A program made the position numbers and the translations under genes. Shown one piece after another: positions 1 through 64,000 of a stretch of 64,000 nucleotides of DNA. The notes under the pieces were generated by a model. The model saw only the letters and a list, made by a program, of their open reading frames with translations, did no database searches and was not told the origin of the DNA. The DNA comes from Arthrobacter sp. QXT-31. GTDB lineage: Bacteria; Actinomycetota; Actinomycetes; Actinomycetales; Micrococcaceae. The stretch covers positions 1,736,001 to 1,800,000 of the forward strand of contig NZ_CP019304.1 in NCBI RefSeq assembly GCF_001969265.1, given 5' to 3'. The number at the start of each line of letters is the position of its first letter. Positions within the stretch are counted from its first letter, which is position 1.

Positions 1-606
1 GTCCGTTTCGTCGTCGCCGTGCAGCAGTGCGATGTCCCGGTGGCCGAGTTCGATCAGGTGCTTGACGGCGGTGGAGGCCGCCGCGTAGTCGTCTATGCCT
101 ATGTAGGCACATTCCTCCACGTGGCCGCCCACCACCACCAGCGGAATGTCGATCTTCTGCAGGTGCTCGAGCTCGTCGCGGGTCAATGCCATACACAGGA
201 CCAGGAGGGCGTCGATCTGCTTGTAGACCATGGTCTTGCTGAAGAGCCGCTCGCGGTGGCTGCCGTGGCCGCCGAGGTTGAAGAGGGAAAGGTTGTACTG
301 CCGGGCGTGCAGTTCACGGTCCGCGCCCTCGATGGCTTTCGAGAAGAACCACCGGCTCACAAACGGGGCCAGCACGCCGATGGTCTTGGTGCGGCCGGTG
401 GCCAGGCCCGACGCCGAGGACGAGGCGACGTAGCCCAGCGCGGTGGCCACCTCGAGGATCCTTTCCCGGGTTGCCGGCGACACGCGCGGCAGGCCGCGCA
501 CGGCGCGGGACACGGTTGCCGTGGAAACACCTGCGGCCGCGGCCACGTCCTCGATGCTGACTCCTGAGTGGCCACCGCGCTGTGCCCTTTCAGTAGTGCG
601 CGCCAC
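1..606 (-). CDS. LacI-family transcriptional regulator (C-terminus cut by window edge)
   Basis: The 202 visible residues begin with a LacI-type helix-turn-helix (SIEDVAAAAGVSTATVSRAV) and continue into a periplasmic-binding-protein-like sensor domain (TIGVLAPFVSRWFF..., then HLIELGHRDIALLHGD). I chose the GTG at 606 because AGAGGA lies just upstream and it places the HTH about 16 residues in, as usual for the family. The C-terminal part of the sensor domain lies outside the window. It follows the sugar ABC importer genes on the same strand, so it probably represses them in response to the imported alpha-glucoside; a LacI-type operator at 4265-4278 fits. The family call is strong; the effector is inferred. 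Confidence 0.93.
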   Translation of the reverse strand, partial: MARTTERAQRGGHSGVSIEDVAAAAGVSTATVSRAVRGLPRVSPATRERILEVATALGYVASSSASGLATGRTKTIGVLAPFVSRWFFSKAIEGADRELHARQYNLSLFNLGGHGSHRERLFSKTMVYKQIDALLVLCMALTRDELEHLQKIDIPLVVVGGHVEECAYIGIDDYAAASTAVKHLIELGHRDIALLHGDDETD

Positions 607-683
607 GATGTCCTCTCTATGTCCTCATGCGGATTTCCGCCATATTCTCCCGGCGGCAAGAATCCATTTTAGTCCGGCCGGAG

Positions 684-947
684 TCACTTGCGGCGGGTGG
701 CCGTGCGGGCGGGGAGGCGCCGGCGGAGCCTGACCATTCCGTACAGTGCAAGCAGTGTGGCCAGCAGCCCCAGCGCCCAGCCGAGGGCGGGCTGCGCCGT
801 CACCTCCATCCAGACGGTGACGACGAGCAGCACCACGGCCCAGAAGCCGAGGAATCCGATGATGATGTCGAAGTCCTCACCCGACCGGGCGCGCTTGGGT
901 GCGGCCCGTTCCGGCTCCCGGTGCTGTGGTGCTGCTCCGTGTGTCAC
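684..947 (-). CDS. small two-helix membrane protein in the sugar importer operon
   Basis: An 87-residue protein with a charged N-terminus (PERAAPKRARSGEDFD) and two hydrophobic helices (about residues 28-48 and 54-72), ending in a basic tail (RLRRRLPARTATRRK). Its ATG overlaps the stop of the upstream permease by 4 bases (ATGA), so it is almost certainly translated with that operon. I do not recognise a family. By position it may be an accessory of the importer, but nothing in the sequence gives a function. Confidence 0.75.
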   Translation of the reverse strand: MTHGAAPQHREPERAAPKRARSGEDFDIIIGFLGFWAVVLLVVTVWMEVTAQPALGWALGLLATLLALYGMVRLRRRLPARTATRRK

Positions 948-1843
948 TTGACGGCGCCCGCCGTCAGGCCAGCCACAATCTTGCGCTGGAACACCAGCAC
1001 CAGGATGACCAGCGGAATGGTGACGATGGTGCCGGCAGCCATGATCGCCGTGTACGGAATCTGCTGCGGCTGCGCTCCGGCGAAGTTGGCGATGGCCACC
1101 GTCACCGGCTGGGTCGCATCGCTGGAGAGCTGGCTGGCGATAAGGAATTCATTCCAGGAGGAGATGAACGCCAGGATCGCCGTGGTGAAAATGGCCGGCG
1201 CGGCAAGGGGCATGATGACCTTGCGGAACGCCTGTCCCTGCGTGCAGCCGTCCACGCGGGCAGATTCCTCCAGCTCCCAGGGCATTTCACGGAAGAAGGA
1301 CGTCATCGTGTAGACGGTCAGCGGCAGGACGAACGAGATGTTCGGGATGATCAGCGCCTGGTAGGTTCCCATCCAGCCGATGTTGGTGAACAGCTGGAAC
1401 AGCGGGGTGATCAGGGCAACGCCGGGGAACATGGAGGCGCCAAGGATGAAGCCGAGGACCATGTACTTGAACCGGAAGTTCAGCCGGGCGAGCGCGTAGG
1501 CCGCGAAAACACCGATCAGCAGCGAGATGGCGGTGACCACCACGCCGATGAAGATGCTGTTCAGCAGGGCCTGGCCGAAGCGGTTGCCGAACGAGGTGTC
1601 AAAGGCCGTGATGAAGTTGTCCAGTGTCACGTGGCTGGGCAGGATCGAGGTGTCGTACGTGAAGCCGACTTCACGGAACGCCACCACGACCATCCAGTAC
1701 GCAGGTGCCAGGCACCAGATCAGGATTACCGCGGCGCTGATATAGGTGCGGGCATGCGCCAGCTTCTCCTTGTTCTGGGCCTTGCGGCGGCCCCTGTCCT
1801 GCGCCTCACGCAGGCTGGTGGCGGAGGATGTCGCGGCGGTCAT
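944..1843 (-). CDS. carbohydrate ABC transporter permease, MalG-like
   Basis: A 299-residue inner-membrane permease of the CUT1 sugar importer class. It has about six membrane helices and the EAA loop that contacts the ATPase (ESARVDGCTQGQAFRKVIMP, about residues 190-209). It overlaps the MalF-like gene by 4 bases upstream and the small membrane protein gene by 4 bases downstream. No ATP-binding subunit is encoded nearby, so a shared MsiK/MalK-type ATPase elsewhere is likely, which is common in actinobacteria. The neighbouring GH13 enzyme suggests maltose, trehalose or isomaltose-type substrates (inference). Confidence 0.95.
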   Translation of the reverse strand: MTAATSSATSLREAQDRGRRKAQNKEKLAHARTYISAAVILIWCLAPAYWMVVVAFREVGFTYDTSILPSHVTLDNFITAFDTSFGNRFGQALLNSIFIGVVVTAISLLIGVFAAYALARLNFRFKYMVLGFILGASMFPGVALITPLFQLFTNIGWMGTYQALIIPNISFVLPLTVYTMTSFFREMPWELEESARVDGCTQGQAFRKVIMPLAAPAIFTTAILAFISSWNEFLIASQLSSDATQPVTVAIANFAGAQPQQIPYTAIMAAGTIVTIPLVILVLVFQRKIVAGLTAGAVK

Positions 1844-2877
1844 TTCTTCCCCTTACCGGTGGCGCCGCTCTGCTCAACAACATTTGCGCCGAGGAAACGG
1901 ACAAAGATGAAAGCGACAATGAAGATGATGATGAAGGTGATGGTGGACAGCGCCGCCGCCGAGTTGAATCCTTGCCTGATCTGGTTGATGACCAGGATGG
2001 ACAACGTGGTGGTGTTGTTCGCGCCGCCCGTCAGGATGTACGGCAGGTCGAACATGCGCAGGGCATCCAGGGTCCGGAACAGGATGGCCACCATCAACGC
2101 GGGCTTGACCAGCGGGAGGGTGATCATCCGGAACCGCTGCCACGCCGACGCACCGTCCACCTTGGCAGCCTCGTAAACCTCGGCCGGGATCATCTGGAGC
2201 CCGGCGAGGATCAGCAGCGCCATGAACGGAGTGGTCTTCCAGGTGTCGGCGATGATGACTGCCCACTTGGCCGGCCACTCGCTTCCGGTCCAGAGGATGC
2301 TCGTGTTGAAGATCTTGTTGGCGATGCCCTGGAAGTCAAAGATGAACAGCCACAGCTGTGCGGTCACCGCGGTGGGAATGGCCCACGGCACCAGCACCGC
2401 AGCACGGACCAGGCTGCGGCCCTTGAACGTCCGGGCCATGATCATCGCCATCCAGAAGCCGAGCACGGTTTCCAGGGTGACGGTGATGATGGTGAAGATG
2501 AACGTGGTGCCGGTGGCGGTCCAGAACTGCGCGCCGAGGGTGCCGGGCGGGCATGCAATGGTGCCGCCGGCGGGGGCGGCACACTGCTGGCCGAGCCAGT
2601 TCACGTAGTTCTGGATGCCCGCGGGTCCGCCGGCCGTGAAGAGGCCTGTGGCAGGGTCCAGGCCGGCGTCCTTCTGGAAGGACATCACGATGGCGCTGAT
2701 GATCGGGTAAACGATGACGACGGCGAGGGCGATGATGGTCGGGGCAAGGAGCCATGCGGCCCACTTTCCCTGGCTCAGGATCTTGTTGTCCTCGCCGACG
2801 CCCTTGGGACCGTGGTGGATCGGGGTGCCGCCCGACGCCGGTGCCTTGACCGGCGTCGAGCCTACTTCGGTAGCCAT
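1840..2877 (-). CDS. carbohydrate ABC transporter permease, MalF-like
   Basis: A CUT1 permease of about 345 residues with a cytoplasmic N-terminal extension, then about six membrane helices and an EAA loop (EAAKVDGASAWQRFRMITLP). I chose the ATG at 2877, 7 bases after the stop of the binding-protein gene. A GTG at 2898 would extend it by seven residues and overlap that gene by 14 bases. It pairs with the MalG-like subunit to form the translocation channel. The large loop after the first helix contains a short Cys/Pro/Gly-rich stretch (QQCAAPAGGTIACPPG) that may be disulfide-linked outside the membrane (inference). Confidence 0.94.
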   Translation of the reverse strand: MATEVGSTPVKAPASGGTPIHHGPKGVGEDNKILSQGKWAAWLLAPTIIALAVVIVYPIISAIVMSFQKDAGLDPATGLFTAGGPAGIQNYVNWLGQQCAAPAGGTIACPPGTLGAQFWTATGTTFIFTIITVTLETVLGFWMAMIMARTFKGRSLVRAAVLVPWAIPTAVTAQLWLFIFDFQGIANKIFNTSILWTGSEWPAKWAVIIADTWKTTPFMALLILAGLQMIPAEVYEAAKVDGASAWQRFRMITLPLVKPALMVAILFRTLDALRMFDLPYILTGGANNTTTLSILVINQIRQGFNSAAALSTITFIIIFIVAFIFVRFLGANVVEQSGATGKGKK

Positions 2878-2884
2878 GGCTGAA

Positions 2885-4177
2885 CTACGATCCTGCACCG
2901 GCGGTCTCGATGGACTTCTGCATATCAGACAGCGCCTGATCCACAGACTTGTCGCCCTTCAGGGCAGCGTACGAGTTCTCCTGGATCGCCTGGGTGACGG
3001 CCGGGTAGAACGGGGTTACCGGCCGCGGCACGGCGTTTTCGATGGAGGTCTTCAGGACCGGCAGGTACGGAAGCTTCTTCACCAGTGCGGCGTCGTCATA
3101 CAGGCTCGTGAGGACCGGAGCGAGCGAACCCTGGGTGGCGTAGAAGCGCTGGGTCTCCTCGGAGGTGATGAACTTCAGGAAGTCCAGGGCCGTTGCCTTG
3201 TTCTCGGAATAGACGCTCACGCCGACGTTGTGCCCGCCGAGGGAGGAAGCACCGGGCCCGTCCTTGCCGGGAAGTGCAGCCATGCCCAGCTTGTCCTTGA
3301 CCTTCGACGAACCTTCCGTGACGGCCAGGTTGTAGACGTACGGCCAGTTGCGGTGGAACAGCAGGTTACCGGACTGGAAGGCGCGGCGGCTCTCCTCTTC
3401 CTGGTAAGTGATCGCTTCCTTCGGGATGCTGCCATCCTTGAAAGCGTCAACGAGGTTGGACAGGCCTTCCTTGGCCTCAGGCGTGTTCAGGCTCGGCTTT
3501 CCGTCCTTGTCCAGCACGGACCCGCCCGCGGAGTTGATGGCCTCGGAGGCATTGACCGTGAGGCCCTCATACTGCTTGAACTGGCCGGAGTAGCAGCCGA
3601 TGTTGTTCTTCTTGGCGATGTCGCACATCTGCATCATCTCGTCCCAGGTCTTGGGCGGAGTGGGAACGAGGTCCTTGCGGTAGTAGAGGATGCCGCCGTC
3701 GGAGTTCTGGGGTGCTGCGTACAGGGTGTCCTTGTAGGAAGCGCCGGCCACCGTGGACGGCAGCATCGCTGAAGTATCGATTGCCATCTTGTCCTTGAGC
3801 GGCTGGAGCCAGCCCTTCGCCGCGAACTCGGCGGTCCACACGAGGTCAACGGACATGACGTCGTAGCCGGCGTCCTTGGCCTGGAAGTGCTGCACGAGGT
3901 CATCGTGCTGCTGGTCTGCCTGGTCCGTCTGCTCCTTGAAGGTCACCTTCTCGTTCGGGTGCGCGGCGTTCCACTTTTCCACCAGCGGACGGACGACGTT
4001 GCTGTTGTCCTTGCCCTGGACGTAGGTGATGGGACCGCGGCCATCCAGGTTGTTGGCAGCATCGCCGCCGCCGGCACCGCCGCCCGTGGTGCCGCCCCCG
4101 CCGCCGCCACAGGCGGACAGTGTCAGGGCAAGCACGCCGGCGGTCGCGACCGGAAGTAAGAACTTTGGCGTTTTCAT
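2885..4177 (-). CDS. sugar ABC transporter substrate-binding lipoprotein
   Basis: A 430-residue extracellular solute-binding protein (SBP family 1). The signal peptide ends in a lipobox, LTLSAC, so Cys23 should be lipidated and anchor the protein outside the membrane; a Gly-rich linker follows. The body has the usual SBP1 layout (VDLVWTAEFAAKGWLQPL, then GILYYRKDLVPTPPKTWDEM). It is the first gene of the minus-strand importer operon, ahead of the two permeases, and is divergent from the GH13 gene. The sugar is inferred from that enzyme to be an alpha-glucoside. Confidence 0.95.
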   Translation of the reverse strand: MKTPKFLLPVATAGVLALTLSACGGGGGGTTGGGAGGGDAANNLDGRGPITYVQGKDNSNVVRPLVEKWNAAHPNEKVTFKEQTDQADQQHDDLVQHFQAKDAGYDVMSVDLVWTAEFAAKGWLQPLKDKMAIDTSAMLPSTVAGASYKDTLYAAPQNSDGGILYYRKDLVPTPPKTWDEMMQMCDIAKKNNIGCYSGQFKQYEGLTVNASEAINSAGGSVLDKDGKPSLNTPEAKEGLSNLVDAFKDGSIPKEAITYQEEESRRAFQSGNLLFHRNWPYVYNLAVTEGSSKVKDKLGMAALPGKDGPGASSLGGHNVGVSVYSENKATALDFLKFITSEETQRFYATQGSLAPVLTSLYDDAALVKKLPYLPVLKTSIENAVPRPVTPFYPAVTQAIQENSYAALKGDKSVDQALSDMQKSIETAGAGS

Positions 4178-4264
4178 GGGCTGGAGACTCCTCGCTGAGT
4201 GACATGGAAATCAATCGTGCGGTTGATGTGGTGACTGTCACACTAGTAACGTTGCCCGAAGATA

Positions 4265-4278
4265 TGCAAGCGTTTACA
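4265..4278. promoter_or_regulatory. LacI-type operator between importer and alpha-glucosidase
   Basis: TGCAAGCGTTTACA is a near-perfect LacI/GalR-family dyad with the usual central CG. It lies 87 bases upstream of the binding-protein start and 26 bases upstream of the GH13 start, so one repressor could control both divergent units. The LacI-family gene at the left edge is the natural candidate (inference). Confidence 0.75.
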
Positions 4279-4303
4279 CAGAATTGTTACCGGAGAGGCA
4301 ACC

Positions 4304-6181
4304 ATGACCCATCGCCCGATCAGCACACCGGCTTCCGAGACAGCAACGTGGTGGGCCAACGCCGTTGTCTACCAGATCTATCCGCGCTCCTTCTCTGACG
4401 GGAACGGTGACGGCATGGGTGACCTGCCCGGCATCACCGCACGCCTGCCCTACCTGCAGCAGCTCGGGGTCGATGCGGTCTGGCTTTCGCCGTTCTACAA
4501 ATCCCCGCAGGCCGACGGCGGATATGACGTCGCCGATTACCGGCAGGTGGATCCGGCCTTCGGCACGCTCGCGGATTTCGACGCCATGCTGGACGAAGCC
4601 CACAGCCGCGGCCTGAAGGTGATCGTCGACCTGGTGCCCAACCACACCTCCGATGAACACGTGTGGTTCCGGGAAGCCCTTGCGGCGGAACCCGGCTCGG
4701 CCGCCAGGGAGCGCTACATCTTCCGGCCGGGGAAGGACGAGGTTGCCGGCTCCGGCGACGGAAACATCGCCCCCAACAACTGGAAGTCCATCTTTGGCGG
4801 GCCGGCCTGGACGCGGACCACGAATGCCGACGGCACGCCCGGGGACTGGTACCTGCACCTGTTCGACACGAAGCAGCCGGACCTCAACTGGGAAAACCCG
4901 GAGGTCTGGGAGGAGATGCGTTCCGTGCTCCGCTTCTGGCTGGACCGGGGTGTGGACGGCTTCCGGGTGGACGTGGCCCACGGCATGGTGAAGGAAGCCG
5001 GCCTTCCGGACTGGGAGGGCGTTGCGGCCATGGTGGAAGGTTCCGCTGAAGCAGCCCATTTGACGGATCCTCCGGGCGCGCACGGAGAGGCCGTTGAACC
5101 GCATACGGCGCACGTGTCCCCGGCCCCTGTGTCCCAGTCCACGCTGTCCCCGGCCCCTGACTCCGGTGGCGCCGGGCACGAGCCCGTATCGCCGCTGTAT
5201 CCGCCGTCGCCCTTCTTCGACCAGGACGGCGTCCACGACATCTACCGGGACTGGAACCGGGTCCTGGCCGGGTACGACGGCGACCGCATGCTGGTTGCGG
5301 AGGCCTGGGTTGAACCGGCTGAGCGGCTGGCGCGGTACATCCGTCCGGACGAGATGCAGCAGGCCTTCAACTTCGACTTCCTCCTGGCCGGCTGGGACGC
5401 GCAGCGGATGGCCGTGGCCATCGAGGATTCCCTTGAGGCGGCCGCATCCGTCGGTGCGCCGTCCACCTGGGTCTTGAGCAACCACGACACGGTGCGCCAT
5501 CCGACCCGCTTCGGATTGCAGGACCCCACCACCTTCCCGAAGGGCATTGCCGCGGAGGACGAGCAGCCGGATGCCGCACTCGGACTGGCCCGTGCAAGGG
5601 CGGCCACGCTTGTGTCCCTCGCCCTCCCCGGCTCCGCCTACATCTACCAGGGCGAAGAGCTTGGCCTGCCTGAGCACACCTCGTTGCCGGCAGAGGCCCG
5701 CCAGGACCCGTCATTCTTCCGGACCAACGGCATCGAGCGGGGCCGCGACGGCTGCCGGGTGCCGCTGCCGTGGAAATCCGCGGCCCCCGGCTACGGCTTC
5801 GCAGCGTCCTCCGCGGTGCCGGCCCCGGCCGCCCCATGGCTGCCCCAGCCCGAGGTGTTCGGGGATCTCGCTGCGGACCGGCAGGAAGGGGTCAAGGGCT
5901 CGACGCTGGAGCTGTACCGCTCCGCGCTCACGGCGCGGCGGAGCCACGGACTGGGATCCGGAACATTCTGCTGGGCGGACAACCACGACCCCGAACGGGG
6001 CGTACTGGCCTTTCACAACCGCGATGTCCTGGTGGTCGCCAACACGGGCGCGGAGCCGACGCCGGTCCCCGACGGTTACCGGGTGGCGCTGTCAAGCGCT
6101 GAAGAACGGCCTGCCGGGGAACCTGGTGGCGGCGAGGCAGTGGTTGCCCCCAACAGCACGGCGTACCTGGTGGCCGGCTAA
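4304..6181 (+). CDS. GH13 alpha-glucosidase / oligo-1,6-glucosidase-like enzyme
   Basis: A 625-residue cytoplasmic glycoside hydrolase of the alpha-amylase family, expected to hydrolyse imported alpha-glucosides to glucose. The N-terminus has the family start (WWANAVVYQIYPRSF). The catalytic triad is visible: nucleophile D223 (GFRVDVAHG), acid/base E333 (LVAEAW) and stabiliser D395 (SNHDTVRH). A good RBS (GGAGAGG) precedes the ATG. Between about residues 258 and 305 there is a Pro/Ser/Ala-rich insertion with the repeated phrase LSPAPDS/VSPAPVS, unlike the rest of the barrel. Divergent from the importer and probably co-regulated through the operator at 4265. Bond preference (1,4, 1,6 or 1,1) cannot be fixed from sequence alone. 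Confidence 0.93.
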   Translation: MTHRPISTPASETATWWANAVVYQIYPRSFSDGNGDGMGDLPGITARLPYLQQLGVDAVWLSPFYKSPQADGGYDVADYRQVDPAFGTLADFDAMLDEAHSRGLKVIVDLVPNHTSDEHVWFREALAAEPGSAARERYIFRPGKDEVAGSGDGNIAPNNWKSIFGGPAWTRTTNADGTPGDWYLHLFDTKQPDLNWENPEVWEEMRSVLRFWLDRGVDGFRVDVAHGMVKEAGLPDWEGVAAMVEGSAEAAHLTDPPGAHGEAVEPHTAHVSPAPVSQSTLSPAPDSGGAGHEPVSPLYPPSPFFDQDGVHDIYRDWNRVLAGYDGDRMLVAEAWVEPAERLARYIRPDEMQQAFNFDFLLAGWDAQRMAVAIEDSLEAAASVGAPSTWVLSNHDTVRHPTRFGLQDPTTFPKGIAAEDEQPDAALGLARARAATLVSLALPGSAYIYQGEELGLPEHTSLPAEARQDPSFFRTNGIERGRDGCRVPLPWKSAAPGYGFAASSAVPAPAAPWLPQPEVFGDLAADRQEGVKGSTLELYRSALTARRSHGLGSGTFCWADNHDPERGVLAFHNRDVLVVANTGAEPTPVPDGYRVALSSAEERPAGEPGGGEAVVAPNSTAYLVAG

Positions 6182-6205
6182 CGCAGCCCAGGCCAATGGA
6201 CCCGG

Positions 6206-6817
6206 CTAGCGGACCCGCTCAGCACGGCTGAAGCGGGTCCGCGCGCCTGCCGCGATGTGCACCAGGACCGGCGTCCGCTGGCCCACGACGGCACTCAGTG
6301 CGTCAACGAGGTCGGCCGCTTCGGCGGCGACAGCCTGCGGAGAAACACCGGGCCGCGGGTGCAGCCGGAGCTTCAGCGCCGGCTGGCCCTTGACGTCGTA
6401 GATTGCCACCGTGGCTCCGGCGAGGTCGGGACGGTCGGCCAGTGCGTTCTTCAGTGCCTGCTCGGCCACTCCCCCGCCGATCCGGATGTCGCCGGGAACC
6501 CCGCCGGGATCCTCCGCTGCCAGCAGGAGGTCGGTGCGGCCCTTGCCCTGCTGGGCGATCCAGGCAACCATGAGGCCGATCAGCAGCACCACGGCCAGGG
6601 CAAGCACGATCCACAGCCAGCTACCCTGCCGGCCGGGGAACTGCGTGCCTTCGAAGACCCCTGTCACGGTCTCCGAAACCCCTCTGGACCAGGAGTGCCA
6701 CCACGCGGCGACAGCGGGGACGGCAGCCAGAAGCATCAGCAGCACGCCGATCACCAGGAGTTTGAAGCCCAGGATACCGAGGAGGATCCGGTTGAGAAGC
6801 CTGGGTGTGCCGGTCAT
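6206..6817 (-). CDS. AmaP-like membrane anchor of Asp23 proteins
   Basis: A 203-residue protein with two N-terminal membrane helices (about residues 12-38 and 66-88) separated by a short extracellular loop, then a soluble domain of about 110 residues. This layout matches the alkaline-shock membrane anchor AmaP found next to Asp23 genes. It is the last gene of a five-gene minus-strand operon and overlaps the gene upstream by 4 bases. It probably tethers Asp23-type proteins to the membrane. Its final codons form a hairpin (6209-6242) shared with the end of the convergent GH13 gene. Confidence 0.8.
   Translation of the reverse strand: MTGTPRLLNRILLGILGFKLLVIGVLLMLLAAVPAVAAWWHSWSRGVSETVTGVFEGTQFPGRQGSWLWIVLALAVVLLIGLMVAWIAQQGKGRTDLLLAAEDPGGVPGDIRIGGGVAEQALKNALADRPDLAGATVAIYDVKGQPALKLRLHPRPGVSPQAVAAEAADLVDALSAVVGQRTPVLVHIAAGARTRFSRAERVR
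6209..6242. terminator. hairpin inside the 3' coding end of the AmaP-like gene
   Basis: Arms GCGGACCCGCT (6209-6219) and AGCGGGTCCGC (6232-6242) are perfectly complementary over 11 bp with a 12-base loop. It lies between the convergent GH13 and AmaP-like genes and could stop transcription from either side, although no clear U-run follows. Confidence 0.55.
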
Positions 6818-7464
6818 GCGCCCACCACCCCGGAGGTGGACAGGTTGACGGTCACCTGCGGCATGGGCGTGGGTCCCATCGCCTGCAGTTCGTCCTCCAC
6901 TGCCTGCAGGATGGCATTTTCGCTGACCGGACTGCCGGAGGTGGGACGGACATTCACCACCACCTGTCGCTGGGAGACCACCACCATGACCTGTTCCTGC
7001 GTGACGTTGGCCGCGATGCGGGCGCTCCGGGCGAGTGCCGCGGCGATGACTTCGTCATCAACAACCACGGCAATCCGCCGGTTATCCAGCAGATGCCTGG
7101 CCCTGCGCCCGGGCAGGACCGCACTCAGGAAAAAGAACAGGCCTGCTGCCGCAATGACGGCACCGGCGGCTCCGAGCAGCAGCGGCGGCACGCCCGCCGG
7201 GAGCGCCGTGATCCGTTCCGCAGCCGTCTGCGGATCGATGAGCCAGGGCGGCTGGCCGATGGCGCGCACGGCAAATTCCAGGAGCGCGTAAAGGCAGAGC
7301 GCGATCACCAGGGCTCCGGCGATGACTGCCGCGACGGCACGTGAGGAATGCGTCTCCCGGTGCAGGACGCGCCTCATGTCAATGGAGGCGGCGTGCGCTG
7401 CGGCGGAGCCGCCCTGTACCGGCTCCCCGCCGGCCTCGTGGTGCTGTTCGACGACGGAACTCAC
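6814..7464 (-). CDS. DUF6286-like membrane protein of the Asp23 operon
   Basis: A 216-residue protein with a His/Ala-rich cytoplasmic N-terminus, two membrane helices (about residues 40-62 and 92-116), a conserved W after the first helix (AIGQPPWLIDPQ) and a C-terminal Asp23-like alpha/beta domain (VAVVVDDEVIAAALARSARI...). This arrangement is typical of the DUF6286 proteins in actinobacterial Asp23 operons. It overlaps both flanking genes by 4 bases. A role in envelope stress is inferred from the operon. Confidence 0.78.
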   Translation of the reverse strand: MSSVVEQHHEAGGEPVQGGSAAAHAASIDMRRVLHRETHSSRAVAAVIAGALVIALCLYALLEFAVRAIGQPPWLIDPQTAAERITALPAGVPPLLLGAAGAVIAAAGLFFFLSAVLPGRRARHLLDNRRIAVVVDDEVIAAALARSARIAANVTQEQVMVVVSQRQVVVNVRPTSGSPVSENAILQAVEDELQAMGPTPMPQVTVNLSTSGVVGA

Positions 7465-7880
7465 TGCACCCTGCCCCCTTCCGTGACGTGCGCCCCGCTG
7501 ATGCGGATGTCCACCCTGCTCAACCTTGCACCGCTGAGCTCGGTGACCTTGGTGAGGATGTCCGTCCTGGCGTGCACGGTCCTTTCCCAGATGGAGCCGC
7601 CCAGGACCTGGATGCGTCCCGGGTCGCGGAGGACGGCGGAAAGGCTGGGGACCCTGATGGGGGCGACGAGCGACAGGGCCAGCAGGCCGTCGTCGTCCGC
7701 CCAGTCAGCCCGCACGTCATGGGCGTGGATGCCCAGGGCCTCGGCCGCGGCAGCTTTGGCCAGGCTGGTGAGCGCCTGCGTGCTGATCCTGTTGTGGCCG
7801 CTGTACTGGCGGCTGGGCGTGGGTAATTCGGCTGCCTGGCTCATGTCGGCTGCACCGTTCATGCGGGCTGCACCGTTCAT
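7461..7880 (-). CDS. Asp23/Gls24-like small protein, start ambiguous
   Basis: A protein of up to 139 residues with a soluble alpha/beta domain (ISTQALTSLAKAAAAEALGI... VSLVAPIRVP...). It resembles a divergent Asp23/Gls24 domain and has no membrane helix. The 5' end carries three 18-base tandem units, each starting with ATG (7880, 7862, 7844), so the N-terminus reads MNGAARMNGAADMSQAAE. The first ATG overlaps the stop of the upstream gene by 4 bases and is preferred for coupling; the third may be the ancestral start. Fourth gene of the operon. Confidence 0.75.
   Translation of the reverse strand: MNGAARMNGAADMSQAAELPTPSRQYSGHNRISTQALTSLAKAAAAEALGIHAHDVRADWADDDGLLALSLVAPIRVPSLSAVLRDPGRIQVLGGSIWERTVHARTDILTKVTELSGARLSRVDIRISGAHVTEGGRVQ
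7827..7880 (-). repeat. three 18-bp tandem units, each carrying a start codon
   Basis: On the minus strand the units at 7880-7863, 7862-7845 and 7844-7827 all begin with ATGA and contain GCAGCC at the same place. The first two differ only in their last three bases. The duplication multiplies possible initiation codons. Confidence 0.85.
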
Positions 7881-8068
7881 GAGGACGAGCGCCGGCCGCT
7901 GATGGCATCAATGACGCTGCGCAGGTCCAGTTTCCCTTCTGCGGCGCGGCCGAGGAGCGCACCGATACCCATGAACAGCAAGGAAATCAGGAAGCCCCAG
8001 AGGCCGAACTGTAGTGACATGAACGCCACAAAGGCGCCGACTGCGATTCCAACCACCGTGGGGCTCAC
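7877..8068 (-). CDS. DUF2273-like small membrane protein
   Basis: A 63-residue protein, mostly two adjacent hydrophobic helices (about residues 3-20 and 22-42), followed by GRAAEGKLDLRSVIDAISGR. Small two-helix proteins of this type (DUF2273) sit beside Asp23 genes in many Gram-positives. It overlaps the genes on both sides by 4 bases. Probably a membrane partner of the Asp23 proteins. Confidence 0.75.
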   Translation of the reverse strand: MSPTVVGIAVGAFVAFMSLQFGLWGFLISLLFMGIGALLGRAAEGKLDLRSVIDAISGRRSSS

Positions 8069-8523
8069 AGGACCGCCTCCCGCTCAGAGACCGCGGCGGG
8101 CGCACCGGTCGGCTTCACCGGCGGTGCGATGTAGACGTCGTTGATCTCGACGTTCACCTCGATGACCTGCAGGCCCACCAGTTTCTCGACCGCCGAATAA
8201 ACGCTGGCCCGTACCTGGTTGGCCAGGGCATGCAGTGGGGTGCCGTAGACGGCCACAAGGGTTATGTCTACTGCCACCTGGGTCTCGCCGACCTCGGCGT
8301 GCACGCCGGCGGCATGATCGGAGCTGCCGACCGCGTCCCGAATGGCACCGAGCGCCCGTGAGGAGCCGGTGCCCAGGGAGTACACACCGGGCACGGCCCG
8401 GGCCGCGATCCCGGCAACTTTGGCCACGGCGGTCTCGGAGATGACGGTCCGCCCGCCGGCTGCGGCCGGCGTCAGGGCAGGGTCCGCGCGAACGGCGGCG
8501 GTTTGTGGATTCTGGTATTCCAT
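8065..8523 (-). CDS. Asp23/Gls24-family envelope stress protein
   Basis: A protein of about 152 residues carrying the clear Asp23 pattern: GRTVISETAVAKVAGIAAR, GVYSL, then HAEVGETQVAVDITLVAVYG and VEVNVEINDVYIAP. I start it at the ATG at 8523 (MEYQNPQ) because AGAAGGGGAG lies upstream; an earlier start at 8571 lacks this support. First gene of the five-gene operon. Asp23-family proteins accumulate at the membrane under cell-wall or alkaline stress; the AmaP-like gene downstream would supply the anchor. Confidence 0.92.
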   Translation of the reverse strand: MEYQNPQTAAVRADPALTPAAAGGRTVISETAVAKVAGIAARAVPGVYSLGTGSSRALGAIRDAVGSSDHAAGVHAEVGETQVAVDITLVAVYGTPLHALANQVRASVYSAVEKLVGLQVIEVNVEINDVYIAPPVKPTGAPAAVSEREAVL

Positions 8524-8578
8524 CAGCACTCCCCTTCTGTTGAACACAACCCTATCCCTTAGGCCGGACAACGTCAGG

Positions 8579-8608
8579 GGCCCCCGCCGCAGCCCGCACC
8601 CGGGGGCC
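8579..8608. terminator. GC-rich hairpin downstream of the lipoprotein gene
   Basis: GGCCCCCG (8579-8586) pairs with CGGGGGCC (8601-8608) across a 14-base loop. It lies 37 bases past the stop of the minus-strand lipoprotein gene. There is no U-run, so it is a weak terminator candidate that could also affect the Asp23 operon leader. Confidence 0.4.
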
Positions 8609-8644
8609 GCGGCCGGGCCCGTTGCCCGGGACCCTGCGGCCCAG

Positions 8645-9103
8645 CTAGTGGCAGTTCGCGGACAGCCAGCTGGTCACGGGGGCCATGGCGGCTTCGAACT
8701 GGCCGTTGGAATACACGCTCTGGTCGGTGAGGCCCGCCAGCGCCACATCCTTCAGCTGCGTGAAGTCCGCCTTCAGCGCTTCCGGCGCCCGTTCCGCGGT
8801 CTCGGCCAGTTCCGCCTTCTTCTGCTCCAGTTCTGCAGTCTTGCCCTGTGCAGCGGAAAGCGGCAGCAGGGACGCGCCCGTGGCCTGGGTGGAGATGGCG
8901 TCGCACGCCTCGGCCGCCGAGGCGTAGCCGCCATACGGACCGGACGCCGCGCTGTCCGACGCCGTGGGGGCGGCGCTGCCGGCCGCCGTCGTGGTTGGTG
9001 AAGATGCCGACGGCCCATTGCCGGAGGCAGGCGCGGAGCAGGCGGTAAGTGCCGCTACGGCAAGAAGGGCGGTGGCGTACAGCGGGCGGGCAAGATGTTT
9101 CAC
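8645..9103 (-). CDS. secreted lipoprotein of unknown function
   Basis: A protein of about 152 residues. The hydrophobic N-terminus ends in a lipobox (AALTAC), then a Ser/Thr/Ala-rich linker (SGNGPSASSPTTTAAGS...) and a helical C-terminal domain with a charged coiled-coil-like stretch (LEQKKAELAETAERAPEALK) and a terminal SANCH. I chose the GTG at 9103 because AGGA lies 8-9 bases upstream; the ATG at 9112 sits directly on that AGGA. No family recognised. It is expected on the outer face of the membrane. Two Cys remain in the mature domain and could form a disulfide. Confidence 0.8.
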   Translation of the reverse strand: MKHLARPLYATALLAVAALTACSAPASGNGPSASSPTTTAAGSAAPTASDSAASGPYGGYASAAEACDAISTQATGASLLPLSAAQGKTAELEQKKAELAETAERAPEALKADFTQLKDVALAGLTDQSVYSNGQFEAAMAPVTSWLSANCH

Positions 9104-9291
9104 AGTTTCCATTCCTGGAGTGGTTTCGCCGCCTTCGGCGGCCTGGCTGGGCAGCCGAAGAACGCCTGCCCCCGTCCCCCGGCGTGCGAGTCTAGCCCGG
9201 CCGGCTGGCCTCTTTCCAAGTTGACAGGCCGGGTGCACTTTGCAGTCGGTTCAGGTTTTGGCCCCGTATATATGGAATGCAGACGCAGCAG

Positions 9292-9320
9292 AAGGCGCCC
9301 GGACCGGGTCCGGGCGCCTT
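9292..9320. terminator. 14-bp stem terminator downstream of levansucrase
   Basis: AAGGCGCCCGGACC (9292-9305) is followed after one base by its exact reverse complement (9307-9320). It lies 38 bases past the levansucrase stop on the minus strand. The stem is very stable; a weak T-rich run follows. Likely the levansucrase terminator. Confidence 0.7.
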
Positions 9321-9357
9321 CCGTCATTGCTTCAGCCTGTTATTGCTTCAGCACGGT

Positions 9358-10956
9358 CTACTTGTAGAGGCCGTTGCCGCCAACGTGGACGTTGGTGGGC
9401 AGGTAACCGAACGGGCCGAGGCCGTTCTTGCCGAAGGTCCGGTCAACCTTGGTGACGCCGTCCCGGAAGTTGATCTTCACGGTGGGCGACAGGGAGCCGC
9501 CGCGGACGCCGTTCACGTTGTCGATGAAGGACTGGACCAGGCCGCCCGGCTGCACGTAGTGCGAGTAGGCCTGGAACTGGCGGCCGTTCTGCTGCTGGGA
9601 GATGGTTCCGCTCGGGTTGTTGGCCGGCAGGTTCAGGTCGGTCGGGGACCCGAGCGCCAGGCCCGAGTTGTTCACCGGAAGGTAGTCGGAGCGGACGCCG
9701 TCGCCGACGAAACCGTAGACGCCGTCCGGGCCGCGCATGCCGTCGGCATAGGTGAACTGGTGGCTGATCGTGTACAGGTAGTACTTGTTCTTGCCATCCT
9801 CGTTCTGGATGAAGATCTGCGGGCGCTCAGTCTGGTCGTTCACGCAGTTCGCGGAGAGGATGGGCGGCAGGAACTTCCACTTGGTCAGGTCCTTGTTCTC
9901 GGCGACAGCCAGGCCCACGTTGCCGGTCTGGTAGTAGGCACCGGAGGAATTGACCTCGTTCAGGGACTCCGCGTTCGGGTCGCCCGGCCGGTAGCCCAGG
10001 TCCTCCTTCGTGCAGCGGTGCGAGCCGCGGTTGCCGGCGGTGTTGCCCTCGAAGACCATGAAGGTCTTGCCCGGATGCGCCGGATCGGCGAACGTGTACG
10101 GGTCGCGGAACGCGAAGCCCGGGTTCTGCTCCTTCGTCTGGTACATCTTGCCGTCCGGTTCGAGCAGCTTGGTGTGCTTGAAGCCGTCGAAGGTCACGCC
10201 ATTCTTGTCGGCGTGGATGTTGCCCAGTGCCTTTGCAATCGCGGCATCGGGGGCAATCCCGCCACCGCCGGCGTTGCGCTCGGCCACGTCATGGAAGGTG
10301 GTGGCCGTGTAGAACACGTTCACCTGGTTCCCCTGCATCAGGCGCGTGGAACCGGACCATTCGGTGTTGCCCACTGAGGCACCGTCCACGAACAGGTGTC
10401 CGCCGTAGTTCCACTTATCCTTGGCCGGGTCAGCGTTGGTCTTGCGGTAGAAGAAGCCGATGCGGGCGTTCCAGTGGCGCTGGTCGAAGTTGTATCCGGC
10501 ATGACGGTCCGCGACGAGGGAGAAGATGACATCCCAGCCCTTGTAGCTGATCTGGTTTGCATGTTCGTCCGTGAGGGACCAGGTGTCCCAGACCCAGACA
10601 TCCTCGTTCATGGTCGGGAAGTCCTCAGGGATCTCCGGCATGGTGACGTCGGGGCTCATGGAGTTCTGGCCCGGCGTTACGGTCGGGTCGCTCTGCGCCA
10701 TGATCTGCTTGGCGTCCGCACGGGTCCATTTGGACGTGAAGTCCGACGCCGGGTCGTAGGCCTTCTGCGTGTGGGGCGTCGGCAGGGGGAAGCCCGGAGT
10801 CGGCGCCGGCAGCTGGCTGCTCGACGGCGGATCAGACGGCTCGTTAGCCTGCGCCGAGGGAACGGCGAGGAACGCCGTGGCGGCGACAGTGGCCGCCAGA
10901 GCTGCGGCGGCGGGTCGCCACCGCAGCATCCGGGGGGTGTTGGGGTGCTTGTGCAT
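9358..10956 (-). CDS. secreted levansucrase (GH68)
   Basis: A 532-residue GH68 fructosyltransferase that would split sucrose outside the cell and polymerise or hydrolyse the fructose. The signal peptide ends ...PSAQA, with likely cleavage after A37. Catalytic residues are visible: nucleophile D124 (VWVWDTWSL), stabiliser D285 in the RDP motif (FRDPYTF) and acid/base E378 (DQTERPQ). I chose the ATG at 10956 (MHKHPN), preceded by GAGAAGAG, which gives a clean twin-positive signal peptide; upstream in-frame starts add a non-signal-like stretch. Transcribed alone, with two palindromic operator candidates 190-270 bases upstream and a strong hairpin downstream. Levansucrase rather than inulosucrase is likely but not certain. 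Confidence 0.94.
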   Translation of the reverse strand: MHKHPNTPRMLRWRPAAAALAATVAATAFLAVPSAQANEPSDPPSSSQLPAPTPGFPLPTPHTQKAYDPASDFTSKWTRADAKQIMAQSDPTVTPGQNSMSPDVTMPEIPEDFPTMNEDVWVWDTWSLTDEHANQISYKGWDVIFSLVADRHAGYNFDQRHWNARIGFFYRKTNADPAKDKWNYGGHLFVDGASVGNTEWSGSTRLMQGNQVNVFYTATTFHDVAERNAGGGGIAPDAAIAKALGNIHADKNGVTFDGFKHTKLLEPDGKMYQTKEQNPGFAFRDPYTFADPAHPGKTFMVFEGNTAGNRGSHRCTKEDLGYRPGDPNAESLNEVNSSGAYYQTGNVGLAVAENKDLTKWKFLPPILSANCVNDQTERPQIFIQNEDGKNKYYLYTISHQFTYADGMRGPDGVYGFVGDGVRSDYLPVNNSGLALGSPTDLNLPANNPSGTISQQQNGRQFQAYSHYVQPGGLVQSFIDNVNGVRGGSLSPTVKINFRDGVTKVDRTFGKNGLGPFGYLPTNVHVGGNGLYK

Positions 10957-11147
10957 GTTGTGCTCTTCTCGCGGAGTTATTTCGTGGAAGACGGGCAGCT
11001 GCCCTTTCCCCCGCACTCCGGAGACCCCGCTGACACGGCAGGCGTCATCGAGGACGCCGTTGTGTCGAGGGAAAAGCAGGGTTTGGGTAGGACCCCGCAT
11101 TGGGCGAGTGGAAATGTCATACATTTCGCGGCCCACACTCAACGCTA

Positions 11148-11159
11148 GACAACGTTGTC
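11148..11159. promoter_or_regulatory. palindrome GACAACGTTGTC, LacI-type operator candidate
   Basis: A perfect 12-bp palindrome with the central CG of LacI-family operators. It lies 192 bases upstream of the levansucrase ATG. A promoter-like TTGAGT...TATGAC lies just downstream on the minus strand, so a bound repressor could block it (inference). Confidence 0.6.
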
Positions 11160-11210
11160 AGCCGAGTTCAACACGGTTTTGGGCAGAAGCCCCCGGGAGG
11201 TGCCCATCTG

Positions 11211-11226
11211 ATGCAAGCGCTTGCAT
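11211..11226. promoter_or_regulatory. perfect 16-bp palindrome ATGCAAGCGCTTGCAT, LacI-type operator
   Basis: Matches the symmetric LacI/GalR/CcpA-like consensus TGCAAGCGCTTGCA exactly. It is 255 bases upstream of the levansucrase start and 52 bases from the other palindrome, about five DNA turns. It closely resembles the operator at 4265 (TGCAAGCG shared), so the same or a related regulator might bind both. Confidence 0.7.
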
Positions 11227-11331
11227 CTCGTTTGCGCGCGCGTGCCTCAGTTCAGGTTTGGAATCAAATGGGCCTTCATCAACGCGTCATCAATGGCCTT
11301 GGTCACACGCTTCCGGCCGTACCCTCCCCGG

Positions 11332-11545
11332 CCAAACGGGGCACTATGACACGGAACACGCCAGCCGCCGTCGTGATTTTCGGCGCGGCGCCCCAGAGTG
11401 ACACGACGGCCCGCCGCCGGCAGCCAGGGTCCAGCAGACGGGCGCCGCCCGGCCGAACAAAACGGGGCACTCCGACACAAACACGCCGGCGGCCGTCGGA
11501 ATTTACGACGGCGCTACCCCCAAAGTGCGTCAGGACGGCTCGCCG
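11332..11545. repeat. imperfect direct repeat pair of about 85 bp
   Basis: Copy 1 (about 11332-11416) and copy 2 (about 11458-11545) share ACGGGGCACT, CGACAC/TGACAC, AACACGCC, GCCGTCG, an AT-rich ATTT/TTTA step and a closing GGC(C/T)CGCCG, in the same order, separated by about 40 bases. Identity is roughly three quarters by eye. No gene overlaps them. Possibly members of a dispersed intergenic repeat family. Confidence 0.65.
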
Positions 11546-11588
11546 GGGGCAGAGAAAGGCGGAACGGGAAGAAAAGGAGGATACGAAA

Positions 11589-11622
11589 AAACCCCGCTGT
11601 TCCAAGTGGAACAGCGGGGTTT
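11589..11622 (-). terminator. rho-independent terminator of the tRNA operon
   Basis: AAACCCCGCTGTTCCA (11589-11604) and its exact complement (11607-11622) form a 16-bp stem. Read on the minus strand it is followed by TTTTT, and it begins 4 bases past the CCA end of tRNA-Phe. Confidence 0.92.
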
Positions 11623-11625
11623 AGC

Positions 11626-11701
11626 TGGTGGCTCCGACCGGCGTCGATCCGGTGACCTTTCGATTTTCAGTCGAACGCTCTACCAACTGAGCTACAGAGC
11701 C
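11626..11701 (-). tRNA. tRNA-Phe (GAA), CCA encoded
   Basis: 76 bases on the minus strand: GGCTCTG acceptor, D arm AGCTCAGTTGGTAGAGC, anticodon loop CTGAAAA with anticodon GAA, T arm GGATCGACGCC-like, and encoded CCA. Last of three tRNAs in the operon. Confidence 0.96.
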
Positions 11702-11749
11702 TAGGTGACGTGTCACCATGACGGCCGGAATTTCTTCCGGCAATCAAAG

Positions 11750-11823
11750 CGACCCTGACGGGACTTGAACCCGCGACCTCCGCCGTGACAGGGCGGCGCG
11801 CTAACCAACTGCGCTACAGGGCC
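11750..11823 (-). tRNA. tRNA-Asp (GTC)
   Basis: 74 bases on the minus strand: acceptor GGCCCTG paired with CAGGGTC, anticodon loop CTGTCAC with anticodon GTC, T loop GGTTCAAGTCC, discriminator G. CCA is not encoded. Confidence 0.96.
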
Positions 11824-11917
11824 TTGCTATTTCTTGCTTTCCGCGGTATCTCTACCGCGTTTTTTCAAGGACTCCAGCCTACCAGACTTTTTTGCCTGCT
11901 TTGACCACTTCCTTGCG

Positions 11918-11990
11918 TACCCCCAACGGGATTCGAACCCGTGCCGCCGCCGTGAAAGGGCGGTGTCCTAGGCCGCTAGACGATGGGGGC
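11918..11990 (-). tRNA. tRNA-Glu (TTC)
   Basis: 73 bases on the minus strand: acceptor GCCCCCA paired with TGGGGGT, anticodon loop CTTTCAC with anticodon TTC, T loop GGTTCGAATCC. CCA is not encoded. First tRNA of the Glu-Asp-Phe operon. Confidence 0.96.
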
Positions 11991-12081
11991 TTGGACTCGA
12001 TCTGGCTGAACAAGGGCAAAAATAAAGGGCCGAAGCCTTTCGTTCTTGTCCTTTCGTGTTCCTCCGAACCGGACGTCTAAA

Positions 12082-12110
12082 ACTATAGAGCCTAGGCAGG
12101 GAATATCCAA
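12082..12110 (-). promoter_or_regulatory. sigma-70 type promoter of the tRNA operon
   Basis: On the minus strand TTGGAT (12110-12105) and TATAGT (12087-12082) are separated by 17 bases, close to the vegetative consensus. The -10 ends 91 bases before tRNA-Glu. Confidence 0.75.
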
Positions 12111-12231
12111 AATCGGGGCTACGGCCACCCAAACGGCAGGCGAATGCAGGCCCGCCAGAATGGCAGTTTCTTGGTGAGACATGACCGATTTCCGCCAGCC
12201 ATGGGACGGGCAGCGGAACTAGATTGGCACC

Positions 12232-13164
12232 ATGGCATCTTCCGCCGGCACAAGCCCCCTGCAGCCCCACTCCGAACTGAACACGCACCAGCCCCGGGGG
12301 CGCGTGAGCCCGCTGGGGGTCGCCGCCGTCGTGGTGACCGTGGTCCTCTGGGCCTCAGCCTTCGTGGGCATCCGCGCCGTGGGCCCAAGCTTCTCCCCCG
12401 GAGCCCTGACGCTGGGGCGGCTGGCGATCGCCGCCGTCGTGCTGGGCGCGGTGGTGCTTCCCAAGCTGCGGGTGCTGCCACGGGGACGCGAGTGGTGGCC
12501 AATTCTCGCCTACGGCGTCATGTGGTTCGCCGGGTACAACGTGGCGCTCAACGCCGCGGAGCATTCGCTCGACGCCGGAACCAGCGCGCTGCTCATCAAC
12601 GTGAACCCCATCCTGGTGGCCGTGATGGCAGGCATCATCCTCAAGGAGGGTTTCCCGCGCTGGCTGATCATCGGCAGCCTGGTGGCATTCGGCGGCGTCG
12701 CGGTCATCGCCTTGGGTTCGGGGACGCGTTCGACGGCGGACGTGGCAGGCGTGCTGCTTTGCCTCCTCGCTGCTGCACTCGCCGCCGTGAGCGTCATCAT
12801 CCAGAAGCCCGTCCTGCGCAAGTTTCCGGCGGGGCAGGCCACGTGGTTCGGAATCATGGTGGGCCTGATCTGCTGCCTTCCCTTCGCCGGTCAGCTGGGG
12901 CAGGAACTGCAGGCCGCCCCGCTGCCGGCCACCCTTGGCCTGGTCTACCTGGGCATCTTTCCCACTGCCATCGCCTTCACCACCTGGGCCTACGCCCTGT
13001 CATTGATTGATGCCGGCAAACTCGCCGCCACCACGTACCTCGTGCCTGGCACCACGGTGCTGATCTCATGGCTGGTGCTCAGCGAAATCCCCAGCGCCTG
13101 GGGGCTCGTGGGCGGTGCCATCTGCCTTCTCGGCGTGGGCCTGACCCGGCGCAGATCCCGCTAA
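12232..13164 (+). CDS. EamA-family (DMT) transporter
   Basis: A 310-residue membrane protein with about ten helices in two EamA repeats (about residues 25-150 and 165-305), e.g. VVTVVLWASAFVGIRAVGP and GTSALLINVNPILVAVMAG in the first and AFTTWAYALSLIDAGKLAA in the second. Such drug/metabolite transporters usually export small metabolites; the substrate cannot be read from sequence. The next gene begins 9 bases after its stop on the same strand. Confidence 0.93.
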   Translation: MASSAGTSPLQPHSELNTHQPRGRVSPLGVAAVVVTVVLWASAFVGIRAVGPSFSPGALTLGRLAIAAVVLGAVVLPKLRVLPRGREWWPILAYGVMWFAGYNVALNAAEHSLDAGTSALLINVNPILVAVMAGIILKEGFPRWLIIGSLVAFGGVAVIALGSGTRSTADVAGVLLCLLAAALAAVSVIIQKPVLRKFPAGQATWFGIMVGLICCLPFAGQLGQELQAAPLPATLGLVYLGIFPTAIAFTTWAYALSLIDAGKLAATTYLVPGTTVLISWLVLSEIPSAWGLVGGAICLLGVGLTRRRSR

Positions 13165-13173
13165 AGTTTTGGT

Positions 13174-13602
13174 ATGCCCGCAAACCTGCCACCCGGCCTC
13201 CCGATCGTGCCGCAGGGAGACGGCGAACCTTCGGGTTTCGACATGTCCGAGGCCGACTTCGAAGCCGCCGTCAGCGACGCCCTGGAGCAGCTTCCGGCCG
13301 AGGTGGCGCGGGCCATGGACAACGTGGCGGTGTTCATCGACGACGACTACGTTCCGCAGCCCGGCGAGGACCCGGACACCGTACTCCTGGGACTGTACGA
13401 GGGCGTTCCGCTGACCGAGCGCGACTCATGGTGGGATGCGGGTTCCCTGCCCGACCGCATCACCATCTACCGCCAGCCGATCCTGGACATCTGCTCCTCG
13501 CGCGAGGACGTGGTGGATGAGGTGGCGGTCACGGTGATCCACGAGATTGCCCACCACTTCGGAATCGACGACCAGCGGCTTCACGAACTCGGTTGGGACT
13601 AG
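13174..13602 (+). CDS. metallopeptidase-family protein (zincin-like)
   Basis: A 142-residue cytoplasmic protein with a zinc-binding HEIAH motif (residues 123-127, VTVIHEIAHHFGI), followed by a conserved LHELGW end. This is the usual form of the small actinobacterial metallopeptidase family (DUF1025-like). It has no signal peptide. It lacks a Shine-Dalgarno sequence and begins 9 bases after the EamA stop, so it is probably read by coupling. Physiological substrate unknown. Confidence 0.88.
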   Translation: MPANLPPGLPIVPQGDGEPSGFDMSEADFEAAVSDALEQLPAEVARAMDNVAVFIDDDYVPQPGEDPDTVLLGLYEGVPLTERDSWWDAGSLPDRITIYRQPILDICSSREDVVDEVAVTVIHEIAHHFGIDDQRLHELGWD

Positions 13603-13612
13603 CCTTGTAGGC

Positions 13613-14533
13613 ATGGGACACGACCACAACCACGCCCACAGCCTTACGGCCACGGGGAGGCATCGCAGCCGGCTGATGGCGGTCCTGGCCATCACCCTCT
13701 CCGTGATGGTGATCCAGGTGGTCGGGTCCCTGTTGTCAGGTTCCCTCGCCCTGCTGGCCGACGCGGGCCACATGCTTTCTGACGCTGCCGGTGTCTTCAT
13801 CGCCCTGATGGCCGCTTGGATCGCGGCGCTGCCGGCCAGCCATCTGCGGACCTACGGCTACCAGCGGGCGGAAGTGCTGGCCGCGCTTGCCAACGCCCTG
13901 ATCCTGGTGGTCGTGTCGGCAGTCATCTTTACCGAGGCGATCCGGCGCATTGGCTCTGCGCCCGAGGTGCACACCGACATCATGCTGTACGCCGCCGTCC
14001 TGGGCGCGGCCGCGAACCTCGTTTCCCTGCTGATCCTGCGCAAGGCCCAGCAGGAAAGCCTCAACGTCCGCGGCGCCTACCTGGAAGTGCTCGGCGACCT
14101 GCTCGGCTCGTTCGCCGTGATTGCCGCTGCCCTTGTAATCAAGTTCACCGGCTATCTGGCAGCGGACACCATCGCGTCCGTGATCATTGCCGCGATGATC
14201 CTGCCCCGGGCCTGGCACCTGCTCCGCGATGTGGTCGATGTCCTGCTGGAGGCCACCCCGAAGGGCGTGGAAGTCAGCATGATCCGCGAACACATCCTTT
14301 CGGTGACTGGCGTGGTGGCCGTCCACGACATCCACATCTGGACCATCACGTCAGGCGTGCCGGTGTTTTCCGCCCATGTGGTGGTGGAGGACGAGATGCT
14401 GAACGCCAAGGGCACGGACCAGGTCCTGGACAAGCTCACCAGCTGCCTGGGCTCGCATTTCGACACCGAACACTGCACGTTCCAGCTGGAACCCGCCAGC
14501 CACTCAGAGCACGAATCGCGCCAGCACGCCTGA
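13613..14533 (+). CDS. cation diffusion facilitator, CzcD/ZitB-like
   Basis: A 306-residue divalent metal exporter (likely Zn, Co or Cd). The N-terminus is His-rich (MGHDHNHAHS), six membrane helices follow, with the metal-site pattern LLADAGHMLSDAAGV in helix II and a matching EVLGDLLGS in helix V. A C-terminal cytoplasmic domain (HDIHIWTITSGVPVFSAHVVV) and a His-rich tail (SHSEHESRQHA) end the protein. I chose the ATG at 13613 because the His-rich start is characteristic; it lies 10 bases after the previous stop. Confidence 0.95.
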   Translation: MGHDHNHAHSLTATGRHRSRLMAVLAITLSVMVIQVVGSLLSGSLALLADAGHMLSDAAGVFIALMAAWIAALPASHLRTYGYQRAEVLAALANALILVVVSAVIFTEAIRRIGSAPEVHTDIMLYAAVLGAAANLVSLLILRKAQQESLNVRGAYLEVLGDLLGSFAVIAAALVIKFTGYLAADTIASVIIAAMILPRAWHLLRDVVDVLLEATPKGVEVSMIREHILSVTGVVAVHDIHIWTITSGVPVFSAHVVVEDEMLNAKGTDQVLDKLTSCLGSHFDTEHCTFQLEPASHSEHESRQHA

Positions 14534-14612
14534 CGTTTCGCTGGCGGTTTGCGCTTTAGCCGTATTGCAACACGCCCAAGCGCCTCCCGGCGAATGACAC
14601 TGCTGTTGTTTA

Positions 14613-14627
14613 TGTTATTGATGTGAC
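14613..14627. promoter_or_regulatory. TGTTAYNNNNGTGAC motif upstream of the NlpC/P60 gene
   Basis: TGTTATTGATGTGAC lies 117 bases before the NlpC/P60 start. The same pattern occurs twice before the gene at 40801. It may be a response-regulator site; resemblance to GTNAC-type direct repeats bound by MtrA is an inference. Confidence 0.45.
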
Positions 14628-14743
14628 CAGTGTTGCCAAAGTGGCAATTGGGCACCTAACCTCAGAGGGCTGGGCATCTCCTGGGGCGCATTTCCGTGCT
14701 GCCTCCCGTTCCGTTCGCCCCGCCCTGACTTGCGAGGTTACGA

Positions 14744-16285
14744 ATGGGTTTGACCGGCTCTGGCCGCACGACGGCGGTCCTGTGCACCGCCGTCGTCCTC
14801 TTTGGAACCCTTGCGGCACCCGCACGCGCTGACCGGGCACTTGCAGTAACGCCCTCGTTGGTCCTTGCGGCAGCAGCCCTGACGGTTCCGGCAGCGCCGG
14901 AGACACCCTCCCCCGCGGACATCGCTGCCGCCAAGTCCAGTGAAAGTGCGACGGCGGCAAAGGTTTCCGACATTGAGGGCATCCTCGCCGACGCCGCGGC
15001 GGCGCAGGAGGTCACGTTCGCGCGTACCCTCGAAGCCAACAACGCCTACAGCAATGCCCTCGTTGAGCTGAAGACGAGGTCCGAGGCCGCCGCGGTGGCC
15101 ACGGCAAGGGCCGCTGCCGCGGACAAGGAACAGTCCAGGAGCCGGAAGGCCGTGGGGCAGCTGGCCGGGGACCTGTACCGGAACGGCGGCCTCAATCCGG
15201 AGCTGAGCGGACTGGTCACCGGAACGGGCGACGTGCTCGCCAAGGCTGCAACGCTGCAGGCCCTGACCGCCGGCCGAAGCAGGGCCTTCGCAGAAGCCGA
15301 AACCACCGCCGCCGCTGCAGAATCACTCACCGCCGCTGCCGCCGACGCGCAGCGCGCGGCAGACGACGCCGCAAAAACCGCCGAGACCCTCAAGGCCCAG
15401 GCGGACCAGGCCAATGCAGCCCAGGCGAAGGCGGTGGCGGATGCCAGGGCACAGCGGACTGTCCTCGTGGGGCAGCTCGCCACGCTGCGCAACACGACGG
15501 CGGCACTGGAGTCCGCCCGCGTGGACGGCCTGGAGCGCCAGCGCCAGCAGGCCCGCCTTGCCGCCGTGACTGCTGCCGCCGAACGTGCTGCCGCAGCCCA
15601 GGCCGTGGCGGACAAGGCAGCTGCAGGAAGCGCTGAGGCGTCCGGCGGCGGGACTGCGCCGTCGGTGGACCGGGCCGCTTCAGCGCCTGCAGCGACGCCG
15701 GCCCGGCGGGATCCTGCCCCTGCCGCTCCGGCCCCAGCCGATCCTGCCCCGGTGCGCCCGGCTCCCGCGCCTGCGGCTCCGGCCCCGGCTCCCGTACGGC
15801 CGGTCCCGGCTCCCGCGCCGGCACAGCCGGCACCCGTACGGCCAGCACCTGCCCCGGCCCCTGCTCCGGTTCAGCCGGCTCCTGCTCCGGTTCAGCCCGG
15901 CCCGTCTCCTAGCGGCTCCAACCAGGCGGCCATTTCCGTGGCCATGGCCAAGGTGGGCTCGCCGTACTTCTACCAGTACGGCGGCAACGGCGCGTACGGT
16001 TTCGACTGTTCGGGCCTGGTCCAGAACGCGTTCGCAGCCATCGGAAAGCAACTTCCGCGCACCGCTGCGGAGCAGTTCGCCCAGGCGCCCGTCCACGTTC
16101 CCCTGTCCCAGGCCCAGCCCGGGGATCTCCTGGTCTGGGGATCCGCCCCGGGTTTCTACCATGTGGCGATTTACCTCGGCGGCGGCAAGGTGGTCCAGGC
16201 GCTGAACCCGTCCGCGGGCATCACCGTCACGGAACTGAGCATGATGGCCGGCATGCAGCTGCACCCGGTCGCTGCACGGTACTGA
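14744..16285 (+). CDS. secreted NlpC/P60 cell-wall hydrolase with coiled coil and Pro/Ala linker
   Basis: A 513-residue predicted peptidoglycan endopeptidase. A signal peptide (TTAVLCTAVVLFGTLAAPARA) is followed by a long Ala-rich coiled coil (about residues 65-300) resembling RipA/PcsB hydrolases, then a Pro/Ala linker (about 310-395) of repeated PAPAPAP blocks. The C-terminal NlpC/P60 domain has catalytic C422 (YGFDCSGLV) and H473 (FYHVAIY). It would cut stem peptides during growth or division; the coiled coil may autoinhibit it or bind a partner. Transcribed alone; the RBS is weak and the upstream region holds the TGTTAY motif. Confidence 0.93.
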   Translation: MGLTGSGRTTAVLCTAVVLFGTLAAPARADRALAVTPSLVLAAAALTVPAAPETPSPADIAAAKSSESATAAKVSDIEGILADAAAAQEVTFARTLEANNAYSNALVELKTRSEAAAVATARAAAADKEQSRSRKAVGQLAGDLYRNGGLNPELSGLVTGTGDVLAKAATLQALTAGRSRAFAEAETTAAAAESLTAAAADAQRAADDAAKTAETLKAQADQANAAQAKAVADARAQRTVLVGQLATLRNTTAALESARVDGLERQRQQARLAAVTAAAERAAAAQAVADKAAAGSAEASGGGTAPSVDRAASAPAATPARRDPAPAAPAPADPAPVRPAPAPAAPAPAPVRPVPAPAPAQPAPVRPAPAPAPAPVQPAPAPVQPGPSPSGSNQAAISVAMAKVGSPYFYQYGGNGAYGFDCSGLVQNAFAAIGKQLPRTAAEQFAQAPVHVPLSQAQPGDLLVWGSAPGFYHVAIYLGGGKVVQALNPSAGITVTELSMMAGMQLHPVAARY

Positions 16286-16336
16286 TCCCAGCCGGGCTGA
16301 TCCCGGCCCGCTGATCCCGGCCGGACTGATCCCGGC
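16281..16336 (+). repeat. four tandem copies of CTGATCCCGGCC beginning at the stop codon
   Basis: Units of 14-15 bases start at about 16282, 16296, 16310 and 16325. The TGA in the first is the stop codon of the NlpC/P60 gene; later copies repeat TGATCCCGGC outside the gene. It looks like slipped-strand duplication of the gene end. Confidence 0.85.
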
Positions 16337-16351
16337 ACAAGACGGAAAACC

Positions 16352-17257
16352 CTAGGACAGCACGTCCTTGCTCACGAACCTGCCGTACGCGAGTGCCCCG
16401 AAGGCCGCGATGTAGCCGGCCTGCAGGAGCGCGTTGTCACCGAACGAGTCCCAGCCGATGGGCTGGCGGAGCAGGTCTGCGAAGCCAAACCAGTAGTGCG
16501 TGAACAGCCACGGGTGCAGCCACTCCAGCTGCGGCAGCTGGTCGAGCACCTGGGAAACAACAGAGAGAACGATGGTCGCGGCCATGGCGCCCACGGGCAC
16601 GTCGGTCAGCGTGGACAGGAACAGCCCGATGGCCGACAGCCCCAGCAGGGACACGGCCTGATACGCGGCGATCAGCAGCATCCTGACCAGCGCCTCCTCC
16701 GGTTCCACGAGGTCGCCCGAGAGCAGCGCCACCGGCCCCACCGGGAAGAGCGCCCAGCCGATACCCGCGCCGGCGAGCGCCACGGCCAGCGGGGCGGAAA
16801 GGCAAAACACCGCCGCCCCGGCATATTTGACCAGCAGCAGCCGCACCCTTCCGGCCGGAGCCACCAGCAGGTACCGCAGCGTGCCCAGTCCTGCTTCCCC
16901 CGCAATGGTGTCGCCCGCGACCACGCCGATGGTCAGGGGCAGGAACAGCGGAACAGATACCAGCATCGCGGTGACGGCCACGAACAGCCCGTTTTGGCTG
17001 ATCCGGTCCAGGAAGGCCGGCCCCCTCCCCGGGGGAACAGTTGAAGAAACACGGACGACGACGGCAATCACCACCGGGATGGCAGCCAGTGCCAGGAGCA
17101 TCGCCTGCGTCCTGCGGCGGCGGAACAGCTGCTTCAGCTCCGAGGCGAGCAGCGAGCCGCTGGATGCCCGGCGCCGGGTCCCCGGCGCGGGCACGTTCCG
17201 TACCGGCAGTTGCTCGGCTGCCGGTTCCTGTTCCGCCGGACGGTCACTGTGCGACAT
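16352..17257 (-). CDS. ABC transporter permease (ABC-2 type)
   Basis: A 301-residue membrane protein with a cytoplasmic N-terminal tail rich in Glu/Pro and about six helices (e.g. TQAMLLALAAIPVVIAVVV; GLGTLRYLLVAPAGRVRLLL is a typical ABC-2 segment after helix 2). It overlaps the ATPase gene by 14 bases. With that ATPase it would form an exporter of unknown substrate. Third gene of a minus-strand operon starting with a LolA-like protein. Confidence 0.9.
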   Translation of the reverse strand: MSHSDRPAEQEPAAEQLPVRNVPAPGTRRRASSGSLLASELKQLFRRRRTQAMLLALAAIPVVIAVVVRVSSTVPPGRGPAFLDRISQNGLFVAVTAMLVSVPLFLPLTIGVVAGDTIAGEAGLGTLRYLLVAPAGRVRLLLVKYAGAAVFCLSAPLAVALAGAGIGWALFPVGPVALLSGDLVEPEEALVRMLLIAAYQAVSLLGLSAIGLFLSTLTDVPVGAMAATIVLSVVSQVLDQLPQLEWLHPWLFTHYWFGFADLLRQPIGWDSFGDNALLQAGYIAAFGALAYGRFVSKDVLS

Positions 17258-18260
17258 CGAAGCCCTCCCCCGTCAAAGCCACGAAGCGGTCCTCCAGGCT
17301 GCCGCGCTCCACCATGAACCCGCGGACACGCACGCCGTCCGCCACAAGGGCAGCGACGATGGCTTCCGGTGCCACGCCTCCATTTGCGGGCGGTTCGCCG
17401 GCCGGCCCCGGGACTTCTCCGCCTACAGGCAAGCTGGAGGTGATGACGGCGTCCGCGCCGTCCGGATGCCCCACCACGGGGGACAAACCAAAGTGCGCCA
17501 GAACGCCCGAGGCTGTACCGGCGTCGGGCGTCACCAGGCGGAGCTGCGCGGTACCGGCCTGCCGCAGTTCGGGCAGCGGCCCCTGGGCCACCAGCCGGCC
17601 GGCGCTCATGATGGCCGCATGCGTGCAGATCTGCTCCACTTCGGCGAGCAGATGGCTGGACACGAACACGGTGGCGCCGTCAGCGGCGAGGGACCGCACC
17701 AGGTTCCGGACCTCCCGCGTGCCCTGCGGGTCCAGCCCGTTGGTGGGTTCGTCCAGGACCAGCAATTCGCGCCGTGCCAGCAGCGCGTTGGCGATTCCCA
17801 GCCGCTGCTTCATGCCGAGCGAGTAGGCCCGCACCTTCTTGCGGGCGGCGTGGGAAAGCCCTACACGTTCCAGCGCTTCAGCCACCCGTGCCCGGCGCGT
17901 GGCCGGTGCCGCATGGCGGTCTGCTGCATCCAAGCGGTGCAGATTTGCCGCGCCCGACAGGAACGGATAGAAGGCCGGGCCTTCCACCAGAGCCCCGACC
18001 CTCGGCAGGACCTCATCCAGCTGACGGGGCATGTCCAAGCCGAGGACCCTGACCTCCCCGGCAGTCGGGGCGGCGAGGCCGAGCATCATGCGGATGGTGG
18101 TGGTTTTGCCGGAACCGTTGGGGCCCAGAAAGCCGAACACGGAACCGCGGGGCACAGCGAGGTCGATGCTGTTCACCGCCAGCTGGTGGCCGAAGCGCTT
18201 GCTCAGCCCCTGCGTTTCTATGGCAGTTGCGGAACCCGGACCGCGGCCAGCGGCTGTCAC
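17244..18260 (-). CDS. ABC transporter ATP-binding protein
   Basis: A 338-residue ATPase with Walker A GPNGSGKT (residues 46-53), signature YSLGMKQRLGIANALL, Walker B LLVLDEPTNGLDP and a switch His (FVSSHLLAEVEQ). The C-terminal extension after about residue 225 is typical of CcmA/DrrA/bacitracin-type exporters. It overlaps the LolA-like gene upstream by 4 bases and the permease downstream by 14. Confidence 0.95.
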   Translation of the reverse strand: MTAAGRGPGSATAIETQGLSKRFGHQLAVNSIDLAVPRGSVFGFLGPNGSGKTTTIRMMLGLAAPTAGEVRVLGLDMPRQLDEVLPRVGALVEGPAFYPFLSGAANLHRLDAADRHAAPATRRARVAEALERVGLSHAARKKVRAYSLGMKQRLGIANALLARRELLVLDEPTNGLDPQGTREVRNLVRSLAADGATVFVSSHLLAEVEQICTHAAIMSAGRLVAQGPLPELRQAGTAQLRLVTPDAGTASGVLAHFGLSPVVGHPDGADAVITSSLPVGGEVPGPAGEPPANGGVAPEAIVAALVADGVRVRGFMVERGSLEDRFVALTGEGFDVAQ

Positions 18261-19414
18261 TTCGCAGCTGCGGCGGCCTGGAGCCGCTCCAGGGGGACGG
18301 AACCGACAAAGGTCCGGCCGTCGTCGGTCAGCAGGACGTTGACCAACGACGTGGAGATCGCCCGGCCCCCCTCGACGGTCACGGTGGCCTGGCGCAGCAG
18401 CGGATCGTTGAGCAGCTTGCCCACCGACTGCCTGCCGGAGTCAAGGGACGGGGAGGACACGGGCGGGGCCGGGATTCCGACGATCCGTTCCCAGCCGGTG
18501 CCCGTGACGGTGGGGGTGTGCTCGCGCAGCTCCTTGTCAGCCGGGTCCTTGTGTCCCCGGTTCCTGTTGGCCGGATCCCTGTCAGCCGGATCCTTGTGGC
18601 CCATGTCCTTCTTGTGGGACGGCACTGCAAGTTCCTTCACCGAGGCACCCGGCGGAGGAGAGAAGTTGAAGAGGCCTGCGTCGGGAGCCCCAAGCGTCAG
18701 GCTGGAGAACGCGGTCCGGAAGGCAGGCTCCTGTTGCCCGCGCGCCCGTACCTCCACGCTCAGCGGCATGCCGTTCTCACCGTCCACGGCGAGGGCCACG
18801 GAGCCCACCAGGGTCACATCCGAGCGCGGCGTGAGGACCAGGTTGTATGCCGCACGGCCTGCCACCTCGGTGTCCTCGGCCACCGCCACTTCGGTGCTGC
18901 TGTCCAGCTTTTCAAGCATTTTCGCGGCCAGTTCCTCCGGCGTTGCCACGCCCGCCGGCATGTCATGCTTGCGGGATTCCTTCGACGCCGCTGCCGGAAG
19001 CGTGACGTGTGTGGCCGTGTTGTCCTTGGAGTTGTACAGCCACAGCTCGTTGCCCTGGCGGACGGCGTCGCGCTCAGCCATCCGGTCCATCACCTGGATG
19101 CGCACCTTGGTTGGTCCGTCGACGTAGACCCTGGCGCTGTGCGGCCCGGTCAGCAGCTCAGCGAGGGAACCCGTGGGGGCGCCTGAAGTGGGCCCTACCT
19201 GTGGAACATCGGGCAAGCCGAGTTCGGAGGACTGCTCCAGCGTGCCGGAGAAGGACGTGGTCTTGTGTTGTTCGATCATCGCCAGGACCTGGGCCGGCGT
19301 CTTCTCCGGCAGCGGGTCGCGGGCACTCGCAGGCAAGGACCCCGCCAGGACTCCGGCAGCAATAACAGCAGGTACGGCCACGGCAGGCGCCCACCGCAGC
19401 CAGATGGCAGTCAT
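18257..19414 (-). CDS. exported LolA-like / sigma-regulatory-type protein
   Basis: A 385-residue protein with an N-terminal signal or anchor segment (AVAVPAVIAAGVLAGSLPASA) and a LolA-like beta-rich fold (QVLAMIEQHKTTSFSGTLEQ, then VRIQVMDRMAERDAVRQGNELWLYN), as in DUF2092/LolA-fold actinobacterial proteins. Around residues 275-300 is a charged repeat of the type GHKDPADRDPANRN / GHKDPADKE, encoded by near-identical 18-base units. First gene of an operon with the ABC exporter, which it may help by binding lipid or lipoprotein (inference). GGAG precedes the ATG. Confidence 0.8.
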   Translation of the reverse strand: MTAIWLRWAPAVAVPAVIAAGVLAGSLPASARDPLPEKTPAQVLAMIEQHKTTSFSGTLEQSSELGLPDVPQVGPTSGAPTGSLAELLTGPHSARVYVDGPTKVRIQVMDRMAERDAVRQGNELWLYNSKDNTATHVTLPAAASKESRKHDMPAGVATPEELAAKMLEKLDSSTEVAVAEDTEVAGRAAYNLVLTPRSDVTLVGSVALAVDGENGMPLSVEVRARGQQEPAFRTAFSSLTLGAPDAGLFNFSPPPGASVKELAVPSHKKDMGHKDPADRDPANRNRGHKDPADKELREHTPTVTGTGWERIVGIPAPPVSSPSLDSGRQSVGKLLNDPLLRQATVTVEGGRAISTSLVNVLLTDDGRTFVGSVPLERLQAAAAAK

Positions 19415-19569
19415 GTCAACTCCGCTCCGACGTCGCAGGTCATACCCTCAGGTTACGCCTCGGCACCTCCTGTGGCAGCCCCGCGGCGGAGTGTCCGTTT
19501 CCCCATGCAGCCGCCGGTGGGTCAGACTGGGTATGACGCCGTCTTCCAGCTTCCAGGAGCCCGTAGCCA

Positions 19570-20229
19570 ATGCGCATTCCCGGTGCCACATCCAGTCCCG
19601 CCGATGAACTGACAGGCATCGTGGGCTTCGCCGCCCAGTCGATCGAATCGCTCGGGGAATGGGGTGTGGGCCTCTTTACGCTCCTCGAGACGGTGTTCCC
19701 GCCGATTCCCAGCGAAGTGATCCTTCCGCTGGCCGGGTTCCTGACCCGGCAGGGATCCCTGAACCTGGCCCTGGTCTTCGTGACCAGCACGCTGGGGGCT
19801 TATCTGGGCGCCCTGGCGCTGTACTTTCTTGGCGCGAAGGTGGGTCTTGAACGTTCGATCAGGTGGCTGTCCAAGCTGCCGCTCATGGACCGGGAGGACT
19901 TCGAACGCGCCGAGGACTGGTTCCGCCGCCACGGCAGGTCTGCAATTTTCTTCGGCCGGCTGCTGCCGGGGGTCCGCAGCCTCATTTCGCTGCCGGCCGG
20001 TGCCGAAAGGATGCACCTGGGCACCTTCAGCCTCTTCACCATCGCGGGCACCGCCATCTGGAACGGGGCGCTGATCGGCCTCGGCGTACTGCTGGGGCGG
20101 CAGTACGCGATGGTTGAGCAGTACTCCCGCTACCTCAACTTCGCCGTCTACGCGGGGCTGGCCATCTTCGTGCTGTGGCTTGTGGTCCGGCGCATCCGCC
20201 GCGGTAAACCGGCGCCGGACCGGCAGTAG
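19570..20229 (+). CDS. DedA-family membrane protein
   Basis: A 219-residue DedA/SNARE-associated family protein. Hallmarks are ESLGEWGVGLFTLLETVFPPIPSE near the N-terminus and the conserved FFGRLLPGVRSLISLPAGAERM segment, with about five hydrophobic or re-entrant helices. DedA proteins act in lipid scrambling and undecaprenyl-phosphate recycling; which applies here is not visible. AGGAG lies 10 bases before the ATG. Confidence 0.93.
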   Translation: MRIPGATSSPADELTGIVGFAAQSIESLGEWGVGLFTLLETVFPPIPSEVILPLAGFLTRQGSLNLALVFVTSTLGAYLGALALYFLGAKVGLERSIRWLSKLPLMDREDFERAEDWFRRHGRSAIFFGRLLPGVRSLISLPAGAERMHLGTFSLFTIAGTAIWNGALIGLGVLLGRQYAMVEQYSRYLNFAVYAGLAIFVLWLVVRRIRRGKPAPDRQ

Positions 20230-20304
20230 CCGCGGTTCACAGCACCGCCTTTTTGGGGCCGCCACCCTGTTCAGTTGCCCGGATCAGTTGCCCAGAGCCG
20301 CTGC

Positions 20305-23076
20305 TCACTTGCCCGGCACTGCAGCGTCCGGTACGACGGTGCCCGGCACCGCAGCGCGCGGCACCACGGTGCCGGCGCCGCCGTCGACCGTCACTTCCTG
20401 GCCGGTGCTGAGCAGTGAGGTGGCGTCAGCGACACCCACTACAGCCGGAATGCCATACTCCCGCGCCACCACGGCACCATGGGAATTGGGGCCGCCCATC
20501 TCCATCACCAGGCCGCCCGCCGTCAGGAACAGCGGGGTCCAGCCCGGATCGGTGGACGGCGCCACGAGGATCTCCCCGGGTTCCAGGTGGGCGCCCACGG
20601 GGTCCAGGATGACGCGGGCCGGCGCTGTCACTGTTCCTGCCGACGCCGGGCTGCCGGACAGTGCCCCGGCGGCGGTTCCGCCGTCGGTAAGCAGCGTTTC
20701 GGGTTCCGTTCCGTCGGAGAGCAGCATGCGGGGGATGTGGCGCCGCTCCAGTTCCAGATAGTAGGGGCCCTGCCGCTGCGCCACGAGATCCTGCATGTCG
20801 GCCCCGTCCAGCGCCTGGTGGGCTTCGGCAAAGTCCAGGAAGAAGATGTCGTCCGCCCGGGCGAGCCGCGTCTGCTCCGCCAGGACCGCGCCCACTTCGG
20901 CCAGCTGTTTCCGGACTTCGGCCAGGGCGAGGACGATCTGGAACTTGGGAAGTTCGCGCAGCCCGGCGAAAAGCCGCGCACGGCGAAGCGCTGCCCTGAC
21001 CGTCACGGCGCGGAGGCGTCCCCTGGAACGGGCCTCGGCCACCAGCCGCTCGATTTGCGCCTCCGCTTCGGCTGCCGCCTTGCTGAACTGGCGGTCGGGG
21101 GCACGCTCGGGATCCTCCAGCCGGAGGTAGTTGGCCAGGACACCCAGGATATGCGCGGGGTCGTCCCGCCAGCGGGGCATGCCGACGTCGATCTCGGCCA
21201 CCGCCCGGTGCCCGTACCGGGCCAGGAACCCGGCCAGTCCGGCCTGGGCCGCGGCGGGCAGCTCGCCCGCGGCGAAGCGGTGGGCGAGCACGGCAGGGGC
21301 ATGTCCGGTGAGCACGGCCACCGAGTCCGGGTCGGACTTAATGCTGGTCGCGACGCGCCACAGCTCGAGGTCCATCTCGGTTGTCACGTTGTTGGGCAGT
21401 CCGCGGAGCACGGGCTGGAGGTCAGTGTTGCTGTTTGACCCGGCACCATCTTTGCCCGCACCAAAGAGTTTGCCCGCTCCCAGGAGCTTCCCGGCCAGGC
21501 CCAGCATGGCGAAGCCGAGGCCGGCCAGCGGGAGCACGGCCGGAAGGTTGGGAAACAGCCGCGAGAGTATGTCCTCGGCGTGGTCCAGCCGTTGGCGCGG
21601 GGAAGCGCCGCGGGGCAGTTCCAGCGTGGCGTTGAAATCGGCGGTGAAGCGGTTCAGCCGTTTAAGCGCCGCCTCCGGACGGACCAGCGCCCGCAGCGCT
21701 GCCTCCGGGATGCGGAACCGGACAGCGACGGGGACTACGTGCCTGAGCAGGTCCCATGGCGTACGGCGGGTGATGGAGAGGCGGGGATCGTCGAACACGC
21801 TGCGGAGGACTTTGGCGGAACGTGCCTCCATGATGTCAAAGACGCTGGGGATGATCCGGCGGCCGACGGTGCTCCGCGCGGCGGCCGTCAGGTCGACAAA
21901 GATGCGCTGGCCGGCTTCGACGTAGGGCGGCGGCCCGCCGCGGCGGTCCGGGACGTCAAAGCCCGCGGCGGCAGCAACCGAGGAGCCGATTTGCCGCAGG
22001 GCGGCAAGTCCCATCGGGGTCAGCGGCCGGGTGAGGCCCTGGGCGAGGCTGAAGCACAGGTAGACGCGCAACTCATCCCCCGGGCCGCGCCGGGCCGGGG
22101 CCTTCGACGGCACGGGGTAAAGCGTGGTGATCGGCCTGGACTGGGTCAGCCAGAGTCTTCCGCCGCCGTCGAGCGCCCATTCCGTGTCCTGCGGGGCGCC
22201 GTAGTGCGCCTCGGCCTTGCTCCCCAGCGCAGCCAGCTCCCGGATCTGCGCGTCGGTCAGGCACGGTGTGTCCGCCCGGGCCTGGTCTGCCCCTGCGCCA
22301 TGGTCAACGTGCTCGGTGCCTCCCCCGGGCAGCGGCCGGACAACCGTCCGTTTATCCCCCAGCCGGCGCTGCAGGATGGCTCCGGAGGCGGTGTCCACCA
22401 CGAAATGGTCCGGGTTGACGGCGCCCGACACCACCGCCTCGCCGAGCCCGGGGCTGGCGTCGATCACAGCCTCCCGGCGCCTGCCGGTTACCGGGTTGGC
22501 AGTGAACATCACGCCCGCCGCCTCCGCATCCACCATGCGCTGGACGACGACGGCGAGGGCTACCGTTGCGGGGTCGATGTTTCGGCTGGCGCGGTACGCC
22601 ACCGCCCGGTCAGTCCACAGCGACGCCCAGCACTTCCGGACAGCGTCCAGCAAGGCAACAGCATCGATGACGTTCAGGTACGTGTCCTGCTGGCCGGCAA
22701 AACTGGCGAAGGGAAGGTCCTCGGCCGTGGCCGAGGACCGCACTGCGACAGGAACGCCGTCCAGCGCCCGGTAAGCCGCCAGCACTTCCCCGGCGACCGC
22801 CGTCGGCAATTCCGCCGACGTGATCAGGCTGCGGGCCCTGGCGGCCAGGCCCGCGAGGGCGTCCAGGTCGTCGGCCGGCGTGTCCCGCAGGGCTTCATGC
22901 ACCTCGGCGAGCCCGAGCGGCCCGACTGCCTGGACGTAGGCCTCGGTGGTCAGGCAGAACCCCCCGGGCACGGGGAGGCCAGCCGCCAGCAGCTCGCCCA
23001 GGTTGGCGGCCTTCCCGCCAACCTGCGGCAGCATGGAGGCGCTGAGGTCCCCCAGGCCGAGCACCAGCCCGCTCAT
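20305..23076 (-). CDS. PEP-synthase / rifampicin-phosphotransferase-like protein
   Basis: A 923-residue three-part phosphotransferase. The N-terminal ATP-grasp-like domain (about 1-320) has the PEP synthase start (VGGKAANLGELLAAGLPVPGGF), AVRSSATAEDLPFASFAGQQ and DTEWALDGGGRLWLTQSRPI. A central domain of about 400 residues is unlike PEP synthase and resembles the substrate domain of rifampin phosphotransferase (RPH). The C-terminal swivelling domain carries the catalytic His, about H866 (GGPNSHGAVVARE). RPH enzymes inactivate rifamycins; other family members are uncharacterised, so resistance is plausible but unproven. It is 50-60 residues longer than typical RPH. The C-terminus ends in VPG-type repeats. 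It follows the universal stress protein gene by 3 bases. Confidence 0.85.
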   Translation of the reverse strand: MSGLVLGLGDLSASMLPQVGGKAANLGELLAAGLPVPGGFCLTTEAYVQAVGPLGLAEVHEALRDTPADDLDALAGLAARARSLITSAELPTAVAGEVLAAYRALDGVPVAVRSSATAEDLPFASFAGQQDTYLNVIDAVALLDAVRKCWASLWTDRAVAYRASRNIDPATVALAVVVQRMVDAEAAGVMFTANPVTGRRREAVIDASPGLGEAVVSGAVNPDHFVVDTASGAILQRRLGDKRTVVRPLPGGGTEHVDHGAGADQARADTPCLTDAQIRELAALGSKAEAHYGAPQDTEWALDGGGRLWLTQSRPITTLYPVPSKAPARRGPGDELRVYLCFSLAQGLTRPLTPMGLAALRQIGSSVAAAAGFDVPDRRGGPPPYVEAGQRIFVDLTAAARSTVGRRIIPSVFDIMEARSAKVLRSVFDDPRLSITRRTPWDLLRHVVPVAVRFRIPEAALRALVRPEAALKRLNRFTADFNATLELPRGASPRQRLDHAEDILSRLFPNLPAVLPLAGLGFAMLGLAGKLLGAGKLFGAGKDGAGSNSNTDLQPVLRGLPNNVTTEMDLELWRVATSIKSDPDSVAVLTGHAPAVLAHRFAAGELPAAAQAGLAGFLARYGHRAVAEIDVGMPRWRDDPAHILGVLANYLRLEDPERAPDRQFSKAAAEAEAQIERLVAEARSRGRLRAVTVRAALRRARLFAGLRELPKFQIVLALAEVRKQLAEVGAVLAEQTRLARADDIFFLDFAEAHQALDGADMQDLVAQRQGPYYLELERRHIPRMLLSDGTEPETLLTDGGTAAGALSGSPASAGTVTAPARVILDPVGAHLEPGEILVAPSTDPGWTPLFLTAGGLVMEMGGPNSHGAVVAREYGIPAVVGVADATSLLSTGQEVTVDGGAGTVVPRAAVPGTVVPDAAVPGK

Positions 23077-23079
23077 GTG

Positions 23080-24117
23080 TTACGAAGCGCCGAGCATTGG
23101 TCCGAAGCTGGCACGGTCGGCGAGGCGCGGGTCTTCCCGGTCCGGAACCACCATCACCGGGCTCTTGGCATGATGCAGGACGCCGTCCGACGTCGAACCC
23201 AGGAGCATGCCGGTGAAGCCGCCGCGGCCACGGGTTCCCACCACTATCAGCTCAACGTGCCGGCTGGCCTCCACCAGGACATCCACGGGCGAACCGTCCA
23301 GCAGCCGGGTCTCGATGGCCAGGCGCGGGAAGTGGCTCTGCAGCCAAGCCACCCCGGCCTTCAGCTGGACCTGGATATCGGCGAACAGCGCTTCCCGGTC
23401 CAGCGGGGCGGGAACCCACGCAAGCGATCCGCTGTATTGCGGTACAGCGCAGATCACCCGCAGCGGCGCTCCCAGGCGTTCGGCCTGCTCGGCGGCTTCC
23501 AGGACGGCGACGCGCGCCTGCTCGGACCCGTCCACGCCCACCACTACTGTCTTTTCCACAACGCCGTGGCCGGCCTTGGCCTGTTCCGCCCGGATATGTT
23601 TGTCCTGCGTCGTCTCGCCCAGCCGGTCAGAGCAGATCAGCGGAACCGTCACCGTGGGGCACTTGGCATGGGCCGGAAGCGCGCTGCTGACGGAGCCGAG
23701 GAGCCGCCCTACGAATCCTCCCCGCCCGCGCGTCCCGAAGACCAGCAGTTCGGCGGTTTCAGAGAAGTCGAGCAACACGCCTGAGGCGTCTCCGTTCTCG
23801 ACCGAGGCGCTGACGTCGATGTTGTAGCCGGAGACCTTGTCCACGGCATGCTGCAGTATGGCCTCGGCCCCCTCGCGGATCACGGAGTCGTCCACGGTGG
23901 CGTAGCCGCCGTCGAGCCCGGATGCGGCGAAGATGGGCACTGAATAGGCGGTGACTATGTGGAGGGGGCGACGGCGGCGTTCGGCTTCCCGGGCAGCCCA
24001 TACGAGTGCGCACTGGCCGTGGTCCGAACCATCAACGCCGACGACGATTCCTTCGGGTCTCGCGTGCCGGGCACCGCCATCCCGTGCCGGGTCGGGATGC
24101 AATTCGTGTGCGTCCAT
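23080..24117 (-). CDS. tandem universal stress protein (two UspA domains)
   Basis: A 345-residue protein with two UspA domains (about 24-165 and 195-330). Each has the ATP-binding end motif: TRGRGGFVGRLLGSVSSAL and TRGRGGFTGMLLGSTSDGV. A short charged N-terminus precedes them (MDAHELHPDPARDGGARH). A strong AGGAGG lies before the ATG. It is first in a two-gene operon with the PEP-synthase/RPH-like gene, suggesting both are made under stress or stationary phase (inference). Confidence 0.95.
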   Translation of the reverse strand: MDAHELHPDPARDGGARHARPEGIVVGVDGSDHGQCALVWAAREAERRRRPLHIVTAYSVPIFAASGLDGGYATVDDSVIREGAEAILQHAVDKVSGYNIDVSASVENGDASGVLLDFSETAELLVFGTRGRGGFVGRLLGSVSSALPAHAKCPTVTVPLICSDRLGETTQDKHIRAEQAKAGHGVVEKTVVVGVDGSEQARVAVLEAAEQAERLGAPLRVICAVPQYSGSLAWVPAPLDREALFADIQVQLKAGVAWLQSHFPRLAIETRLLDGSPVDVLVEASRHVELIVVGTRGRGGFTGMLLGSTSDGVLHHAKSPVMVVPDREDPRLADRASFGPMLGAS

Positions 24118-24553
24118 TCGGTCCGCCTCCTCGCGATACTGCCTGATGATGCGGCTAGTCTGCCAGAAGCGGCCTCGCTAACCGTAACCGGCAGGCCGTC
24201 CGGATCCCGGTTTCGCACCGCCTGCCTTAATGCCAATAATTCTCGGTTGGCGACTTCTTAGCAAGCGGGCCCGGCATGGCTCCGCCGGGCCTCCCGAAAG
24301 ACCTTTTTCCGGTGCTTCCGCGCGCATGTTCCGCGGGACTTTCGATGGGCGGATGACGCCGTGCAAAGCCCTGCAAACCAAAGTTTCCGGAGGGGTATCC
24401 AGCGACCAAAAAATTCTGTAGTGTCGAGGCACCATCCATCCGGATTGTCCCTCGGGGGCCGTCCGGAGATGTCGTGTGTCTGCTTGCTGGGGCAGTGGAC
24501 GGTGCATGGGCAATGATGCCCTGCGCTTCGAAATTCTCGAGGAGGAAGTTGTA
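24118..24553. other. 435-base intergenic region with no convincing gene
   Basis: Lies between the divergent universal stress protein and FAD-like protein genes. Open frames on both strands are short and lack codon bias and RBS. It includes an AT-richer stretch (about 24380-24425) likely to hold the promoter of the downstream gene; I could not fix its elements. Confidence 0.5.
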
Positions 24554-25195
24554 GTGTCAAGCATGCCTGGTCTCAGCGGCGCAGAACGGACCACCACTGT
24601 GGTCATCGGTACCGGACTTCCCGGTTTGGCCATTGCCACCGAACTCCGGCGACGGGGTGTTGATTCAATCATCGTCGACCGGCTTGAATCCCCCGGAATC
24701 GGCCAATCGTTCCAGAAACCAGCGCCGCAGCGGCGTGACGACACCGAGGCAGCGTCGATCCAGGAGCGGAACGAAATCCTCCGGCACCTTCGCAACTACG
24801 CCTCGAGCCACCACCTGGACATCCGCAGCGACACCTCGGCCGTAATGCTGGACAAGATGGGGCCAGATGCGGAGGCCTCACTCCACCGCTGGGCCGTTCA
24901 TACCCCGGACGGCGTGCTGCTGGCCGACCACATTGTGCTTACCCGCTGTGCCCACAGCCAGCTGCGTCGCATGCTGACGGACCTCGGCATCTCCATCGGC
25001 ACCAACCTGGTCGCCACCATGCGCGCCATCGGCATTTACCTGGTCGGCGTGGGTGAGCTCATCACGCCCACGCCGAAGGAAGTGCTGCGGCAGGCCAAGG
25101 TGGTGGGCCGCGCCATCTCGGCGAAGGTCTACCCGGATAGCGTGCCGTCAGTATTGACCGGAAGCTTCCCGGCGCTGCCCGCCGCGGCCATCTGA
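24554..25195 (+). CDS. short FAD/NAD(P)-binding Rossmann protein
   Basis: A 213-residue protein with a dinucleotide-binding N-terminus (VVIGTGLPGLAIATELRRRG, about residues 13-32, then IIVDR) as in flavoprotein monooxygenases. A middle part follows (ERNEILRHLRNYASSHHLDIRS), and the end resembles the FAD-closing segment of these enzymes (IYLVGVGELITPTPKEVLRQ). At about half the usual length it lacks the substrate and NADPH domains. I chose the GTG at 24554 because GAGGAGGAAG lies about 8 bases upstream. It could be a compact redox protein or a stably reduced remnant; the reading frame and RBS look intact. Confidence 0.72.
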   Translation: MSSMPGLSGAERTTTVVIGTGLPGLAIATELRRRGVDSIIVDRLESPGIGQSFQKPAPQRRDDTEAASIQERNEILRHLRNYASSHHLDIRSDTSAVMLDKMGPDAEASLHRWAVHTPDGVLLADHIVLTRCAHSQLRRMLTDLGISIGTNLVATMRAIGIYLVGVGELITPTPKEVLRQAKVVGRAISAKVYPDSVPSVLTGSFPALPAAAI

Positions 25196-25232
25196 GGCGC
25201 TGAAAGCCCGACGGCGGCCGGGTCCGGGTGCG

Positions 25233-25250
25233 GCGGGGCCTACGCCCCGC
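25233..25250. terminator. hairpin enclosing the CopC stop codon
   Basis: GCGGGGC (25233-25239) and GCCCCGC (25244-25250) pair, with loop CTAC that contains most of the minus-strand TAG stop. It sits between two convergent genes. No U-run; candidate bidirectional terminator. Confidence 0.5.
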
Positions 25251-25878
25251 GCCCTCCCGGGCCGTGCGCGCCGTCGTTGTCGCCGGCGCTGAGCTTCCGG
25301 CGGGCCAGGACGCCCAGGATGACGAGCAGGCCGAGGGCCACGGCGGCGAATATGACGATGCTCCAGGGGAAAGGCTCCGCGGAATCCGGGGCTGTCTCGG
25401 TGGCCTGGGTCTGCCCCGGCTGGGGTGTGCCGGCAGTCGCGACCGGCGCCGTTGTCGCGGCTGGCGCCGTCGTCGCGCCTGCGGCAGCGGCCGTGGCGGT
25501 GAAGGCAAACGTGCCCTCGATCGGATGGGAGTCCGAGCTCACCACACGCCACACCACCGTGTATTTCCCGGCAGGTGCACCCTCCCGCAACTTCTGCGAA
25601 GCGACGTTGTCCACGATCTCCACCTTGCCGTCAGCCCAGTCGGTTCCGGCGGCATCGGTCACCTTGACCTGGGAGCCGAGGCCCAGCGGGATGTTGTTGA
25701 ACGTGATCGAGACCTTGTCAGGAGCCGTTGCCACGGTGGCGCCGTCAGCCGGGCTGCTGGATTCGGCGGCATCGTGCGCCGAAGCGGGCACCGCCGTCAG
25801 GAGCCCCGCCGTCAGGAGCAGGGAAACGGACGCGAGCGCGCCAAGGAGGGCGGACAGCAACTGGCGGGTGAAACGCAT
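25240..25878 (-). CDS. CopC-domain copper-binding protein with C-terminal anchor
   Basis: A 212-residue exported protein. The signal peptide ends AVPASA, so the mature protein would start with His (HDAAESSSPADG), the N-terminal copper ligand typical of CopC. The CopC domain continues with SSPADGATVATAPDKVSITF and ends near VVSSDSHPIEGTFAF, where the second His ligand lies. An Ala/Thr/Pro-rich linker and one membrane helix (about residues 180-200) anchor it. I chose the ATG at 25878, preceded by AGGAGAAG. No CopD fusion or neighbour is visible. Likely copper binding or delivery outside the membrane. Confidence 0.92.
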   Translation of the reverse strand: MRFTRQLLSALLGALASVSLLLTAGLLTAVPASAHDAAESSSPADGATVATAPDKVSITFNNIPLGLGSQVKVTDAAGTDWADGKVEIVDNVASQKLREGAPAGKYTVVWRVVSSDSHPIEGTFAFTATAAAAGATTAPAATTAPVATAGTPQPGQTQATETAPDSAEPFPWSIVIFAAVALGLLVILGVLARRKLSAGDNDGAHGPGGRGA

Positions 25879-25989
25879 GGGCAGACTTCTCCTAGTGTTG
25901 ACTTCCTTACAGACTAGGCGAATTTGCTGGGTCGGCACCTGGCAACCTACTAGGATTCAACTAACCCCCACACTCTCACCGGAGGACTA

Positions 25990-27432
25990 ATGCTTAAGCA
26001 GGGCTCTGCACTGGACCGGTATTTCAAGATCACAGAAAGGGGGTCCAACCTCTCCCGCGAGATCCGCGGAGGTTTTGCCACCTTCTTCGCCATGAGCTAC
26101 ATCGTGGTGCTGAACCCCCTCATCCTGTCCGTCGCGGACTCCTCCGGCACCACACTCGGTTTCCAGGCGGTGGCTGCCGTCACCGCCTTTGCCGCCGGCA
26201 TCCTGACCATCCTCATGGGCGCCTGGGCCAAGCACCCGTTCGCCATGGCCACGGGCCTCGGCGTCAACGCCTTCGTGGCCGTGACGGTGGCCACCAACCC
26301 CGGCCTGACCTGGCCGGACATGATGGGACTCGTGGTCATCTCCGGCATCACCATGATGATCCTGGTCCTGACCGGTTTCCGGACCGCCGTGTTCCGGGCC
26401 GTTCCGGACGGGCTTAAGACCGCGATCGTGGTGGGCATCGGGCTGTTCATCGCCCTCATCGGCCTGGTCAACGCCGGTTTCGTCCGGCGCGTTCCGGACG
26501 CGGCCGGCACCACCGTTCCGGTGGGGCTCGGCTTTGACGGCAAGCTCCTGGGATGGCCGACGCTGGTGTTCGTATTCGGCCTGATCCTGACCATCGCCCT
26601 GCTGGTGCGCAACGTCAAGGGCGCCATCCTGATCGGTATCGTCGCCTCCACCATCCTGGCGGTCATCCTCGAGTTCACGCTGCACATCGGCCCCAGCTTC
26701 GACGGCAAGAACTTCAACCCGCAGGGCTGGTCCCTGGTGGCCCCCCAGTTCACCGAATGGGCGGCCCCCGACCTGTCCCTGATCGGCAAGGCCAACCCGA
26801 TTGGCGCCTTCGACAACCTCGGCGTGGTGGCCGCCGCCCTGCTCGCCTTCGTAATCCTGCTCAGCATCTTCTTCGACGCAATGGGCACCATGGTGGGCCT
26901 GGCCAACGAGGCCGGAACCGTGGACAAGGACGGCAACATCCCCAACGTTGACCGCGTGCTGCAGGTGGACGCGCTTGGCGCCATCGTCGGCGGCGGCGCC
27001 TCAGTCTCCTCCAACCAGATCTACGTCGAATCCGGCGCAGGCATCGGTGAGGGCGCGCGGACCGGCCTCGCCTCGATCGTCACCGGCCTGCTGTTCCTCG
27101 TGGCCATGTTCTTCACCCCGCTGATCAACCTCGTGCCGTTCGAGGCCGTGGCCCCCGCCCTGGTGGTGGTCGGCTTCATGATGGTGGCCCAGGTCGGCAA
27201 GATCCATTGGCAGGACTGGGGCATCGCGCTGCCCGCCTTCCTCACCTTCACGCTGATGCCGTTCACCTACTCAATCGCCAACGGCCTGGGCGCCGGCTTC
27301 ATCTCCTACGTCCTCATCCGCACCTTCCAGGGCCGGGCCCGCGAAGTGCACCCGCTGATGTGGGCCGTCGCGGCGGCGTTCGTCCTGTTCTTCGGCATCG
27401 GACCGATCGAGCAGGCACTCGGCATGGAATAG
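25990..27432 (+). CDS. NCS2-family purine/xanthine permease, AzgA/PbuG-like
   Basis: A 480-residue permease with about 12-14 helices. The family features are visible: REIRGGFATFFAMSYIVVLNP near the N-terminus, GLGVNAFVAVTVA, IFFDAMGTMVGLANEAG and SSNQIYVESGAGIGEGARTG. This form (AzgA subgroup) usually imports adenine, guanine or hypoxanthine with protons. A strong GGAGG precedes the ATG. Transcribed alone and followed by a long hairpin (27450-27502). Confidence 0.93.
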   Translation: MLKQGSALDRYFKITERGSNLSREIRGGFATFFAMSYIVVLNPLILSVADSSGTTLGFQAVAAVTAFAAGILTILMGAWAKHPFAMATGLGVNAFVAVTVATNPGLTWPDMMGLVVISGITMMILVLTGFRTAVFRAVPDGLKTAIVVGIGLFIALIGLVNAGFVRRVPDAAGTTVPVGLGFDGKLLGWPTLVFVFGLILTIALLVRNVKGAILIGIVASTILAVILEFTLHIGPSFDGKNFNPQGWSLVAPQFTEWAAPDLSLIGKANPIGAFDNLGVVAAALLAFVILLSIFFDAMGTMVGLANEAGTVDKDGNIPNVDRVLQVDALGAIVGGGASVSSNQIYVESGAGIGEGARTGLASIVTGLLFLVAMFFTPLINLVPFEAVAPALVVVGFMMVAQVGKIHWQDWGIALPAFLTFTLMPFTYSIANGLGAGFISYVLIRTFQGRAREVHPLMWAVAAAFVLFFGIGPIEQALGME

Positions 27433-27449
27433 TTCCTCCCCTTTCGCCC

Positions 27450-27502
27450 AGATGGCACCTGGCGGCGGTGTTTCTTCCAGACACTGCCGGCAGGTGCCAT
27501 CT
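27450..27502 (+). terminator. long hairpin downstream of the NCS2 permease
   Basis: AGATGGCACCTG (27450-27461) pairs exactly with CAGGTGCCATCT (27491-27502), and the inner GGTGT/ACACT extends the stem. It lies 18 bases past the stop. No U-run follows. Confidence 0.6.
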
Positions 27503-27516
27503 CGCGTTAAGGGGCG

Positions 27517-27533
27517 TTTCCGGCATTCCAGAC
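27517..27533. promoter_or_regulatory. hut dyad TCCGGCATTCCAGA upstream of hutG
   Basis: TTTCCGGCATTCCAGAC matches 14 of 17 bases of the element upstream of hutU and fits the dyad TCYGGNATNCCRGA fully. It lies 55 bases before the hutG ATG. Probable operator of the IclR-family regulator at 36944 (inference). Confidence 0.65.
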
Positions 27534-27587
27534 ATCACGACGGTGGCGCTGCTGGCTTTCGCTGTGTCCGTGCGGTGAGCTTGAAGC

Positions 27588-28607
27588 ATGGACTTTCCCG
27601 CGCTCTCAGTTGACGTTCAACCCCGCCCCTGGACAGGCCGCTACGACGGCGACGGCGAAGCCCACCTCCGGTGGTGGCAGGCCGTCACCCCTCATTCACA
27701 GACCCGGCAGGACGGCAGCCCCTTGCGTGCGGATCCGCCCGTCAGGGTGACGCCGTCGGCTGACGCTGACGCTGGCATTGGCGCTGCTGCCCGCCCCGCC
27801 GCGATCCTCGGCTTCTGCAGCGACGAGGGCGTGCGCCGGAACAAGGGCAGGACCGGGGCCGCGGCCGCCCCGGCGGCCATCCGCAGTGCGCTCGGCCCCC
27901 TCGCCTACCACTCCGGGCGCCCGGTCGCTGATGCGGGCGACGTGGTGGTCCGCGGCGGCGAACTGGAGGCCGGCCAGGCCCGTGCGGGCCTCGCCGTTGC
28001 GGCGCTGCTCGACGGCGGCCGCCTCACCATGGTGCTCGGCGGCGGCCACGAAACCGCGTACGCAAGCTACCTTGGCGTGGCAGGGTCCCGGGCGGTCCGT
28101 GACGGCCAGAGGCTCGGCGTGCTCAACCTTGATGCCCACTTCGACCTCCGGGATGAGGCGGCCCCAAGTTCGGGCACGCCGTTCCTCCAGATGGCCCGCG
28201 CGGAAGCGGCCGCAGGGCGCGAACTGAACTACGCCGTCGTCGGCATTTCCGAACCCAACAACACCCGTGCGCTGTTCAGCACCGCCGACAAGCTGGGGGT
28301 GAAGTACCTGCTGGACGAGGAGTGCACCGCCGGCGCGGCCGAGGCGTTTGTGGCGGATTTCCTCAGCGGGATCGACGTCCTCTACCTGACCATCGACCTG
28401 GATGTGCTTCCGGCTGCGGTGGCCCCGGGGGTCAGCGCCCCGGCCGCGTACGGCGTTCCGCTCCCGGTGATCAGCGCCGTGTGCCGCCAGGTGGTGGCCA
28501 GCGGCAAGCTGCTGCACGCGGACGTGGCAGAGCTGAACCCGGCCTTCGACATCGACAACCGGACCGCCCGGGTGGCCGCGCGGCTGGTCAGCATCCTGCT
28601 CGGCTAG
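27588..28607 (+). CDS. hutG: formimidoylglutamase (arginase family)
   Basis: A 339-residue enzyme that would hydrolyse N-formimino-glutamate to glutamate and formamide, the last step of histidine breakdown. Mn-binding motifs of the arginase family are present: GGGHE, NLDAHFDLRD and TIDLDVLPAAVAPGVSAP. It stands apart from hutH and hutU, which lie 5 kb away, but a matching regulatory dyad is found 55 bases upstream. Agmatinase or guanidinobutyrase are alternatives for this family; the hut-type motif set and shared dyad favour hutG. Confidence 0.88.
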   Translation: MDFPALSVDVQPRPWTGRYDGDGEAHLRWWQAVTPHSQTRQDGSPLRADPPVRVTPSADADAGIGAAARPAAILGFCSDEGVRRNKGRTGAAAAPAAIRSALGPLAYHSGRPVADAGDVVVRGGELEAGQARAGLAVAALLDGGRLTMVLGGGHETAYASYLGVAGSRAVRDGQRLGVLNLDAHFDLRDEAAPSSGTPFLQMARAEAAAGRELNYAVVGISEPNNTRALFSTADKLGVKYLLDEECTAGAAEAFVADFLSGIDVLYLTIDLDVLPAAVAPGVSAPAAYGVPLPVISAVCRQVVASGKLLHADVAELNPAFDIDNRTARVAARLVSILLG

Positions 28608-28620
28608 GGACAGCCGGCCA

Positions 28621-28689
28621 GCGCCTAATCCATGGGGCGCCTAATCCCTGGGCCACGCCTAATCCCTAGGCACGCACCTAATCCCTGGG
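28621..28689 (-). repeat. four tandem GCGCCTAATCCCTGGG units including a stop codon
   Basis: Units start near 28621, 28637, 28653 and 28672 and share CCTAATCC(C/A)TGGG. The CTA of the last unit is the TAG stop of the penicillin-binding protein gene on the minus strand; the other units repeat GGATTAGG beyond it. Similar in kind to 16281-16336. Confidence 0.85.
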
Positions 28690-30885
28690 TTTGGGCTTAG
28701 GTGTCGGCTTGGCGGGCGCCTTGGGCTTCGCCGCGGGCTTGCTGACGATCGACGCCGGCGGCTTCGGGAAGGCCTCTGCGGGGTACAGCCGTGCCACCTG
28801 GAGCATGTAGTTCGCCCACTGCGGCCCCGCGATCATGTAGCCGTCCACTCGGTCGTAGCGCTTGCCGTTGATGGTGATGTTCCGGCCCGGCCGCTGCTGG
28901 CCCTCGAGGGCGTCCCCGAAGAACGAGGCCGTGGCCAGGCCTGTGGTGTAGCCCAGCACCCAGGTGGCACCGTTGCTGTTGTTGGTGCCCGTCTTGGCTG
29001 CCGCCGGCACGGTTCTCTGCACCTTGGGGTTGATGTAGATGCCGGAGCCCTTGGTGAGCATGTCCTGAAGGGCCTTGTTCACGCCGCGTACCACGTTCTT
29101 GTTCACGGTGTTGCTGCACTGCTGGGCTTCGGCAGGAAGCTTCTTGCCGGCCATGTCCGTCACCCCGGCGAGCACCATCGGCGCACAGTACCGGCCGTCG
29201 GCGGCGAAGGTGGCGAAGGCGTTGGCCATCGTCAGGGGGGCCACTCCGGTGCCGCCGAGGAGGTTGCCCAGCTGGTGCATGTTGACGGGCGTCCCGTCCA
29301 GCCCGCTGCGGAGTCCGACGGCGTTGACCATGTTCTGGATTCCGCAGAAGTCCAGCTGGGCGGCTTCGGCGAAGGTGGCTGTGTTGATGGAGTTGTAGAG
29401 CCCGTAGTCAGCCGGCATCTTGCGGTAGTAACCCGCCGAGGCGTTTTGGAGGTCGTCGGCCGTTTCAAGCCCTGCCCGGCGCTGCTTAGTGCTGTAGCCG
29501 CCAGCCACCTTCCCGCACGAGGACCGCCAGCGGAAACCCAGCGGGTACTCGCGCTTCGAGGCGTCCACCACCGTGGTCATGGTCTTGCCCTGGTGCAGCC
29601 ACTCGGCGAAGGTGAAGGGCTTCATGGTGGATCCCGGCTGGAAGCCGCCGGCACCATTGAGGTCGTTTCCGTTCGCGTCCTTGGCATCCACGTTGAAGTT
29701 CAGCTGGGTGTCGAACTTCCCCGGCTGTGGCAGGTACACGGTGTTCTGCGCCATCGCCAGGACCTTGCCTGTGCCCGGCTGAACCGTGACCAGCGAAGCA
29801 CCCCACTTGTCCGGGTTGGCGCCGGCGGTGGCGTTCACCTGCGCCTGTGCCTTGGCCTGCAGCCGGCTGTCCAGCGTGGTGGTGATGGTCAGTCCGCCGC
29901 GGAAAAGCCGCTGTTCGCGTGCCTCGGTGTCCGCGCCGTAGGCCGGGTTGTTCAGGAAGAGCCGGGTCACGTAGTCGCAGAAGTACGGGGCCATGGTGGC
30001 CGCGGCGCATCCCTGCCGTGAGGGCTTGACCTTCACCCCGACGCCGGAGGCCGCGGCGGCCGCATGCTGCTTCTTGGTGATCATCTTCTGCTTGAGCATT
30101 TCACCCAGGACCTGGTTGCGGCGCACAAGGGAGTTCTTGGGATTGGCCACGGGATCATAGAAGCTGGGGCTGTTCACCAGTCCCGCGAGCAGTGCCGACT
30201 GGGGCAGGTTCAGCTTGCTGGCGGGGACGCTGAAGAAGTACTGGGCCGCTGCCTCGATGCCGTAGGCGCTGCGGTTGAAGAAGACGATGTTCAGGTAGCC
30301 CTCGAGGATCTGGTCCTTGGTGAACTTCTTCTCCAGGGCCATCGCAAGCCGCATCTCGCGCAGCTTGTCCCCCATGGTCTTCTGCCCGCTGAGCACCACC
30401 TGGTCCTCACGGCCCTCGGAGATCAGGGACTCGTTCACAATGTTGGTGACGTACTGCTGGGTCAGCGTGGAGGCGCCCTGCCGCTCGCCGCGGGTCAGGT
30501 TGCTGGTGAGCGCACGCAGCACGCCCTGCGTGTCCACTCCGCTGTGCTCATAGAAACGGCTGTCCTCGATGGCGACGACGGCCTTCCGGACGAACGGGGA
30601 CATCTGCTTCAGGGGCACGCGGACCCGGTTCTCAGCGTAGAACGTGGCGAGGAGCTTGCCGTCGGCCGTCAGCATGCGGGTGGTCTGCGACGGGGCAGGC
30701 ACCGCGAGCTCGGTGGGCAGGCTGTTGAAGTAGGAAATCGACCTGCTGACCGAGGTGCCGGCCAGGGCAGCTCCGGGCACCAGGAAGCCGGCCACGAGGA
30801 CCCCGCACAGGCAGCTGACAATCACGAACCCCAGCAGCTTCGCCAGGGCAAGGGCCGTACGGGATATCAGTCTTCTGCCTGCCAT
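28678..30885 (-). CDS. class A penicillin-binding protein (glycosyltransferase/transpeptidase)
   Basis: A 735-residue bifunctional peptidoglycan synthase, anchored by an N-terminal helix (about 13-40). The GT51 domain has EDSRFYEHSGVDTQGVLRAL and GASTLTQQYV; the transpeptidase domain has the SxxK serine in GSTMKPFTF, SxN as SINTATF, and KTGT in AAKTGTNNSN. The C-terminus is a Lys/Pro tail (PAKPTPKPKPRD). It would polymerise and cross-link cell-wall glycan outside the membrane. Transcribed alone on the minus strand. Tandem repeats cover its stop codon. Confidence 0.96.
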   Translation of the reverse strand: MAGRRLISRTALALAKLLGFVIVSCLCGVLVAGFLVPGAALAGTSVSRSISYFNSLPTELAVPAPSQTTRMLTADGKLLATFYAENRVRVPLKQMSPFVRKAVVAIEDSRFYEHSGVDTQGVLRALTSNLTRGERQGASTLTQQYVTNIVNESLISEGREDQVVLSGQKTMGDKLREMRLAMALEKKFTKDQILEGYLNIVFFNRSAYGIEAAAQYFFSVPASKLNLPQSALLAGLVNSPSFYDPVANPKNSLVRRNQVLGEMLKQKMITKKQHAAAAASGVGVKVKPSRQGCAAATMAPYFCDYVTRLFLNNPAYGADTEAREQRLFRGGLTITTTLDSRLQAKAQAQVNATAGANPDKWGASLVTVQPGTGKVLAMAQNTVYLPQPGKFDTQLNFNVDAKDANGNDLNGAGGFQPGSTMKPFTFAEWLHQGKTMTTVVDASKREYPLGFRWRSSCGKVAGGYSTKQRRAGLETADDLQNASAGYYRKMPADYGLYNSINTATFAEAAQLDFCGIQNMVNAVGLRSGLDGTPVNMHQLGNLLGGTGVAPLTMANAFATFAADGRYCAPMVLAGVTDMAGKKLPAEAQQCSNTVNKNVVRGVNKALQDMLTKGSGIYINPKVQRTVPAAAKTGTNNSNGATWVLGYTTGLATASFFGDALEGQQRPGRNITINGKRYDRVDGYMIAGPQWANYMLQVARLYPAEAFPKPPASIVSKPAAKPKAPAKPTPKPKPRD

Positions 30886-30959
30886 GATCCAAGCTCACCA
30901 CACGACGGGACGGAAAGCAGAATATTTGCAGGCTCCGGCTGCGGTCCGCAGGTAGTCCA

Positions 30960-32264
30960 TCAGACAGGGGTGTGCGGGGCTTTTCCCTCGTCGCCGAATT
31001 TCTCGGCCGCCTTGCGCTCCCGGAGCCGGTCCAGGCGATTCATAACGGGCGCAGTGGTGGCCCCGTGCAGCACCACGGACATAGCCACAACCAGCCCGAT
31101 GATGCCCCACAGGTACTCCGCCTGGTCGCCGAAGCCGCCATGGGCGAGCGCGTAGGCAAGGTAGTACAGCGACCCGATGCCCCGGATGCCAAAGAAGGAA
31201 ATGGCGATCCGTTCCCGGGGACCGGTCTTGCCGCGGGCCAGCGCCAGCCAGCCGGACAGCGGACGGACCAGGACCAGGAAAACCAGCGCCACGCCCACCT
31301 CGGCCCAGCCGACCTCGGCCAGCAGGCCACGCACTATCGCTCCGCCCAGGAGGACCAGGATGACCACCGTCAGGAGCCGTTCGAGCTGTTCCACGTAGGA
31401 GTGCAGGATGCGGTGATAGCCGTGGGTCCGTTCTGCCGCCCTGATGGTGACCGCGCAGACGAACACAGCGATGAAGCCGTAGCCCTCGAGCATTTCCGTG
31501 ACGCCGTAGGCCAGGAAAGTGGCGGCCAGCGCAACGAAGCCTTCGGAGTGGTTGGACAGCCTGATGCTGTCGTGCCGGGCGGAGAAGAAAAGCCGGGCCA
31601 GCGCCTTGCCCGTGCCGTAGCCCAGGAGTACGCCCATTCCGATGCGCCACAGGACGTCCACGCCGAACCACTCCGGAAACCAGGCTGACGGCGCCGTTCC
31701 CACGAGGCTCATGGCAATGGCCAGGTACACAAAGGGAAAGGCGAGGCCGTCATTCAGTCCCGCCTCCGAGGTCAGGGCAAACCTGACCTCGTCCTCCTTG
31801 TCGGTGTCCTCCTCCTCGTCGGCCGGCTCACCGACCTGAACCTCGGAGGCGAGGACCGGATCGGTGGGGGCCAGGGCGGCGGCCACGAGGAGCGCGGCGG
31901 CGAGTCCGAGTCCCAGCAGCCAGAGCCCCAAAAGCGTCAGGCCGAGGATGCACAGGGGCATGGCGATGCCGAGCATCCGCCACGTGGTGGCCCAGTTCCG
32001 CCGGCCGACCGCGCGGTCCAGCGCCAGCCCGGCACCCATCAGGGAGACGATCACGCAGATTTCAGTGAGATGCAGCGTCAGGTCCGGGTGGGAAAGGGGG
32101 CTGGGGTTGGGAAGATCCCGGAGCAGGCCGAAAGCGGCGGCCCCGGCACCGAGGAAGACCATCGGCATCGAAACGGGGAGGTTCCGCAGCGCCTTGGGCA
32201 GGATGGCGGCGACGAAAACGGCCACGCCCGCCGCGGCGAACATGATGCTGGCAGCTTCGAACAC
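30960..32264 (-). CDS. cation:proton antiporter (CPA1, NhaP-like)
   Basis: A protein of about 434 residues with some 12 helices. Transport residues typical of the family are visible in LVAAALAPTDPVLASEVQVG and LTSEAGLNDGLAFPFVYLAI (END-like motif region). The C-terminus is a charged cytoplasmic tail (RLDRLRERKAAEKFGDEGKA). I chose the GTG at 32264, preceded by AGGAGGTGACC; longer in-frame starts lack an RBS and would add about 70 non-membrane residues. Likely Na+ or K+/H+ exchange. Cation specificity is not visible. Confidence 0.92.
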   Translation of the reverse strand: MFEAASIMFAAAGVAVFVAAILPKALRNLPVSMPMVFLGAGAAAFGLLRDLPNPSPLSHPDLTLHLTEICVIVSLMGAGLALDRAVGRRNWATTWRMLGIAMPLCILGLTLLGLWLLGLGLAAALLVAAALAPTDPVLASEVQVGEPADEEEDTDKEDEVRFALTSEAGLNDGLAFPFVYLAIAMSLVGTAPSAWFPEWFGVDVLWRIGMGVLLGYGTGKALARLFFSARHDSIRLSNHSEGFVALAATFLAYGVTEMLEGYGFIAVFVCAVTIRAAERTHGYHRILHSYVEQLERLLTVVILVLLGGAIVRGLLAEVGWAEVGVALVFLVLVRPLSGWLALARGKTGPRERIAISFFGIRGIGSLYYLAYALAHGGFGDQAEYLWGIIGLVVAMSVVLHGATTAPVMNRLDRLRERKAAEKFGDEGKAPHTPV

Positions 32265-32428
32265 GGTCACCTCCTGCGCCGTCGGTCTCACAGACTTGAC
32301 CCACATTAGCGCGCGGAGCAGGAAAGAGGGCGCCCTTTCTGCTGCCAGGACACAAGGGCGCGCTGCAGCGGAAGGCAGAATGGTTGATACGACAACTATC
32401 GTCAACTTTCCTGTCAAACGACAGTCAT

Positions 32429-32457
32429 CTGACCTTTCCGAGCGTCGGCGGTAGAAT
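32429..32457 (+). promoter_or_regulatory. promoter candidate of the 86-residue protein gene
   Basis: CTGACC (32429-32434) and TAGAAT (32452-32457) are separated by 17 bases, and the ATG lies 40 bases downstream. The -35 is a partial match. Confidence 0.45.
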
Positions 32458-32497
32458 GGGTTACTGCCCCCCGGCAAGAATCAAAGAAAGTCAGTAC

Positions 32498-32758
32498 ATG
32501 AGCACAGCAACCATGGAGCGCCCAACCGCTCCGGCGAACGTGATTCGCTCCGCGGATGTCCGGTCCATCGACCTGGCCTTTACCAGTGCCGACCAGGTCC
32601 ACGATGGCCTGGAAAGCGCGGTGGAGACGCTGATCGCCACGGCCGCCCAGGAAGGCACCTGTGGCATTAAGGTCACGCGCCTTGAGCCAGGCCGCTACAC
32701 GGTGGCCCTCGACGAGTCTGTTCCCTTCGGTGAAACACACGAGGACATCGCGGCCTAA
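32498..32758 (+). CDS. small conserved actinobacterial protein of unknown function
   Basis: An 86-residue acidic protein. Residues 20-85 read as an alpha/beta fold (DVRSIDLAFTSADQVHDGLESAVETLIATAAQEGTCGI split around helix 1, then VTRLEPGRYTVALDESVPFG). No Cys pairs, signal or membrane helix. The ATG at 32498 is chosen from AGAAAG upstream and the promoter at 32429. A strong bidirectional terminator follows immediately, so it is a monocistronic unit. No family recognised with confidence. Confidence 0.7.
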   Translation: MSTATMERPTAPANVIRSADVRSIDLAFTSADQVHDGLESAVETLIATAAQEGTCGIKVTRLEPGRYTVALDESVPFGETHEDIAA

Positions 32759-32764
32759 CACGCG

Positions 32765-32829
32765 AAAAAGCCCCCGATCCTGGAATCAGCCGGCCGTAAG
32801 GCCGAATGATCCAAGGTCGGGGGCTTTTT
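32765..32829. terminator. bidirectional terminator
   Basis: AAAAAGCCCCCGA (from 32765) and TCGGGGGCTTTTT (to 32829) form a long stem with a small inner hairpin. A U-run follows in both directions, so it can serve this gene and the convergent gene at 32865. Confidence 0.9.
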
Positions 32830-32864
32830 ATGTTCGCGTACCACCGCGCGGCTTAGCCAGCGGA

Positions 32865-33101
32865 TTACATCCGGCGCACCTGCACGCCGTCGGACTTCAT
32901 GAAGAGCTGCGACTCATGTGCCCCGGCGGAGACGAGCCACAACACGTTTCCGCTCCGCGAGACCTCCTCCACCTCGCCTGCAGCAATAACGTGCGCATGC
33001 TTGATGATCTCGACCCGCTCGCCCACCTGCAGCGCTCCCCAGTCGGAAACCGTTGCTGCGTGTGCGATACGTTTGGACAGGACTGCCCCGCGTGCTTTCA
33101 T
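32865..33101 (-). CDS. small SH3-like protein of unknown function
   Basis: A protein of about 78 residues, mostly short beta strands (QVGERVEIIKHAHVIAAG, EVEEVSRSGNVLWLVS) ending in QVRRM; the pattern suggests an SH3-like barrel of the KOW type, which is an inference. I prefer the ATG at 33101 (MKARGAVLSKR), with GAAG a few bases upstream; the ATG at 33146 is possible and would add MLWRKKNIHKGVEVQ. It is convergent with the gene at 32498 and shares its terminator. Confidence 0.65.
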   Translation of the reverse strand: MKARGAVLSKRIAHAATVSDWGALQVGERVEIIKHAHVIAAGEVEEVSRSGNVLWLVSAGAHESQLFMKSDGVQVRRM

Positions 33102-33267
33102 TTGAACTTCTACCCCTTTGTGGATGTTCTTTTTACGCCACAGCATCTTTGATGTGACTTTCACTACACCATTAGTTCTACTACACTCGCAGATTCTCTG
33201 CCCGGCGCATTGCGCAGTATTTCGGCACCGCCGGCAAATGTTTGCCGGCGGTGCACATTGTTCACCG

Positions 33268-34914
33268 TCAGGCGAGATTTCCGACGGCGAATTCGGCTGC
33301 CGTCCGCACGGCACCGGAAGCAACCAGCAGGTCGGCCGCCTCCAGCTCGGGTGAAAGGAACCTGTCCGTGCCGGGACCGCCGACGACGGACCGCAGCGCT
33401 TCGAGGACCGCAGCCCCTGCGGGCCCGGGCGTCAGCTCTCCCCCGGACAGCTGGGTGCGCAGGTCGATCGCCCGTGCCGAGGTCACCAGCTCGATGGCGA
33501 GCACGCGGCGCAGGTTCTCCACGGCCTTCCGGAGCTTGCGGGCCGCGTGCCAACCCATGGACACGTGGTCCTCCTGCATGGCAGAGCTTGGGATGGAGTC
33601 GACCGATGCGGGGACAGCCAGCCTCTTGTTGTCCGAGACCAGCCCGGCCTGCGTGTACTGGGCGATCATGAGGCCCGAGTCGACGCCCGGATCGGCGGCC
33701 AGAAACGCCGGCAGGCCGTGGGAGCGTGCCGGATCCAGCATGCGGTCCGTCCGCCGTTCGGCGATGGAGCTGAGGTCGGCGACGGCGATGGCCAGGTAGT
33801 CGAGGACATAGGCCACCGGGGCACCGTGGAAATTGCCGTTGGAGCTGACCCGGCCGTCCGGCAGGACCACCGGGTTGTCGATGGCGGCCGCAAGTTCACG
33901 GGATGCTACGAGTTCGGCGTGGTCGACGGTGTCCCGGACGGCGCCTGCAACCTGGGGGGCGCAACGCAGCGAGTATGCGTCCTGGACCCGGGAGTCGCCC
34001 ACGCGGTGTGAGGCGACGATGGCTGAGTCGGACAGCACGCGGAGCATGTTGTCGGCACTGGCCGCCTGGCCCGGGTGCGGCCGCAGGGCGGCGTGCAGTT
34101 CGGGCAGGAACACCTGGTCCGTGCCGAGCAGCGCCTCGACGCTGAGCGCAGCGGTGATGTCCGCCGTCGTCAGCAGCTGCCGCAGGTCGGCGATGGCCAT
34201 GAGGAGCATGCCCAGCATGCCCTCGGTGCCGTTGACCAGTGCCAGCCCTTCCTTTTCAGCCAGGGTGACCGGCTCGATGCCGTGCGCGGCAAGCAGTTCG
34301 GCAACTGTCCTCTGACCGGCGCCGCCGTAGAGTTCGCCGTCGGGGCCGGTTGCTTCACCCTCGCCCATGAGGACCAGGGCACAGTGCGACAGCGGTGCGA
34401 GGTCGCCGGAGCAGCCCAGCGAGCCGAATTCCCGGACCACCGGGGTGATGCCGGCGTTGAGCACGTCCACCATGGTCTGCAGCACTACGGGCCGGACACC
34501 GGTGCGGCCGGATGCCAGCGTCTTGGCGCGGAGGAACATGATGCCGCGGACAACTTCGCGTTCCACCGCGGGGCCCATGCCGGCGGCGTGGCTGCGGATC
34601 AGCGACTTCTGCAGCTGGGTGCGCAGCTCACCGGGAATGTGGCGGTTGGCCAGTGCACCGAAGCCCGTGGAGATGCCGTATGCCGGCACGTCGCTGTGGG
34701 CCAGTTCGTCGATGTGCGCGCGGACTTTGGCAACGGTGCCCAGGGCTTCCTGGGAGATGGTCACCTTGGCGTCATGGCGTGCGACGGCGACGACGTCCTC
34801 GGCCGTGACACCGCTGGCCCCGAGGGTGACGGTGAGCGGTTCGTGGGTTGGGGCCACGCGAACAGGGTTCCCTGGCCGAGCGTACGAGGTTAGGGAGTTC
34901 GTGGGGATAGTCAT
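33268..34914 (-). CDS. hutH: histidine ammonia-lyase
   Basis: A 548-residue enzyme that deaminates L-histidine to urocanate, the first step of the hut pathway. The active-site Tyr lies in YGISTGFG (Y79). The MIO-forming tripeptide region reads GSLGCSGDLAPLSH, so the cofactor would come from Cys168-Ser169-Gly170 rather than the usual Ala-Ser-Gly. AGGAAG lies before the ATG. It follows hutU on the same strand after 115 bases that contain a large inverted repeat. Confidence 0.96.
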   Translation of the reverse strand: MTIPTNSLTSYARPGNPVRVAPTHEPLTVTLGASGVTAEDVVAVARHDAKVTISQEALGTVAKVRAHIDELAHSDVPAYGISTGFGALANRHIPGELRTQLQKSLIRSHAAGMGPAVEREVVRGIMFLRAKTLASGRTGVRPVVLQTMVDVLNAGITPVVREFGSLGCSGDLAPLSHCALVLMGEGEATGPDGELYGGAGQRTVAELLAAHGIEPVTLAEKEGLALVNGTEGMLGMLLMAIADLRQLLTTADITAALSVEALLGTDQVFLPELHAALRPHPGQAASADNMLRVLSDSAIVASHRVGDSRVQDAYSLRCAPQVAGAVRDTVDHAELVASRELAAAIDNPVVLPDGRVSSNGNFHGAPVAYVLDYLAIAVADLSSIAERRTDRMLDPARSHGLPAFLAADPGVDSGLMIAQYTQAGLVSDNKRLAVPASVDSIPSSAMQEDHVSMGWHAARKLRKAVENLRRVLAIELVTSARAIDLRTQLSGGELTPGPAGAAVLEALRSVVGGPGTDRFLSPELEAADLLVASGAVRTAAEFAVGNLA

Positions 34915-34954
34915 TGTGATCTTCCTAAATCTGAGGGTTTGAGCCGGGTCCCCT

Positions 34955-35016
34955 CATCGATTGCTCCGTTATGGCCCTTTTCCGGGCTCAAAACGGCGGC
35001 TACGGAGCAATCGATG
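34955..35016. repeat. 15-bp inverted repeat between hutU and hutH
   Basis: CATCGATTGCTCCGT (34955-34969) and its exact complement (35002-35016) flank 32 bases that hold a smaller GGCCC/GGGCT hairpin. It could reduce or separate hutH transcription from hutU, or be a transposon-end scar. No U-run follows. Confidence 0.7.
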
Positions 35017-35029
35017 GGGGTGGGCTTGT

Positions 35030-36760
35030 TTAGCGCGACTCGTTCATGGGGATGCGGACGCCGCGTTCCTTCGCGACCTCGACGGCGCGGTCGTAGCCGG
35101 CGTCGACGTGGCGGATGACGCCCATGCCGGGGTCGTTGGTGAGGAGCCGCTCGAGCTTCTCGGCGGCGAGGTCGGTGCCGTCGGCGACGGAGACCTGTCC
35201 GGCGTGGATCGAGCGGCCGATGCCCACTCCCCCGCCGTGGTGGATCGAGACCCAGGTGGCGCCGGAGGAGGTGTTGATCAGGGCGTTGAGCAGTGGCCAG
35301 TCGGCGATGGCATCGGAGCCGTCGGCCATGGCCTCGGTCTCTCGGTACGGCGAGGCGACGGAGCCGGAGTCCAGGTGGTCGCGGCCGATCACGATGGGGG
35401 CCTTGACCTTGCCTTCCTTCACGAGCTGGTTGAAGAGCAGGCCGGCTTTGGCGCGTTCGCCGTAGCCCAGCCAGCAGATGCGGGCCGGCAGGCCTTCGTA
35501 TTCCACGCGCTCCTGGGCGGCATCGATCCACTTGTGCAGGTGCTTGTTCTCCGGGAACAGCTCCTTGATGGCTTCGTCGGTGACGCGGATGTCCTCAGGG
35601 TCGCCGGACAGTGCGACCCAGCGGAACGGGCCGAGGCCCTCGCAGAAGAGGGGGCGGATGTAGGCCGGGACGAAGCCGGGGAACTCGAATGCACGGCTGT
35701 AGCCGCCCTTGCGTGCTTCGTCGCGGATGGAGTTTCCGTAGTCGAAGACTTCGGCGCCGGCGTCCTGGAACTCGACCATGGCCTGGACGTGCTTGGCCAT
35801 GGAGGCCTGGGCCTTCTTGGTGAAGCCTTCGGGGTCGGCCTCTGCCTCGCGGTGCCATTCGTCCACCGAGATGCCCTCGGGCAGGTAGGACAGGGGGTCG
35901 TGGGCGGAGGTCTGGTCGGTGACGACGTCGATGGTCAGCTCGCCGGCCTTGTGGCGGCGGAGCAGCTCGGGGAAGACCTCGGCCGCGTTGCCCACGTAGC
36001 CGACGGACCAGCCGCGGCGCTCTTCCTTGGCTTTCAGGACCTTGGCGATGGCGGCGTCCAGGTCGGTCTCGACCTCGTCGAGGTAGCGCTTGCCGGCGCG
36101 GCGGCGCAGGCGGGTCTCGTCGACGTCGACGATCAGGCAAGCGCCGTCGTTCAGGGTAACGGCGAGCGGCTGGGCGCCGCCCATGCCGCCGCAGCCGCCG
36201 GTCAGCGTCAGGGTGCCAGCCAACGGGCCCTCGGTGGAGCCTTCAACGGCAGGAGCCGGGTGGCGTCCGTCTTCGGTGAGTTTGCGTCCGACAGCGGCGA
36301 AGGTCTCGTACGTGCCCTGCAGAATGCCCTGGGTACCGATGTAGATCCAGGAACCGGCCGTCATCTGGCCGTACATCATCAGGCCCTCGGCCTCGAGCCG
36401 GCGGAACTCGGGCCAGTTGGCCCAGTCCCCGACGAGGTTGGAGTTGGCCAGCAGCACACGCGGGGCCCATTCGTTGGTGCGGAAGACACCCACCGGCTTG
36501 CCGGACTGGACCAGCAGGGTCTCGTCCTTCTCCATGGTTTCCAGGGTGCGGGTGATTGCGTCGAACGCTGCCCAGGAGCGCACGGCCCGGCCGGTTCCGC
36601 CGTAGACCACCAGGTCATCGGGGCGTTCGGCGACCTCGGGGTCGAGGTTGTTCATGAGCATGCGCAGGGGCGCCTCGGTCTGCCAGGACTTGGCGGTGAG
36701 CTCGGTGCCGCGGGCTGCTTTGACCGGGCGGGCACCGGTGGTGAAATCGGCGGGTGCCAT
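35030..36760 (-). CDS. hutU: urocanate hydratase
   Basis: A 576-residue NAD-dependent urocanase, second step of histidine breakdown. Conserved features include [35 protein letters not shown] (NAD region), [10 protein letters not shown] (C373) and [15 protein letters not shown] (C429); the family catalytic Cys is probably the latter. AAGGAGCC precedes the ATG. First gene of a hutU-hutH unit. A dyad element lies 133 bases upstream. It is about 20 residues longer than Pseudomonas urocanase. Confidence 0.97.
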
Positions 36761-36892
36761 GGTGGCTCCTTCGTGTTGCGGGAATCTGGTGGTTCGCTGT
36801 GGTGTGTTGCGGATTCTTCGTTGAGCGGGAAGTGCTTCTGTATCAACTAAAGCCCCTCGGGACGGGGCCAGACAGGGGTTTCAAGGGGGTGC

Positions 36893-36909
36893 TGTCCGGT
36901 ATCCCAGAC
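36893..36909. promoter_or_regulatory. hut dyad upstream of hutU
   Basis: TGTCCGGTATCCCAGAC lies 133 bases before the hutU ATG and just past the IclR stop. Its exact reverse complement occurs at 37888-37904. Confidence 0.75.
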
Positions 36910-36943
36910 TCATACGGCTTACCTCGGATGCCGATGGCGAAGC

Positions 36944-37768
36944 CTATTTCGCCGGACGCCCATGGATGCGCACGGAGAGCTCATCGGCGACCTTCTGGAC
37001 CCTGGTGGCGAGCACCGGCCACTGGTCCTCCGGCAGCTTGTCCTCCAGAAACGTGACGGCTACTGCCGCCGTCGGCCATCCCAGGTGATCCGTGACGGCG
37101 GCGGCGATGGAACCAAACCCCGGCGTCACCTCCCCGTGTTCCGTGGCGTAGCCGCGCTGCCGCACCTGGTCCAGGTGCGAGGACAGTGCGGAGTACTTCA
37201 TGATGGCGCCCTCCACCTCATGCCGGGCGGTGAAGGCGGCGGCGTTCGGATACAGGGCACGGACCTGGGATTTGGGCAGCGCGGCAAGGATGGCACGGCC
37301 GCTGGCCGTGAGGTGGCTGGGCAGCCGGACGCCGACGTCGGTCACCAGGGATGGCCGGTTCTTGGCCCGCTCCTCCACGATGTACAGCACGTCCCGTCCG
37401 TGCAGGACGGCCAGATGGGCACTTTCGCCAAGGACGTCAACGAGTGATGCCAGCATTGGCCGCCCCAGCCGGGACAGTGGCTCCTGCCGCGAGTAGGCGG
37501 AGCTGAGTTCGAAGGCGCTGATGCCGAGGCCATAGCGCTGCTCCTCATGCAGGTGCAGGACAAAGCCGTTCGCCTCCATCACGCCCAGGAGGTGATAGAC
37601 GCTTGAGCGCGGCAGCCCGAGTGCCGCGGCGATGTTCGACGCCGCCATCGGGCCCCGTTTGGAAGCCAACAGTTTGAGGATCCGCAGCGTGTTTTCGGCG
37701 GCCGGAACCTTCGCTTTGACCGCTGATTCCGGCCGTTTTGCCGCCGCTGCTGTCAGCGTGCCCGCCAT
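36944..37768 (-). CDS. IclR-family regulator, probable hut regulator
   Basis: A 274-residue regulator with an N-terminal winged helix-turn-helix (AENTLRILKLLASKRGPMAA, then GLPRSSVYHLLGVMEANGFV) and a C-terminal IclR effector domain (about 105-270; LPSHLTASGRAILAALP is the typical mid-domain motif). GGAGGG precedes the ATG. It lies just upstream of hutU on the same strand. Two dyad sites lie before its own start and others before hutU and hutG, suggesting autoregulation and control of histidine degradation (inference). Confidence 0.92.
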   Translation of the reverse strand: MAGTLTAAAAKRPESAVKAKVPAAENTLRILKLLASKRGPMAASNIAAALGLPRSSVYHLLGVMEANGFVLHLHEEQRYGLGISAFELSSAYSRQEPLSRLGRPMLASLVDVLGESAHLAVLHGRDVLYIVEERAKNRPSLVTDVGVRLPSHLTASGRAILAALPKSQVRALYPNAAAFTARHEVEGAIMKYSALSSHLDQVRQRGYATEHGEVTPGFGSIAAAVTDHLGWPTAAVAVTFLEDKLPEDQWPVLATRVQKVADELSVRIHGRPAK

Positions 37769-37819
37769 GTGCCCTCCAGGCCTTGTTGGTGACTGTCTTT
37801 GCGGATCTCACCGGAAAGG

Positions 37820-37836
37820 TGTCCGGTATCCCGTAC
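37820..37836. promoter_or_regulatory. hut dyad, degenerate copy upstream of the IclR gene
   Basis: TGTCCGGTATCCCGTAC shares its first 13 bases with the hutU copy and departs at one dyad position. It lies 52 bases before the IclR start. Confidence 0.65.
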
Positions 37837-37887
37837 TTAAGCTTGCGCCACTTTCTGCCTCACTCACCCGCCGCTGCACAGAGGCCT

Positions 37888-37904
37888 GTCTGGGATACCG
37901 GACA
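37888..37904. promoter_or_regulatory. hut dyad between IclR and SDR genes
   Basis: GTCTGGGATACCGGACA is the exact reverse complement of the hutU copy. It lies 120 bases before the IclR start and 51 bases before the divergent SDR start. Confidence 0.75.
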
Positions 37905-37954
37905 TTCCTCCGCTGATGATCCCGCTTACTCCCGTGCAGCGGTAGCGTTTGCGC

Positions 37955-38872
37955 ATGGGATTTCCGCTCGAGGGCAAAATAGCTCTGGTCGCAGGGGCCA
38001 CACGAGGGGCAGGACGGGGAACCGCCGTGGCCCTGGGCGAGGCCGGTGCGCTGGTGTACTGCACTGGACGCACTACCAAAAGCCAGGCCTCGGACTATCG
38101 CCGGCCGGAGACCATCGAAGAAACCGCAGCCATGGTGACTGCGGCCGGCGGGACCGGGGTCGCAGTGGCCGTTGACCATCTCAGCGCCGCGGAGGTGGAA
38201 GCGCTGGTCCGCCGCATCGATGACGAGCATGGCCGGCTGGACATCCTCGTGAACGACATTTGGGGCGGCGAGAACCTTGTCGAGTGGAACAAACCCCTGT
38301 GGGAACACGACCTCGAGGGTGGCTTGCGGATGCTGCATGGCGCCGTCGACACGCACCTGGTCACCAGCCACTTCGCACTGCCGCTCCTTACCCGGAGGCC
38401 GGGAGGACTGGTCGTGGAAATGACCGATGGAACGCGGGAGTACAACGCCGCGCACTACCGGCTCTCCGTGTTTTACGACCTCGCCAAGTCCGCCGTCCTG
38501 CGGCTCGCCTTTAGCCAGGCCGAGGAGCTGAAGCCGTTCGGCTGCACGGCTGTGGCACTGACGCCGGGCTGGATGCGTTCGGAAATGATGCTCGAACACT
38601 ACGGCGTGACCGAAACGAATTGGCAGGAGGCTTCCGCCACGAATCCGCACTTCGCAGCCATCTCGGAAAGCCCCCGCTTTGTGGGGCGTGCGGTCGCCGC
38701 CCTCGCCGCCGACCCCGAAGTACACCGCCGAACCGGCGGTTCCTTCTCCTCCGGCGGGATTGCACAGGAGTACGGCTTCACCGACGTCGACGGCTCGCGG
38801 CCCGACTGCTGGCGCTATCTGGAGGAGATCCAGGAAGCCGGGCTGCCGGCGGACGCCACGGGCTACCGCTGA
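37955..38872 (+). CDS. short-chain dehydrogenase/reductase
   Basis: A 305-residue SDR. The NAD(P)-binding glycine motif is ATRGAGRG (about 15-22), and the catalytic Tyr/Lys pair is read as YRLSVFYDLAKSAV (YxxxK). It is longer than classical SDRs (about 250) by C-terminal residues after about 235. Substrate unknown. It is divergent from the IclR gene across a region with two dyads, so it may belong to that regulon. ATG at 37955 preferred over a TTG two codons earlier. Confidence 0.88.
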   Translation: MGFPLEGKIALVAGATRGAGRGTAVALGEAGALVYCTGRTTKSQASDYRRPETIEETAAMVTAAGGTGVAVAVDHLSAAEVEALVRRIDDEHGRLDILVNDIWGGENLVEWNKPLWEHDLEGGLRMLHGAVDTHLVTSHFALPLLTRRPGGLVVEMTDGTREYNAAHYRLSVFYDLAKSAVLRLAFSQAEELKPFGCTAVALTPGWMRSEMMLEHYGVTETNWQEASATNPHFAAISESPRFVGRAVAALAADPEVHRRTGGSFSSGGIAQEYGFTDVDGSRPDCWRYLEEIQEAGLPADATGYR

Positions 38873-39017
38873 GGGGGGTGGGGTCCAGCCGGGCGGACCT
38901 TCCCAACCCGACAGTCTGAAATCAAAGACACCAACAGCCCGTGAGTCTCATCACAGCCTCCTCGGGCATGGTCTGCTGGATAGCGATCCCCCTCCCCAAT
39001 GACGAGAAGGTATTGGC

Positions 39018-40538
39018 ATGCAACAAGCCCAACCCACAGACGAAATGGTGCCCGAAAGCGGAACCAGCCCCGCCGCCGGAACGGCGCGCGCCGCCGTCGC
39101 CACCGCCGTAGGAACCGCGGTCGAGAACGTCCTGAACCGCGGGCTCAACGTCCGCCACATCCGCTTCATGGCGCTGGGCTCCGCCATCGGCACCGGGCTG
39201 TTCTACGGCTCGGCCTCGGCCATCCAGAAGGCGGGACCCGCGGTGCTGTTCGCTTACATGATCGGCGGCGCCGCCGTCTTCATGGTGATGCGCGCCCTGG
39301 GGGAAATGGCTGTTCGGCACCCGGTCTCGGGCTCCTTCGGGCAGTACGCGAGCCGCTACCTTGGGCCCCTGGCAGGCTTCGTCACGGGCTGGACCTACGT
39401 CTTCGAAATGGCAATCGTGGCCATCGCCGACGTCACCGCGTTCAGCATCTATATGGGCTTCTGGTTCCCGGAGGTGGAACGGTGGGTCTGGATCCTGGCC
39501 ATCATCTTCCTCCTCGCGGCGTTGAACCTCCTGAGCGTGAAGGTGTTCGGCGAACTCGAATTCTGGTTCACGCTGGTCAAGGTCGCGGCCATTATCGCCA
39601 TGATCGCCGGCGGCGCAGCCATCCTTGCGTTCGGCTTCCAGAACGGCGACGCCTCAGCCGCCCCGGGCCTAGGCAACCTGGTGGAACACGGCGGCCTGTT
39701 CCCGAACGGCTTCGAGGGGCTCCTGGCCTCGTTCGCTGTCGTCATGTTCGCTTTCGGTGGGATCGAAACCATCGGCATCACGGCCGGCGAGGCCGCCGAC
39801 CCCAAGAAAGTGATCCCGAAGGCCGTCAACACGGTGCCGGTCCGGGTCCTGCTCTTCTACGTGCTCACCCTCGGGGTGCTCATGAGCCTCTTCCCGTGGA
39901 ATGAGGTGGGCAGCAACGGGAGCCCGTTCGTCCAGATCTTCAGCGGCCTCGGCATCCCGGCCGCGCCGCACATCCTCAATGCCGTGGTGATCACCGCCGC
40001 ACTTTCCGCCATCAACAGCGACATCTTCGGGGCCGGCCGGATCCTCTTCGGCCTGGCCCAGCAGGGGCACGCACCGCAAAGCTTCGGACGCGTCTCACGG
40101 CATGGCGTGCCGTGGATGACCGTGGTGATGATGGCCGGAATCCTGCTCGTGGGAGTGGTCCTGAACGCGGTCATCCCGGAAAATGTCTTCCTGCTCATCG
40201 CCTCGATCGCAACCTTCGCGACTGTCTGGGTATGGGTCATGATTCTTTCCTCCCACGTGGCGATGAAACGGGAGATCTCCCGCAACGGCCTGCCGGCGTC
40301 GGACTTTCCCTCCCCGCTGTGGCCTGCCGCTTCCATCCTCGCCATCGCCTTCATGGGGCTCGTGATCGGAGTGCTGGGCTTCTTCGAGGACACCCGCGTG
40401 GCACTCTACGTGGGGGCTGCGTGGCTGGGACTGCTGGTCGTCGCCTACCGGCTCTGGGTCAAAGGGAACGGACGACGGCGGGCCCACCTTGAGGATGAGA
40501 CCTCACCGCTGCCGGTGGTCGCCAGCGGCCAAAACTGA
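39018..40538 (+). CDS. amino-acid permease (APC family)
   Basis: A 506-residue permease with about 12 helices. The APC signature is clear near the N-terminus: [20 protein letters not shown], then [16 protein letters not shown], and in the middle [20 protein letters not shown]. An Ala-rich cytoplasmic N-terminal extension of about 45 residues precedes helix 1. Its place beside the hut genes and IclR regulator makes histidine a reasonable substrate guess, but no dyad is seen directly upstream. GAGAAGG lies before the ATG. Confidence 0.93.
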
Positions 40539-40623
40539 GTAGCATTTTCGTGAAAAATGCCGCAGAGGGCTGAAATCGGCAAAAACAAGTAGTAAAAAGG
40601 GAACAAGACAGGTACTTAATGTT

Positions 40624-40674
40624 TGTTACAAGAGTGACCCATGTGATAAATGAGGTAGATGTTACGCATGTGAC
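40624..40674. promoter_or_regulatory. two TGTTACNNNNGTGAC elements 36 bases apart
   Basis: TGTTACAAGAGTGAC (40624-40638) and TGTTACGCATGTGAC (40660-40674) lie in an AT-richer region upstream of the gene at 40801. A TACAGT at 40691-40696 could be its -10, putting the second element over the -35. The same pattern occurs at 14613. Confidence 0.6.
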
Positions 40675-40800
40675 GCATGTGATTCCCTCCTACAGTGGAC
40701 TACACGGTGCCAGCCGGCTGGGGACCTGACCCCGGATGATGAACCGGACCCGCGCCGCCAGTGATTCGACGATTGGTCACACTGTGAAGGAGTGGTCCTC

Positions 40801-41055
40801 ATGTTGGAAATCCAAGCCGGGGCGCCGGCACAAACTGCTCACTCCGGGAAGTCGCCCGGCATCCTGGCCCAGACTCTGAAATGGGCACGCACGGCCGCCG
40901 TCCCCTACAGGATTGGCGACGTCCTGGTGGGTGACGACCCGTTCAACGGCAGGCGCGAAGGCACCGTCGTGGTCAAGAACGGGCGGTCGATCGGAATCCG
41001 TTCCTCCGGCCGGGTGTACTTCTACGATTACCGGCAACTGAGGCGGCCGGACTAG
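40801..41055 (+). CDS. small basic protein of unknown function
   Basis: An 84-residue protein. The C-terminal half is beta-rich (RIGDVLVGDDPFNGRREGTV, VVKNGRSIGIRSSGRVYFYD) and suggests a small SH3-like or OB-like barrel; the end is basic (YRQLRRPD). GAAGGAG lies 8 bases before the ATG. It begins a two-gene unit with the helix-turn-helix protein 45 bases downstream. No family recognised. Confidence 0.72.
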   Translation: MLEIQAGAPAQTAHSGKSPGILAQTLKWARTAAVPYRIGDVLVGDDPFNGRREGTVVVKNGRSIGIRSSGRVYFYDYRQLRRPD

Positions 41056-41100
41056 GCGGGGCATCCCGCCAGTCCAGCCAAGCACCAAGGAGCCGATCCC

Positions 41101-41319
41101 ATGTCCATCGCCAACCTGCCCACCGCGTACCTCACCATCGCCGAGGTTGCCGAAGCCCTGCGGCTGTCCAAAATGACCGTCTACCGGATGGTCCGCGCCG
41201 GAACGCTGGCGGCGGACCGGTTCGGCAAGTCCTACCGCGTACCGGAATCAGCTGTGGAGGAGTACATCCGGGTCTCAGGCAACCCGCTTACGGAAAACCC
41301 GCCGGGCCCACGCAGCTGA
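41101..41319 (+). CDS. excisionase/BldC-type helix-turn-helix protein
   Basis: A 72-residue DNA-binding protein of the MerR-like excisionase class: LTIAEVAEALRLSKMTVYRM (about 11-30), then RFGKSYRVPESAVEEYI. BldC-like proteins of this size are developmental regulators in actinobacteria. No phage genes are nearby, so a resident regulator is more likely than an excisionase. AAGGAG precedes the ATG. Confidence 0.88.
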   Translation: MSIANLPTAYLTIAEVAEALRLSKMTVYRMVRAGTLAADRFGKSYRVPESAVEEYIRVSGNPLTENPPGPRS

Positions 41320-41436
41320 TGCGCCGCGCGTCCTGAACGCCGCGGAGCGGATTCTGAATACAGGAGCGAATTCTGAATACAGCGTCTCGGGTTCGCCAAC
41401 GGTGGCCCGCCGCCAGCCACGGCGCTACCATCAGGC

Positions 41437-42072
41437 ATGCTTCCGCTGCAGAACCTCTTGGCCTTTGCCCTGGTCTCCGCACTGCTGATCTCCGTCCCGG
41501 GTCCCAGTGTCCTGTTCGTCATCGGACGCTCGCTGGCCCTGGGGCGGCGGGGCGGGCTGCTGAGTGTCCTGGGCAATGCGGGCGGGGAGCTCGTGCAGAT
41601 CGCAGGAGTGGCACTTGGACTCGGCGTCATAATGGCGGAGTCAGTACTGCTGTTCACGGTGGTGAAGTTCGCCGGCGCGGCCTACCTCATTTACCTGGGA
41701 ATCCAGGCAGTTCGGCACCGTCGCGGCAGCCCGGCAGGGCCTGACCCGTCCCGGTCCGCGACCACCCGGCGGATTCTGGGTGAAGGCTTCATTGTCGGGG
41801 CCACGAATCCGAAGTCCGTGGTGTTCTTCGTGGCGGTCCTCCCCCAGTTCGTCGACCATGGCGCAGGAGCCATCCCCGTCCAACTCGCCCTGCTGGGCGC
41901 CACCTTCCTGGCCATCGCGCTGGTCTCGGACAGCATCTGGGCCCTCGCCGCCGGAACGGCCCGGCAATGGTTTGCCCGTTCACCCCGCCGGGTGGCTGCT
42001 GTCACCACCACGGGCGGGGTGATGATGATCGGTCTCGGCGGCACCCTCGCCCTGACGGGGTCGAAGAGCTGA
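41437..42072 (+). CDS. LysE-family exporter (RhtB-like)
   Basis: A 211-residue translocator with about six helices. The family start (FALVSALLISVPGPSVLFVI) and GEGFIVGATNPKSVVFFVAV are clear. RhtB/LysE proteins export amino acids; the substrate is unknown. It is convergent with the dehydrogenase downstream, with only 11 bases between stops. Confidence 0.92.
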   Translation: MLPLQNLLAFALVSALLISVPGPSVLFVIGRSLALGRRGGLLSVLGNAGGELVQIAGVALGLGVIMAESVLLFTVVKFAGAAYLIYLGIQAVRHRRGSPAGPDPSRSATTRRILGEGFIVGATNPKSVVFFVAVLPQFVDHGAGAIPVQLALLGATFLAIALVSDSIWALAAGTARQWFARSPRRVAAVTTTGGVMMIGLGGTLALTGSKS

Positions 42073-42083
42073 CGGGTGGGGCG

Positions 42084-42854
42084 TCACCGCGCCGACCAGC
42101 CCCCGTCCATCGTGTAGCTGGCCCCGGTGACCATTCCGGCGGCGTCCGAGGACAGCCACCCAACCAGCGAGGCCACCTCCTCGGGCTCCACCAGCCGTTT
42201 CACCGCGGACTCGGTAAGCATCACCTTCGCCAGCACCTCCGACTCCGGAATCCCGTGGACACGCGCCTGGTCAGCGATCTGCTTCTCCACCAGCGGGGTG
42301 CGCACATAGCCGGGATTGATGCAGTTGGACGTGACGCCGTGTTCGCCGCCTTCAAGTGCCGTCACCTTGCTCAGCCCCTCAAGGCCGTGCTTCGCCGAGA
42401 CGTAGGCGCTCTTGAACGGGGATGCCCGGAGGCCGTGGACCGATGACAGGTTGATAATGCGCCCGAAGCCGTTGGCGTACATGTGCGGCAGCGCGGCACG
42501 GATCAGTAGGAAGGGCGCCTCGAGCATGAGCGCCAGGATCCGCCGGAACGCCACGGGATCGAAGTCCTCGATGGGGCTGATGCGCTGGATCCCGGCGTTG
42601 TTCACCAGGATGTCGCAGTCCAGGCTCAGCGCGGCCAGCGCCTCGACGTCCAGGAGGTCAACAGCCCAGGACGTGCCGCCCACCTCATCGGCAAGGCGTG
42701 CCGCGCCGGCATCGTCGACGTCGGCCACCACTACTTTGGCTCCCCTGGCCGCCAGTTCCCGCACGCATGCCGCGCCGATGCCGCTGGCACCGCCGGTGAC
42801 CAGGGCCTTGCGGCCGTTCAGGTTCTTTTCTATGTCCGGACCTTGTGCGTCCAC
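42084..42854 (-). CDS. 3-hydroxybutyrate-dehydrogenase-like SDR
   Basis: A 256-residue classical SDR with NAD motif TGGASGIG, NNAG, catalytic Ser (NLSSVHG) and YVSAKHG (YxxxK), and a C-terminal SDAAGMVTGASYTMDGGW end. The residues and length match 3-hydroxybutyrate dehydrogenase. I chose the GTG at 42854, preceded by GGAGGAG. It is divergent from the LysR regulator, which may control it. Overlap with other 3-ketoacyl SDRs cannot be excluded. Confidence 0.85.
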   Translation of the reverse strand: MDAQGPDIEKNLNGRKALVTGGASGIGAACVRELAARGAKVVVADVDDAGAARLADEVGGTSWAVDLLDVEALAALSLDCDILVNNAGIQRISPIEDFDPVAFRRILALMLEAPFLLIRAALPHMYANGFGRIINLSSVHGLRASPFKSAYVSAKHGLEGLSKVTALEGGEHGVTSNCINPGYVRTPLVEKQIADQARVHGIPESEVLAKVMLTESAVKRLVEPEEVASLVGWLSSDAAGMVTGASYTMDGGWSAR

Positions 42855-42963
42855 AGTCTGCTCCTCCAAGTGTCCACGTTGACACGTGCCGCACGCCGTC
42901 TGCTTCCAACGCGTGCAGCACTTCCGATTCACCCGAGTATTCCTGCAGAAGGAACGCGGTTCA

Positions 42964-43920
42964 ATGACTAATCAGGCACTGGATTCGTGCAAAATTGCAG
43001 ACATGGATGCCAACCCGGACGACCTGCTGGTGCTGCTCGCCGTCTCCCGCTCCGCAAAATTCACCACCGCCGCCCAGGTCCTGGGCCTGAACCACACCAC
43101 CGTTTCCCGCCGGATCGCCGCACTGGAAAAGGCCCTGGGCGGCCGTGTCCTCGCCCGCGCCTCCGGGGGCTGGGAGCTGACCGAACTCGGCGCCCAGGCC
43201 GTGCTGGTGGCTGAGCAGGTGGAGACTGCGGTGCGCGCGCTGGGACCGTCCGGCCGCCCGCCTGACCCGATTACCGGCGTCGTACGCATGACCGCGACCG
43301 ACGGCTTCAGTGCGTACATCGCCGCTCCGGCGGTGGCAAGGCTGCGGAGGGATCATCCGGGGCTCAGCGTGGAGATCGTCACCGTCACGCGGCGCGCGCT
43401 CCAGCAACGCTCGGGGCTGGACATCGAGGTGGTGGTGGGTGAGCCGCAGGTGCACCGCGCCGAAGCGTTCCGCCTGGGCGAATACGAGCTCGGGATGTAC
43501 GCCTCACGTTCCTACGTCGAGGCCAACGGAATGCCGGAGTCGGTGGAGGCCCTGACCTCCCACCCGCTCGTGTACTTCGTGGACTCCATGCTGCAGGTGG
43601 ACGACCTCGATGCGCCGCGGCGGCTGGTGCCGGCCATGCGCGACGGTGTCAGCTCCACCAACGTGTTCGTGCACGTCGAGGCCACCCGGGCCGGTGCCGG
43701 GGTGGGGTTCCTCCCCTGCTTCATGGCCGACCGGCACGCGGACCTGGTCCGCCTGCTGCCCGAAAAAATCGCCGAACGCCTGCCCTACTGGATGGTCCTG
43801 CGGCCCGATTCGATGCGCCGCCCGGCCGTCGCTGCCGTGGTGTCGGCGCTGCGCGATCAGACCAGAGCGCACCGGGCGTGGCTGCTGGGGCAGGGACGCG
43901 GCAGCTCAGCCGCTGAATGA
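42964..43920 (+). CDS. LysR-family transcriptional regulator
   Basis: A 318-residue regulator with an N-terminal winged HTH (LVLLAVSRSAKFTTAAQVLG, then NHTTVSRRIAALEKALGG) and a substrate-binding domain. I chose the ATG at 42964 for AGAAGGA upstream; an ATG at 43003 would put the HTH nearer the N-terminus, as is typical. It is divergent from the 3-hydroxybutyrate-dehydrogenase-like gene and probably regulates it. Its last 15 bases overlap the convergent spermidine-synthase-like gene. Confidence 0.93.
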   Translation: MTNQALDSCKIADMDANPDDLLVLLAVSRSAKFTTAAQVLGLNHTTVSRRIAALEKALGGRVLARASGGWELTELGAQAVLVAEQVETAVRALGPSGRPPDPITGVVRMTATDGFSAYIAAPAVARLRRDHPGLSVEIVTVTRRALQQRSGLDIEVVVGEPQVHRAEAFRLGEYELGMYASRSYVEANGMPESVEALTSHPLVYFVDSMLQVDDLDAPRRLVPAMRDGVSSTNVFVHVEATRAGAGVGFLPCFMADRHADLVRLLPEKIAERLPYWMVLRPDSMRRPAVAAVVSALRDQTRAHRAWLLGQGRGSSAAE

Positions 43921-44862
43921 AGCCGGCGGCCCGGGCTCCGTGCCGGGCCCGGTATCAGCAGGAGGCCGGGGATCGTGCCGGACCGGGGCTCCGGCGGCGA
44001 AGGCCCGTACCTTGGCGTCGTTCCAGATGTGCGCAGGCACGGCGCCGCCGAGGAGCCGCCGCACGAGCCGGGGATCGTCGTCGAACGGCTCGTCGCTGCC
44101 GGCCATGATCATGTTGCCGTAGCGGCGCCCCTTCAGCATGGCCGGATCCGCGATGATGATGGTGTGTTCGAACGCGGCCGCGATGGTGGCCGCATCCTCC
44201 CGCGCATTCTTCAGGTCCGGGCCGTCCCCCGAATTCACCACGTACATCCCGCCGGGGGCGAGCACCCTCCGGACATGCCCGTTGAACTCGGCCGTGGTCA
44301 GCGGAAAAGGCGTCACGGCGCCGGCGAACACATCGCGGATGATGAAGTCGCGGGTGTCCGGGGTCAGGGTTTCCGTCACGGCGCGGGCTTCCCCGACGCG
44401 CAGCCGCAGCAGCGGGGCCTTGGGCAGGTCGAACCAGCCCCGGACGTATTCGGCAAGCTTCCCGTCCAGTTCCACCACCACCTGCCGGGCGTCCGGATAG
44501 GCGGCATGGAAGTAGCGGGCCAGTGAACAGGCTCCGCCGCCCAGGTGCAGGCCCCGCAGCCTGGGCTTGGTTTCAGGAGCCCAGCGGGATTCGATGAGGG
44601 CGGAGATCCAGCGCATGTACTCGAAGTCCAGGAACAGCGGATCGGCAAGGTCGATGTGCGAACTCATCACGCCGTTGATGCGCAGGAGCCAGCCTGTGGA
44701 GTTGTCCTGGTCCGCGATGAGCTCGCAGTCGCCGGTGTCGATGTAGTACACGCCCTCAACCGGGCCGTCTGCGCGCGCTCCACCGGGAGCCTCCAGCACA
44801 GCGGAGGGCGCCGCGCCCTTCCTGGAACCGGACCTGCTGCCTGACTTGGTGCGCCGTGCCAT
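43906..44862 (-). CDS. spermidine-synthase-like SAM-fold protein
   Basis: A 318-residue protein with a basic Ser-rich N-terminus (RRTKSGSRSGSRKGA) and a SAM/decarboxy-SAM Rossmann core (RGLHLGGGACSLARYFHAAY, then VVELDGKLAEYVRGWF and DFIIRDVFAGAVTPF). This is the spermidine synthase-like family common in actinobacteria; true spermidine synthase activity is uncertain because key aspartates are not all evident. The Pro-rich tail overlaps the LysR gene end. Confidence 0.82.
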   Translation of the reverse strand: MARRTKSGSRSGSRKGAAPSAVLEAPGGARADGPVEGVYYIDTGDCELIADQDNSTGWLLRINGVMSSHIDLADPLFLDFEYMRWISALIESRWAPETKPRLRGLHLGGGACSLARYFHAAYPDARQVVVELDGKLAEYVRGWFDLPKAPLLRLRVGEARAVTETLTPDTRDFIIRDVFAGAVTPFPLTTAEFNGHVRRVLAPGGMYVVNSGDGPDLKNAREDAATIAAAFEHTIIIADPAMLKGRRYGNMIMAGSDEPFDDDPRLVRRLLGGAVPAHIWNDAKVRAFAAGAPVRHDPRPPADTGPGTEPGPPASFSG

Positions 44863-44928
44863 CAGTTCTCCGCCGCTTCCGTCATGCCTTTAAGCCTAGT
44901 TGACCGCAGACTGCCGGACGCCCGGGTG

Positions 44929-46530
44929 CTAGGCCTCCGGCACGGGCGCACCCTGGCCGTTGCGGATGCGCTGGACCATGGCCGTGGTGGAGCGCTCGGC
45001 GACGTAGTCGAGGATGGTGACTGTGCCGCCGTAGGCCTCCACCGCTTCGGTTTCGGCCAGCATCTCCGGCGTGTAGTCCCCGCCCTTGGCGTAGATTTCC
45101 GGGCGCAGCTGCTCGATCAGGGGAATCGGCGTCGCGGTATCGAAAACCGTGACGTAGTCCACGCAGCTCAGGGCGGCGATCACGGCGGCCCGGTCTGCCA
45201 CGCTGTTGATGGGACGGTCCGGCCCCTTGAGCTTTCGTACTGAGTCGTCACTGTTGAGTGCCACCACCAGGATGTCACCCAGCTGTTTGGCCTGGTTCAG
45301 GTACCGGGTGTGCCCCCGGTGCAGCACATCGAAGCAGCCGTTGGTCAGCACCACGCGCTGGCCGTCGCTGCGGTGCGCGCGGATGTGGCGTTCCAGTTCA
45401 TCGGCGGCCAGCGCGGTGTCCGCGAAGCTTTCCAGGTAGCGGCCCAGTTCGTCCGTGCCGCAGACCGATGTCCCCGGAAGGTGGACCACCACGTCCGCGG
45501 CAGCCTGCGCCAGGTCCAGGCTGGCCGTCAGCGGCAGCGACGCGGCCCGCGCGAGGGTCAGGGCCGCCACGAACGTATCGCCCGCGCCTGAGGCCTGCTT
45601 CTCGGTGGCGGGCCGCGCCCAGGTCCGGTGCGGGTTTCCGGCGGACGGAATCAGGACGGTCCCGTCCCGGTCCAGTGTGACCACGACGGCGCGTGCACCG
45701 GTAGCCTGCAGCAGCTCGCTGCTGTGCTGGGTCACCACTGCCGCACGTTCGGGTCCGTTGCCGAGCCGGAGGTCCAGCATCCTGGCCGCCTCCTGCGCGT
45801 TGGGGGTGACCAGGTCCGGCGCCAGCGCTGCCCACGGGCGCGGATCGTGGGCGTCCACCACCACCAGGGTGTCCTCCCCGCGCCGGGCCAGGGTTTCAAT
45901 GAGCCGGTTCCGGACCGGCTCCGCAAGGACGCCCGTTCCGTAGTCACAGATCACCACCGCGTTCTGCTGTCCGACGGCGGCCGGAACGGCCGCCTCGAAC
46001 GCCGCCAGGGCGTCGGCCGGGACAGTTGCCGCGGAGTCGTCGAAGCGCAGCAGGACCTGGCCGCCGCTGCTGATCCGGATCTTTGTGGTGGTGACCATGT
46101 CCGGGTGCTCGGCCAGCAGCGCCGTGTCCACACCGGCCGCGTCCAGTTGGCGCCTGAGCTCCGTGCCGGCGTCGTCCGTTCCGACGATTCCGGCCACGCT
46201 GACGCGGGCCCCCAGGGCAGCCAGGTTCATGGCGGTATTGGCCGCACCGCCGGGGGCAAAGTCCCGCCGGGCGATGTCCACCACGGGAGCCGGAGCCTCA
46301 CGGCACATCCTGTCGATGGTTCCGCTCCACCAGCCGTCGAGCATGAAGTCGCCCACAACCGTGATGGCCGGAGCCTCCTCCGCCAGCCTGCGGGGAAGCC
46401 AGGCTGCCAGGCCGCGCTGTTCTGAAAGCACTGGTTCTGGGAGCACTGGCTCTGACAGCACCGGTTCAGAATGCGTTGTGGTGCTGTCGTCCCCGGCGGC
46501 TCCCCCGGTGCCGGGTGCCGTGGCGGTCAT
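44929..46530 (-). CDS. HldE-like bifunctional heptose kinase/nucleotidyltransferase (copy 1)
   Basis: A 533-residue fusion. The N-terminal PfkB/ribokinase domain (about 45-360) has DFAPGGAANTAMNLAALGAR and the anion-hole motif ASGAGDTF; the C-terminal nucleotidyltransferase (about 395-533) has TNGCFDVLHRGHTRYL with HxGH at 404-407. HldE phosphorylates D-glycero-D-manno-heptose 7-phosphate at C1 and then activates it with ATP. The first 40 residues are an added tail with a threefold SEPVL repeat, encoded by 15-base units. The ATG at 46530 overlaps the aldehyde dehydrogenase stop by 4 bases. Confidence 0.88.
   Translation of the reverse strand: MTATAPGTGGAAGDDSTTTHSEPVLSEPVLPEPVLSEQRGLAAWLPRRLAEEAPAITVVGDFMLDGWWSGTIDRMCREAPAPVVDIARRDFAPGGAANTAMNLAALGARVSVAGIVGTDDAGTELRRQLDAAGVDTALLAEHPDMVTTTKIRISSGGQVLLRFDDSAATVPADALAAFEAAVPAAVGQQNAVVICDYGTGVLAEPVRNRLIETLARRGEDTLVVVDAHDPRPWAALAPDLVTPNAQEAARMLDLRLGNGPERAAVVTQHSSELLQATGARAVVVTLDRDGTVLIPSAGNPHRTWARPATEKQASGAGDTFVAALTLARAASLPLTASLDLAQAAADVVVHLPGTSVCGTDELGRYLESFADTALAADELERHIRAHRSDGQRVVLTNGCFDVLHRGHTRYLNQAKQLGDILVVALNSDDSVRKLKGPDRPINSVADRAAVIAALSCVDYVTVFDTATPIPLIEQLRPEIYAKGGDYTPEMLAETEAVEAYGGTVTILDYVAERSTTAMVQRIRNGQGAPVPEA
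46421..46465 (-). repeat. three 15-bp tandem units in the HldE-like N-terminus
   Basis: Units TCTGAAAGCACTGGT, TCTGGGAGCACTGGC and TCTGACAGCACCGGT (46421-46465) encode the SEPVL-type repeats. They lie near the 5' end of the gene, outside the kinase domain. Confidence 0.85.
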
Positions 46531-47966
46531 GATGCTGCCCCGGCTTGCACGGCACCGGCTGAAGAGCCCGCTGCCGGCGGGGGTGGCGCAATGTGCACCA
46601 CCTTGACCCGGGTGAATTCGTCCAGGAGCTCGGGTCCGTAGCCGAAGCCGTGCCCGCTCTCCCCGCGGGGCTGGGCAGAGCCGCCGGGCGCACCGCCAAA
46701 TACCTCGTTGACCTTGATGGTCCCCGCCGGCAGTGCAGCGACGGCCTGCTGGGCGTGGGCGATGCTGCCGGTCAGGACGGTGGCAGCCAGTCCGTAGCGG
46801 CCGGCGGCGGCGAGGGCGAGCCCCTCCTCGAAGCTGTCCACCACGCGCACCGGGGCCACCGGGCCGAACGTTTCCTCGGCCATGACGTCCATGGTGTCGG
46901 TGCATTCCACGAGGACTGTGGCCGGGTAGAAGGCGCCCGGCCCGTCCGGAACGGAACCGCCCTCCACGGCCCGCGCCCCAAGGCCCAGCGCCTCGGCCAC
47001 GTGCCGCTGGACGGCGTCCCGCATCCGCGTGTCCACCAGCGGCGCGAGCCGGTTTCCGCTGTTCCGCTCCCGGGCCTGCCCCGCGAGGGCCTGGCAGAAC
47101 TGTTCGGCAATGGACCGGTGGACGTAGATCCGCTCCACCGACGTGCAGATCTGTCCGCTGTTGCTGAAGGCCCCGATCGCCGCCTGCTCCGCTGCCCAGG
47201 CCGGATCCACATCCGCATCCACCAGCAGCGGATCGTTGCCCCCGTTCTCCCTGATGACATAGGCGCCTGTCAGCACCGCGGCCCGCGCAATCCGTTCCCC
47301 CGTCTCGCTGGATCCGACGTGGGCGAACATATCAACGTCGGGCTGCTGGGTGAGGAGGGTCCCGACGTCGGCGCCTCCGGTCAGCGTGACCAGCACGTTG
47401 GGCGGAAACACCGGTGCCAGCGCCTCCCCCAGGCGCTTGCCCACATGGGGGCAGCGCTCACTCGGCTTGTGGATCGCGGTGTTTCCGGTGACCAGGGCAG
47501 CGCCGATGAGTCCGCACGCCACTGCCACAGGATCGTTCCATGGCGTCAGCAGGACGGCCATGCCGCGGGGCTCGGCAATGGTGTAGTCGGCTGCCAGCGG
47601 GTTTCCGCGAAGGCTGTGTCCCCGGTGCAGGGGGCCAAGTTCTGCGTACTGCTCCAGCGTGGATACGCCTGCCGCTATGCCGGCAAGAGCCTCTTCCACC
47701 GGGCGCCCGGTCTCCTGCGCGTTCAGCTCCGCCAGCTCCGCAGAGGCAGCATCGAGGGCCGCAGCCGCGGCGCGCAGCAACTTTCCCCGCTCTGCCGGTG
47801 GTGTGGCTGCCCAGCCCGGCTGGGCGGCACGGGCAGCCGCCACGGCTGCCGTCACATCCTCGGGCCCTGCCACGGAAAGGCTGCCGACCATTTCACCGGT
47901 TCTGGGATTCAGGATGGTGAGCACGTCTTCCGCATGGGCCAGGTCGTTGGCGATCGTCGATTGCAT
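46527..47966 (-). CDS. aldehyde dehydrogenase family protein
   Basis: A 479-residue NAD(P)-dependent aldehyde dehydrogenase. The catalytic Cys lies in NSGQICTSVERIYVHR, the general-base Glu in YVIRENGGNDPLLV, and the cofactor loop in HVGSSETGERIA. I chose the ATG at 47966, preceded by GAGGAG. It is the first gene of a two-gene unit with HldE-like copy 1 (4-base overlap), linking it to sugar metabolism by context; its aldehyde is unknown. The C-terminal tail is Ala/Pro-rich. Confidence 0.93.
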   Translation of the reverse strand: MQSTIANDLAHAEDVLTILNPRTGEMVGSLSVAGPEDVTAAVAAARAAQPGWAATPPAERGKLLRAAAAALDAASAELAELNAQETGRPVEEALAGIAAGVSTLEQYAELGPLHRGHSLRGNPLAADYTIAEPRGMAVLLTPWNDPVAVACGLIGAALVTGNTAIHKPSERCPHVGKRLGEALAPVFPPNVLVTLTGGADVGTLLTQQPDVDMFAHVGSSETGERIARAAVLTGAYVIRENGGNDPLLVDADVDPAWAAEQAAIGAFSNSGQICTSVERIYVHRSIAEQFCQALAGQARERNSGNRLAPLVDTRMRDAVQRHVAEALGLGARAVEGGSVPDGPGAFYPATVLVECTDTMDVMAEETFGPVAPVRVVDSFEEGLALAAAGRYGLAATVLTGSIAHAQQAVAALPAGTIKVNEVFGGAPGGSAQPRGESGHGFGYGPELLDEFTRVKVVHIAPPPPAAGSSAGAVQAGAAS

Positions 47967-48172
47967 GTGGCTCCTCACTGTGGATTTGGCCTGTGCCTTT
48001 CGGGGTGGTCGTTTCACCCCTCTCTGAGGTGATCCGTACCCGGGCGCCGGCGGGTTTACACGCGCCGGCAGCAGGAGTTTTCAGAGCTGGCAATACACCG
48101 CCGATGCACCGTATGGTGGGCCCACTGGACCCGTCCCGACCTGAACTGTCCGGAGCCGAGAGGGCTGACACC

Positions 48173-49378
48173 ATGGAACTTTTCAACGCCGACTTCGGCG
48201 GAGCACGCATCACTGGCCAAGGAATCGGCCCGGTCCTGGAGCCCTTCAGCGGCGTATCGCGGATAGCCGTGCTCCGGGGCGGCGGCCTGGGCGACCTGAT
48301 GTTCGCCCTGCCCGCCGTTGCTGCCCTGAAGGCCGCCTATCCCGGTGCCACCGTCACCCTGCTGGGCACGCCGGTCCATGCGGAGCTGCTGTCGCAGACG
48401 GCGGGGCCGGTGGATGAGACGGTGATCCTGCCGTTTTCCGAGGGTGTCCGCCCGGGGCCGGAGGACGACGGCGAGCTCGAACGGTTCTTCGCCGACATGA
48501 GCACCAGGAACTTTGACCTGGCCGTCCAGCTGCACGGCGGCGGACGGTACTCAAACCCCTTCCTGCTCCGCCTCGGCGCCCGGCACACCGTGGGCACTAG
48601 GACCCCGGACGCGGTTCCGCTGGAACGGACCGTGCCCTATCTGTACTACCAGCACGAGCCGCTCCGTGCCCTCGAGGTGGCAGGATTTGCCGGTGCACCC
48701 CCGCTTGGGCTGGAGGCAAGGCTTGAGCCGCTGCCGGAGTTCAGGCAGCAGCTCGCGCAGGACCTGGCCGTGGAGAGCGGCGCATCCGGGAACGGGCGTG
48801 TGGTGGTGATCCATCCGGGTGCGACTGATCCGCGTCGCCGCTGGCCTGCCGAACGTTTCGCCGCGGTGGCCCGCAGGGCCGCCGACGACGGCTTCCAGGT
48901 TTATGTGGTGGGCGACCGCAGCGAAAAGGAACTGGCGGAAACGGTGGTGGAGCTCGCCGTCGAACACGCCCCTGACGGCCGCCCGGCCGTCGAGCCGAAT
49001 GCGGGCCGGCCCGCCGTGGAATCACTGGCCGGCAAACTCAGCCTGGGCGAGCTCGCGGCACTGCTGGCGGGCAGCAGCGTGGTGGTGGCGAATGACAGCG
49101 GACCGCGCCACCTGGCCCAGGCCCTGGGCACACCGACGGTGGGCGTCTACTGGGTGGGCAATGCCATCAACGCCGCACCGCTGGGCCGCAGCCTGCACCG
49201 GATCCATCTCGGCTGGGCCACCCGCTGCGAGGTGTGCGGCGTTGACATGACGCAGGTGGGGTGGACGGCCCCACGGTGTCCCCATGACGAGTCCACCGTG
49301 AAGGCCGTCGAACCCTCAGAGGTTTACGAGGATGTCCTGCAACTCACGGCCACGAGCCCTCTTCTTCATGGCAGATAA
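48173..49378 (+). CDS. glycosyltransferase family 9 protein (copy 1)
   Basis: A 401-residue GT9 protein, the family of ADP-heptose:LPS heptosyltransferases. It has a GT-B layout: N-terminal domain starting IAVLRGGGLGDLMFALPAVA, and a C-terminal donor domain with VVVIHPGATDPRRRWPAERF and VVANDSGPRHLAQALGTPTV. GAGAGGG precedes the ATG at 48173. It is divergent from the ALDH/HldE unit. Its 3' end overlaps the convergent SDR by 35 bases. The acceptor must be other than LPS lipid A if this is a Gram-positive (inference). Confidence 0.92.
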   Translation: MELFNADFGGARITGQGIGPVLEPFSGVSRIAVLRGGGLGDLMFALPAVAALKAAYPGATVTLLGTPVHAELLSQTAGPVDETVILPFSEGVRPGPEDDGELERFFADMSTRNFDLAVQLHGGGRYSNPFLLRLGARHTVGTRTPDAVPLERTVPYLYYQHEPLRALEVAGFAGAPPLGLEARLEPLPEFRQQLAQDLAVESGASGNGRVVVIHPGATDPRRRWPAERFAAVARRAADDGFQVYVVGDRSEKELAETVVELAVEHAPDGRPAVEPNAGRPAVESLAGKLSLGELAALLAGSSVVVANDSGPRHLAQALGTPTVGVYWVGNAINAAPLGRSLHRIHLGWATRCEVCGVDMTQVGWTAPRCPHDESTVKAVEPSEVYEDVLQLTATSPLLHGR

Positions 49379-50045
49379 GCATTTCACGGACTTCGCAGCC
49401 CGTGGGCTGCGACAGTGCGAACAGGATCGCCTGGGCCACGTTGCCGGGGTCGTTCAGGCGTGAGTCGTCCTGCGGTTTGTACTGCTCGGCACGGTCATCA
49501 AAGAAGCGCGTCTTCATGCCGCCGGGGATCATGGTGGTCACGCCGATTTCGCCGCCCGTCTCGGCCGCCAGCGAGTGGCTGAAGCCCACGACACCGAACT
49601 TGGATGCGCAGTAGGCGGTGGCCTCCGGCAGTGCACGCTTGCCCAGCGTGGACGCGATGGTGACCACCCGTCCACGGGACGCCTTCAGGTAGGGAAGGGC
49701 TGCCCGAACGACGGACACCGTGCCCATCAGGTTAACGCCGATGACACGTTCCCACTCCTCCGCGGCCACGTCCTCCAGCTTGCCGCAGCGGTCGATGCCG
49801 GCCGCGGTGACCACCGCGTCCAGCCCGTCGAGGGTTTCCGCCGCCTGCTTCACTGCCTCGGTCACCGCAATCCGGTCCGAGACGTCCACTTCAAACGCCT
49901 TCGCCGCGGAGACGTTCCGGATGTCCCGGTCGAGGACCACCGGGGTTCCGCCGGCTTTCAGTACGGCATCAACGACGGCGGCCCCCAGCCCGGAGGCACC
50001 GCCCGTTACCAGGACCCGGCCGGGCCGGAAAGTCGATTCAGTCAT
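49344..50045 (-). CDS. short-chain dehydrogenase/reductase in the heptose locus
   Basis: A 233-residue classical SDR with GGASGLGAAV, AAGID in place of NNAG, and YCASKFG (YxxxK). I chose the ATG at 50045 for GAAAGGAAAA upstream. It is the last gene of a seven-gene minus-strand run (56284 to 49344) with HldE-like copy 2, GmhA and glycosyltransferases, so it may act on a sugar or nucleotide sugar; no epimerase-type HldD is present and this is not one by motif. Confidence 0.88.
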   Translation of the reverse strand: MTESTFRPGRVLVTGGASGLGAAVVDAVLKAGGTPVVLDRDIRNVSAAKAFEVDVSDRIAVTEAVKQAAETLDGLDAVVTAAGIDRCGKLEDVAAEEWERVIGVNLMGTVSVVRAALPYLKASRGRVVTIASTLGKRALPEATAYCASKFGVVGFSHSLAAETGGEIGVTTMIPGGMKTRFFDDRAEQYKPQDDSRLNDPGNVAQAILFALSQPTGCEVREMLICHEEEGSWP

Positions 50046-50121
50046 GGTTTTCCTTTCGCTTGGGACAAATTTCAAGTTTTCGACGGCGGTTCAGCCGGTC
50101 TTCGCCGGCTGAAGCGCCGGT

Positions 50122-51483
50122 TCAGCTGACCTTCGCCAGGGCGTCCGCGAGGATTGACGTGGACCGTGCCTGGTGGAAGGGCACGGTGACACAGCGGCCG
50201 CCCCAGCTTTCGACCAGGCCGGCCTCGGGCAGGTCCGACGCGCGGTAGTCGCCGCCCTTCACCCAGACGTCGGGCCGCAGGGTTTCCAGGCAGGCCTCCG
50301 GGGTGTCCTCCCCGAAGACCAGGACGGCATCGACACATTCCAGTGCCAACAGCAGTTCCGCCCGGTCCTGCTGGCTGACGATGGGCCGCTGCTCGCCCTT
50401 GATCCGGCGCACCGACTCGTCCGAGTTCAGGCATACGATGAGGCAGTCGCCAAGGTCCCTGGCGGCCGCCAGTGTTCGGGCGTGGCCGGCGTGCAGCAGG
50501 TCGAAGCAGCCCCCGGTGGCCACGACGGTTCCGCCGTTGGCGCGCACCCGCCGGGCTAGATCCAGGGCGTCTTCCTCGCGGCTGTGGTGCCAGACCGGCC
50601 GGTGACGGTCCGGCAGGGCGGAAACCCCGCCGGCGCCGAGGAAGGCGGCCGCTTCGCTGATCGCGAGTTCCGCGGCGTCGCCCAGGCTGCGGCCCTCCGC
50701 CAGGTGGACGGCGAGGCTGGCCGCGAGCCGGTCGCCGGCACCGCAGGGATCGGTGACCTCGGTGCGGGGGGCCGGGATGGTCACGGGCGGGGTATGGCGC
50801 TGGGTCAGCAGGCCGCCCTGGTCCCCCATCGTGACGAGAACCGCCTGGCTTTGCCAGTTGTCGAGCAGTGTTTTTCCGACGGCGGCAATCGCCGCAGGCG
50901 TGGCGGTCCCGGAATCCGCGGCCTTGGCGGCTTCGGACAGATTGGGCGTCACCACCGCGACGCCCGGCACCGGTACGGCGCCGGACGGGTGCGGATCCCA
51001 TACGATCGGAATGTCGCCGGCGCGGGCCCCGAGCAGCTCCCGGATCTCCGGGTTCGCAGCAACGCCCCGTCCGTAGTCGGCCACGATGATCACATCGGCC
51101 TGGCTCAGGGCCCTGAGCATGCCCGCGGTGGCCGCCGGCACCTCCGGCCGCTCGCACCCTTCGTCCACCCGCACCACCGGCTGGCGGCCCGCCCGGACCC
51201 GGGTCTTCACAGGCGTTCTGGTGCCGGAGGGCCCGGAAACCACCCGCACGCCGGCGAGCGCGCCTTCCAGCGCCAGGGAGGCGTCGTCGTCGGAAAGCAC
51301 CGTCACCAGGGTGACGCCGTGGCCGTCCTGGGCCAGCATCCGGGCCACGAGTCCTGCGCCCCCGGCGCGGCGGCGGACGTCCGAGACGTCCACCACCGGG
51401 ACCGGCGCGTCGGGGGACAGCCGGGTTGCTTCCCCGGAGAGGTCCACGTCCAGCAAAACGTCGCCCACCACTGTGATCCTCAC
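50122..51483 (-). CDS. HldE-like bifunctional kinase/nucleotidyltransferase (copy 2)
   Basis: A 453-residue fusion of a PfkB kinase (about 1-285; VRRRAGGAGLVARMLAQDGH, TDPCGAGDRLAASLA) and a nucleotidyltransferase (about 320-453; GGCFDLLHAGHARTLAA, HxGH at 331-334, and DVWVKGGDYRA). It parallels copy 1 but is shorter, without the N-terminal repeat tail. The kinase motif GAGDR replaces GAGDT. GTG start overlaps the GmhA stop by 4 bases. The two copies may serve different heptoses or nucleotides. Confidence 0.88.
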   Translation of the reverse strand: MRITVVGDVLLDVDLSGEATRLSPDAPVPVVDVSDVRRRAGGAGLVARMLAQDGHGVTLVTVLSDDDASLALEGALAGVRVVSGPSGTRTPVKTRVRAGRQPVVRVDEGCERPEVPAATAGMLRALSQADVIIVADYGRGVAANPEIRELLGARAGDIPIVWDPHPSGAVPVPGVAVVTPNLSEAAKAADSGTATPAAIAAVGKTLLDNWQSQAVLVTMGDQGGLLTQRHTPPVTIPAPRTEVTDPCGAGDRLAASLAVHLAEGRSLGDAAELAISEAAAFLGAGGVSALPDRHRPVWHHSREEDALDLARRVRANGGTVVATGGCFDLLHAGHARTLAAARDLGDCLIVCLNSDESVRRIKGEQRPIVSQQDRAELLLALECVDAVLVFGEDTPEACLETLRPDVWVKGGDYRASDLPEAGLVESWGGRCVTVPFHQARSTSILADALAKVS

Positions 51484-52277
51484 GCGCGATCACGCTCCGG
51501 CCCGGGAACGCCCTGGCCCCTGCGGGCCACCTCGGCTTCGAAGGCGCGGCAGATGGCGTGCAGTGCTATCAGGTGCCCTTCCTGCGCGTTGGCCGAGACG
51601 GCATCAATGGCCACCACCTCATCGCAGCAGGAGGCCAGCGGGTTTGGCGCCGGCCCCGTCAGTGCCCATGTGGTGATGTTCAGCCTGGCCGCCACCTCGG
51701 CTGCCCGGAGCAGGTTGGGGCTCTGGCCGCTGGTGGACAGCAGCACGAGGATGTCCCCGGACCGTCCGTGCGCACGGACCTGCCGGGCAAACAGCTCCGC
51801 ATAGCCGTAGTCATTGGCGATGGCCGTGACGGCCGAACTTTCCGCATGCAGGGAGATCGCGGAGAAGGGCATCCGCTCGCCGTCGAACCTGCCCACGAGT
51901 TCCGCGGTCAGGTGCTGCGCCTCGGCCGCGGATCCACCGTTCCCGGCGGCCAGCAGCTTCTGCCCGCTGAGCAGGCGCTGGGCCAGCTCCACGCCCCAGG
52001 CTGTCAGCGTCTCGGCCTGGTTTTCCAGGGACCGCAGTGCGGGAAGGACGTTCTCCAGGTGCGTCCGCACTGCTTCCCTCGAACCGGCCTCCTCTTTCAA
52101 GCCAGCGCCTTTTAAGCCAGCGCCGGCATCCTGCCCGGCCGTGTCCGGGGACGGGGCCCTGTCTTGAGAGGTCAGAGCGTCCGGAGCGGGCAGCTGGTCG
52201 GGAGAGGAAAGGCCGGCCGGAGTGCCAACCCGGTGCATGGCAGGAAGCTCAGCCTCCCGCAGGGATTCCGGAGTCAC
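51480..52277 (-). CDS. GmhA-like SIS-domain phosphoheptose isomerase
   Basis: A 265-residue protein. The C-terminal 185 residues are a SIS domain of the GmhA type (AAGNGGSAAEAQHLTAELVG, then ILVLLSTSGQSPNLLRAAEV); GmhA turns sedoheptulose 7-phosphate into D-glycero-D-manno-heptose 7-phosphate. The first 80 residues are an added Pro/Ser-rich tail with a small GAGLK repeat. GTG start is chosen because GGAAGGAG lies just upstream and it overlaps the glycosyltransferase stop by 4 bases. Confidence 0.9.
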   Translation of the reverse strand: MTPESLREAELPAMHRVGTPAGLSSPDQLPAPDALTSQDRAPSPDTAGQDAGAGLKGAGLKEEAGSREAVRTHLENVLPALRSLENQAETLTAWGVELAQRLLSGQKLLAAGNGGSAAEAQHLTAELVGRFDGERMPFSAISLHAESSAVTAIANDYGYAELFARQVRAHGRSGDILVLLSTSGQSPNLLRAAEVAARLNITTWALTGPAPNPLASCCDEVVAIDAVSANAQEGHLIALHAICRAFEAEVARRGQGVPGPERDRA

Positions 52278-53527
52278 AGTGCCGCTCCTTCCATCGGTTC
52301 GAGGGTGCCGGTCGCCGCGGTGCCTGCGATCGCCAGCTGGTAGGCCTTTTCGGTTTCGGCGGCCACTCTGTTCCACGAGTAGCGCGTCTTCGCCCTCCGC
52401 TCACCGGCGCGGCCGAGCTTCGCCCGAAGCTCCGGACTGGCCAGCAGGGTGACGAGGGCTTCGGCGATGGCTTCGGGGTCCTTGGGCGGCACATGCAGCC
52501 CGGTTCCCTGGTGCACCACGGTGTCCGTCAGGCCGCCCACTGCAGCGGCGACCACCGGAACACCGCAGGCCATGGCCTCCAGCGGAACGATGCCGAAGGG
52601 CTCGTACCAGGGCGTGCAGACCACGGCATCAGCGCTTCGGAACATGCTTGGCATGGCCTCTCTGGCCACTTGTCCCCGGAGCTCCACATGGTCCGCCACA
52701 CCGAGCTCCCGGGCAAGCTCCAGCAGCCTGCGCGCTTCCGGGTCCTGCCCTCCGGCATCCGCTCCGCCGCCCACGATGAGCAGCTCGACGTCGGTGAACC
52801 CCGCTTCCAGCAGGTACGGCAGGGCCCGGATCACGAGGTCCACGCCCTTGCGCGGGACCAGCCGCCCCACGGAAAGGATCCGGTGGGAGCGGGAAGGGGT
52901 GTCGGCCGGGCCGTCACTGGAGAAGACGTCCAGGTCCACCCCGCAGGGAGCAATGGAAACCCGGCGGGTGTCTATCCCCATCGCCCTCAGCTCGAACACT
53001 TCGTCGGAGCAGGTGGCCACGATGCGGTCAGCCGACCTGCCGACGGACGGCTCGAGGAAGCGCCGTTCAGCGGGGCTGGTGTCAGCGGCGCCCTGGTGGC
53101 GGCGCTTGACGGTGCCCAGCGCATGGAAAGTCTGTACTACCGGGACCCGGAAACCGCCCGGCTCACGGCGTGCGGCATCGAGCGCCGCCACACCGGACAT
53201 CCAGAAGTGGCCGTGCACCACGTGCGGCGGCGAGTCGCCCCAGTCCTGGACTACACCGTCCGCCAGTGCACCCATGAAGGGGAGCAGCTCGTCCTTGGGC
53301 ACATGCTCGGCCGGCCCGGCGTCCACGTGCACCACCTCGAGCCGGGGATGCACCCGCACCCTTTGCGGCAGCTCGGGCGCGTCACGCCTCGTGTAGACCG
53401 TGACGCGGTGGCCCCGCCGGGCCAGTGCCGACGACAGGGCGGCAACATGGACATTCTGGCCGCCCGCATCCACTCCGCCGAGCGCTGCCAATGGACTGGC
53501 GTGTTCCGAAATCATTGAGATCTTCAA
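52274..53527 (-). CDS. glycosyltransferase family 4 protein
   Basis: A 417-residue GT-B enzyme. The N-terminal domain holds GGVDAGGQNVHVAALSSAL and VVHGHFWMSG; the C-terminal GT4 domain holds SVGRLVPRKGVDLVIRAL and the donor motif EPFGIVPLEAMACGVPV. The most likely start is TTG at 53527, overlapping the upstream TGA (TTGA), with GAAGGG before it; an ATG at 53515 is possible. Part of the heptose/glycan operon. Confidence 0.92.
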   Translation of the reverse strand: MKISMISEHASPLAALGGVDAGGQNVHVAALSSALARRGHRVTVYTRRDAPELPQRVRVHPRLEVVHVDAGPAEHVPKDELLPFMGALADGVVQDWGDSPPHVVHGHFWMSGVAALDAARREPGGFRVPVVQTFHALGTVKRRHQGAADTSPAERRFLEPSVGRSADRIVATCSDEVFELRAMGIDTRRVSIAPCGVDLDVFSSDGPADTPSRSHRILSVGRLVPRKGVDLVIRALPYLLEAGFTDVELLIVGGGADAGGQDPEARRLLELARELGVADHVELRGQVAREAMPSMFRSADAVVCTPWYEPFGIVPLEAMACGVPVVAAAVGGLTDTVVHQGTGLHVPPKDPEAIAEALVTLLASPELRAKLGRAGERRAKTRYSWNRVAAETEKAYQLAIAGTAATGTLEPMEGAAL

Positions 53528-54633
53528 TGGATATTCCCTTCTCGCGCCGCGGACAGGGCATCCGGTCCGGACCCCTTTACAGCTGCATCCCCCGACGCCA
53601 CCCCTTCCGCGCACTCCCCGCCCGGCCTCCCATCATGATGTGGGCGCGCCGGTTCCGGAAGTAAAAGTCCCCCGGGTGCCACATCAGCCAGCACCTCATC
53701 CCAGTCGGTCAAGAAACGCTCGAGTCCATACCGCTCCAGCGCGGCCTCCCGCGCAACCTTGCCCCGCCGTCGGGCTTCCTCCGGGTCGTTGACCAGCAGC
53801 CGGGCACACCGCCGCAACTCCTCCACGTCAGTGGAGAGGCAGCCCGCCTCCGCCGGCACGGCGCGGCCAGCCTCAGTGGTGTCCAGCGCAAGGACCGGCA
53901 TGCCGAGGTGCATCGCCTCCAGCAGCGCCAACCCCAGCGAGGTCCAGCGGAGCGGATGCAGGTAAACCCGGCAGCGCGCCAGCTCACGGTGGAGCTCCGC
54001 GGTTTTCAGATCGCCCCGCACGGTGAGGCGCGGCGCCGGAATGCCCGTGGCCTCCGCCAGCCCGTCACCGCCCATGCCAAAGACCTGAAGCGGGGCCGCG
54101 GTGGCGAAACGCGGCAGCAGATCGGTGCCGGTCACGCGTCCGCGGCGTACCGGTTCATTCACCACGACGCCCAGCTCCGGGACTTCGCCCGTGTAGAGGT
54201 ACCCGGGGTCCGCGATCCCGTGCTCAATAACCTTCGTTGGCGCGCGGCCGCTGTCCCAGAACAGCTCGTTGAAGTGGGTCACGTGCACGATCGGGATGTC
54301 GCTCTGCTCCCCGAGCGGATGGACGGTGAAGGGGACATCACCTTTGGGCGTGTTGTGTTCCACGTAGACGGCGGGAAGGTCGACGCCGGGCCGGCGGCCC
54401 AGGATGCGCGTGACCTCCGCGGCCTCATCCGGCCGCTGGAGCACGACGGCGTCGATGCTGCCGGCGTCCAGCTCCGCCAGTGCGACCTGCCGCACCGAAG
54501 CGGGCCAGTCCCGCCCCGCCCGGCCCAGCCCCCAGGGCCCTCCCTCAGGCAAGACAGGCAGGAGGTACTCGTGCCGGCCGCGGACAAACGCGTCCGTCCA
54601 CGATCCGTGCACGTGCCACAACAGAATTCTCAT
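53524..54633 (-). CDS. GT-B type glycosyltransferase
   Basis: A 369-residue protein starting MRILLWHVHGSW, with a donor-side motif (RWTSLGLALLEAMHLGMPVLA) as in GT4/GT1-like transferases. A C-terminal Pro/Gly-rich tail of about 45 residues follows the catalytic part. The ATG at 54633 overlaps the GT9 stop by 4 bases. Acceptor and sugar unknown. Confidence 0.88.
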   Translation of the reverse strand: MRILLWHVHGSWTDAFVRGRHEYLLPVLPEGGPWGLGRAGRDWPASVRQVALAELDAGSIDAVVLQRPDEAAEVTRILGRRPGVDLPAVYVEHNTPKGDVPFTVHPLGEQSDIPIVHVTHFNELFWDSGRAPTKVIEHGIADPGYLYTGEVPELGVVVNEPVRRGRVTGTDLLPRFATAAPLQVFGMGGDGLAEATGIPAPRLTVRGDLKTAELHRELARCRVYLHPLRWTSLGLALLEAMHLGMPVLALDTTEAGRAVPAEAGCLSTDVEELRRCARLLVNDPEEARRRGKVAREAALERYGLERFLTDWDEVLADVAPGGLLLPEPARPHHDGRPGGECAEGVASGDAAVKGSGPDALSAAREGNIH

Positions 54634-55706
54634 CGTTTCCGGACCTTTCTCCGTGTGCTGAGCGAGGAGACCCCGCTCAGCAGGCGTTCGACCGCGTCCA
54701 CCACCTGCTCCGGCGAAACAGAGCTGAGGCAGGGATGGCCCGGTACCGGACAGTCGCGTGCACGGCTGAGCCGGCACGGCGCGTTTTGGTCTCCCAGCAG
54801 TTCCAGCGGAACGCCATACGGCGCCCACCGCACTGCCGGGACAACCGGGGAAAACAGGCTCACCACAGGGGTTCCGACGGCGGCAGCAAGGTGTGCGGGC
54901 CCCGTGTTTCCGCTGACCACCACCTCCGCGCCGGCGAGGACGCCCGACAGCGTGGAAAGGTCTGTCCGCCCACCCAGATCGATGGCGGAGGGTCCGGCGA
55001 CGGTTGCCGTCAGGGCGGCTTCACCCGGGCCGCCGGTAACCACCACCCTGTGGCCGGCACCCTCCAGCAGTTCCACGGCCGCCGCATGGTGCAGGGGTGG
55101 CCAGGCCCGGGCAGGGACCGTTGCGCCGGGGTGGACCACCACGTACGGGCCGTCCCCCACCAGGTGCCGGACGTCCGGGGGTTCCTTGACCATGAGCTTT
55201 CCGTCGTCACCGGTCCTGAGCCGGAATCCTGCCGCCTGGGCAATGCCAAGCGCCCGCACGGCTTCCGGCTGCTCCTCCGGAAAGTCCTCGCCCGGCTTGA
55301 GCCGCACGTCCAGGAGCGATCCCGGGTAGTCCGTGGAGGCCCCGGTGATGCGCTCAACGCCGGCCAGCCGCAGGAGGAGCGCCAGCGGAAGCGGCGACTG
55401 GTGGAAGGAGGTGAGGATGACCGCTTCGGTGATGCGGGAATTCCGGACGAAGCCCACCAGGGAGTCCAGGTGCTCTCCCGTCACCGGCGGAGCCGGGTTG
55501 CTGATCCATGGCGCATCCCAGGCAAAGACGTCGGCGACGTTGGGCAGCAGCGAGGCCGCGGACTTGCCCTGTGGCCCGCAAAGCACGACGACGTCGTTGG
55601 GACTGCCGCCGTCGGCCCGCCGTCCGTTCGCCACGGCCCGGACTGCCGGGCCGGCCAGGAGTACGTCACCGACGCTGTCCAGCCGGGCCACGAGGACCCT
55701 GCTCAT
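54630..55706 (-). CDS. glycosyltransferase family 9 protein (copy 2)
   Basis: A 358-residue GT9 protein (VLVARLDSVGDVLLAGPAVR, then VVVHPGATVPARAWPPLHHA and VVVSGNTGPAHLAAAVGTPV). Cys pairs near the C-terminus (APCRLSRARDCPVPGHPCLS) are usual in this subgroup. It overlaps gmhB-like and GT genes by 4 bases. Likely heptosyltransferase by family and context. Confidence 0.93.
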   Translation of the reverse strand: MSRVLVARLDSVGDVLLAGPAVRAVANGRRADGGSPNDVVVLCGPQGKSAASLLPNVADVFAWDAPWISNPAPPVTGEHLDSLVGFVRNSRITEAVILTSFHQSPLPLALLLRLAGVERITGASTDYPGSLLDVRLKPGEDFPEEQPEAVRALGIAQAAGFRLRTGDDGKLMVKEPPDVRHLVGDGPYVVVHPGATVPARAWPPLHHAAAVELLEGAGHRVVVTGGPGEAALTATVAGPSAIDLGGRTDLSTLSGVLAGAEVVVSGNTGPAHLAAAVGTPVVSLFSPVVPAVRWAPYGVPLELLGDQNAPCRLSRARDCPVPGHPCLSSVSPEQVVDAVERLLSGVSSLSTRRKVRKR

Positions 55707-56284
55707 GCCGGTCCTCGAAGCACTGATTCATGAAGTACTGGTTTCCGAAACACTGATTCTGGAAACAACAGGGCAACGGCCTGCTCGAGGTCCGCGGCGA
55801 CTTCGGGGGCGGCCTCGACTTCCTCGGCACGGGTTTGCGGCGTGGGAACCAGGACGCCCCTGGCGCCGGCAGCCGCGGCCGCCTCGACGTCGCTGCCGAT
55901 GTCGCCGATGAACGCCGCCTCCGACGGGTCAATGCCGAGCCGGCGGCAGGCGCTGTGGATCATGCCCGGTGCCGGCTTCCGGCACACGCATCCGTCATCG
56001 GCTCCGTGCGGGCAGACCTCCCAGACGTCGAAGGGCCCCAGCAGGTCCTCCACCCGCGCGTTCACGCTGTCCACCTCCTCGGCGGTCAGCAGCCCGCGGG
56101 CAATACCCGACTGGTTGCTCAGTACACCGGTTGCCAGGCCCATGCTGCGCAGCCCGTCGAGGACCCGCCGCGCACCTGGATACGGCTCGACCCGCGCGGG
56201 GTCACCGTTGTACGGCACGTCAACCACGAGCGTTCCGTCCCGGTCGAACAGCACAGCCTTGAGCGTAGAAGCGTTACTTGCCAT
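55703..56284 (-). CDS. GmhB-like heptose bisphosphate phosphatase
   Basis: A 193-residue HAD-IIIA phosphatase. The DxD motif is VLFDRDGTL (D14, D16); the zinc site of GmhB is visible as CPHGADDGCVCRKPAPGM; SNQSGIARG and GDIGSDVEAAAAAGA complete the core. GmhB removes the C7 phosphate from heptose 1,7-bisphosphate. It is first in the minus-strand run. The C-terminus carries a fivefold-residue repeat (ESVFR-KPVLH-ESVLR) encoded by 15-base tandem units. GGAGGGG precedes the ATG. Confidence 0.92.
   Translation of the reverse strand: MASNASTLKAVLFDRDGTLVVDVPYNGDPARVEPYPGARRVLDGLRSMGLATGVLSNQSGIARGLLTAEEVDSVNARVEDLLGPFDVWEVCPHGADDGCVCRKPAPGMIHSACRRLGIDPSEAAFIGDIGSDVEAAAAAGARGVLVPTPQTRAEEVEAAPEVAADLEQAVALLFPESVFRKPVLHESVLRGPA
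55717..55761 (-). repeat. three 15-bp tandem units at the GmhB-like C-terminus
   Basis: GAAGCACTGATTCAT, GAAGTACTGGTTTCC and GAAACACTGATTCTG (55717-55761). Each encodes five residues beyond the phosphatase fold, near the stop. Confidence 0.85.
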
Positions 56285-56399
56285 ATCCCCTCCGTTCCCC
56301 GGAGGGCAGAGACCTAAACAACCGGCCGGGCACTTCTTCTCGGCTAGACTCCTCGAAAGGCGGCCCGGCAGGGCCGGTCCAAGGAGGAGAAGAACGGCA

Positions 56400-57344
56400 G
56401 TGGAAGCACGGAACGGCAAGCACGAACAACCTGTCCTGCTGGTCCTGCGGGCACTAAAGCTCGGTGACCTGCTGGTTGCTGTGCCGGCGCTCCGCGCGCT
56501 GCACCGCGCTTATCCGGAACACCGCCTTCTCTACGCCGCCCAAGGCTGGCTGGAAGAGGCACTGGAACTCGTGGGCGGGTACGAACTGCTTCCGACCCAT
56601 GGCCTGGATGTTCCAATTCCCATCGATGCAGGCAAGGTGGATATCGCGGTAAACCTGCATGGCAGCGGACCCGAAAGCGAAGCCCGGCTCGCTGCCGTCC
56701 GGCCCCGGACGCTCATTGGCCACCGGACCCCGGAACGGCCGGGCCCGGCATGGATGGAGGACATCCACGAGCGTGAGCGGTGGACCAGGTTGCTGCAGTG
56801 GCACGGCATCGACGCAGAACCTGACGATTTCCGGCTCCTCCCGCCAGCCGTTCCCGGCCCCTGTCCCGGCGCCACTGTACTGCACGTGGGGGCCGCCTAC
56901 GGCAGCCGGCTATGGCCCGAGCACCGCTTCGCCGAGGTCGCCCGCGCGCTCGCCGACGATGGGCACGAGGTGGTGTTCACCGGAAGCACGGGAGAACGGC
57001 CGCGGGCGCTGGACGTGGCCCGGCTGGCCGGCCTTCCCGAGACGCAGGTGCTCGCGGGCAGGCTGCGGCTGGCCGAGTTCATGGCCGCCATCGCGGAAGC
57101 CCGGCTTGTGGTGTCGGCGGATACCGGCGCGGCGCATCTCGCCTCTGCCTACTCGCGGCCTTCAGTGGTGCTTTTCGGCCCGGCTCCGGCCGAGGTGTGG
57201 GGGCCTCCGCCCGGCCCGCACATCGTGCTGACCGACGCCCAGGCACGCCGTGGCGACACATTTGCCGCCACCCCTGATCCGGCCCTGCTGGCAGTCACCG
57301 TGGAGGACGTCCTGTCCGCCGTCGGGCAGCTCCGGCTCGCCTGA
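56400..57344 (+). CDS. glycosyltransferase family 9 protein (copy 3)
   Basis: A 314-residue GT9 protein (LLVLRALKLGDLLVAVPALR, then VLHVGAAYGSRLWPEHRFAE and VVSADTGAAHLASAYSRPSV). Shorter than copies 1 and 2. I chose the GTG at 56400, with AAGGAGGAG upstream; longer in-frame starts run into the divergent gmhB-like gene. It is divergent from that gene with about 115 bases between. Confidence 0.9.
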   Translation: MEARNGKHEQPVLLVLRALKLGDLLVAVPALRALHRAYPEHRLLYAAQGWLEEALELVGGYELLPTHGLDVPIPIDAGKVDIAVNLHGSGPESEARLAAVRPRTLIGHRTPERPGPAWMEDIHERERWTRLLQWHGIDAEPDDFRLLPPAVPGPCPGATVLHVGAAYGSRLWPEHRFAEVARALADDGHEVVFTGSTGERPRALDVARLAGLPETQVLAGRLRLAEFMAAIAEARLVVSADTGAAHLASAYSRPSVVLFGPAPAEVWGPPPGPHIVLTDAQARRGDTFAATPDPALLAVTVEDVLSAVGQLRLA

Positions 57345-57353
57345 CCCCCGCAG

Positions 57354-57408
57354 GTCCTGCCGGCGGGCCAGTCGTGCCGCCGGCGGGCCGGTCCTGCCGC
57401 TAGCGGGC
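57354..57408 (-). repeat. tandem GTCCTGCCGGCGGGCC units around the sigma factor stop
   Basis: Three units (57354-57370, 57371-57390, 57391-57408) with GTC(C/G)TGCC...GGCGGGCC or GCTAGCGGGC. The CTA in the third is the sigma factor TAG stop on the minus strand. Confidence 0.7.
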
Positions 57409-58209
57409 GCTGCCGGTGCTGCCGGCGCCCGCCTCCCCGCTGCGGCCCTCCTCATCGAGCAGCCTGCGCTGCAGCCATACGAGGATCCGGGACAGGCGCC
57501 GGGACACCTGCATCTGGGAAATGCCGAACCGCTTGCCCAGCTCCACCTGGGTCTCCTCGCGGAAGTAGCGCCGGTACAGCATCTCCCGGTCATCAGGCTC
57601 CAGTTCCTGGATGGCCTGGTTGAGGCACACGAGTTCTTCGAGGTGCTCTATCGGCTGGTCGGGCGAGACCAGCCCTTCGCCCATGCTCGGCCCGCCCCAC
57701 GGATCGGGGCTGTCCAGCGAGTCGGGATGCATGCTGCTTGCCGCGGCCTGGGCCTCCCGCACGTCGGCGGCGGTGACCCCCAGTTCCTCCGCCAGTTCCT
57801 GCTCCGACGGAACGCGGCCCAGCGACTGGGCCATGTCAGGGGCGGTGTGCAGCATCTGCGTCCGGACGTCCTGGACCCGCCGGGGCGGCCGCACGGTCCA
57901 GCACCGGTCCCGCAGAAACCGCTTGAGTTCGCCGCTGATCGTGGGCGCGGCGTACGCCGGAAAGCTTTCACCCTTCTCCTGGTCGAAGCCGCGGGCAGCC
58001 TTGACGAGGCCCAGATAGGCCACCTGGACCAGGTCCGAACGCTCCCGTCCGCGGGCAGCGTAGCGCGAGGCAAGCGACTCCGCCAGGTCCAGGTAATTGA
58101 GGACCAGCTGGTTCTCGAAGGCGTCATGCAGGCGGCCCGTGGGAGGCCCCTGCGGGGATGGCCCGCGGGGCGGGCCGGTCACGGAGTAAGAAGGCGGAGT
58201 TTCTGGCAT
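57400..58209 (-). CDS. SigB/SigF-type RNA polymerase sigma factor
   Basis: A 269-residue group 3 sigma factor. Region 2 reads LVLNYLDLAESLASRYAARG...LVQVAYLGLVKAARGFDQEK, region 3 follows (VPSEQELAEELGVTAADVRE) and region 4 ends with REETQVELGKRFGISQMQVSRRLSR. Actinobacterial SigF/SigB members direct general stress genes. No anti-sigma gene is adjacent. I chose the ATG at 58209 for AAGGAA upstream. A palindrome, ATAAGC-GT-GCTTAT, lies 65 bases before the ATG. Confidence 0.93.
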   Translation of the reverse strand: MPETPPSYSVTGPPRGPSPQGPPTGRLHDAFENQLVLNYLDLAESLASRYAARGRERSDLVQVAYLGLVKAARGFDQEKGESFPAYAAPTISGELKRFLRDRCWTVRPPRRVQDVRTQMLHTAPDMAQSLGRVPSEQELAEELGVTAADVREAQAAASSMHPDSLDSPDPWGGPSMGEGLVSPDQPIEHLEELVCLNQAIQELEPDDREMLYRRYFREETQVELGKRFGISQMQVSRRLSRILVWLQRRLLDEEGRSGEAGAGSTGSAR

Positions 58210-58273
58210 TGTCGTGGGTTCCTTCGATCGAAAGGTCGAGAAAGCCTGCGGCAAGACTTAGAAGAAGGAAATC

Positions 58274-58287
58274 ATAAGCGTGCTTAT
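58274..58287. promoter_or_regulatory. palindrome ATAAGCGTGCTTAT upstream of the sigma factor
   Basis: Perfect 6-bp arms (ATAAGC/GCTTAT) around GT. Related to the palindrome at 60292-60313, which also contains GCTTA. Possible operator for a shared stress regulator. Confidence 0.55.
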
Positions 58288-58405
58288 TACACAATGCTCC
58301 CGAGGCTATAGGCTCGAAAGAAGCAGCAAGGTTACGGCCGCCGTCGGACGGCCTGGCCGGAACGTTCAACAGCACCGGCAACGGTAACGGCAAGAGAGGC
58401 ATTTC

Positions 58406-59470
58406 ATGCGTATCGCGATCACGGGCGCCAGCGGCAATGCAGGGACGGCGCTGCTGCGCAGACTCCATGAGGCCCGAGCGGAATGCCCGGGCGGGCTGGA
58501 GCTGGTGGGCATCAGCCGGCGCGCCCCGGACAGCACGCGGCTGCCCTACGCCGGCGTCGAGTGGCACACCCTTGATGTGGGCGACGCCGGTGCGAAACAG
58601 GAACTGGCCCGGGCCTTTGCAGGGGCCGACGCGGTGGTGCACCTTGCCTGGCAGATCCAGCCGAACCGGGACCTCCCGCAATTGCACCGCACCAACGTCA
58701 CCGGCACGGCGAACATGCTGGCAGCGGCCAGGGAAGCCGGCGTCAGCCACATTGTGTGCGCTTCGTCCGTGGGGGCGTACAGCAAGGCGCCAAAGGACCG
58801 CCGGGTGGACGAATCCTGGCCGGCAGGAGGCATTGAGGGCTCACATTACAGCCGGGACAAAGCGGAGCAGGAGAAGCTGCTGGACGAGTTCGCGGCGGAC
58901 AATCCCTCGATCGCCGTGGCCAGGCTGCGCCCCGGGCTCATCTTCCAGGCCAAGGCCGGCAGCGAAATCGGCCGCTACTTCCTCGGGTGGATTCACCCCA
59001 GGTTCGTCCCGCGCCGGCCGGCACTGCCGATTTTGCCGATTCCCGAGGAACTGGTCTTCCAGGCGGTGCATGCCGACGACGTCGCGGACGCCTACTGGCG
59101 CGTGCTCAGGAACAGGGCCAGCGGAGCCTTCAATGTGGCCGCAGAACCTGTGATCACGCCGCAGAACCTCGCCAGGCTCTTTTCCGCCAAGCGGATCCTT
59201 CCGGTCCCCGTCCGCGCGCTCCATGCCTTCGTTGATGCAACCTGGCGACTGCGGCTGCAGCAGACCGACTCGGGATGGGTGGAGATGGCGGCCGGCGCGC
59301 CGATCATGGACACCCGCCGGATCCGGGAGGAGCTGGGCTGGGAGCCGCACACGGCGTCGCTGGAAGCCGTCCGCGAGGTGATAGACGGCATGGGCAAAGG
59401 CGCCGGCGTGCCGGAGTCTCCACCGCTCAAACCCCGGCGCAGCCTCCTCGGCCTCATCCGCCGGGGCTAA
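58406..59470 (+). CDS. NAD-dependent epimerase/dehydratase family protein
   Basis: A 354-residue extended-type SDR with ITGASGNAG at the N-terminus and YSRDKAEQEKLLDEF (YxxxK-like region after GSHY). The C-terminal part (about 240-340) resembles the atypical epimerases used in nucleotide-sugar or cofactor metabolism. It lies close to the heptose locus, but its motifs do not identify it as HldD. GAGAGG precedes the ATG. Confidence 0.88.
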   Translation: MRIAITGASGNAGTALLRRLHEARAECPGGLELVGISRRAPDSTRLPYAGVEWHTLDVGDAGAKQELARAFAGADAVVHLAWQIQPNRDLPQLHRTNVTGTANMLAAAREAGVSHIVCASSVGAYSKAPKDRRVDESWPAGGIEGSHYSRDKAEQEKLLDEFAADNPSIAVARLRPGLIFQAKAGSEIGRYFLGWIHPRFVPRRPALPILPIPEELVFQAVHADDVADAYWRVLRNRASGAFNVAAEPVITPQNLARLFSAKRILPVPVRALHAFVDATWRLRLQQTDSGWVEMAAGAPIMDTRRIREELGWEPHTASLEAVREVIDGMGKGAGVPESPPLKPRRSLLGLIRRG

Positions 59471-59546
59471 GACCCGGAGGGGCGCCCGCCCGCGGACGGC
59501 CCGCGGACGGCGGCCCACCCGCGGGCCTGCTGGGGCCCGCCCGCGC

Positions 59547-60164
59547 CTACTGGCGTGGGGTGTCCCGCCGGGTGGGGTCCGTCGTGGCGTCGGCATTGGA
59601 GCGGCGGGCATCAACATCGCGAGTGTCAGCGTCGCGCGTACCATCGGTCCGCATATCGTCGGCGCGCCCGCCCATGTCACGGTCGCGCATGTCACTCTCA
59701 CGCATGTCCCGGTCGTCGTCGGCCCGGGCGTCAAGGCCCCGCCCGTCACCCCTGCGGGCATCGGCGTTCCGGGCATCGGCGTTCGCACGTGCGTCGTCGC
59801 GCCGGTTACCGTCCGCGTCCACGTCCGGATCCAGGGCGTTCGCCTTGTGCTGGTGCTTCTCGGCGTCAGTCCGGAACTCCTGTGCAGCCGCCTGCTTCTG
59901 CTCCGCCTCCTGGCGAAGCCGTGCGGCTTCAACCTGGGCTTTTTCGGCGTCGGCCTTGGCGTGCATGGCGCGGGCTTCGTTTTCGCGCGCCTCGAGGTCG
60001 GCGTTTTCAGCTTTGCGGCGGATCTCGGCGGCGTGCTGGCGGTTTTGTTCATCGCGCTTCTGCCGGAATGCCTCCTTGCGTCTGCGGCTGGACATCAGAA
60101 GCACCACGATGAGCGCGATGACGACGATTGCAACGACGATCCAAATCCAGGCAGTTGGGTCCAC
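59547..60164 (-). CDS. membrane-anchored coiled-coil protein with charged repeats
   Basis: A 205-residue protein. An N-terminal helix (about 7-24) is followed by a long charged coiled coil (about 28-105; RRKEAFRQKRDEQNRQHAAE and onward) and a low-complexity Asp/Arg tail with MRDRDM, DARNADAR and similar repeats. GTG start with AGAGGTGG upstream. Function unknown; it is in a run of stress and envelope genes. The tail repeats are encoded by near-identical short units. Confidence 0.75.
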   Translation of the reverse strand: MDPTAWIWIVVAIVVIALIVVLLMSSRRRKEAFRQKRDEQNRQHAAEIRRKAENADLEARENEARAMHAKADAEKAQVEAARLRQEAEQKQAAAQEFRTDAEKHQHKANALDPDVDADGNRRDDARANADARNADARRGDGRGLDARADDDRDMRESDMRDRDMGGRADDMRTDGTRDADTRDVDARRSNADATTDPTRRDTPRQ

Positions 60165-60291
60165 TGCGGATCCACCTCTCTCTTTTCCAGCACGGTCACT
60201 ATCCGGCAGGGGCTCTGCCGTCCGCGCCCGGTATGTGGCTTCCGGAGCGGACAGCGGATTGAACTAGCGGCAGTCAGGGTACTTACGATCT

Positions 60292-60313
60292 AATAGTAAT
60301 CATGCTTACTATT
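60292..60313. promoter_or_regulatory. 22-bp near-palindrome upstream of the 89-residue protein gene
   Basis: Arms AATAGTAA (60292-60299) and TTACTATT (60306-60313) are perfect complements; the core TCATGC has one mismatched pair. Centred about 70 bases before the ATG at 60373. Shares GCTTA with the sigma factor palindrome. Confidence 0.65.
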
Positions 60314-60372
60314 TATGGCGAGTAATTGCCGGCAAATGCCCGGCAACCCGACATGTTGGAGAGGTATCAGCC

Positions 60373-60642
60373 ATGACGGAGAATCAACAGCCGCAGGGCG
60401 AGGGAGCTCCCCCACCCGAGGACGTTGAAGGCACAGGCCAGGAACAGGCCCGCAAGGGTGGCAGCCGGGGTCCCGCCCAGGACCCGAATCCACTGGCTTC
60501 CGCGCAACTGGCGGAAAGCCCGCAGTCGGAGACCCGGATTGCGGACGATCCGCTTGCCGGGAAGCAGCCGGCCGACGCTCCGCTGGGCAGTGATCCGCTC
60601 ACCCTGGACCGCCGGAACCCTTCCAGGGCGCCCGGAGCATAG
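60373..60642 (+). CDS. small hydrophilic protein of unknown function
   Basis: An 89-residue, acidic, Pro/Gln/Asp-rich protein, likely disordered, with repeats of the type SPQSETRIADDPLAGKQPAD. No signal or membrane helix. GGAGAGG precedes the ATG. It begins about 115 bases before the YihY gene and may be co-transcribed. Stress-related by position and by the palindrome upstream (inference). Confidence 0.7.
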   Translation: MTENQQPQGEGAPPPEDVEGTGQEQARKGGSRGPAQDPNPLASAQLAESPQSETRIADDPLAGKQPADAPLGSDPLTLDRRNPSRAPGA

Positions 60643-60758
60643 GAAGAAAACTTGATGGACCTGCCGCAGGACCCCCGCCCAAACCCCTGAGCCCAAACCC
60701 CTGACAGCGGGCGGGATACCCACCACGGGCGTCCTGCCGGCGAACGAAAGGATGCTTC

Positions 60759-61913
60759 ATGGCCACCAAAGAAGCCCCGGAAACCAGCACGGCAAAGGCC
60801 GGCAGTGCCCCTGCCCCCGATGACGCCCGAAAGCCTGACAGCCCCACGGACGTTGACAAGCCGTCGTGGAAGTACATTTTCCGCAAGACCATGCGCGAGT
60901 TCACGAACGACCAATGCCCGGACCTCGCCGCCGGGCTTACGTACTATGCGATTTTTTCGATGTTCCCGGCACTGCTGGCCCTTGTTTCGCTGCTCGGCAT
61001 CTTCGGCCAGGCGGAAAAGACGACGGCGGCACTCCTGGAAATCGTGCAGGGGGTGGCACCGGGGCAGGCAGTGGAGATGATCCGCGATCCCATCCAGGAA
61101 CTGACCACCTCGCCTGCAGCCGGCTTCACCCTGATCATCGGCCTTGCGACGGCGATCTGGTCCGCCTCCGGTTATGTGACGGCCTTTGGCCGCGCGATGA
61201 ACCGGATTTACGAGATCGATGAGGGCCGCGGCTTCGTCAAGCTCCGCGGCACCATGCTGGCCGTCACCGTGGCCTCGCTGATCATCGTTGCGCTGCTTGC
61301 GGCCATGCTGGTCATCAGCGGCCCTGTGGCCGAAGCCGTCGGCAATGTCCTGGGCCTCGGCGGCGTGGCCCTGACCGTGTGGAACATCGCCAAATGGCCC
61401 GTCATTGTTGCGCTGGTCATTGTGGTCATTGCCATCCTCTACTACGCCACCCCGAACGTGCGTCAGCCAAAGTTCCGCTGGATGAGCCTTGGTTCGCTGA
61501 TAGCCCTGCTCGTCTTCGTAGTGGCCTCTGTGGGCTTTGGGTTCTACGTGGGAAACTTCAGCAACTACAACAAGACCTACGGCGCGATCGGCGGCGTGAT
61601 CGTCATGCTCCTGTGGCTCTGGATCCTGAACATGTCCCTGCTTTTCGGTGCCGAGTTCGACGCCGAAATGGAGCGGGGCCGTCAGCTGCAAGCGGGCATT
61701 GAGGCCGAGGAAACACTCCAGCTTCCGCCGCGCGACACCAAGAAGAGCGACAAGCTCCAGGAGAAGGAAGAGGAAGACATCCGGTTGGGCCGCGAACTGC
61801 GCGAGAAATACAGCGAGCAGGGCAACGGCCAGAACGGCAACGGCCAGGACACCAGCCGCCAGGACGGCCGTGGCGGTGCCACCTCCCGCGGGGGCAACGA
61901 CAACAGCCGCTGA
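60759..61913 (+). CDS. YihY/BrkB-family membrane protein
   Basis: A 384-residue protein. The family pattern is clear: KTMREFTNDQCPDLAAGLTY, then YAIFSMFPALLALVSLLGIF and SYNKTYGAIGGVIVML-like text near NFSNYNKTYGAIGGV, with about six helices. An Ala/Lys N-terminal tail and a Gly/Asn/Gln-rich charged C-terminal tail (QGNGQNGNGQDTSRQDG) flank the membrane part. Once called RNase BN; the true function is unknown. AAAGGA precedes the ATG. Confidence 0.93.
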   Translation: MATKEAPETSTAKAGSAPAPDDARKPDSPTDVDKPSWKYIFRKTMREFTNDQCPDLAAGLTYYAIFSMFPALLALVSLLGIFGQAEKTTAALLEIVQGVAPGQAVEMIRDPIQELTTSPAAGFTLIIGLATAIWSASGYVTAFGRAMNRIYEIDEGRGFVKLRGTMLAVTVASLIIVALLAAMLVISGPVAEAVGNVLGLGGVALTVWNIAKWPVIVALVIVVIAILYYATPNVRQPKFRWMSLGSLIALLVFVVASVGFGFYVGNFSNYNKTYGAIGGVIVMLLWLWILNMSLLFGAEFDAEMERGRQLQAGIEAEETLQLPPRDTKKSDKLQEKEEEDIRLGRELREKYSEQGNGQNGNGQDTSRQDGRGGATSRGGNDNSR

Positions 61914-61924
61914 AGGAAGTGACG

Positions 61925-62728
61925 TTACCCCGGGCAGCTGCCTGCAGGCAGCTGCCCGGCGGCGTCTCCGGCCTCAGCCGCCCGTAGGGCCGCAGCCGTC
62001 TCCACGCCCAGGACACGGAGGTAGGCACCAAAACCGTGCGGTGCCCGGGAGGCGGTCCGTCCGGAAGTCACCACACGCATGCTGTCCGTGGCGGTAATGG
62101 CAAAACCCCTCCTGCGGAGCCGCTCCACAAGGGCCCGGTCCTCTGAGGAAAGCAGCGGCGGAAATCCGCCGGCCTGTCGGTAAGCCGACGCGCGGACGCC
62201 CAGGTTTGCGCCGTAGACATTCCCGTGCCTTTCCTCCCGCGGGTGCCGGAGGTGCCAGCTGCGCAGAAGTTCCGGATCCATGCCTTCGGAGTCCGGCTCT
62301 ACGGATCCCAGCACCGCATCCCAGCCGGCATCCGCGAACTGGAGCTGGCGCACAAACCAGTCCTCCGGAACCTGCGAGTCGGCATCGGTGTTTGCCAGCC
62401 ACGTGCTTTCAAGGAGTTCGCTGCCGAGGTGCCGGATGGCGGCCGCCACTCCCGCAGCCCTGCTGGCCCCGGCGTTGCGAAACCGCCGGCGCACCACCCT
62501 CACCCCCGCATGAGCCCCAGCGAACCGCTCCGCGATCTCCGCCGAACGGTCGGTGCAGTGGTCCAGGACCACCGTGAGTCCCACGGCCACGGACGGCCGT
62601 TGCCGGGCCAGCGCCTCAGTTGCGGCGGCCAGCGCGGAAAGGGCGGCCCCCAGGTGGTACTCCTCGTTATGGACCGGCATCACTGCTTCAACCCGGCAGA
62701 TGAGCGGTGGGAAACTGTCAGGCGTCAC
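61925..62728 (-). CDS. glycosyltransferase family 2 protein
   Basis: A protein of about 267 residues with a GT-A fold: VMPVHNEEYHLGAALSALAA, VLDHCTDRSAEIAERF, and the metal-binding DxD in WLANTDADSQVPEDW. It ends with NLGVRASAYRQAGGF-type text usual in GT2. I prefer the GTG at 62728, which overlaps the upstream stop and implies coupling; an ATG at 62683 is an alternative. Second gene after the PIG-L/methyltransferase gene. Substrate unknown. Confidence 0.88.
   Translation of the reverse strand: MTPDSFPPLICRVEAVMPVHNEEYHLGAALSALAAATEALARQRPSVAVGLTVVLDHCTDRSAEIAERFAGAHAGVRVVRRRFRNAGASRAAGVAAAIRHLGSELLESTWLANTDADSQVPEDWFVRQLQFADAGWDAVLGSVEPDSEGMDPELLRSWHLRHPREERHGNVYGANLGVRASAYRQAGGFPPLLSSEDRALVERLRRRGFAITATDSMRVVTSGRTASRAPHGFGAYLRVLGVETAAALRAAEAGDAAGQLPAGSCPG
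61930..61959. terminator. perfect 30-bp palindrome at the 3' coding end of the GT2 gene
   Basis: CCGGGCAGCTGCCTG (61930-61944) is followed directly by its reverse complement (61945-61959). It covers the last codons of the GT2 gene and lies 16 bases past the YihY stop. No U-run on either side; probable bidirectional terminator. Confidence 0.6.
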
Positions 62729-63977
62729 GCTGGTCCGGCGCGATGAAGGTTTCGAGCACAAAGTCGCGCTCGCGGTAAATGCTGGCAGACGGCCACCGTA
62801 GCTGGCTCCGTGCCAGCGCGTGGACGGTGTCGCCGTCGAGCTCCCAGCCGGCAACCGGATGCCTCCAGTGGCAGAGCAGCAGCGTTCCGCCGGGAGACAG
62901 GGACCCGGAGATGCGGCTGAACAGCTCCTCCAGTTCGACGGCCGGAAGGTAGTAACCCATCTCGGAGACCACAATGAGGTCAAAGCTCCCCTCCGGCCAC
63001 TGTTCCGGGAGGGTGAGCTGCCTGGCTTCGGCGCCCGGGTACCGGGCGAGCCGTTCGGCGGCGCTGGCCACGGCCGTGCCGCTGCAGTCCACGGCAAGGA
63101 ACCGCCCGCAGCGCTTTGCCAGTTCCTCGCTCAGGGTGCCGATCGAGCAGCCGGCCTCCAGGCCGGCGTCGTACTTCTGTTCAGGGAGGGCGGCGAGGGT
63201 CAGGCTGCGTTTGCGCTGCTCATACCAGCTGTCCTGGTACCTCCACGGGTCCTCGGTGCTGCGGTGCAGGGCGTCGAAGACGGCTTCGGCGTCCCGGGCG
63301 CTTCGCCGCCCGGTGACCGGCGGCCGCCAGGCGAAGACTTCAAAGGGCCGGGAAAAATGTGCAAGGAACTGTTCTGACAGCAGCACCTCGTCCCCAGGCT
63401 GGTCGGAGAGCGGCAGCAGCTGGGAGGTGTGGGCGTGCAGGGCAGCACGTTTGGCGCGCTGTTCGCCGGGGCTCAGGGGCAGTCGGTTCCAGTTCCGCCA
63501 GGCCGTGTCCTCCGGCGTGGCCCACAGCCAGTACCAGATGGGGTATTCCAGCAGCCCGTGGCTTCCGGCTTCGGCGGCCTCCGCCGCCACGGCTCCCAGG
63601 GTGTCGTGGTCGATGTGCCCGTCACCGCGGTACGGGGCAACAATGACCAGGCCGCCCTCAGCTGCCCCACGCTGGCTGATCATTTCCGCCAGCCGTTCGG
63701 CAATGACTGCGCGGTTCTGCGCCAGCCCGCTGTCCGGAAGGTCCAGGAACTGCCAGCTGTCCGCCAAACCCAGCGCCGCCATGGCAGCCGCGAATTCCTC
63801 CCGGCGGACGGCGGCAAGCTGCTGTGGCGTCGTGGTGGGCGAACCGGGGTGGGACGCCTCCCCTGCTGAACACAGCAGCACCTCAACGTGGGCGCCGGCG
63901 GACGTCAGCCGGGCAAGCAGGCCTCCGGCTCCAAGGGATTCGTCGTCCGGATGTGCAGCCAGGACGACGAAATCCAT
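62718..63977 (-). CDS. PIG-L deacetylase / SAM methyltransferase fusion
   Basis: A 419-residue fusion. The N-terminal PIG-L/LmbE domain (about 1-200) has the zinc motif AHPDDES (residues 8-14) and GHIDHDT; the C-terminal domain (about 230-415) is a class I methyltransferase of the NodS type (EAGCSIGTLSEELAKRCGRF, FDLIVVSEMGYYL). PIG-L enzymes remove acetyl groups from GlcNAc-type sugars; fusion to NodS-like methyltransferase suggests N-deacetylation followed by N-methylation of a glycoside. It overlaps the GT2 gene by 11 bases. Its first 23 bases of upstream context are all that the window shows. Confidence 0.88.
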   Translation of the reverse strand: MDFVVLAAHPDDESLGAGGLLARLTSAGAHVEVLLCSAGEASHPGSPTTTPQQLAAVRREEFAAAMAALGLADSWQFLDLPDSGLAQNRAVIAERLAEMISQRGAAEGGLVIVAPYRGDGHIDHDTLGAVAAEAAEAGSHGLLEYPIWYWLWATPEDTAWRNWNRLPLSPGEQRAKRAALHAHTSQLLPLSDQPGDEVLLSEQFLAHFSRPFEVFAWRPPVTGRRSARDAEAVFDALHRSTEDPWRYQDSWYEQRKRSLTLAALPEQKYDAGLEAGCSIGTLSEELAKRCGRFLAVDCSGTAVASAAERLARYPGAEARQLTLPEQWPEGSFDLIVVSEMGYYLPAVELEELFSRISGSLSPGGTLLLCHWRHPVAGWELDGDTVHALARSQLRWPSASIYRERDFVLETFIAPDQRDA

Positions 63978-64000
63978 CCGTGCCAGTTCCGCCGGATCCA

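What the first reader, a model, noticed from the sequence alone, without database searches (positions are those of the whole stretch)
44929..57344. Nucleotide-heptose and GT9 glycan locus in a Gram-positive
Sequence shows a GmhA-like isomerase, a GmhB-like phosphatase, two HldE-like kinase/nucleotidyltransferases, three GT9 (heptosyltransferase family) proteins and two further GTs, mostly with 4-base overlaps. The pathway from sedoheptulose 7-phosphate to ADP-heptose is classical in LPS-bearing Gram-negatives. Here the host looks like an actinobacterium without LPS. Inference: a heptose-containing cell-wall or secreted glycan, or a heptosylated metabolite. ADP-heptose is also a known immune agonist in other bacteria.
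Basis: partly seen in the sequence, partly recalled or inferred. Interest (0 to 1): 0.7.

Follow-up and report, generated by a model that had tools for sequence, protein, structure and literature searches.

The report
Actinobacterial nucleotide-heptose glycan gene cluster
A soil Arthrobacter without lipopolysaccharide carries what looks like a full set of genes for making an activated seven-carbon sugar and linking it into a glycan, a relative of a little-understood Streptomyces cell-wall-stress operon, so heptose may be an overlooked building block of Gram-positive cell envelopes.

Summary
Key motifs match the E. coli enzymes. [quoted passage not shown]

The cluster is widespread: a seven-gene core (GmhB, GT9B, GT4b, GT4a, GmhA, HldE2, SDR) is in 77 of 80 named relatives; the other three lie at contig ends. 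Distant actinobacteria keep most of it and mostly add a carbamoyltransferase and a GT2.

HldE2 groups with that operon's HldE; HldE1 is a separate old clade.

Best explanation: a cwg-type locus making a heptose-containing envelope glycan or glycolipid. Donor chemistry is supported by sequence; acceptor, export and product are inferred. The Micrococcales form (two HldEs, GT9A, ALDH, no carbamoyltransferase) is a new variant of a known but, in papers seen, chemically unsolved kind.

The parts
44929..46530 (-). HldE1: bifunctional heptose-7-P kinase / heptose-1-P nucleotidyltransferase, HldE-like (533 aa)
   Evidence: PfkB 118 bits and CTP_transf_like 67 bits; TIGR02199 197.2 bits over cut-off, TIGR02198 219 bits under its cut-off of 345; GAGD and HxGH kept, 36% identical to E. 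coli HldE and to HldE2; separate clade from HldE2
46527..47966 (-). Aldehyde dehydrogenase (479 aa)
   Evidence: PF00171 361 bits; in 52 of 80 related loci; of 70 loci of 20 kb or more, all 46 with ALDH have HldE1
48113..49378 (+). GT9A: GT9 glycosyltransferase, convergent with the SDR gene (start uncertain)
   Evidence: PF01075 95.8 bits; nearest solved structure by sequence WaaF 1psw; GD and DSG motifs
49344..50045 (-). Classical SDR oxidoreductase tied to the cluster
   Evidence: PF00106 144.9 bits; in 79 of 80 related loci; in place in 15 of 20 distant loci; Tyr-x3-Lys and a near-invariant C-terminal SWP; not found in the cwg-like operon L170
50122..51483 (-). HldE2: bifunctional HldE-like protein, groups with the HldE of the cwg-like operon (453 aa)
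   Evidence: TIGR02199 183.2 bits over cut-off, NF008454 306.7 bits under its cut-off of 521; alignment A1; tree
51480..52277 (-). GmhA: sedoheptulose-7-phosphate isomerase (start between 52070 and 52277)
   Evidence: SIS_2 79.8 bits; 34% identical to E. coli GmhA, GNGGS, H-x3-E and QE-x-H kept; all 15 PDB matches are phosphoheptose isomerases or DiaA
52274..53527 (-). GT4a: MshA- and sucrose-phosphate-synthase-like GT4 glycosyltransferase
   Evidence: TIGR03449 MshA 263 bits, cut-off 462.5; PDB matches 6kih 201 bits and 3c4q 175 bits (named as sucrose-phosphate synthase and MshA)
53524..54633 (-). GT4b: divergent GT4-type glycosyltransferase
   Evidence: PF13692 40 bits; AlphaFold model pLDDT 84, folds BshA, TarM, SdgB, PimB' among the best
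54630..55706 (-). GT9B: GT9 glycosyltransferase, present in core and cwg-like forms
   Evidence: PF01075 79.5 bits; model pLDDT 90.8, best folds WaaF 1psw, 3tov, WaaC 6dfe; GNTG where WaaC has DTG in 87 of 102 relatives
55703..56284 (-). GmhB: heptose-1,7-bisphosphate 7-phosphatase (start 56284 or 56254)
   Evidence: NF006506 113 bits, cut-off 178; 38% identical to E. coli GmhB with DRDGT and C-x-H...C-x-C-R-K-P; PDB matches include 4pnh, 3l8e, 2gmw
56400..57344 (+). GT9C: GT9 glycosyltransferase, divergent from GmhB (start uncertain)
   Evidence: PF01075 82.1 bits; TIGR02193 heptosyltransferase I 76.2 bits, cut-off 185.3; relative after HldE2 or SDR in 18 of 20 distant loci
57400..58254 (-). 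Neighbour: SigB/SigF/SigG-type sigma factor, linked by position only
   Evidence: TIGR02980 204.5 bits, cut-off 234.35; near the cluster in 56 of 80 related loci; role not shown

Best explanation
This is a Micrococcales form of the actinobacterial cwg-type locus. GmhA turns sedoheptulose 7-phosphate into D-glycero-D-manno-heptose 7-phosphate; the HldE kinase domain makes the 1,7-bisphosphate; GmhB removes the 7-phosphate; [quoted passage not shown] CDP/UDP possible). With no HldD found, the D,D form is used. GT9A, GT9B and GT9C transfer heptose or a related sugar, and GT4a and GT4b transfer other sugars, onto an acceptor on the cytoplasmic side, giving a heptose-containing envelope glycan or glycolipid. 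The SDR (and ALDH) probably adjust the redox state of a sugar in this pathway. By homology to cwg, the product belongs to the cell envelope and perhaps its stress response. Supported by sequence: enzyme families, key motifs, cluster conservation, homology to cwg. Inferred: substrate identity, nucleotide, acceptor, glycan structure, export, SDR/ALDH role, regulation.
For: Families and cut-offs. Motifs shared with E. coli HldE, GmhA, GmhB, WaaC and WaaF. GT9B predicted fold matches WaaF and WaaC best. No LpxC. No HldD over its cut-off: best 90.8 against 274.6 bits. Core of seven genes in 77 of 80 named loci, the three others at contig ends. Twenty distant actinobacterial loci: HldE2 in 20, GmhA, GT4a, GT4b and GT9B in 19 each, GT9C in 18 by clustering (placement); 18 of 20 hold a protein of the GT2-plus-GmhB family (one representative scanned), which ties heptose making to glycan building. 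The published cwg sigmaE promoter is matched exactly in one genome, just upstream of 12 recognisable coding pieces, the gene number given for cwg, with isomerase and bifunctional enzyme at the places of cwgH and cwgI. HldE2 and that operon's HldE fall in one clade.
Against: No chemistry. TIGR02198 and NF008454 scores lie below curated cut-offs for both HldEs; the GT9, GmhA and GmhB equivalog cut-offs are not reached either. No flippase, polymerase or ligase among the cluster genes scanned. No sigmaE-like or sigmaF-like promoter enriched upstream of GmhB (4 and 1 of 68 loci against 2.5 and 0.45 in shuffles). A Streptomyces-like genome with a one-mismatch cwg promoter (G618, L171) shows no HldE or GmhA match in the roughly 17 kb after it, so the promoter is not always tied to heptose genes. 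One cwg gene name (cwgD, 'putative dehydratase') does not fit GmhB, which stands at that place. SCO6185 (cwgG) was picked elsewhere as a gene of very stable transcript level (PMC4630627), which sits badly with a stress-induced role. The cluster is patchy: strong HldE2 match in 57 of 197 family genomes and 7 of 12 listed of the genus.
Confidence: 0.65

Rival explanations
1. The cluster makes a small heptosylated metabolite (a natural product or soluble glycoside), not an envelope glycan.
For: Heptose natural products such as septacidin are named as users of manno-heptose (PMC11573728). No export or polymerisation genes among the cluster genes. A Streptomyces plasmid, pFRL5, carries an HldE relative with radical SAM, P450, GT9 and carbamoyltransferase genes. 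The locus is patchy and a plasmid of Arthrobacter holds an HldE2 relative.
Against: The same core in many families of the phylum and homology to a cell-wall operon fit a structural role better; no PKS, NRPS or nucleoside genes among the window cluster's genes.
Confidence: 0.16
2. The product is a membrane glycolipid (phosphatidylinositol- or diacylglycerol-linked) built by GT4a/GT4b and capped with heptose by the GT9s. This is a sub-case of the best explanation, not exclusive of it.
For: GT4a resembles MshA (263 bits; 3c4q) and also matches PimA and PimB'; the core enzymes look cytoplasmic; GT9 enzymes of LPS work on a lipid-linked acceptor (established knowledge).
Against: GT4a's best PDB match by sequence is 6kih, a sucrose-phosphate synthase, and it is far under the MshA cut-off; no acceptor evidence at all.
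Confidence: 0.3
3. The sugar is not D-glycero-D-manno-heptose: the HldE-like and GT9-like proteins act on another phosphosugar and nucleotide sugar.
For: Kinase domains score 219 and 174 bits against a cut-off of 345; GT9 proteins are under all heptosyltransferase cut-offs; GT9B has N where WaaC has D in the DTG motif. GT9 as a family is not limited to heptose (recalled).
Against: All four pathway activities occur together with GmhA- and GmhB-type motifs; adenylyltransferase domains pass the curated cut-off twice.
Confidence: 0.12
4. GT9 proteins heptosylate proteins (TibC/BAHT-like).
For: TibC, solved with ADP-D-beta-D-heptose (title of 4rb4), is among the fold matches of GT9B.
Against: WaaF and WaaC match far better (E 3e-16 and 1e-13 against 2e-7); no adhesin or passenger gene seen among the scanned genes at the locus.
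Confidence: 0.04

Closest known systems
cwg operon of Streptomyces coelicolor (SCO6179-SCO6190), 'putative cell wall glycan', sigmaE target induced by vancomycin
   Same: In the cwg-like operon L170, GT9B, GT4b, GT4a, GmhA, HldE2 and GT9C match the window proteins at 47-59% identity and in the same order, and a GmhB piece stands before GT9B (matched there through a distant GmhB); its HldE and HldE2 share a clade
   Different: Window lacks the carbamoyltransferase (none in the genome) and the NAD-dehydratase and GT2 genes (no such best match at 36000-64000); it adds SDR, GT9A, ALDH and a second HldE (HldE1); GT9C is divergently transcribed; no sigmaE-type promoter enrichment seen
ADP-L-glycero-D-manno-heptose pathway for LPS core (GmhA, HldE, GmhB, HldD, WaaC, WaaF; E. 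coli)
   Same: GmhA, HldE (twice), GmhB and GT9 families with the key motifs
   Different: No HldD over cut-off, no LpxC; two HldE paralogues; all genes in one cluster with GT4s, SDR and ALDH
Nucleotide-diphosphate-heptose biosynthetic enzymes reported across kingdoms (Tang et al. 2024, not read; seen through PMC11573728 and PMC11461863)
   Same: Didomain kinase/nucleotidyltransferase type; arginine before the STT/STS motif in both window HldEs (ERSTT, ARSTS)
   Different: The strict (F/L)xxGRSTT motif is in 0 of 73 HldE1 and 20 of 102 HldE2 sequences; no activity data here
7-O-carbamoyl heptose of Pseudomonas LPS core (recalled, not searched)
   Same: Distant and cwg-like loci pair the heptose genes with a carbamoyltransferase
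   Different: No carbamoyltransferase in the window's genome

Membership tests
beta-branch NDP-heptose pathway (GmhA, HldE, GmhB) | GmhA: SIS domain with GNGGS, H-x3-E and C-terminal QE-x-H | tested here: met
   Window GmhA has all three; relatives: 100, 99 and 69 of 100 sequences; NCBIfam equivalog cut-off not reached: 154.6 against 276
beta-branch NDP-heptose pathway (GmhA, HldE, GmhB) | HldE nucleotidyltransferase domain TIGR02199 over curated cut-off | tested here: met
   HldE1 197.2, HldE2 183.2 against 181.5
beta-branch NDP-heptose pathway (GmhA, HldE, GmhB) | HldE kinase domain TIGR02198 over curated cut-off | tested here: not met
   219 and 174.1 against 345; GAGD kept in 71 of 73 HldE1 and 102 of 102 HldE2. 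I therefore call both HldE-like, not proven HldE
beta-branch NDP-heptose pathway (GmhA, HldE, GmhB) | GmhB: HAD DRDGT and C-x-H...C-x-C-R-K-P zinc motif | tested here: met
   relatives 71 and 90 of 90; curated cut-off of 178 not reached: 113.3
LPS-type L,D-heptose pathway | HldD epimerase TIGR02197 over cut-off | tested here: not met
   Best 90.8 against 274.6 bits in the whole genome
LPS-type L,D-heptose pathway | Lipid A pathway (LpxC) | tested here: not met
   0 matches in the genome; the same search rang in 4 of 14 control genomes
GT9 glycosyltransferases | PF01075 over cut-off and G-D at the catalytic Asp position of WaaC | tested here: met
   97.2, 83.4 and 80.2 bits against 22; G-D invariant in the alignment with WaaC, WaaF and WaaU; that this Asp is catalytic is recalled
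GT9 glycosyltransferases | Heptose as donor sugar | not testable with these tools
   Needs enzyme assay; all three below TIGR02193/02195/02201 cut-offs
cwg operon | Core genes GmhB, GT9B, GT4b, GT4a, GmhA, HldE2, GT9C | tested here: met
   Seven of the 12 pieces of the cwg-like operon L170 correspond to window genes, six by direct match and GmhB through a distant relative. L170 is unnamed; S. coelicolor itself was not fetched
cwg operon | Carbamoyltransferase, NAD-dehydratase and GT2 genes | tested here: not met
   No PF02543 in the genome; no dehydratase or GT2 of these families at 36000-64000. Hence filed as related variant, not as cwg itself
cwg operon | sigmaE-type promoter and induction by wall antibiotics | tested here: inconclusive
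   Simple motif scan found no enrichment upstream of GmhB; expression not testable

The most novel reading that the evidence does not exclude
The Micrococcales locus runs two parallel heptose donors: HldE2 (Arg before STT in 96 of 102 relatives) supplies a CDP/UDP- or otherwise distinct NDP-heptose to GT9B, while HldE1 supplies ADP-heptose (or, with the ALDH, an oxidised heptose) to GT9A/GT9C, building a two-heptose envelope glycan. It would be a Gram-positive counterpart of the LPS inner core, merged from two ancient clusters.
Probability: 0.2. Interest if true: 0.75.

Novelty: new variant of a known kind. Interest (0 to 1): 0.5.

Why it matters
If right, activated heptose and GT9 heptosyltransferases are a common, conserved part of the envelope biology of many Gram-positive actinobacteria, not a mark of LPS. 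It gives the vancomycin-induced cwg operon, described in 2002 (paper seen only as cited) and without a product in the papers seen, a concrete and testable chemistry: an NDP-D,D-heptose glycan, possibly carbamoylated in many groups. It names a possible role for the NDP-heptose enzymes recently reported far beyond Gram-negatives, whose role in producers was said to be largely open (PMC11573728), and it bears on immune sensing of NDP-heptoses by ALPK1.

Tried and rejected
Wrong frame: the 50072-51493 ORF gave no family; the real HldE2 is 50122-51483.

HldD hidden elsewhere: six epimerase-like matches, all far under the cut-off. The neighbouring epimerase-like gene 58406-59470 is no HldD: TIGR02197 is not among its 17 NCBIfam families.

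Carbamoyltransferase elsewhere in the genome: none.

Stress-sigma promoter upstream of GmhB: no enrichment over shuffles for SigF-like or sigmaE-like patterns in 68 loci (the script stopped with a key error after these counts, and the planned upstream alignment was not made).

Literature on heptose in Arthrobacter or Gram-positive walls: the listings of full-text searches showed nothing that describes this cluster; some searches gave the cwg papers. A Frankia study reports a gene named ADP-heptose:LPS heptosyltransferase raised by salt (PMC5563000, passages); I could not tie it to this cluster. A survey of monosaccharide pathways places ADP-linked heptose in Gammaproteobacteria plus Helicobacter (PMC7725333, passages).

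HldE1 and SDR homology searches list the best 120 of 3966 and 7996; where a name is given these are Arthrobacter, Pseudarthrobacter or Micrococcaceae, and they did not help with function.

Solved-structure search with the ALDH (E <= 1e-60): one match, a putative aminoaldehyde dehydrogenase; no substrate drawn from it.

Residue before STT by a stricter pattern: read in most HldE1, but 79 of 102 HldE2 were left unread, so only the count is used for HldE2.
Full report
Observation. The window lies at G000:C1:1736001-1800000 of a 5.04-Mb single-contig genome. Reading the stretch in six frames and scanning Pfam and NCBIfam gives, from low to high coordinate: HldE1 (44929-46530, -), ALDH (46527-47966, -), GT9A (about 48113-49378, +), SDR (49344-50045, -), HldE2 (50122-51483, -), GmhA (51480 to 52070-52277, -), GT4a (52274-53527, -), GT4b (53524-54633, -), GT9B (54630-55706, -), GmhB (55703-56284, -), GT9C (about 56400-57344, +), then a SigB/F/G-type sigma factor (57400-58254, -). 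Six of the seven junctions of adjacent same-strand genes allow 4-base overlaps. The three GT9 matches of the genome are all here, and so are its two TIGR02199 matches.

Are they what they look like? HldE1 is 36% identical to E. coli HldE and to HldE2; HldE2 is about 36% identical to E. coli HldE in a tblastn match. GAGD (kinase) and HxGH (nucleotidyltransferase) are kept. The nucleotidyltransferase domains pass the curated TIGR02199 cut-off; the kinase domains and the full-length HldE model do not reach theirs. GmhA (34%) and GmhB (38%) keep the E. coli motifs. GmhA's 15 PDB matches are phosphoheptose isomerases or DiaA; GmhB's six include three heptose bisphosphatase sequences, two unnamed HAD-type proteins and HisB. 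The three GT9 proteins keep the G-D that is catalytic in WaaC (recalled). An AlphaFold model of GT9B (pLDDT 90.8, 29-sequence alignment) matches WaaF, a Veillonella GT9 and WaaC best. GT4a is nearest by sequence to 6kih (a cyanobacterial sucrose-phosphate synthase) and to MshA; the GT4b model (pLDDT 84) matches BshA, TarM, SdgB and PimB' among the best. The genome has no LpxC match, no HldD over the cut-off and no carbamoyltransferase match.

Distribution. An HldE2 match of E 1e-46 or better is present in 57 of 197 genomes of the family and in 7 of 12 listed of the genus; matches of 326 bits or more are in 22 of 296 genomes drawn from the phylum, own genus included. The seven-gene core GmhB, GT9B, GT4b, GT4a, GmhA, HldE2, SDR is found in 77 of 80; 76 of these show it in this order on one strand, and L119 has GT4b displaced. 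The three misses (L062, L087, L089) are at contig ends. HldE1 occurs in 68, GT9C in 63, GT9A in 62, SigF in 56 and ALDH in 52 of 80. Of 70 loci of at least 20 kb, 55 have both GT9A and GT9C and 10 have neither; all 46 with ALDH have HldE1 (the loci are related, so the Fisher p-values there overstate independence).

Distant forms and cwg. I took 20 stretches around HldE2-type hits from other families, plus 7 around other HldE hits. In the 20, by clustering, HldE2 is in 20, GT9B, GT4b, GT4a and GmhA in 19 each, GT9C in 18; the SDR stands next to HldE2 in 15, is missing there in four (L129, L130, L134, L136), and L139 ends before it; GT4a and GT4b, or GT4b alone, stand apart in L142, L145, L146 and L140. 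Two further families are found in 18 of 20 each: a carbamoyltransferase and a GT2 protein with the GmhB domain at its C-terminus (one representative of each scanned; in L139 GT2 and GmhB are called as separate genes). Literature searches for recalled S. [quoted passage not shown] cwgE called a putative heptosyl transferase of a vancomycin-induced operon (PMC5882110, passage); a sigmaE target of 12 genes with a printed promoter (PMC6767563, passages); first gene raised by salt (PMC13011467, passages); against a purely stress-induced role, SCO6185 chosen as a gene of very stable transcript level (PMC4630627, passages). Hong et al. 2002 was not read, only seen cited. I used the printed promoter as a pattern in 392 genomes of the genus of G441, which by size and promoter looks like Streptomyces: 6 match with up to 2 mismatches, one exactly (G728). 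In G728 the promoter is followed, within about 200 bases, by NAD-dehydratase, carbamoyltransferase, GT2, GmhB, GT9B, GT4b, GT4a, GmhA, HldE2, GT9C, GT2, GT2: twelve pieces, agreeing with cwg in number and with cwgE, cwgH and cwgI in kind and place; cwgD is named a dehydratase where GmhB stands, which does not fit by name. Identities of the six directly matched pieces to the window are 47-59%. G728 has no name; that it is S. coelicolor or a close relative is inferred from the promoter. No SDR was found in that operon. In G618, which has one mismatch in the promoter, only GT2, a piece of GmhB and GT4a match, so the promoter is not always followed by heptose genes. A named Streptomyces fungicidicus plasmid carries epimerase/dehydratase, carbamoyltransferase, two GTs, SIS and RfaE side by side.

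Two HldEs. A tree of 74 rows puts HldE2, the HldE of the cwg-like operon and the S. fungicidicus protein in one clade (with the pFRL5 relative; SH-aLRT 100, stem 1.14), and HldE1 in another (SH-aLRT 87; 96 with two distant loci); both are apart from the four proteobacterial rows (quick search, no bootstrap, four outgroup rows only). HldE1 is thus an old paralogue, not a recent copy. In one of the distant loci with an HldE1-like protein (L152) GT9A, ALDH and SDR relatives lie near it too, which suggests that the Micrococcales locus joined a cwg-type core with a second heptose module. The Arg said to give broad NTP use by heptose nucleotidyltransferases (PMC11573728, text part 1; PMC11461863, passages) is found as RS[TS][TS] in 96 of 102 HldE2 but 21 of 73 HldE1 sequences (the pattern was sought anywhere in the protein); a stricter count of HldE1 gives His in 35, Arg in 20, other or unread in 18. 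In the window both carry Arg, which weakens a simple split of roles. GT9B carries N for D in the DTG motif in 87 of 102, so its donor or binding may differ from that of GT9A and GT9C.

Mechanism. Steps supported by sequence: sedoheptulose 7-P isomerase, heptose 7-P kinase, bisphosphatase, heptose 1-P nucleotidyltransferase, three GT9 and two GT4 transferases, all cytoplasmic in type. Inferred: the D,D configuration (from missing HldD), ADP as main nucleotide, an envelope glycan or glycolipid as product, SDR and ALDH as modifiers of a sugar, stress regulation. The GT2-GmhB fusion and the unbroken cluster speak for heptose being built into a glycan rather than catabolised. Export and anchoring are unknown.

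Novelty. The kind (cwg) is known genetically and the enzyme families are known; in the passages seen none states a heptose glycan as its product, and searches showed no description of the Micrococcales form with two HldEs, GT9A and ALDH (open-licence papers only). I rate it a new variant of a known kind, of moderate interest because it makes an old open question (what cwg makes) directly testable.

Noticed in passing
G000:C1:1807534-1808199 (L179:1351-2016, -), about 7.5-8.2 kb beyond the window end: A GmhA-like SIS protein in which the GmhA motif residues are replaced (GSAGS, Q for H, RE-x-Q for QE-x-H): probably a catalytically dead paralogue.
   Followed up: partly
window 57400-58254: A SigB/SigF/SigG-type sigma factor gene sits near the cluster in 56 of 80 related loci but by clustering in 3 of 20 distant ones; no promoter motif linking it to the cluster was found.
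   Followed up: partly
L172 (NZ_AP024649.1, 87950-107237): A 1.0-Mb plasmid of Arthrobacter sp. StoSoilB13 encodes an HldE2 relative at 59% identity in two pieces, so the locus or part of it can lie on megaplasmids.
   Followed up: no
L120 (Aeromicrobium phragmitis): HldE1 and HldE2 of this Nocardioidaceae locus both nest among Micrococcaceae: transfer of the cluster, or contamination.
   Followed up: no
L173:1039-13966 (Streptomyces sp. F8 plasmid pFRL5): An HldE relative lies among radical SAM, P450, SHMT, GT9, carbamoyltransferase, GDSL and carbon-nitrogen hydrolase genes, like a heptose natural-product cluster; an aminoglycoside phosphotransferase family gene is annotated next to it.
   Followed up: no
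window 43906-44862: A spermidine-synthase-like protein (NF037959, 65.9 bits, cut-off 40) lies beyond HldE1; its family and that of the neighbouring LysR regulator are each in 15 of 80 related loci.
   Followed up: no
A7, C-terminus of the SDR family: The cluster SDR ends in a nearly invariant Ser-Trp-Pro tail across families, a possible marker of this SDR group.
   Followed up: no
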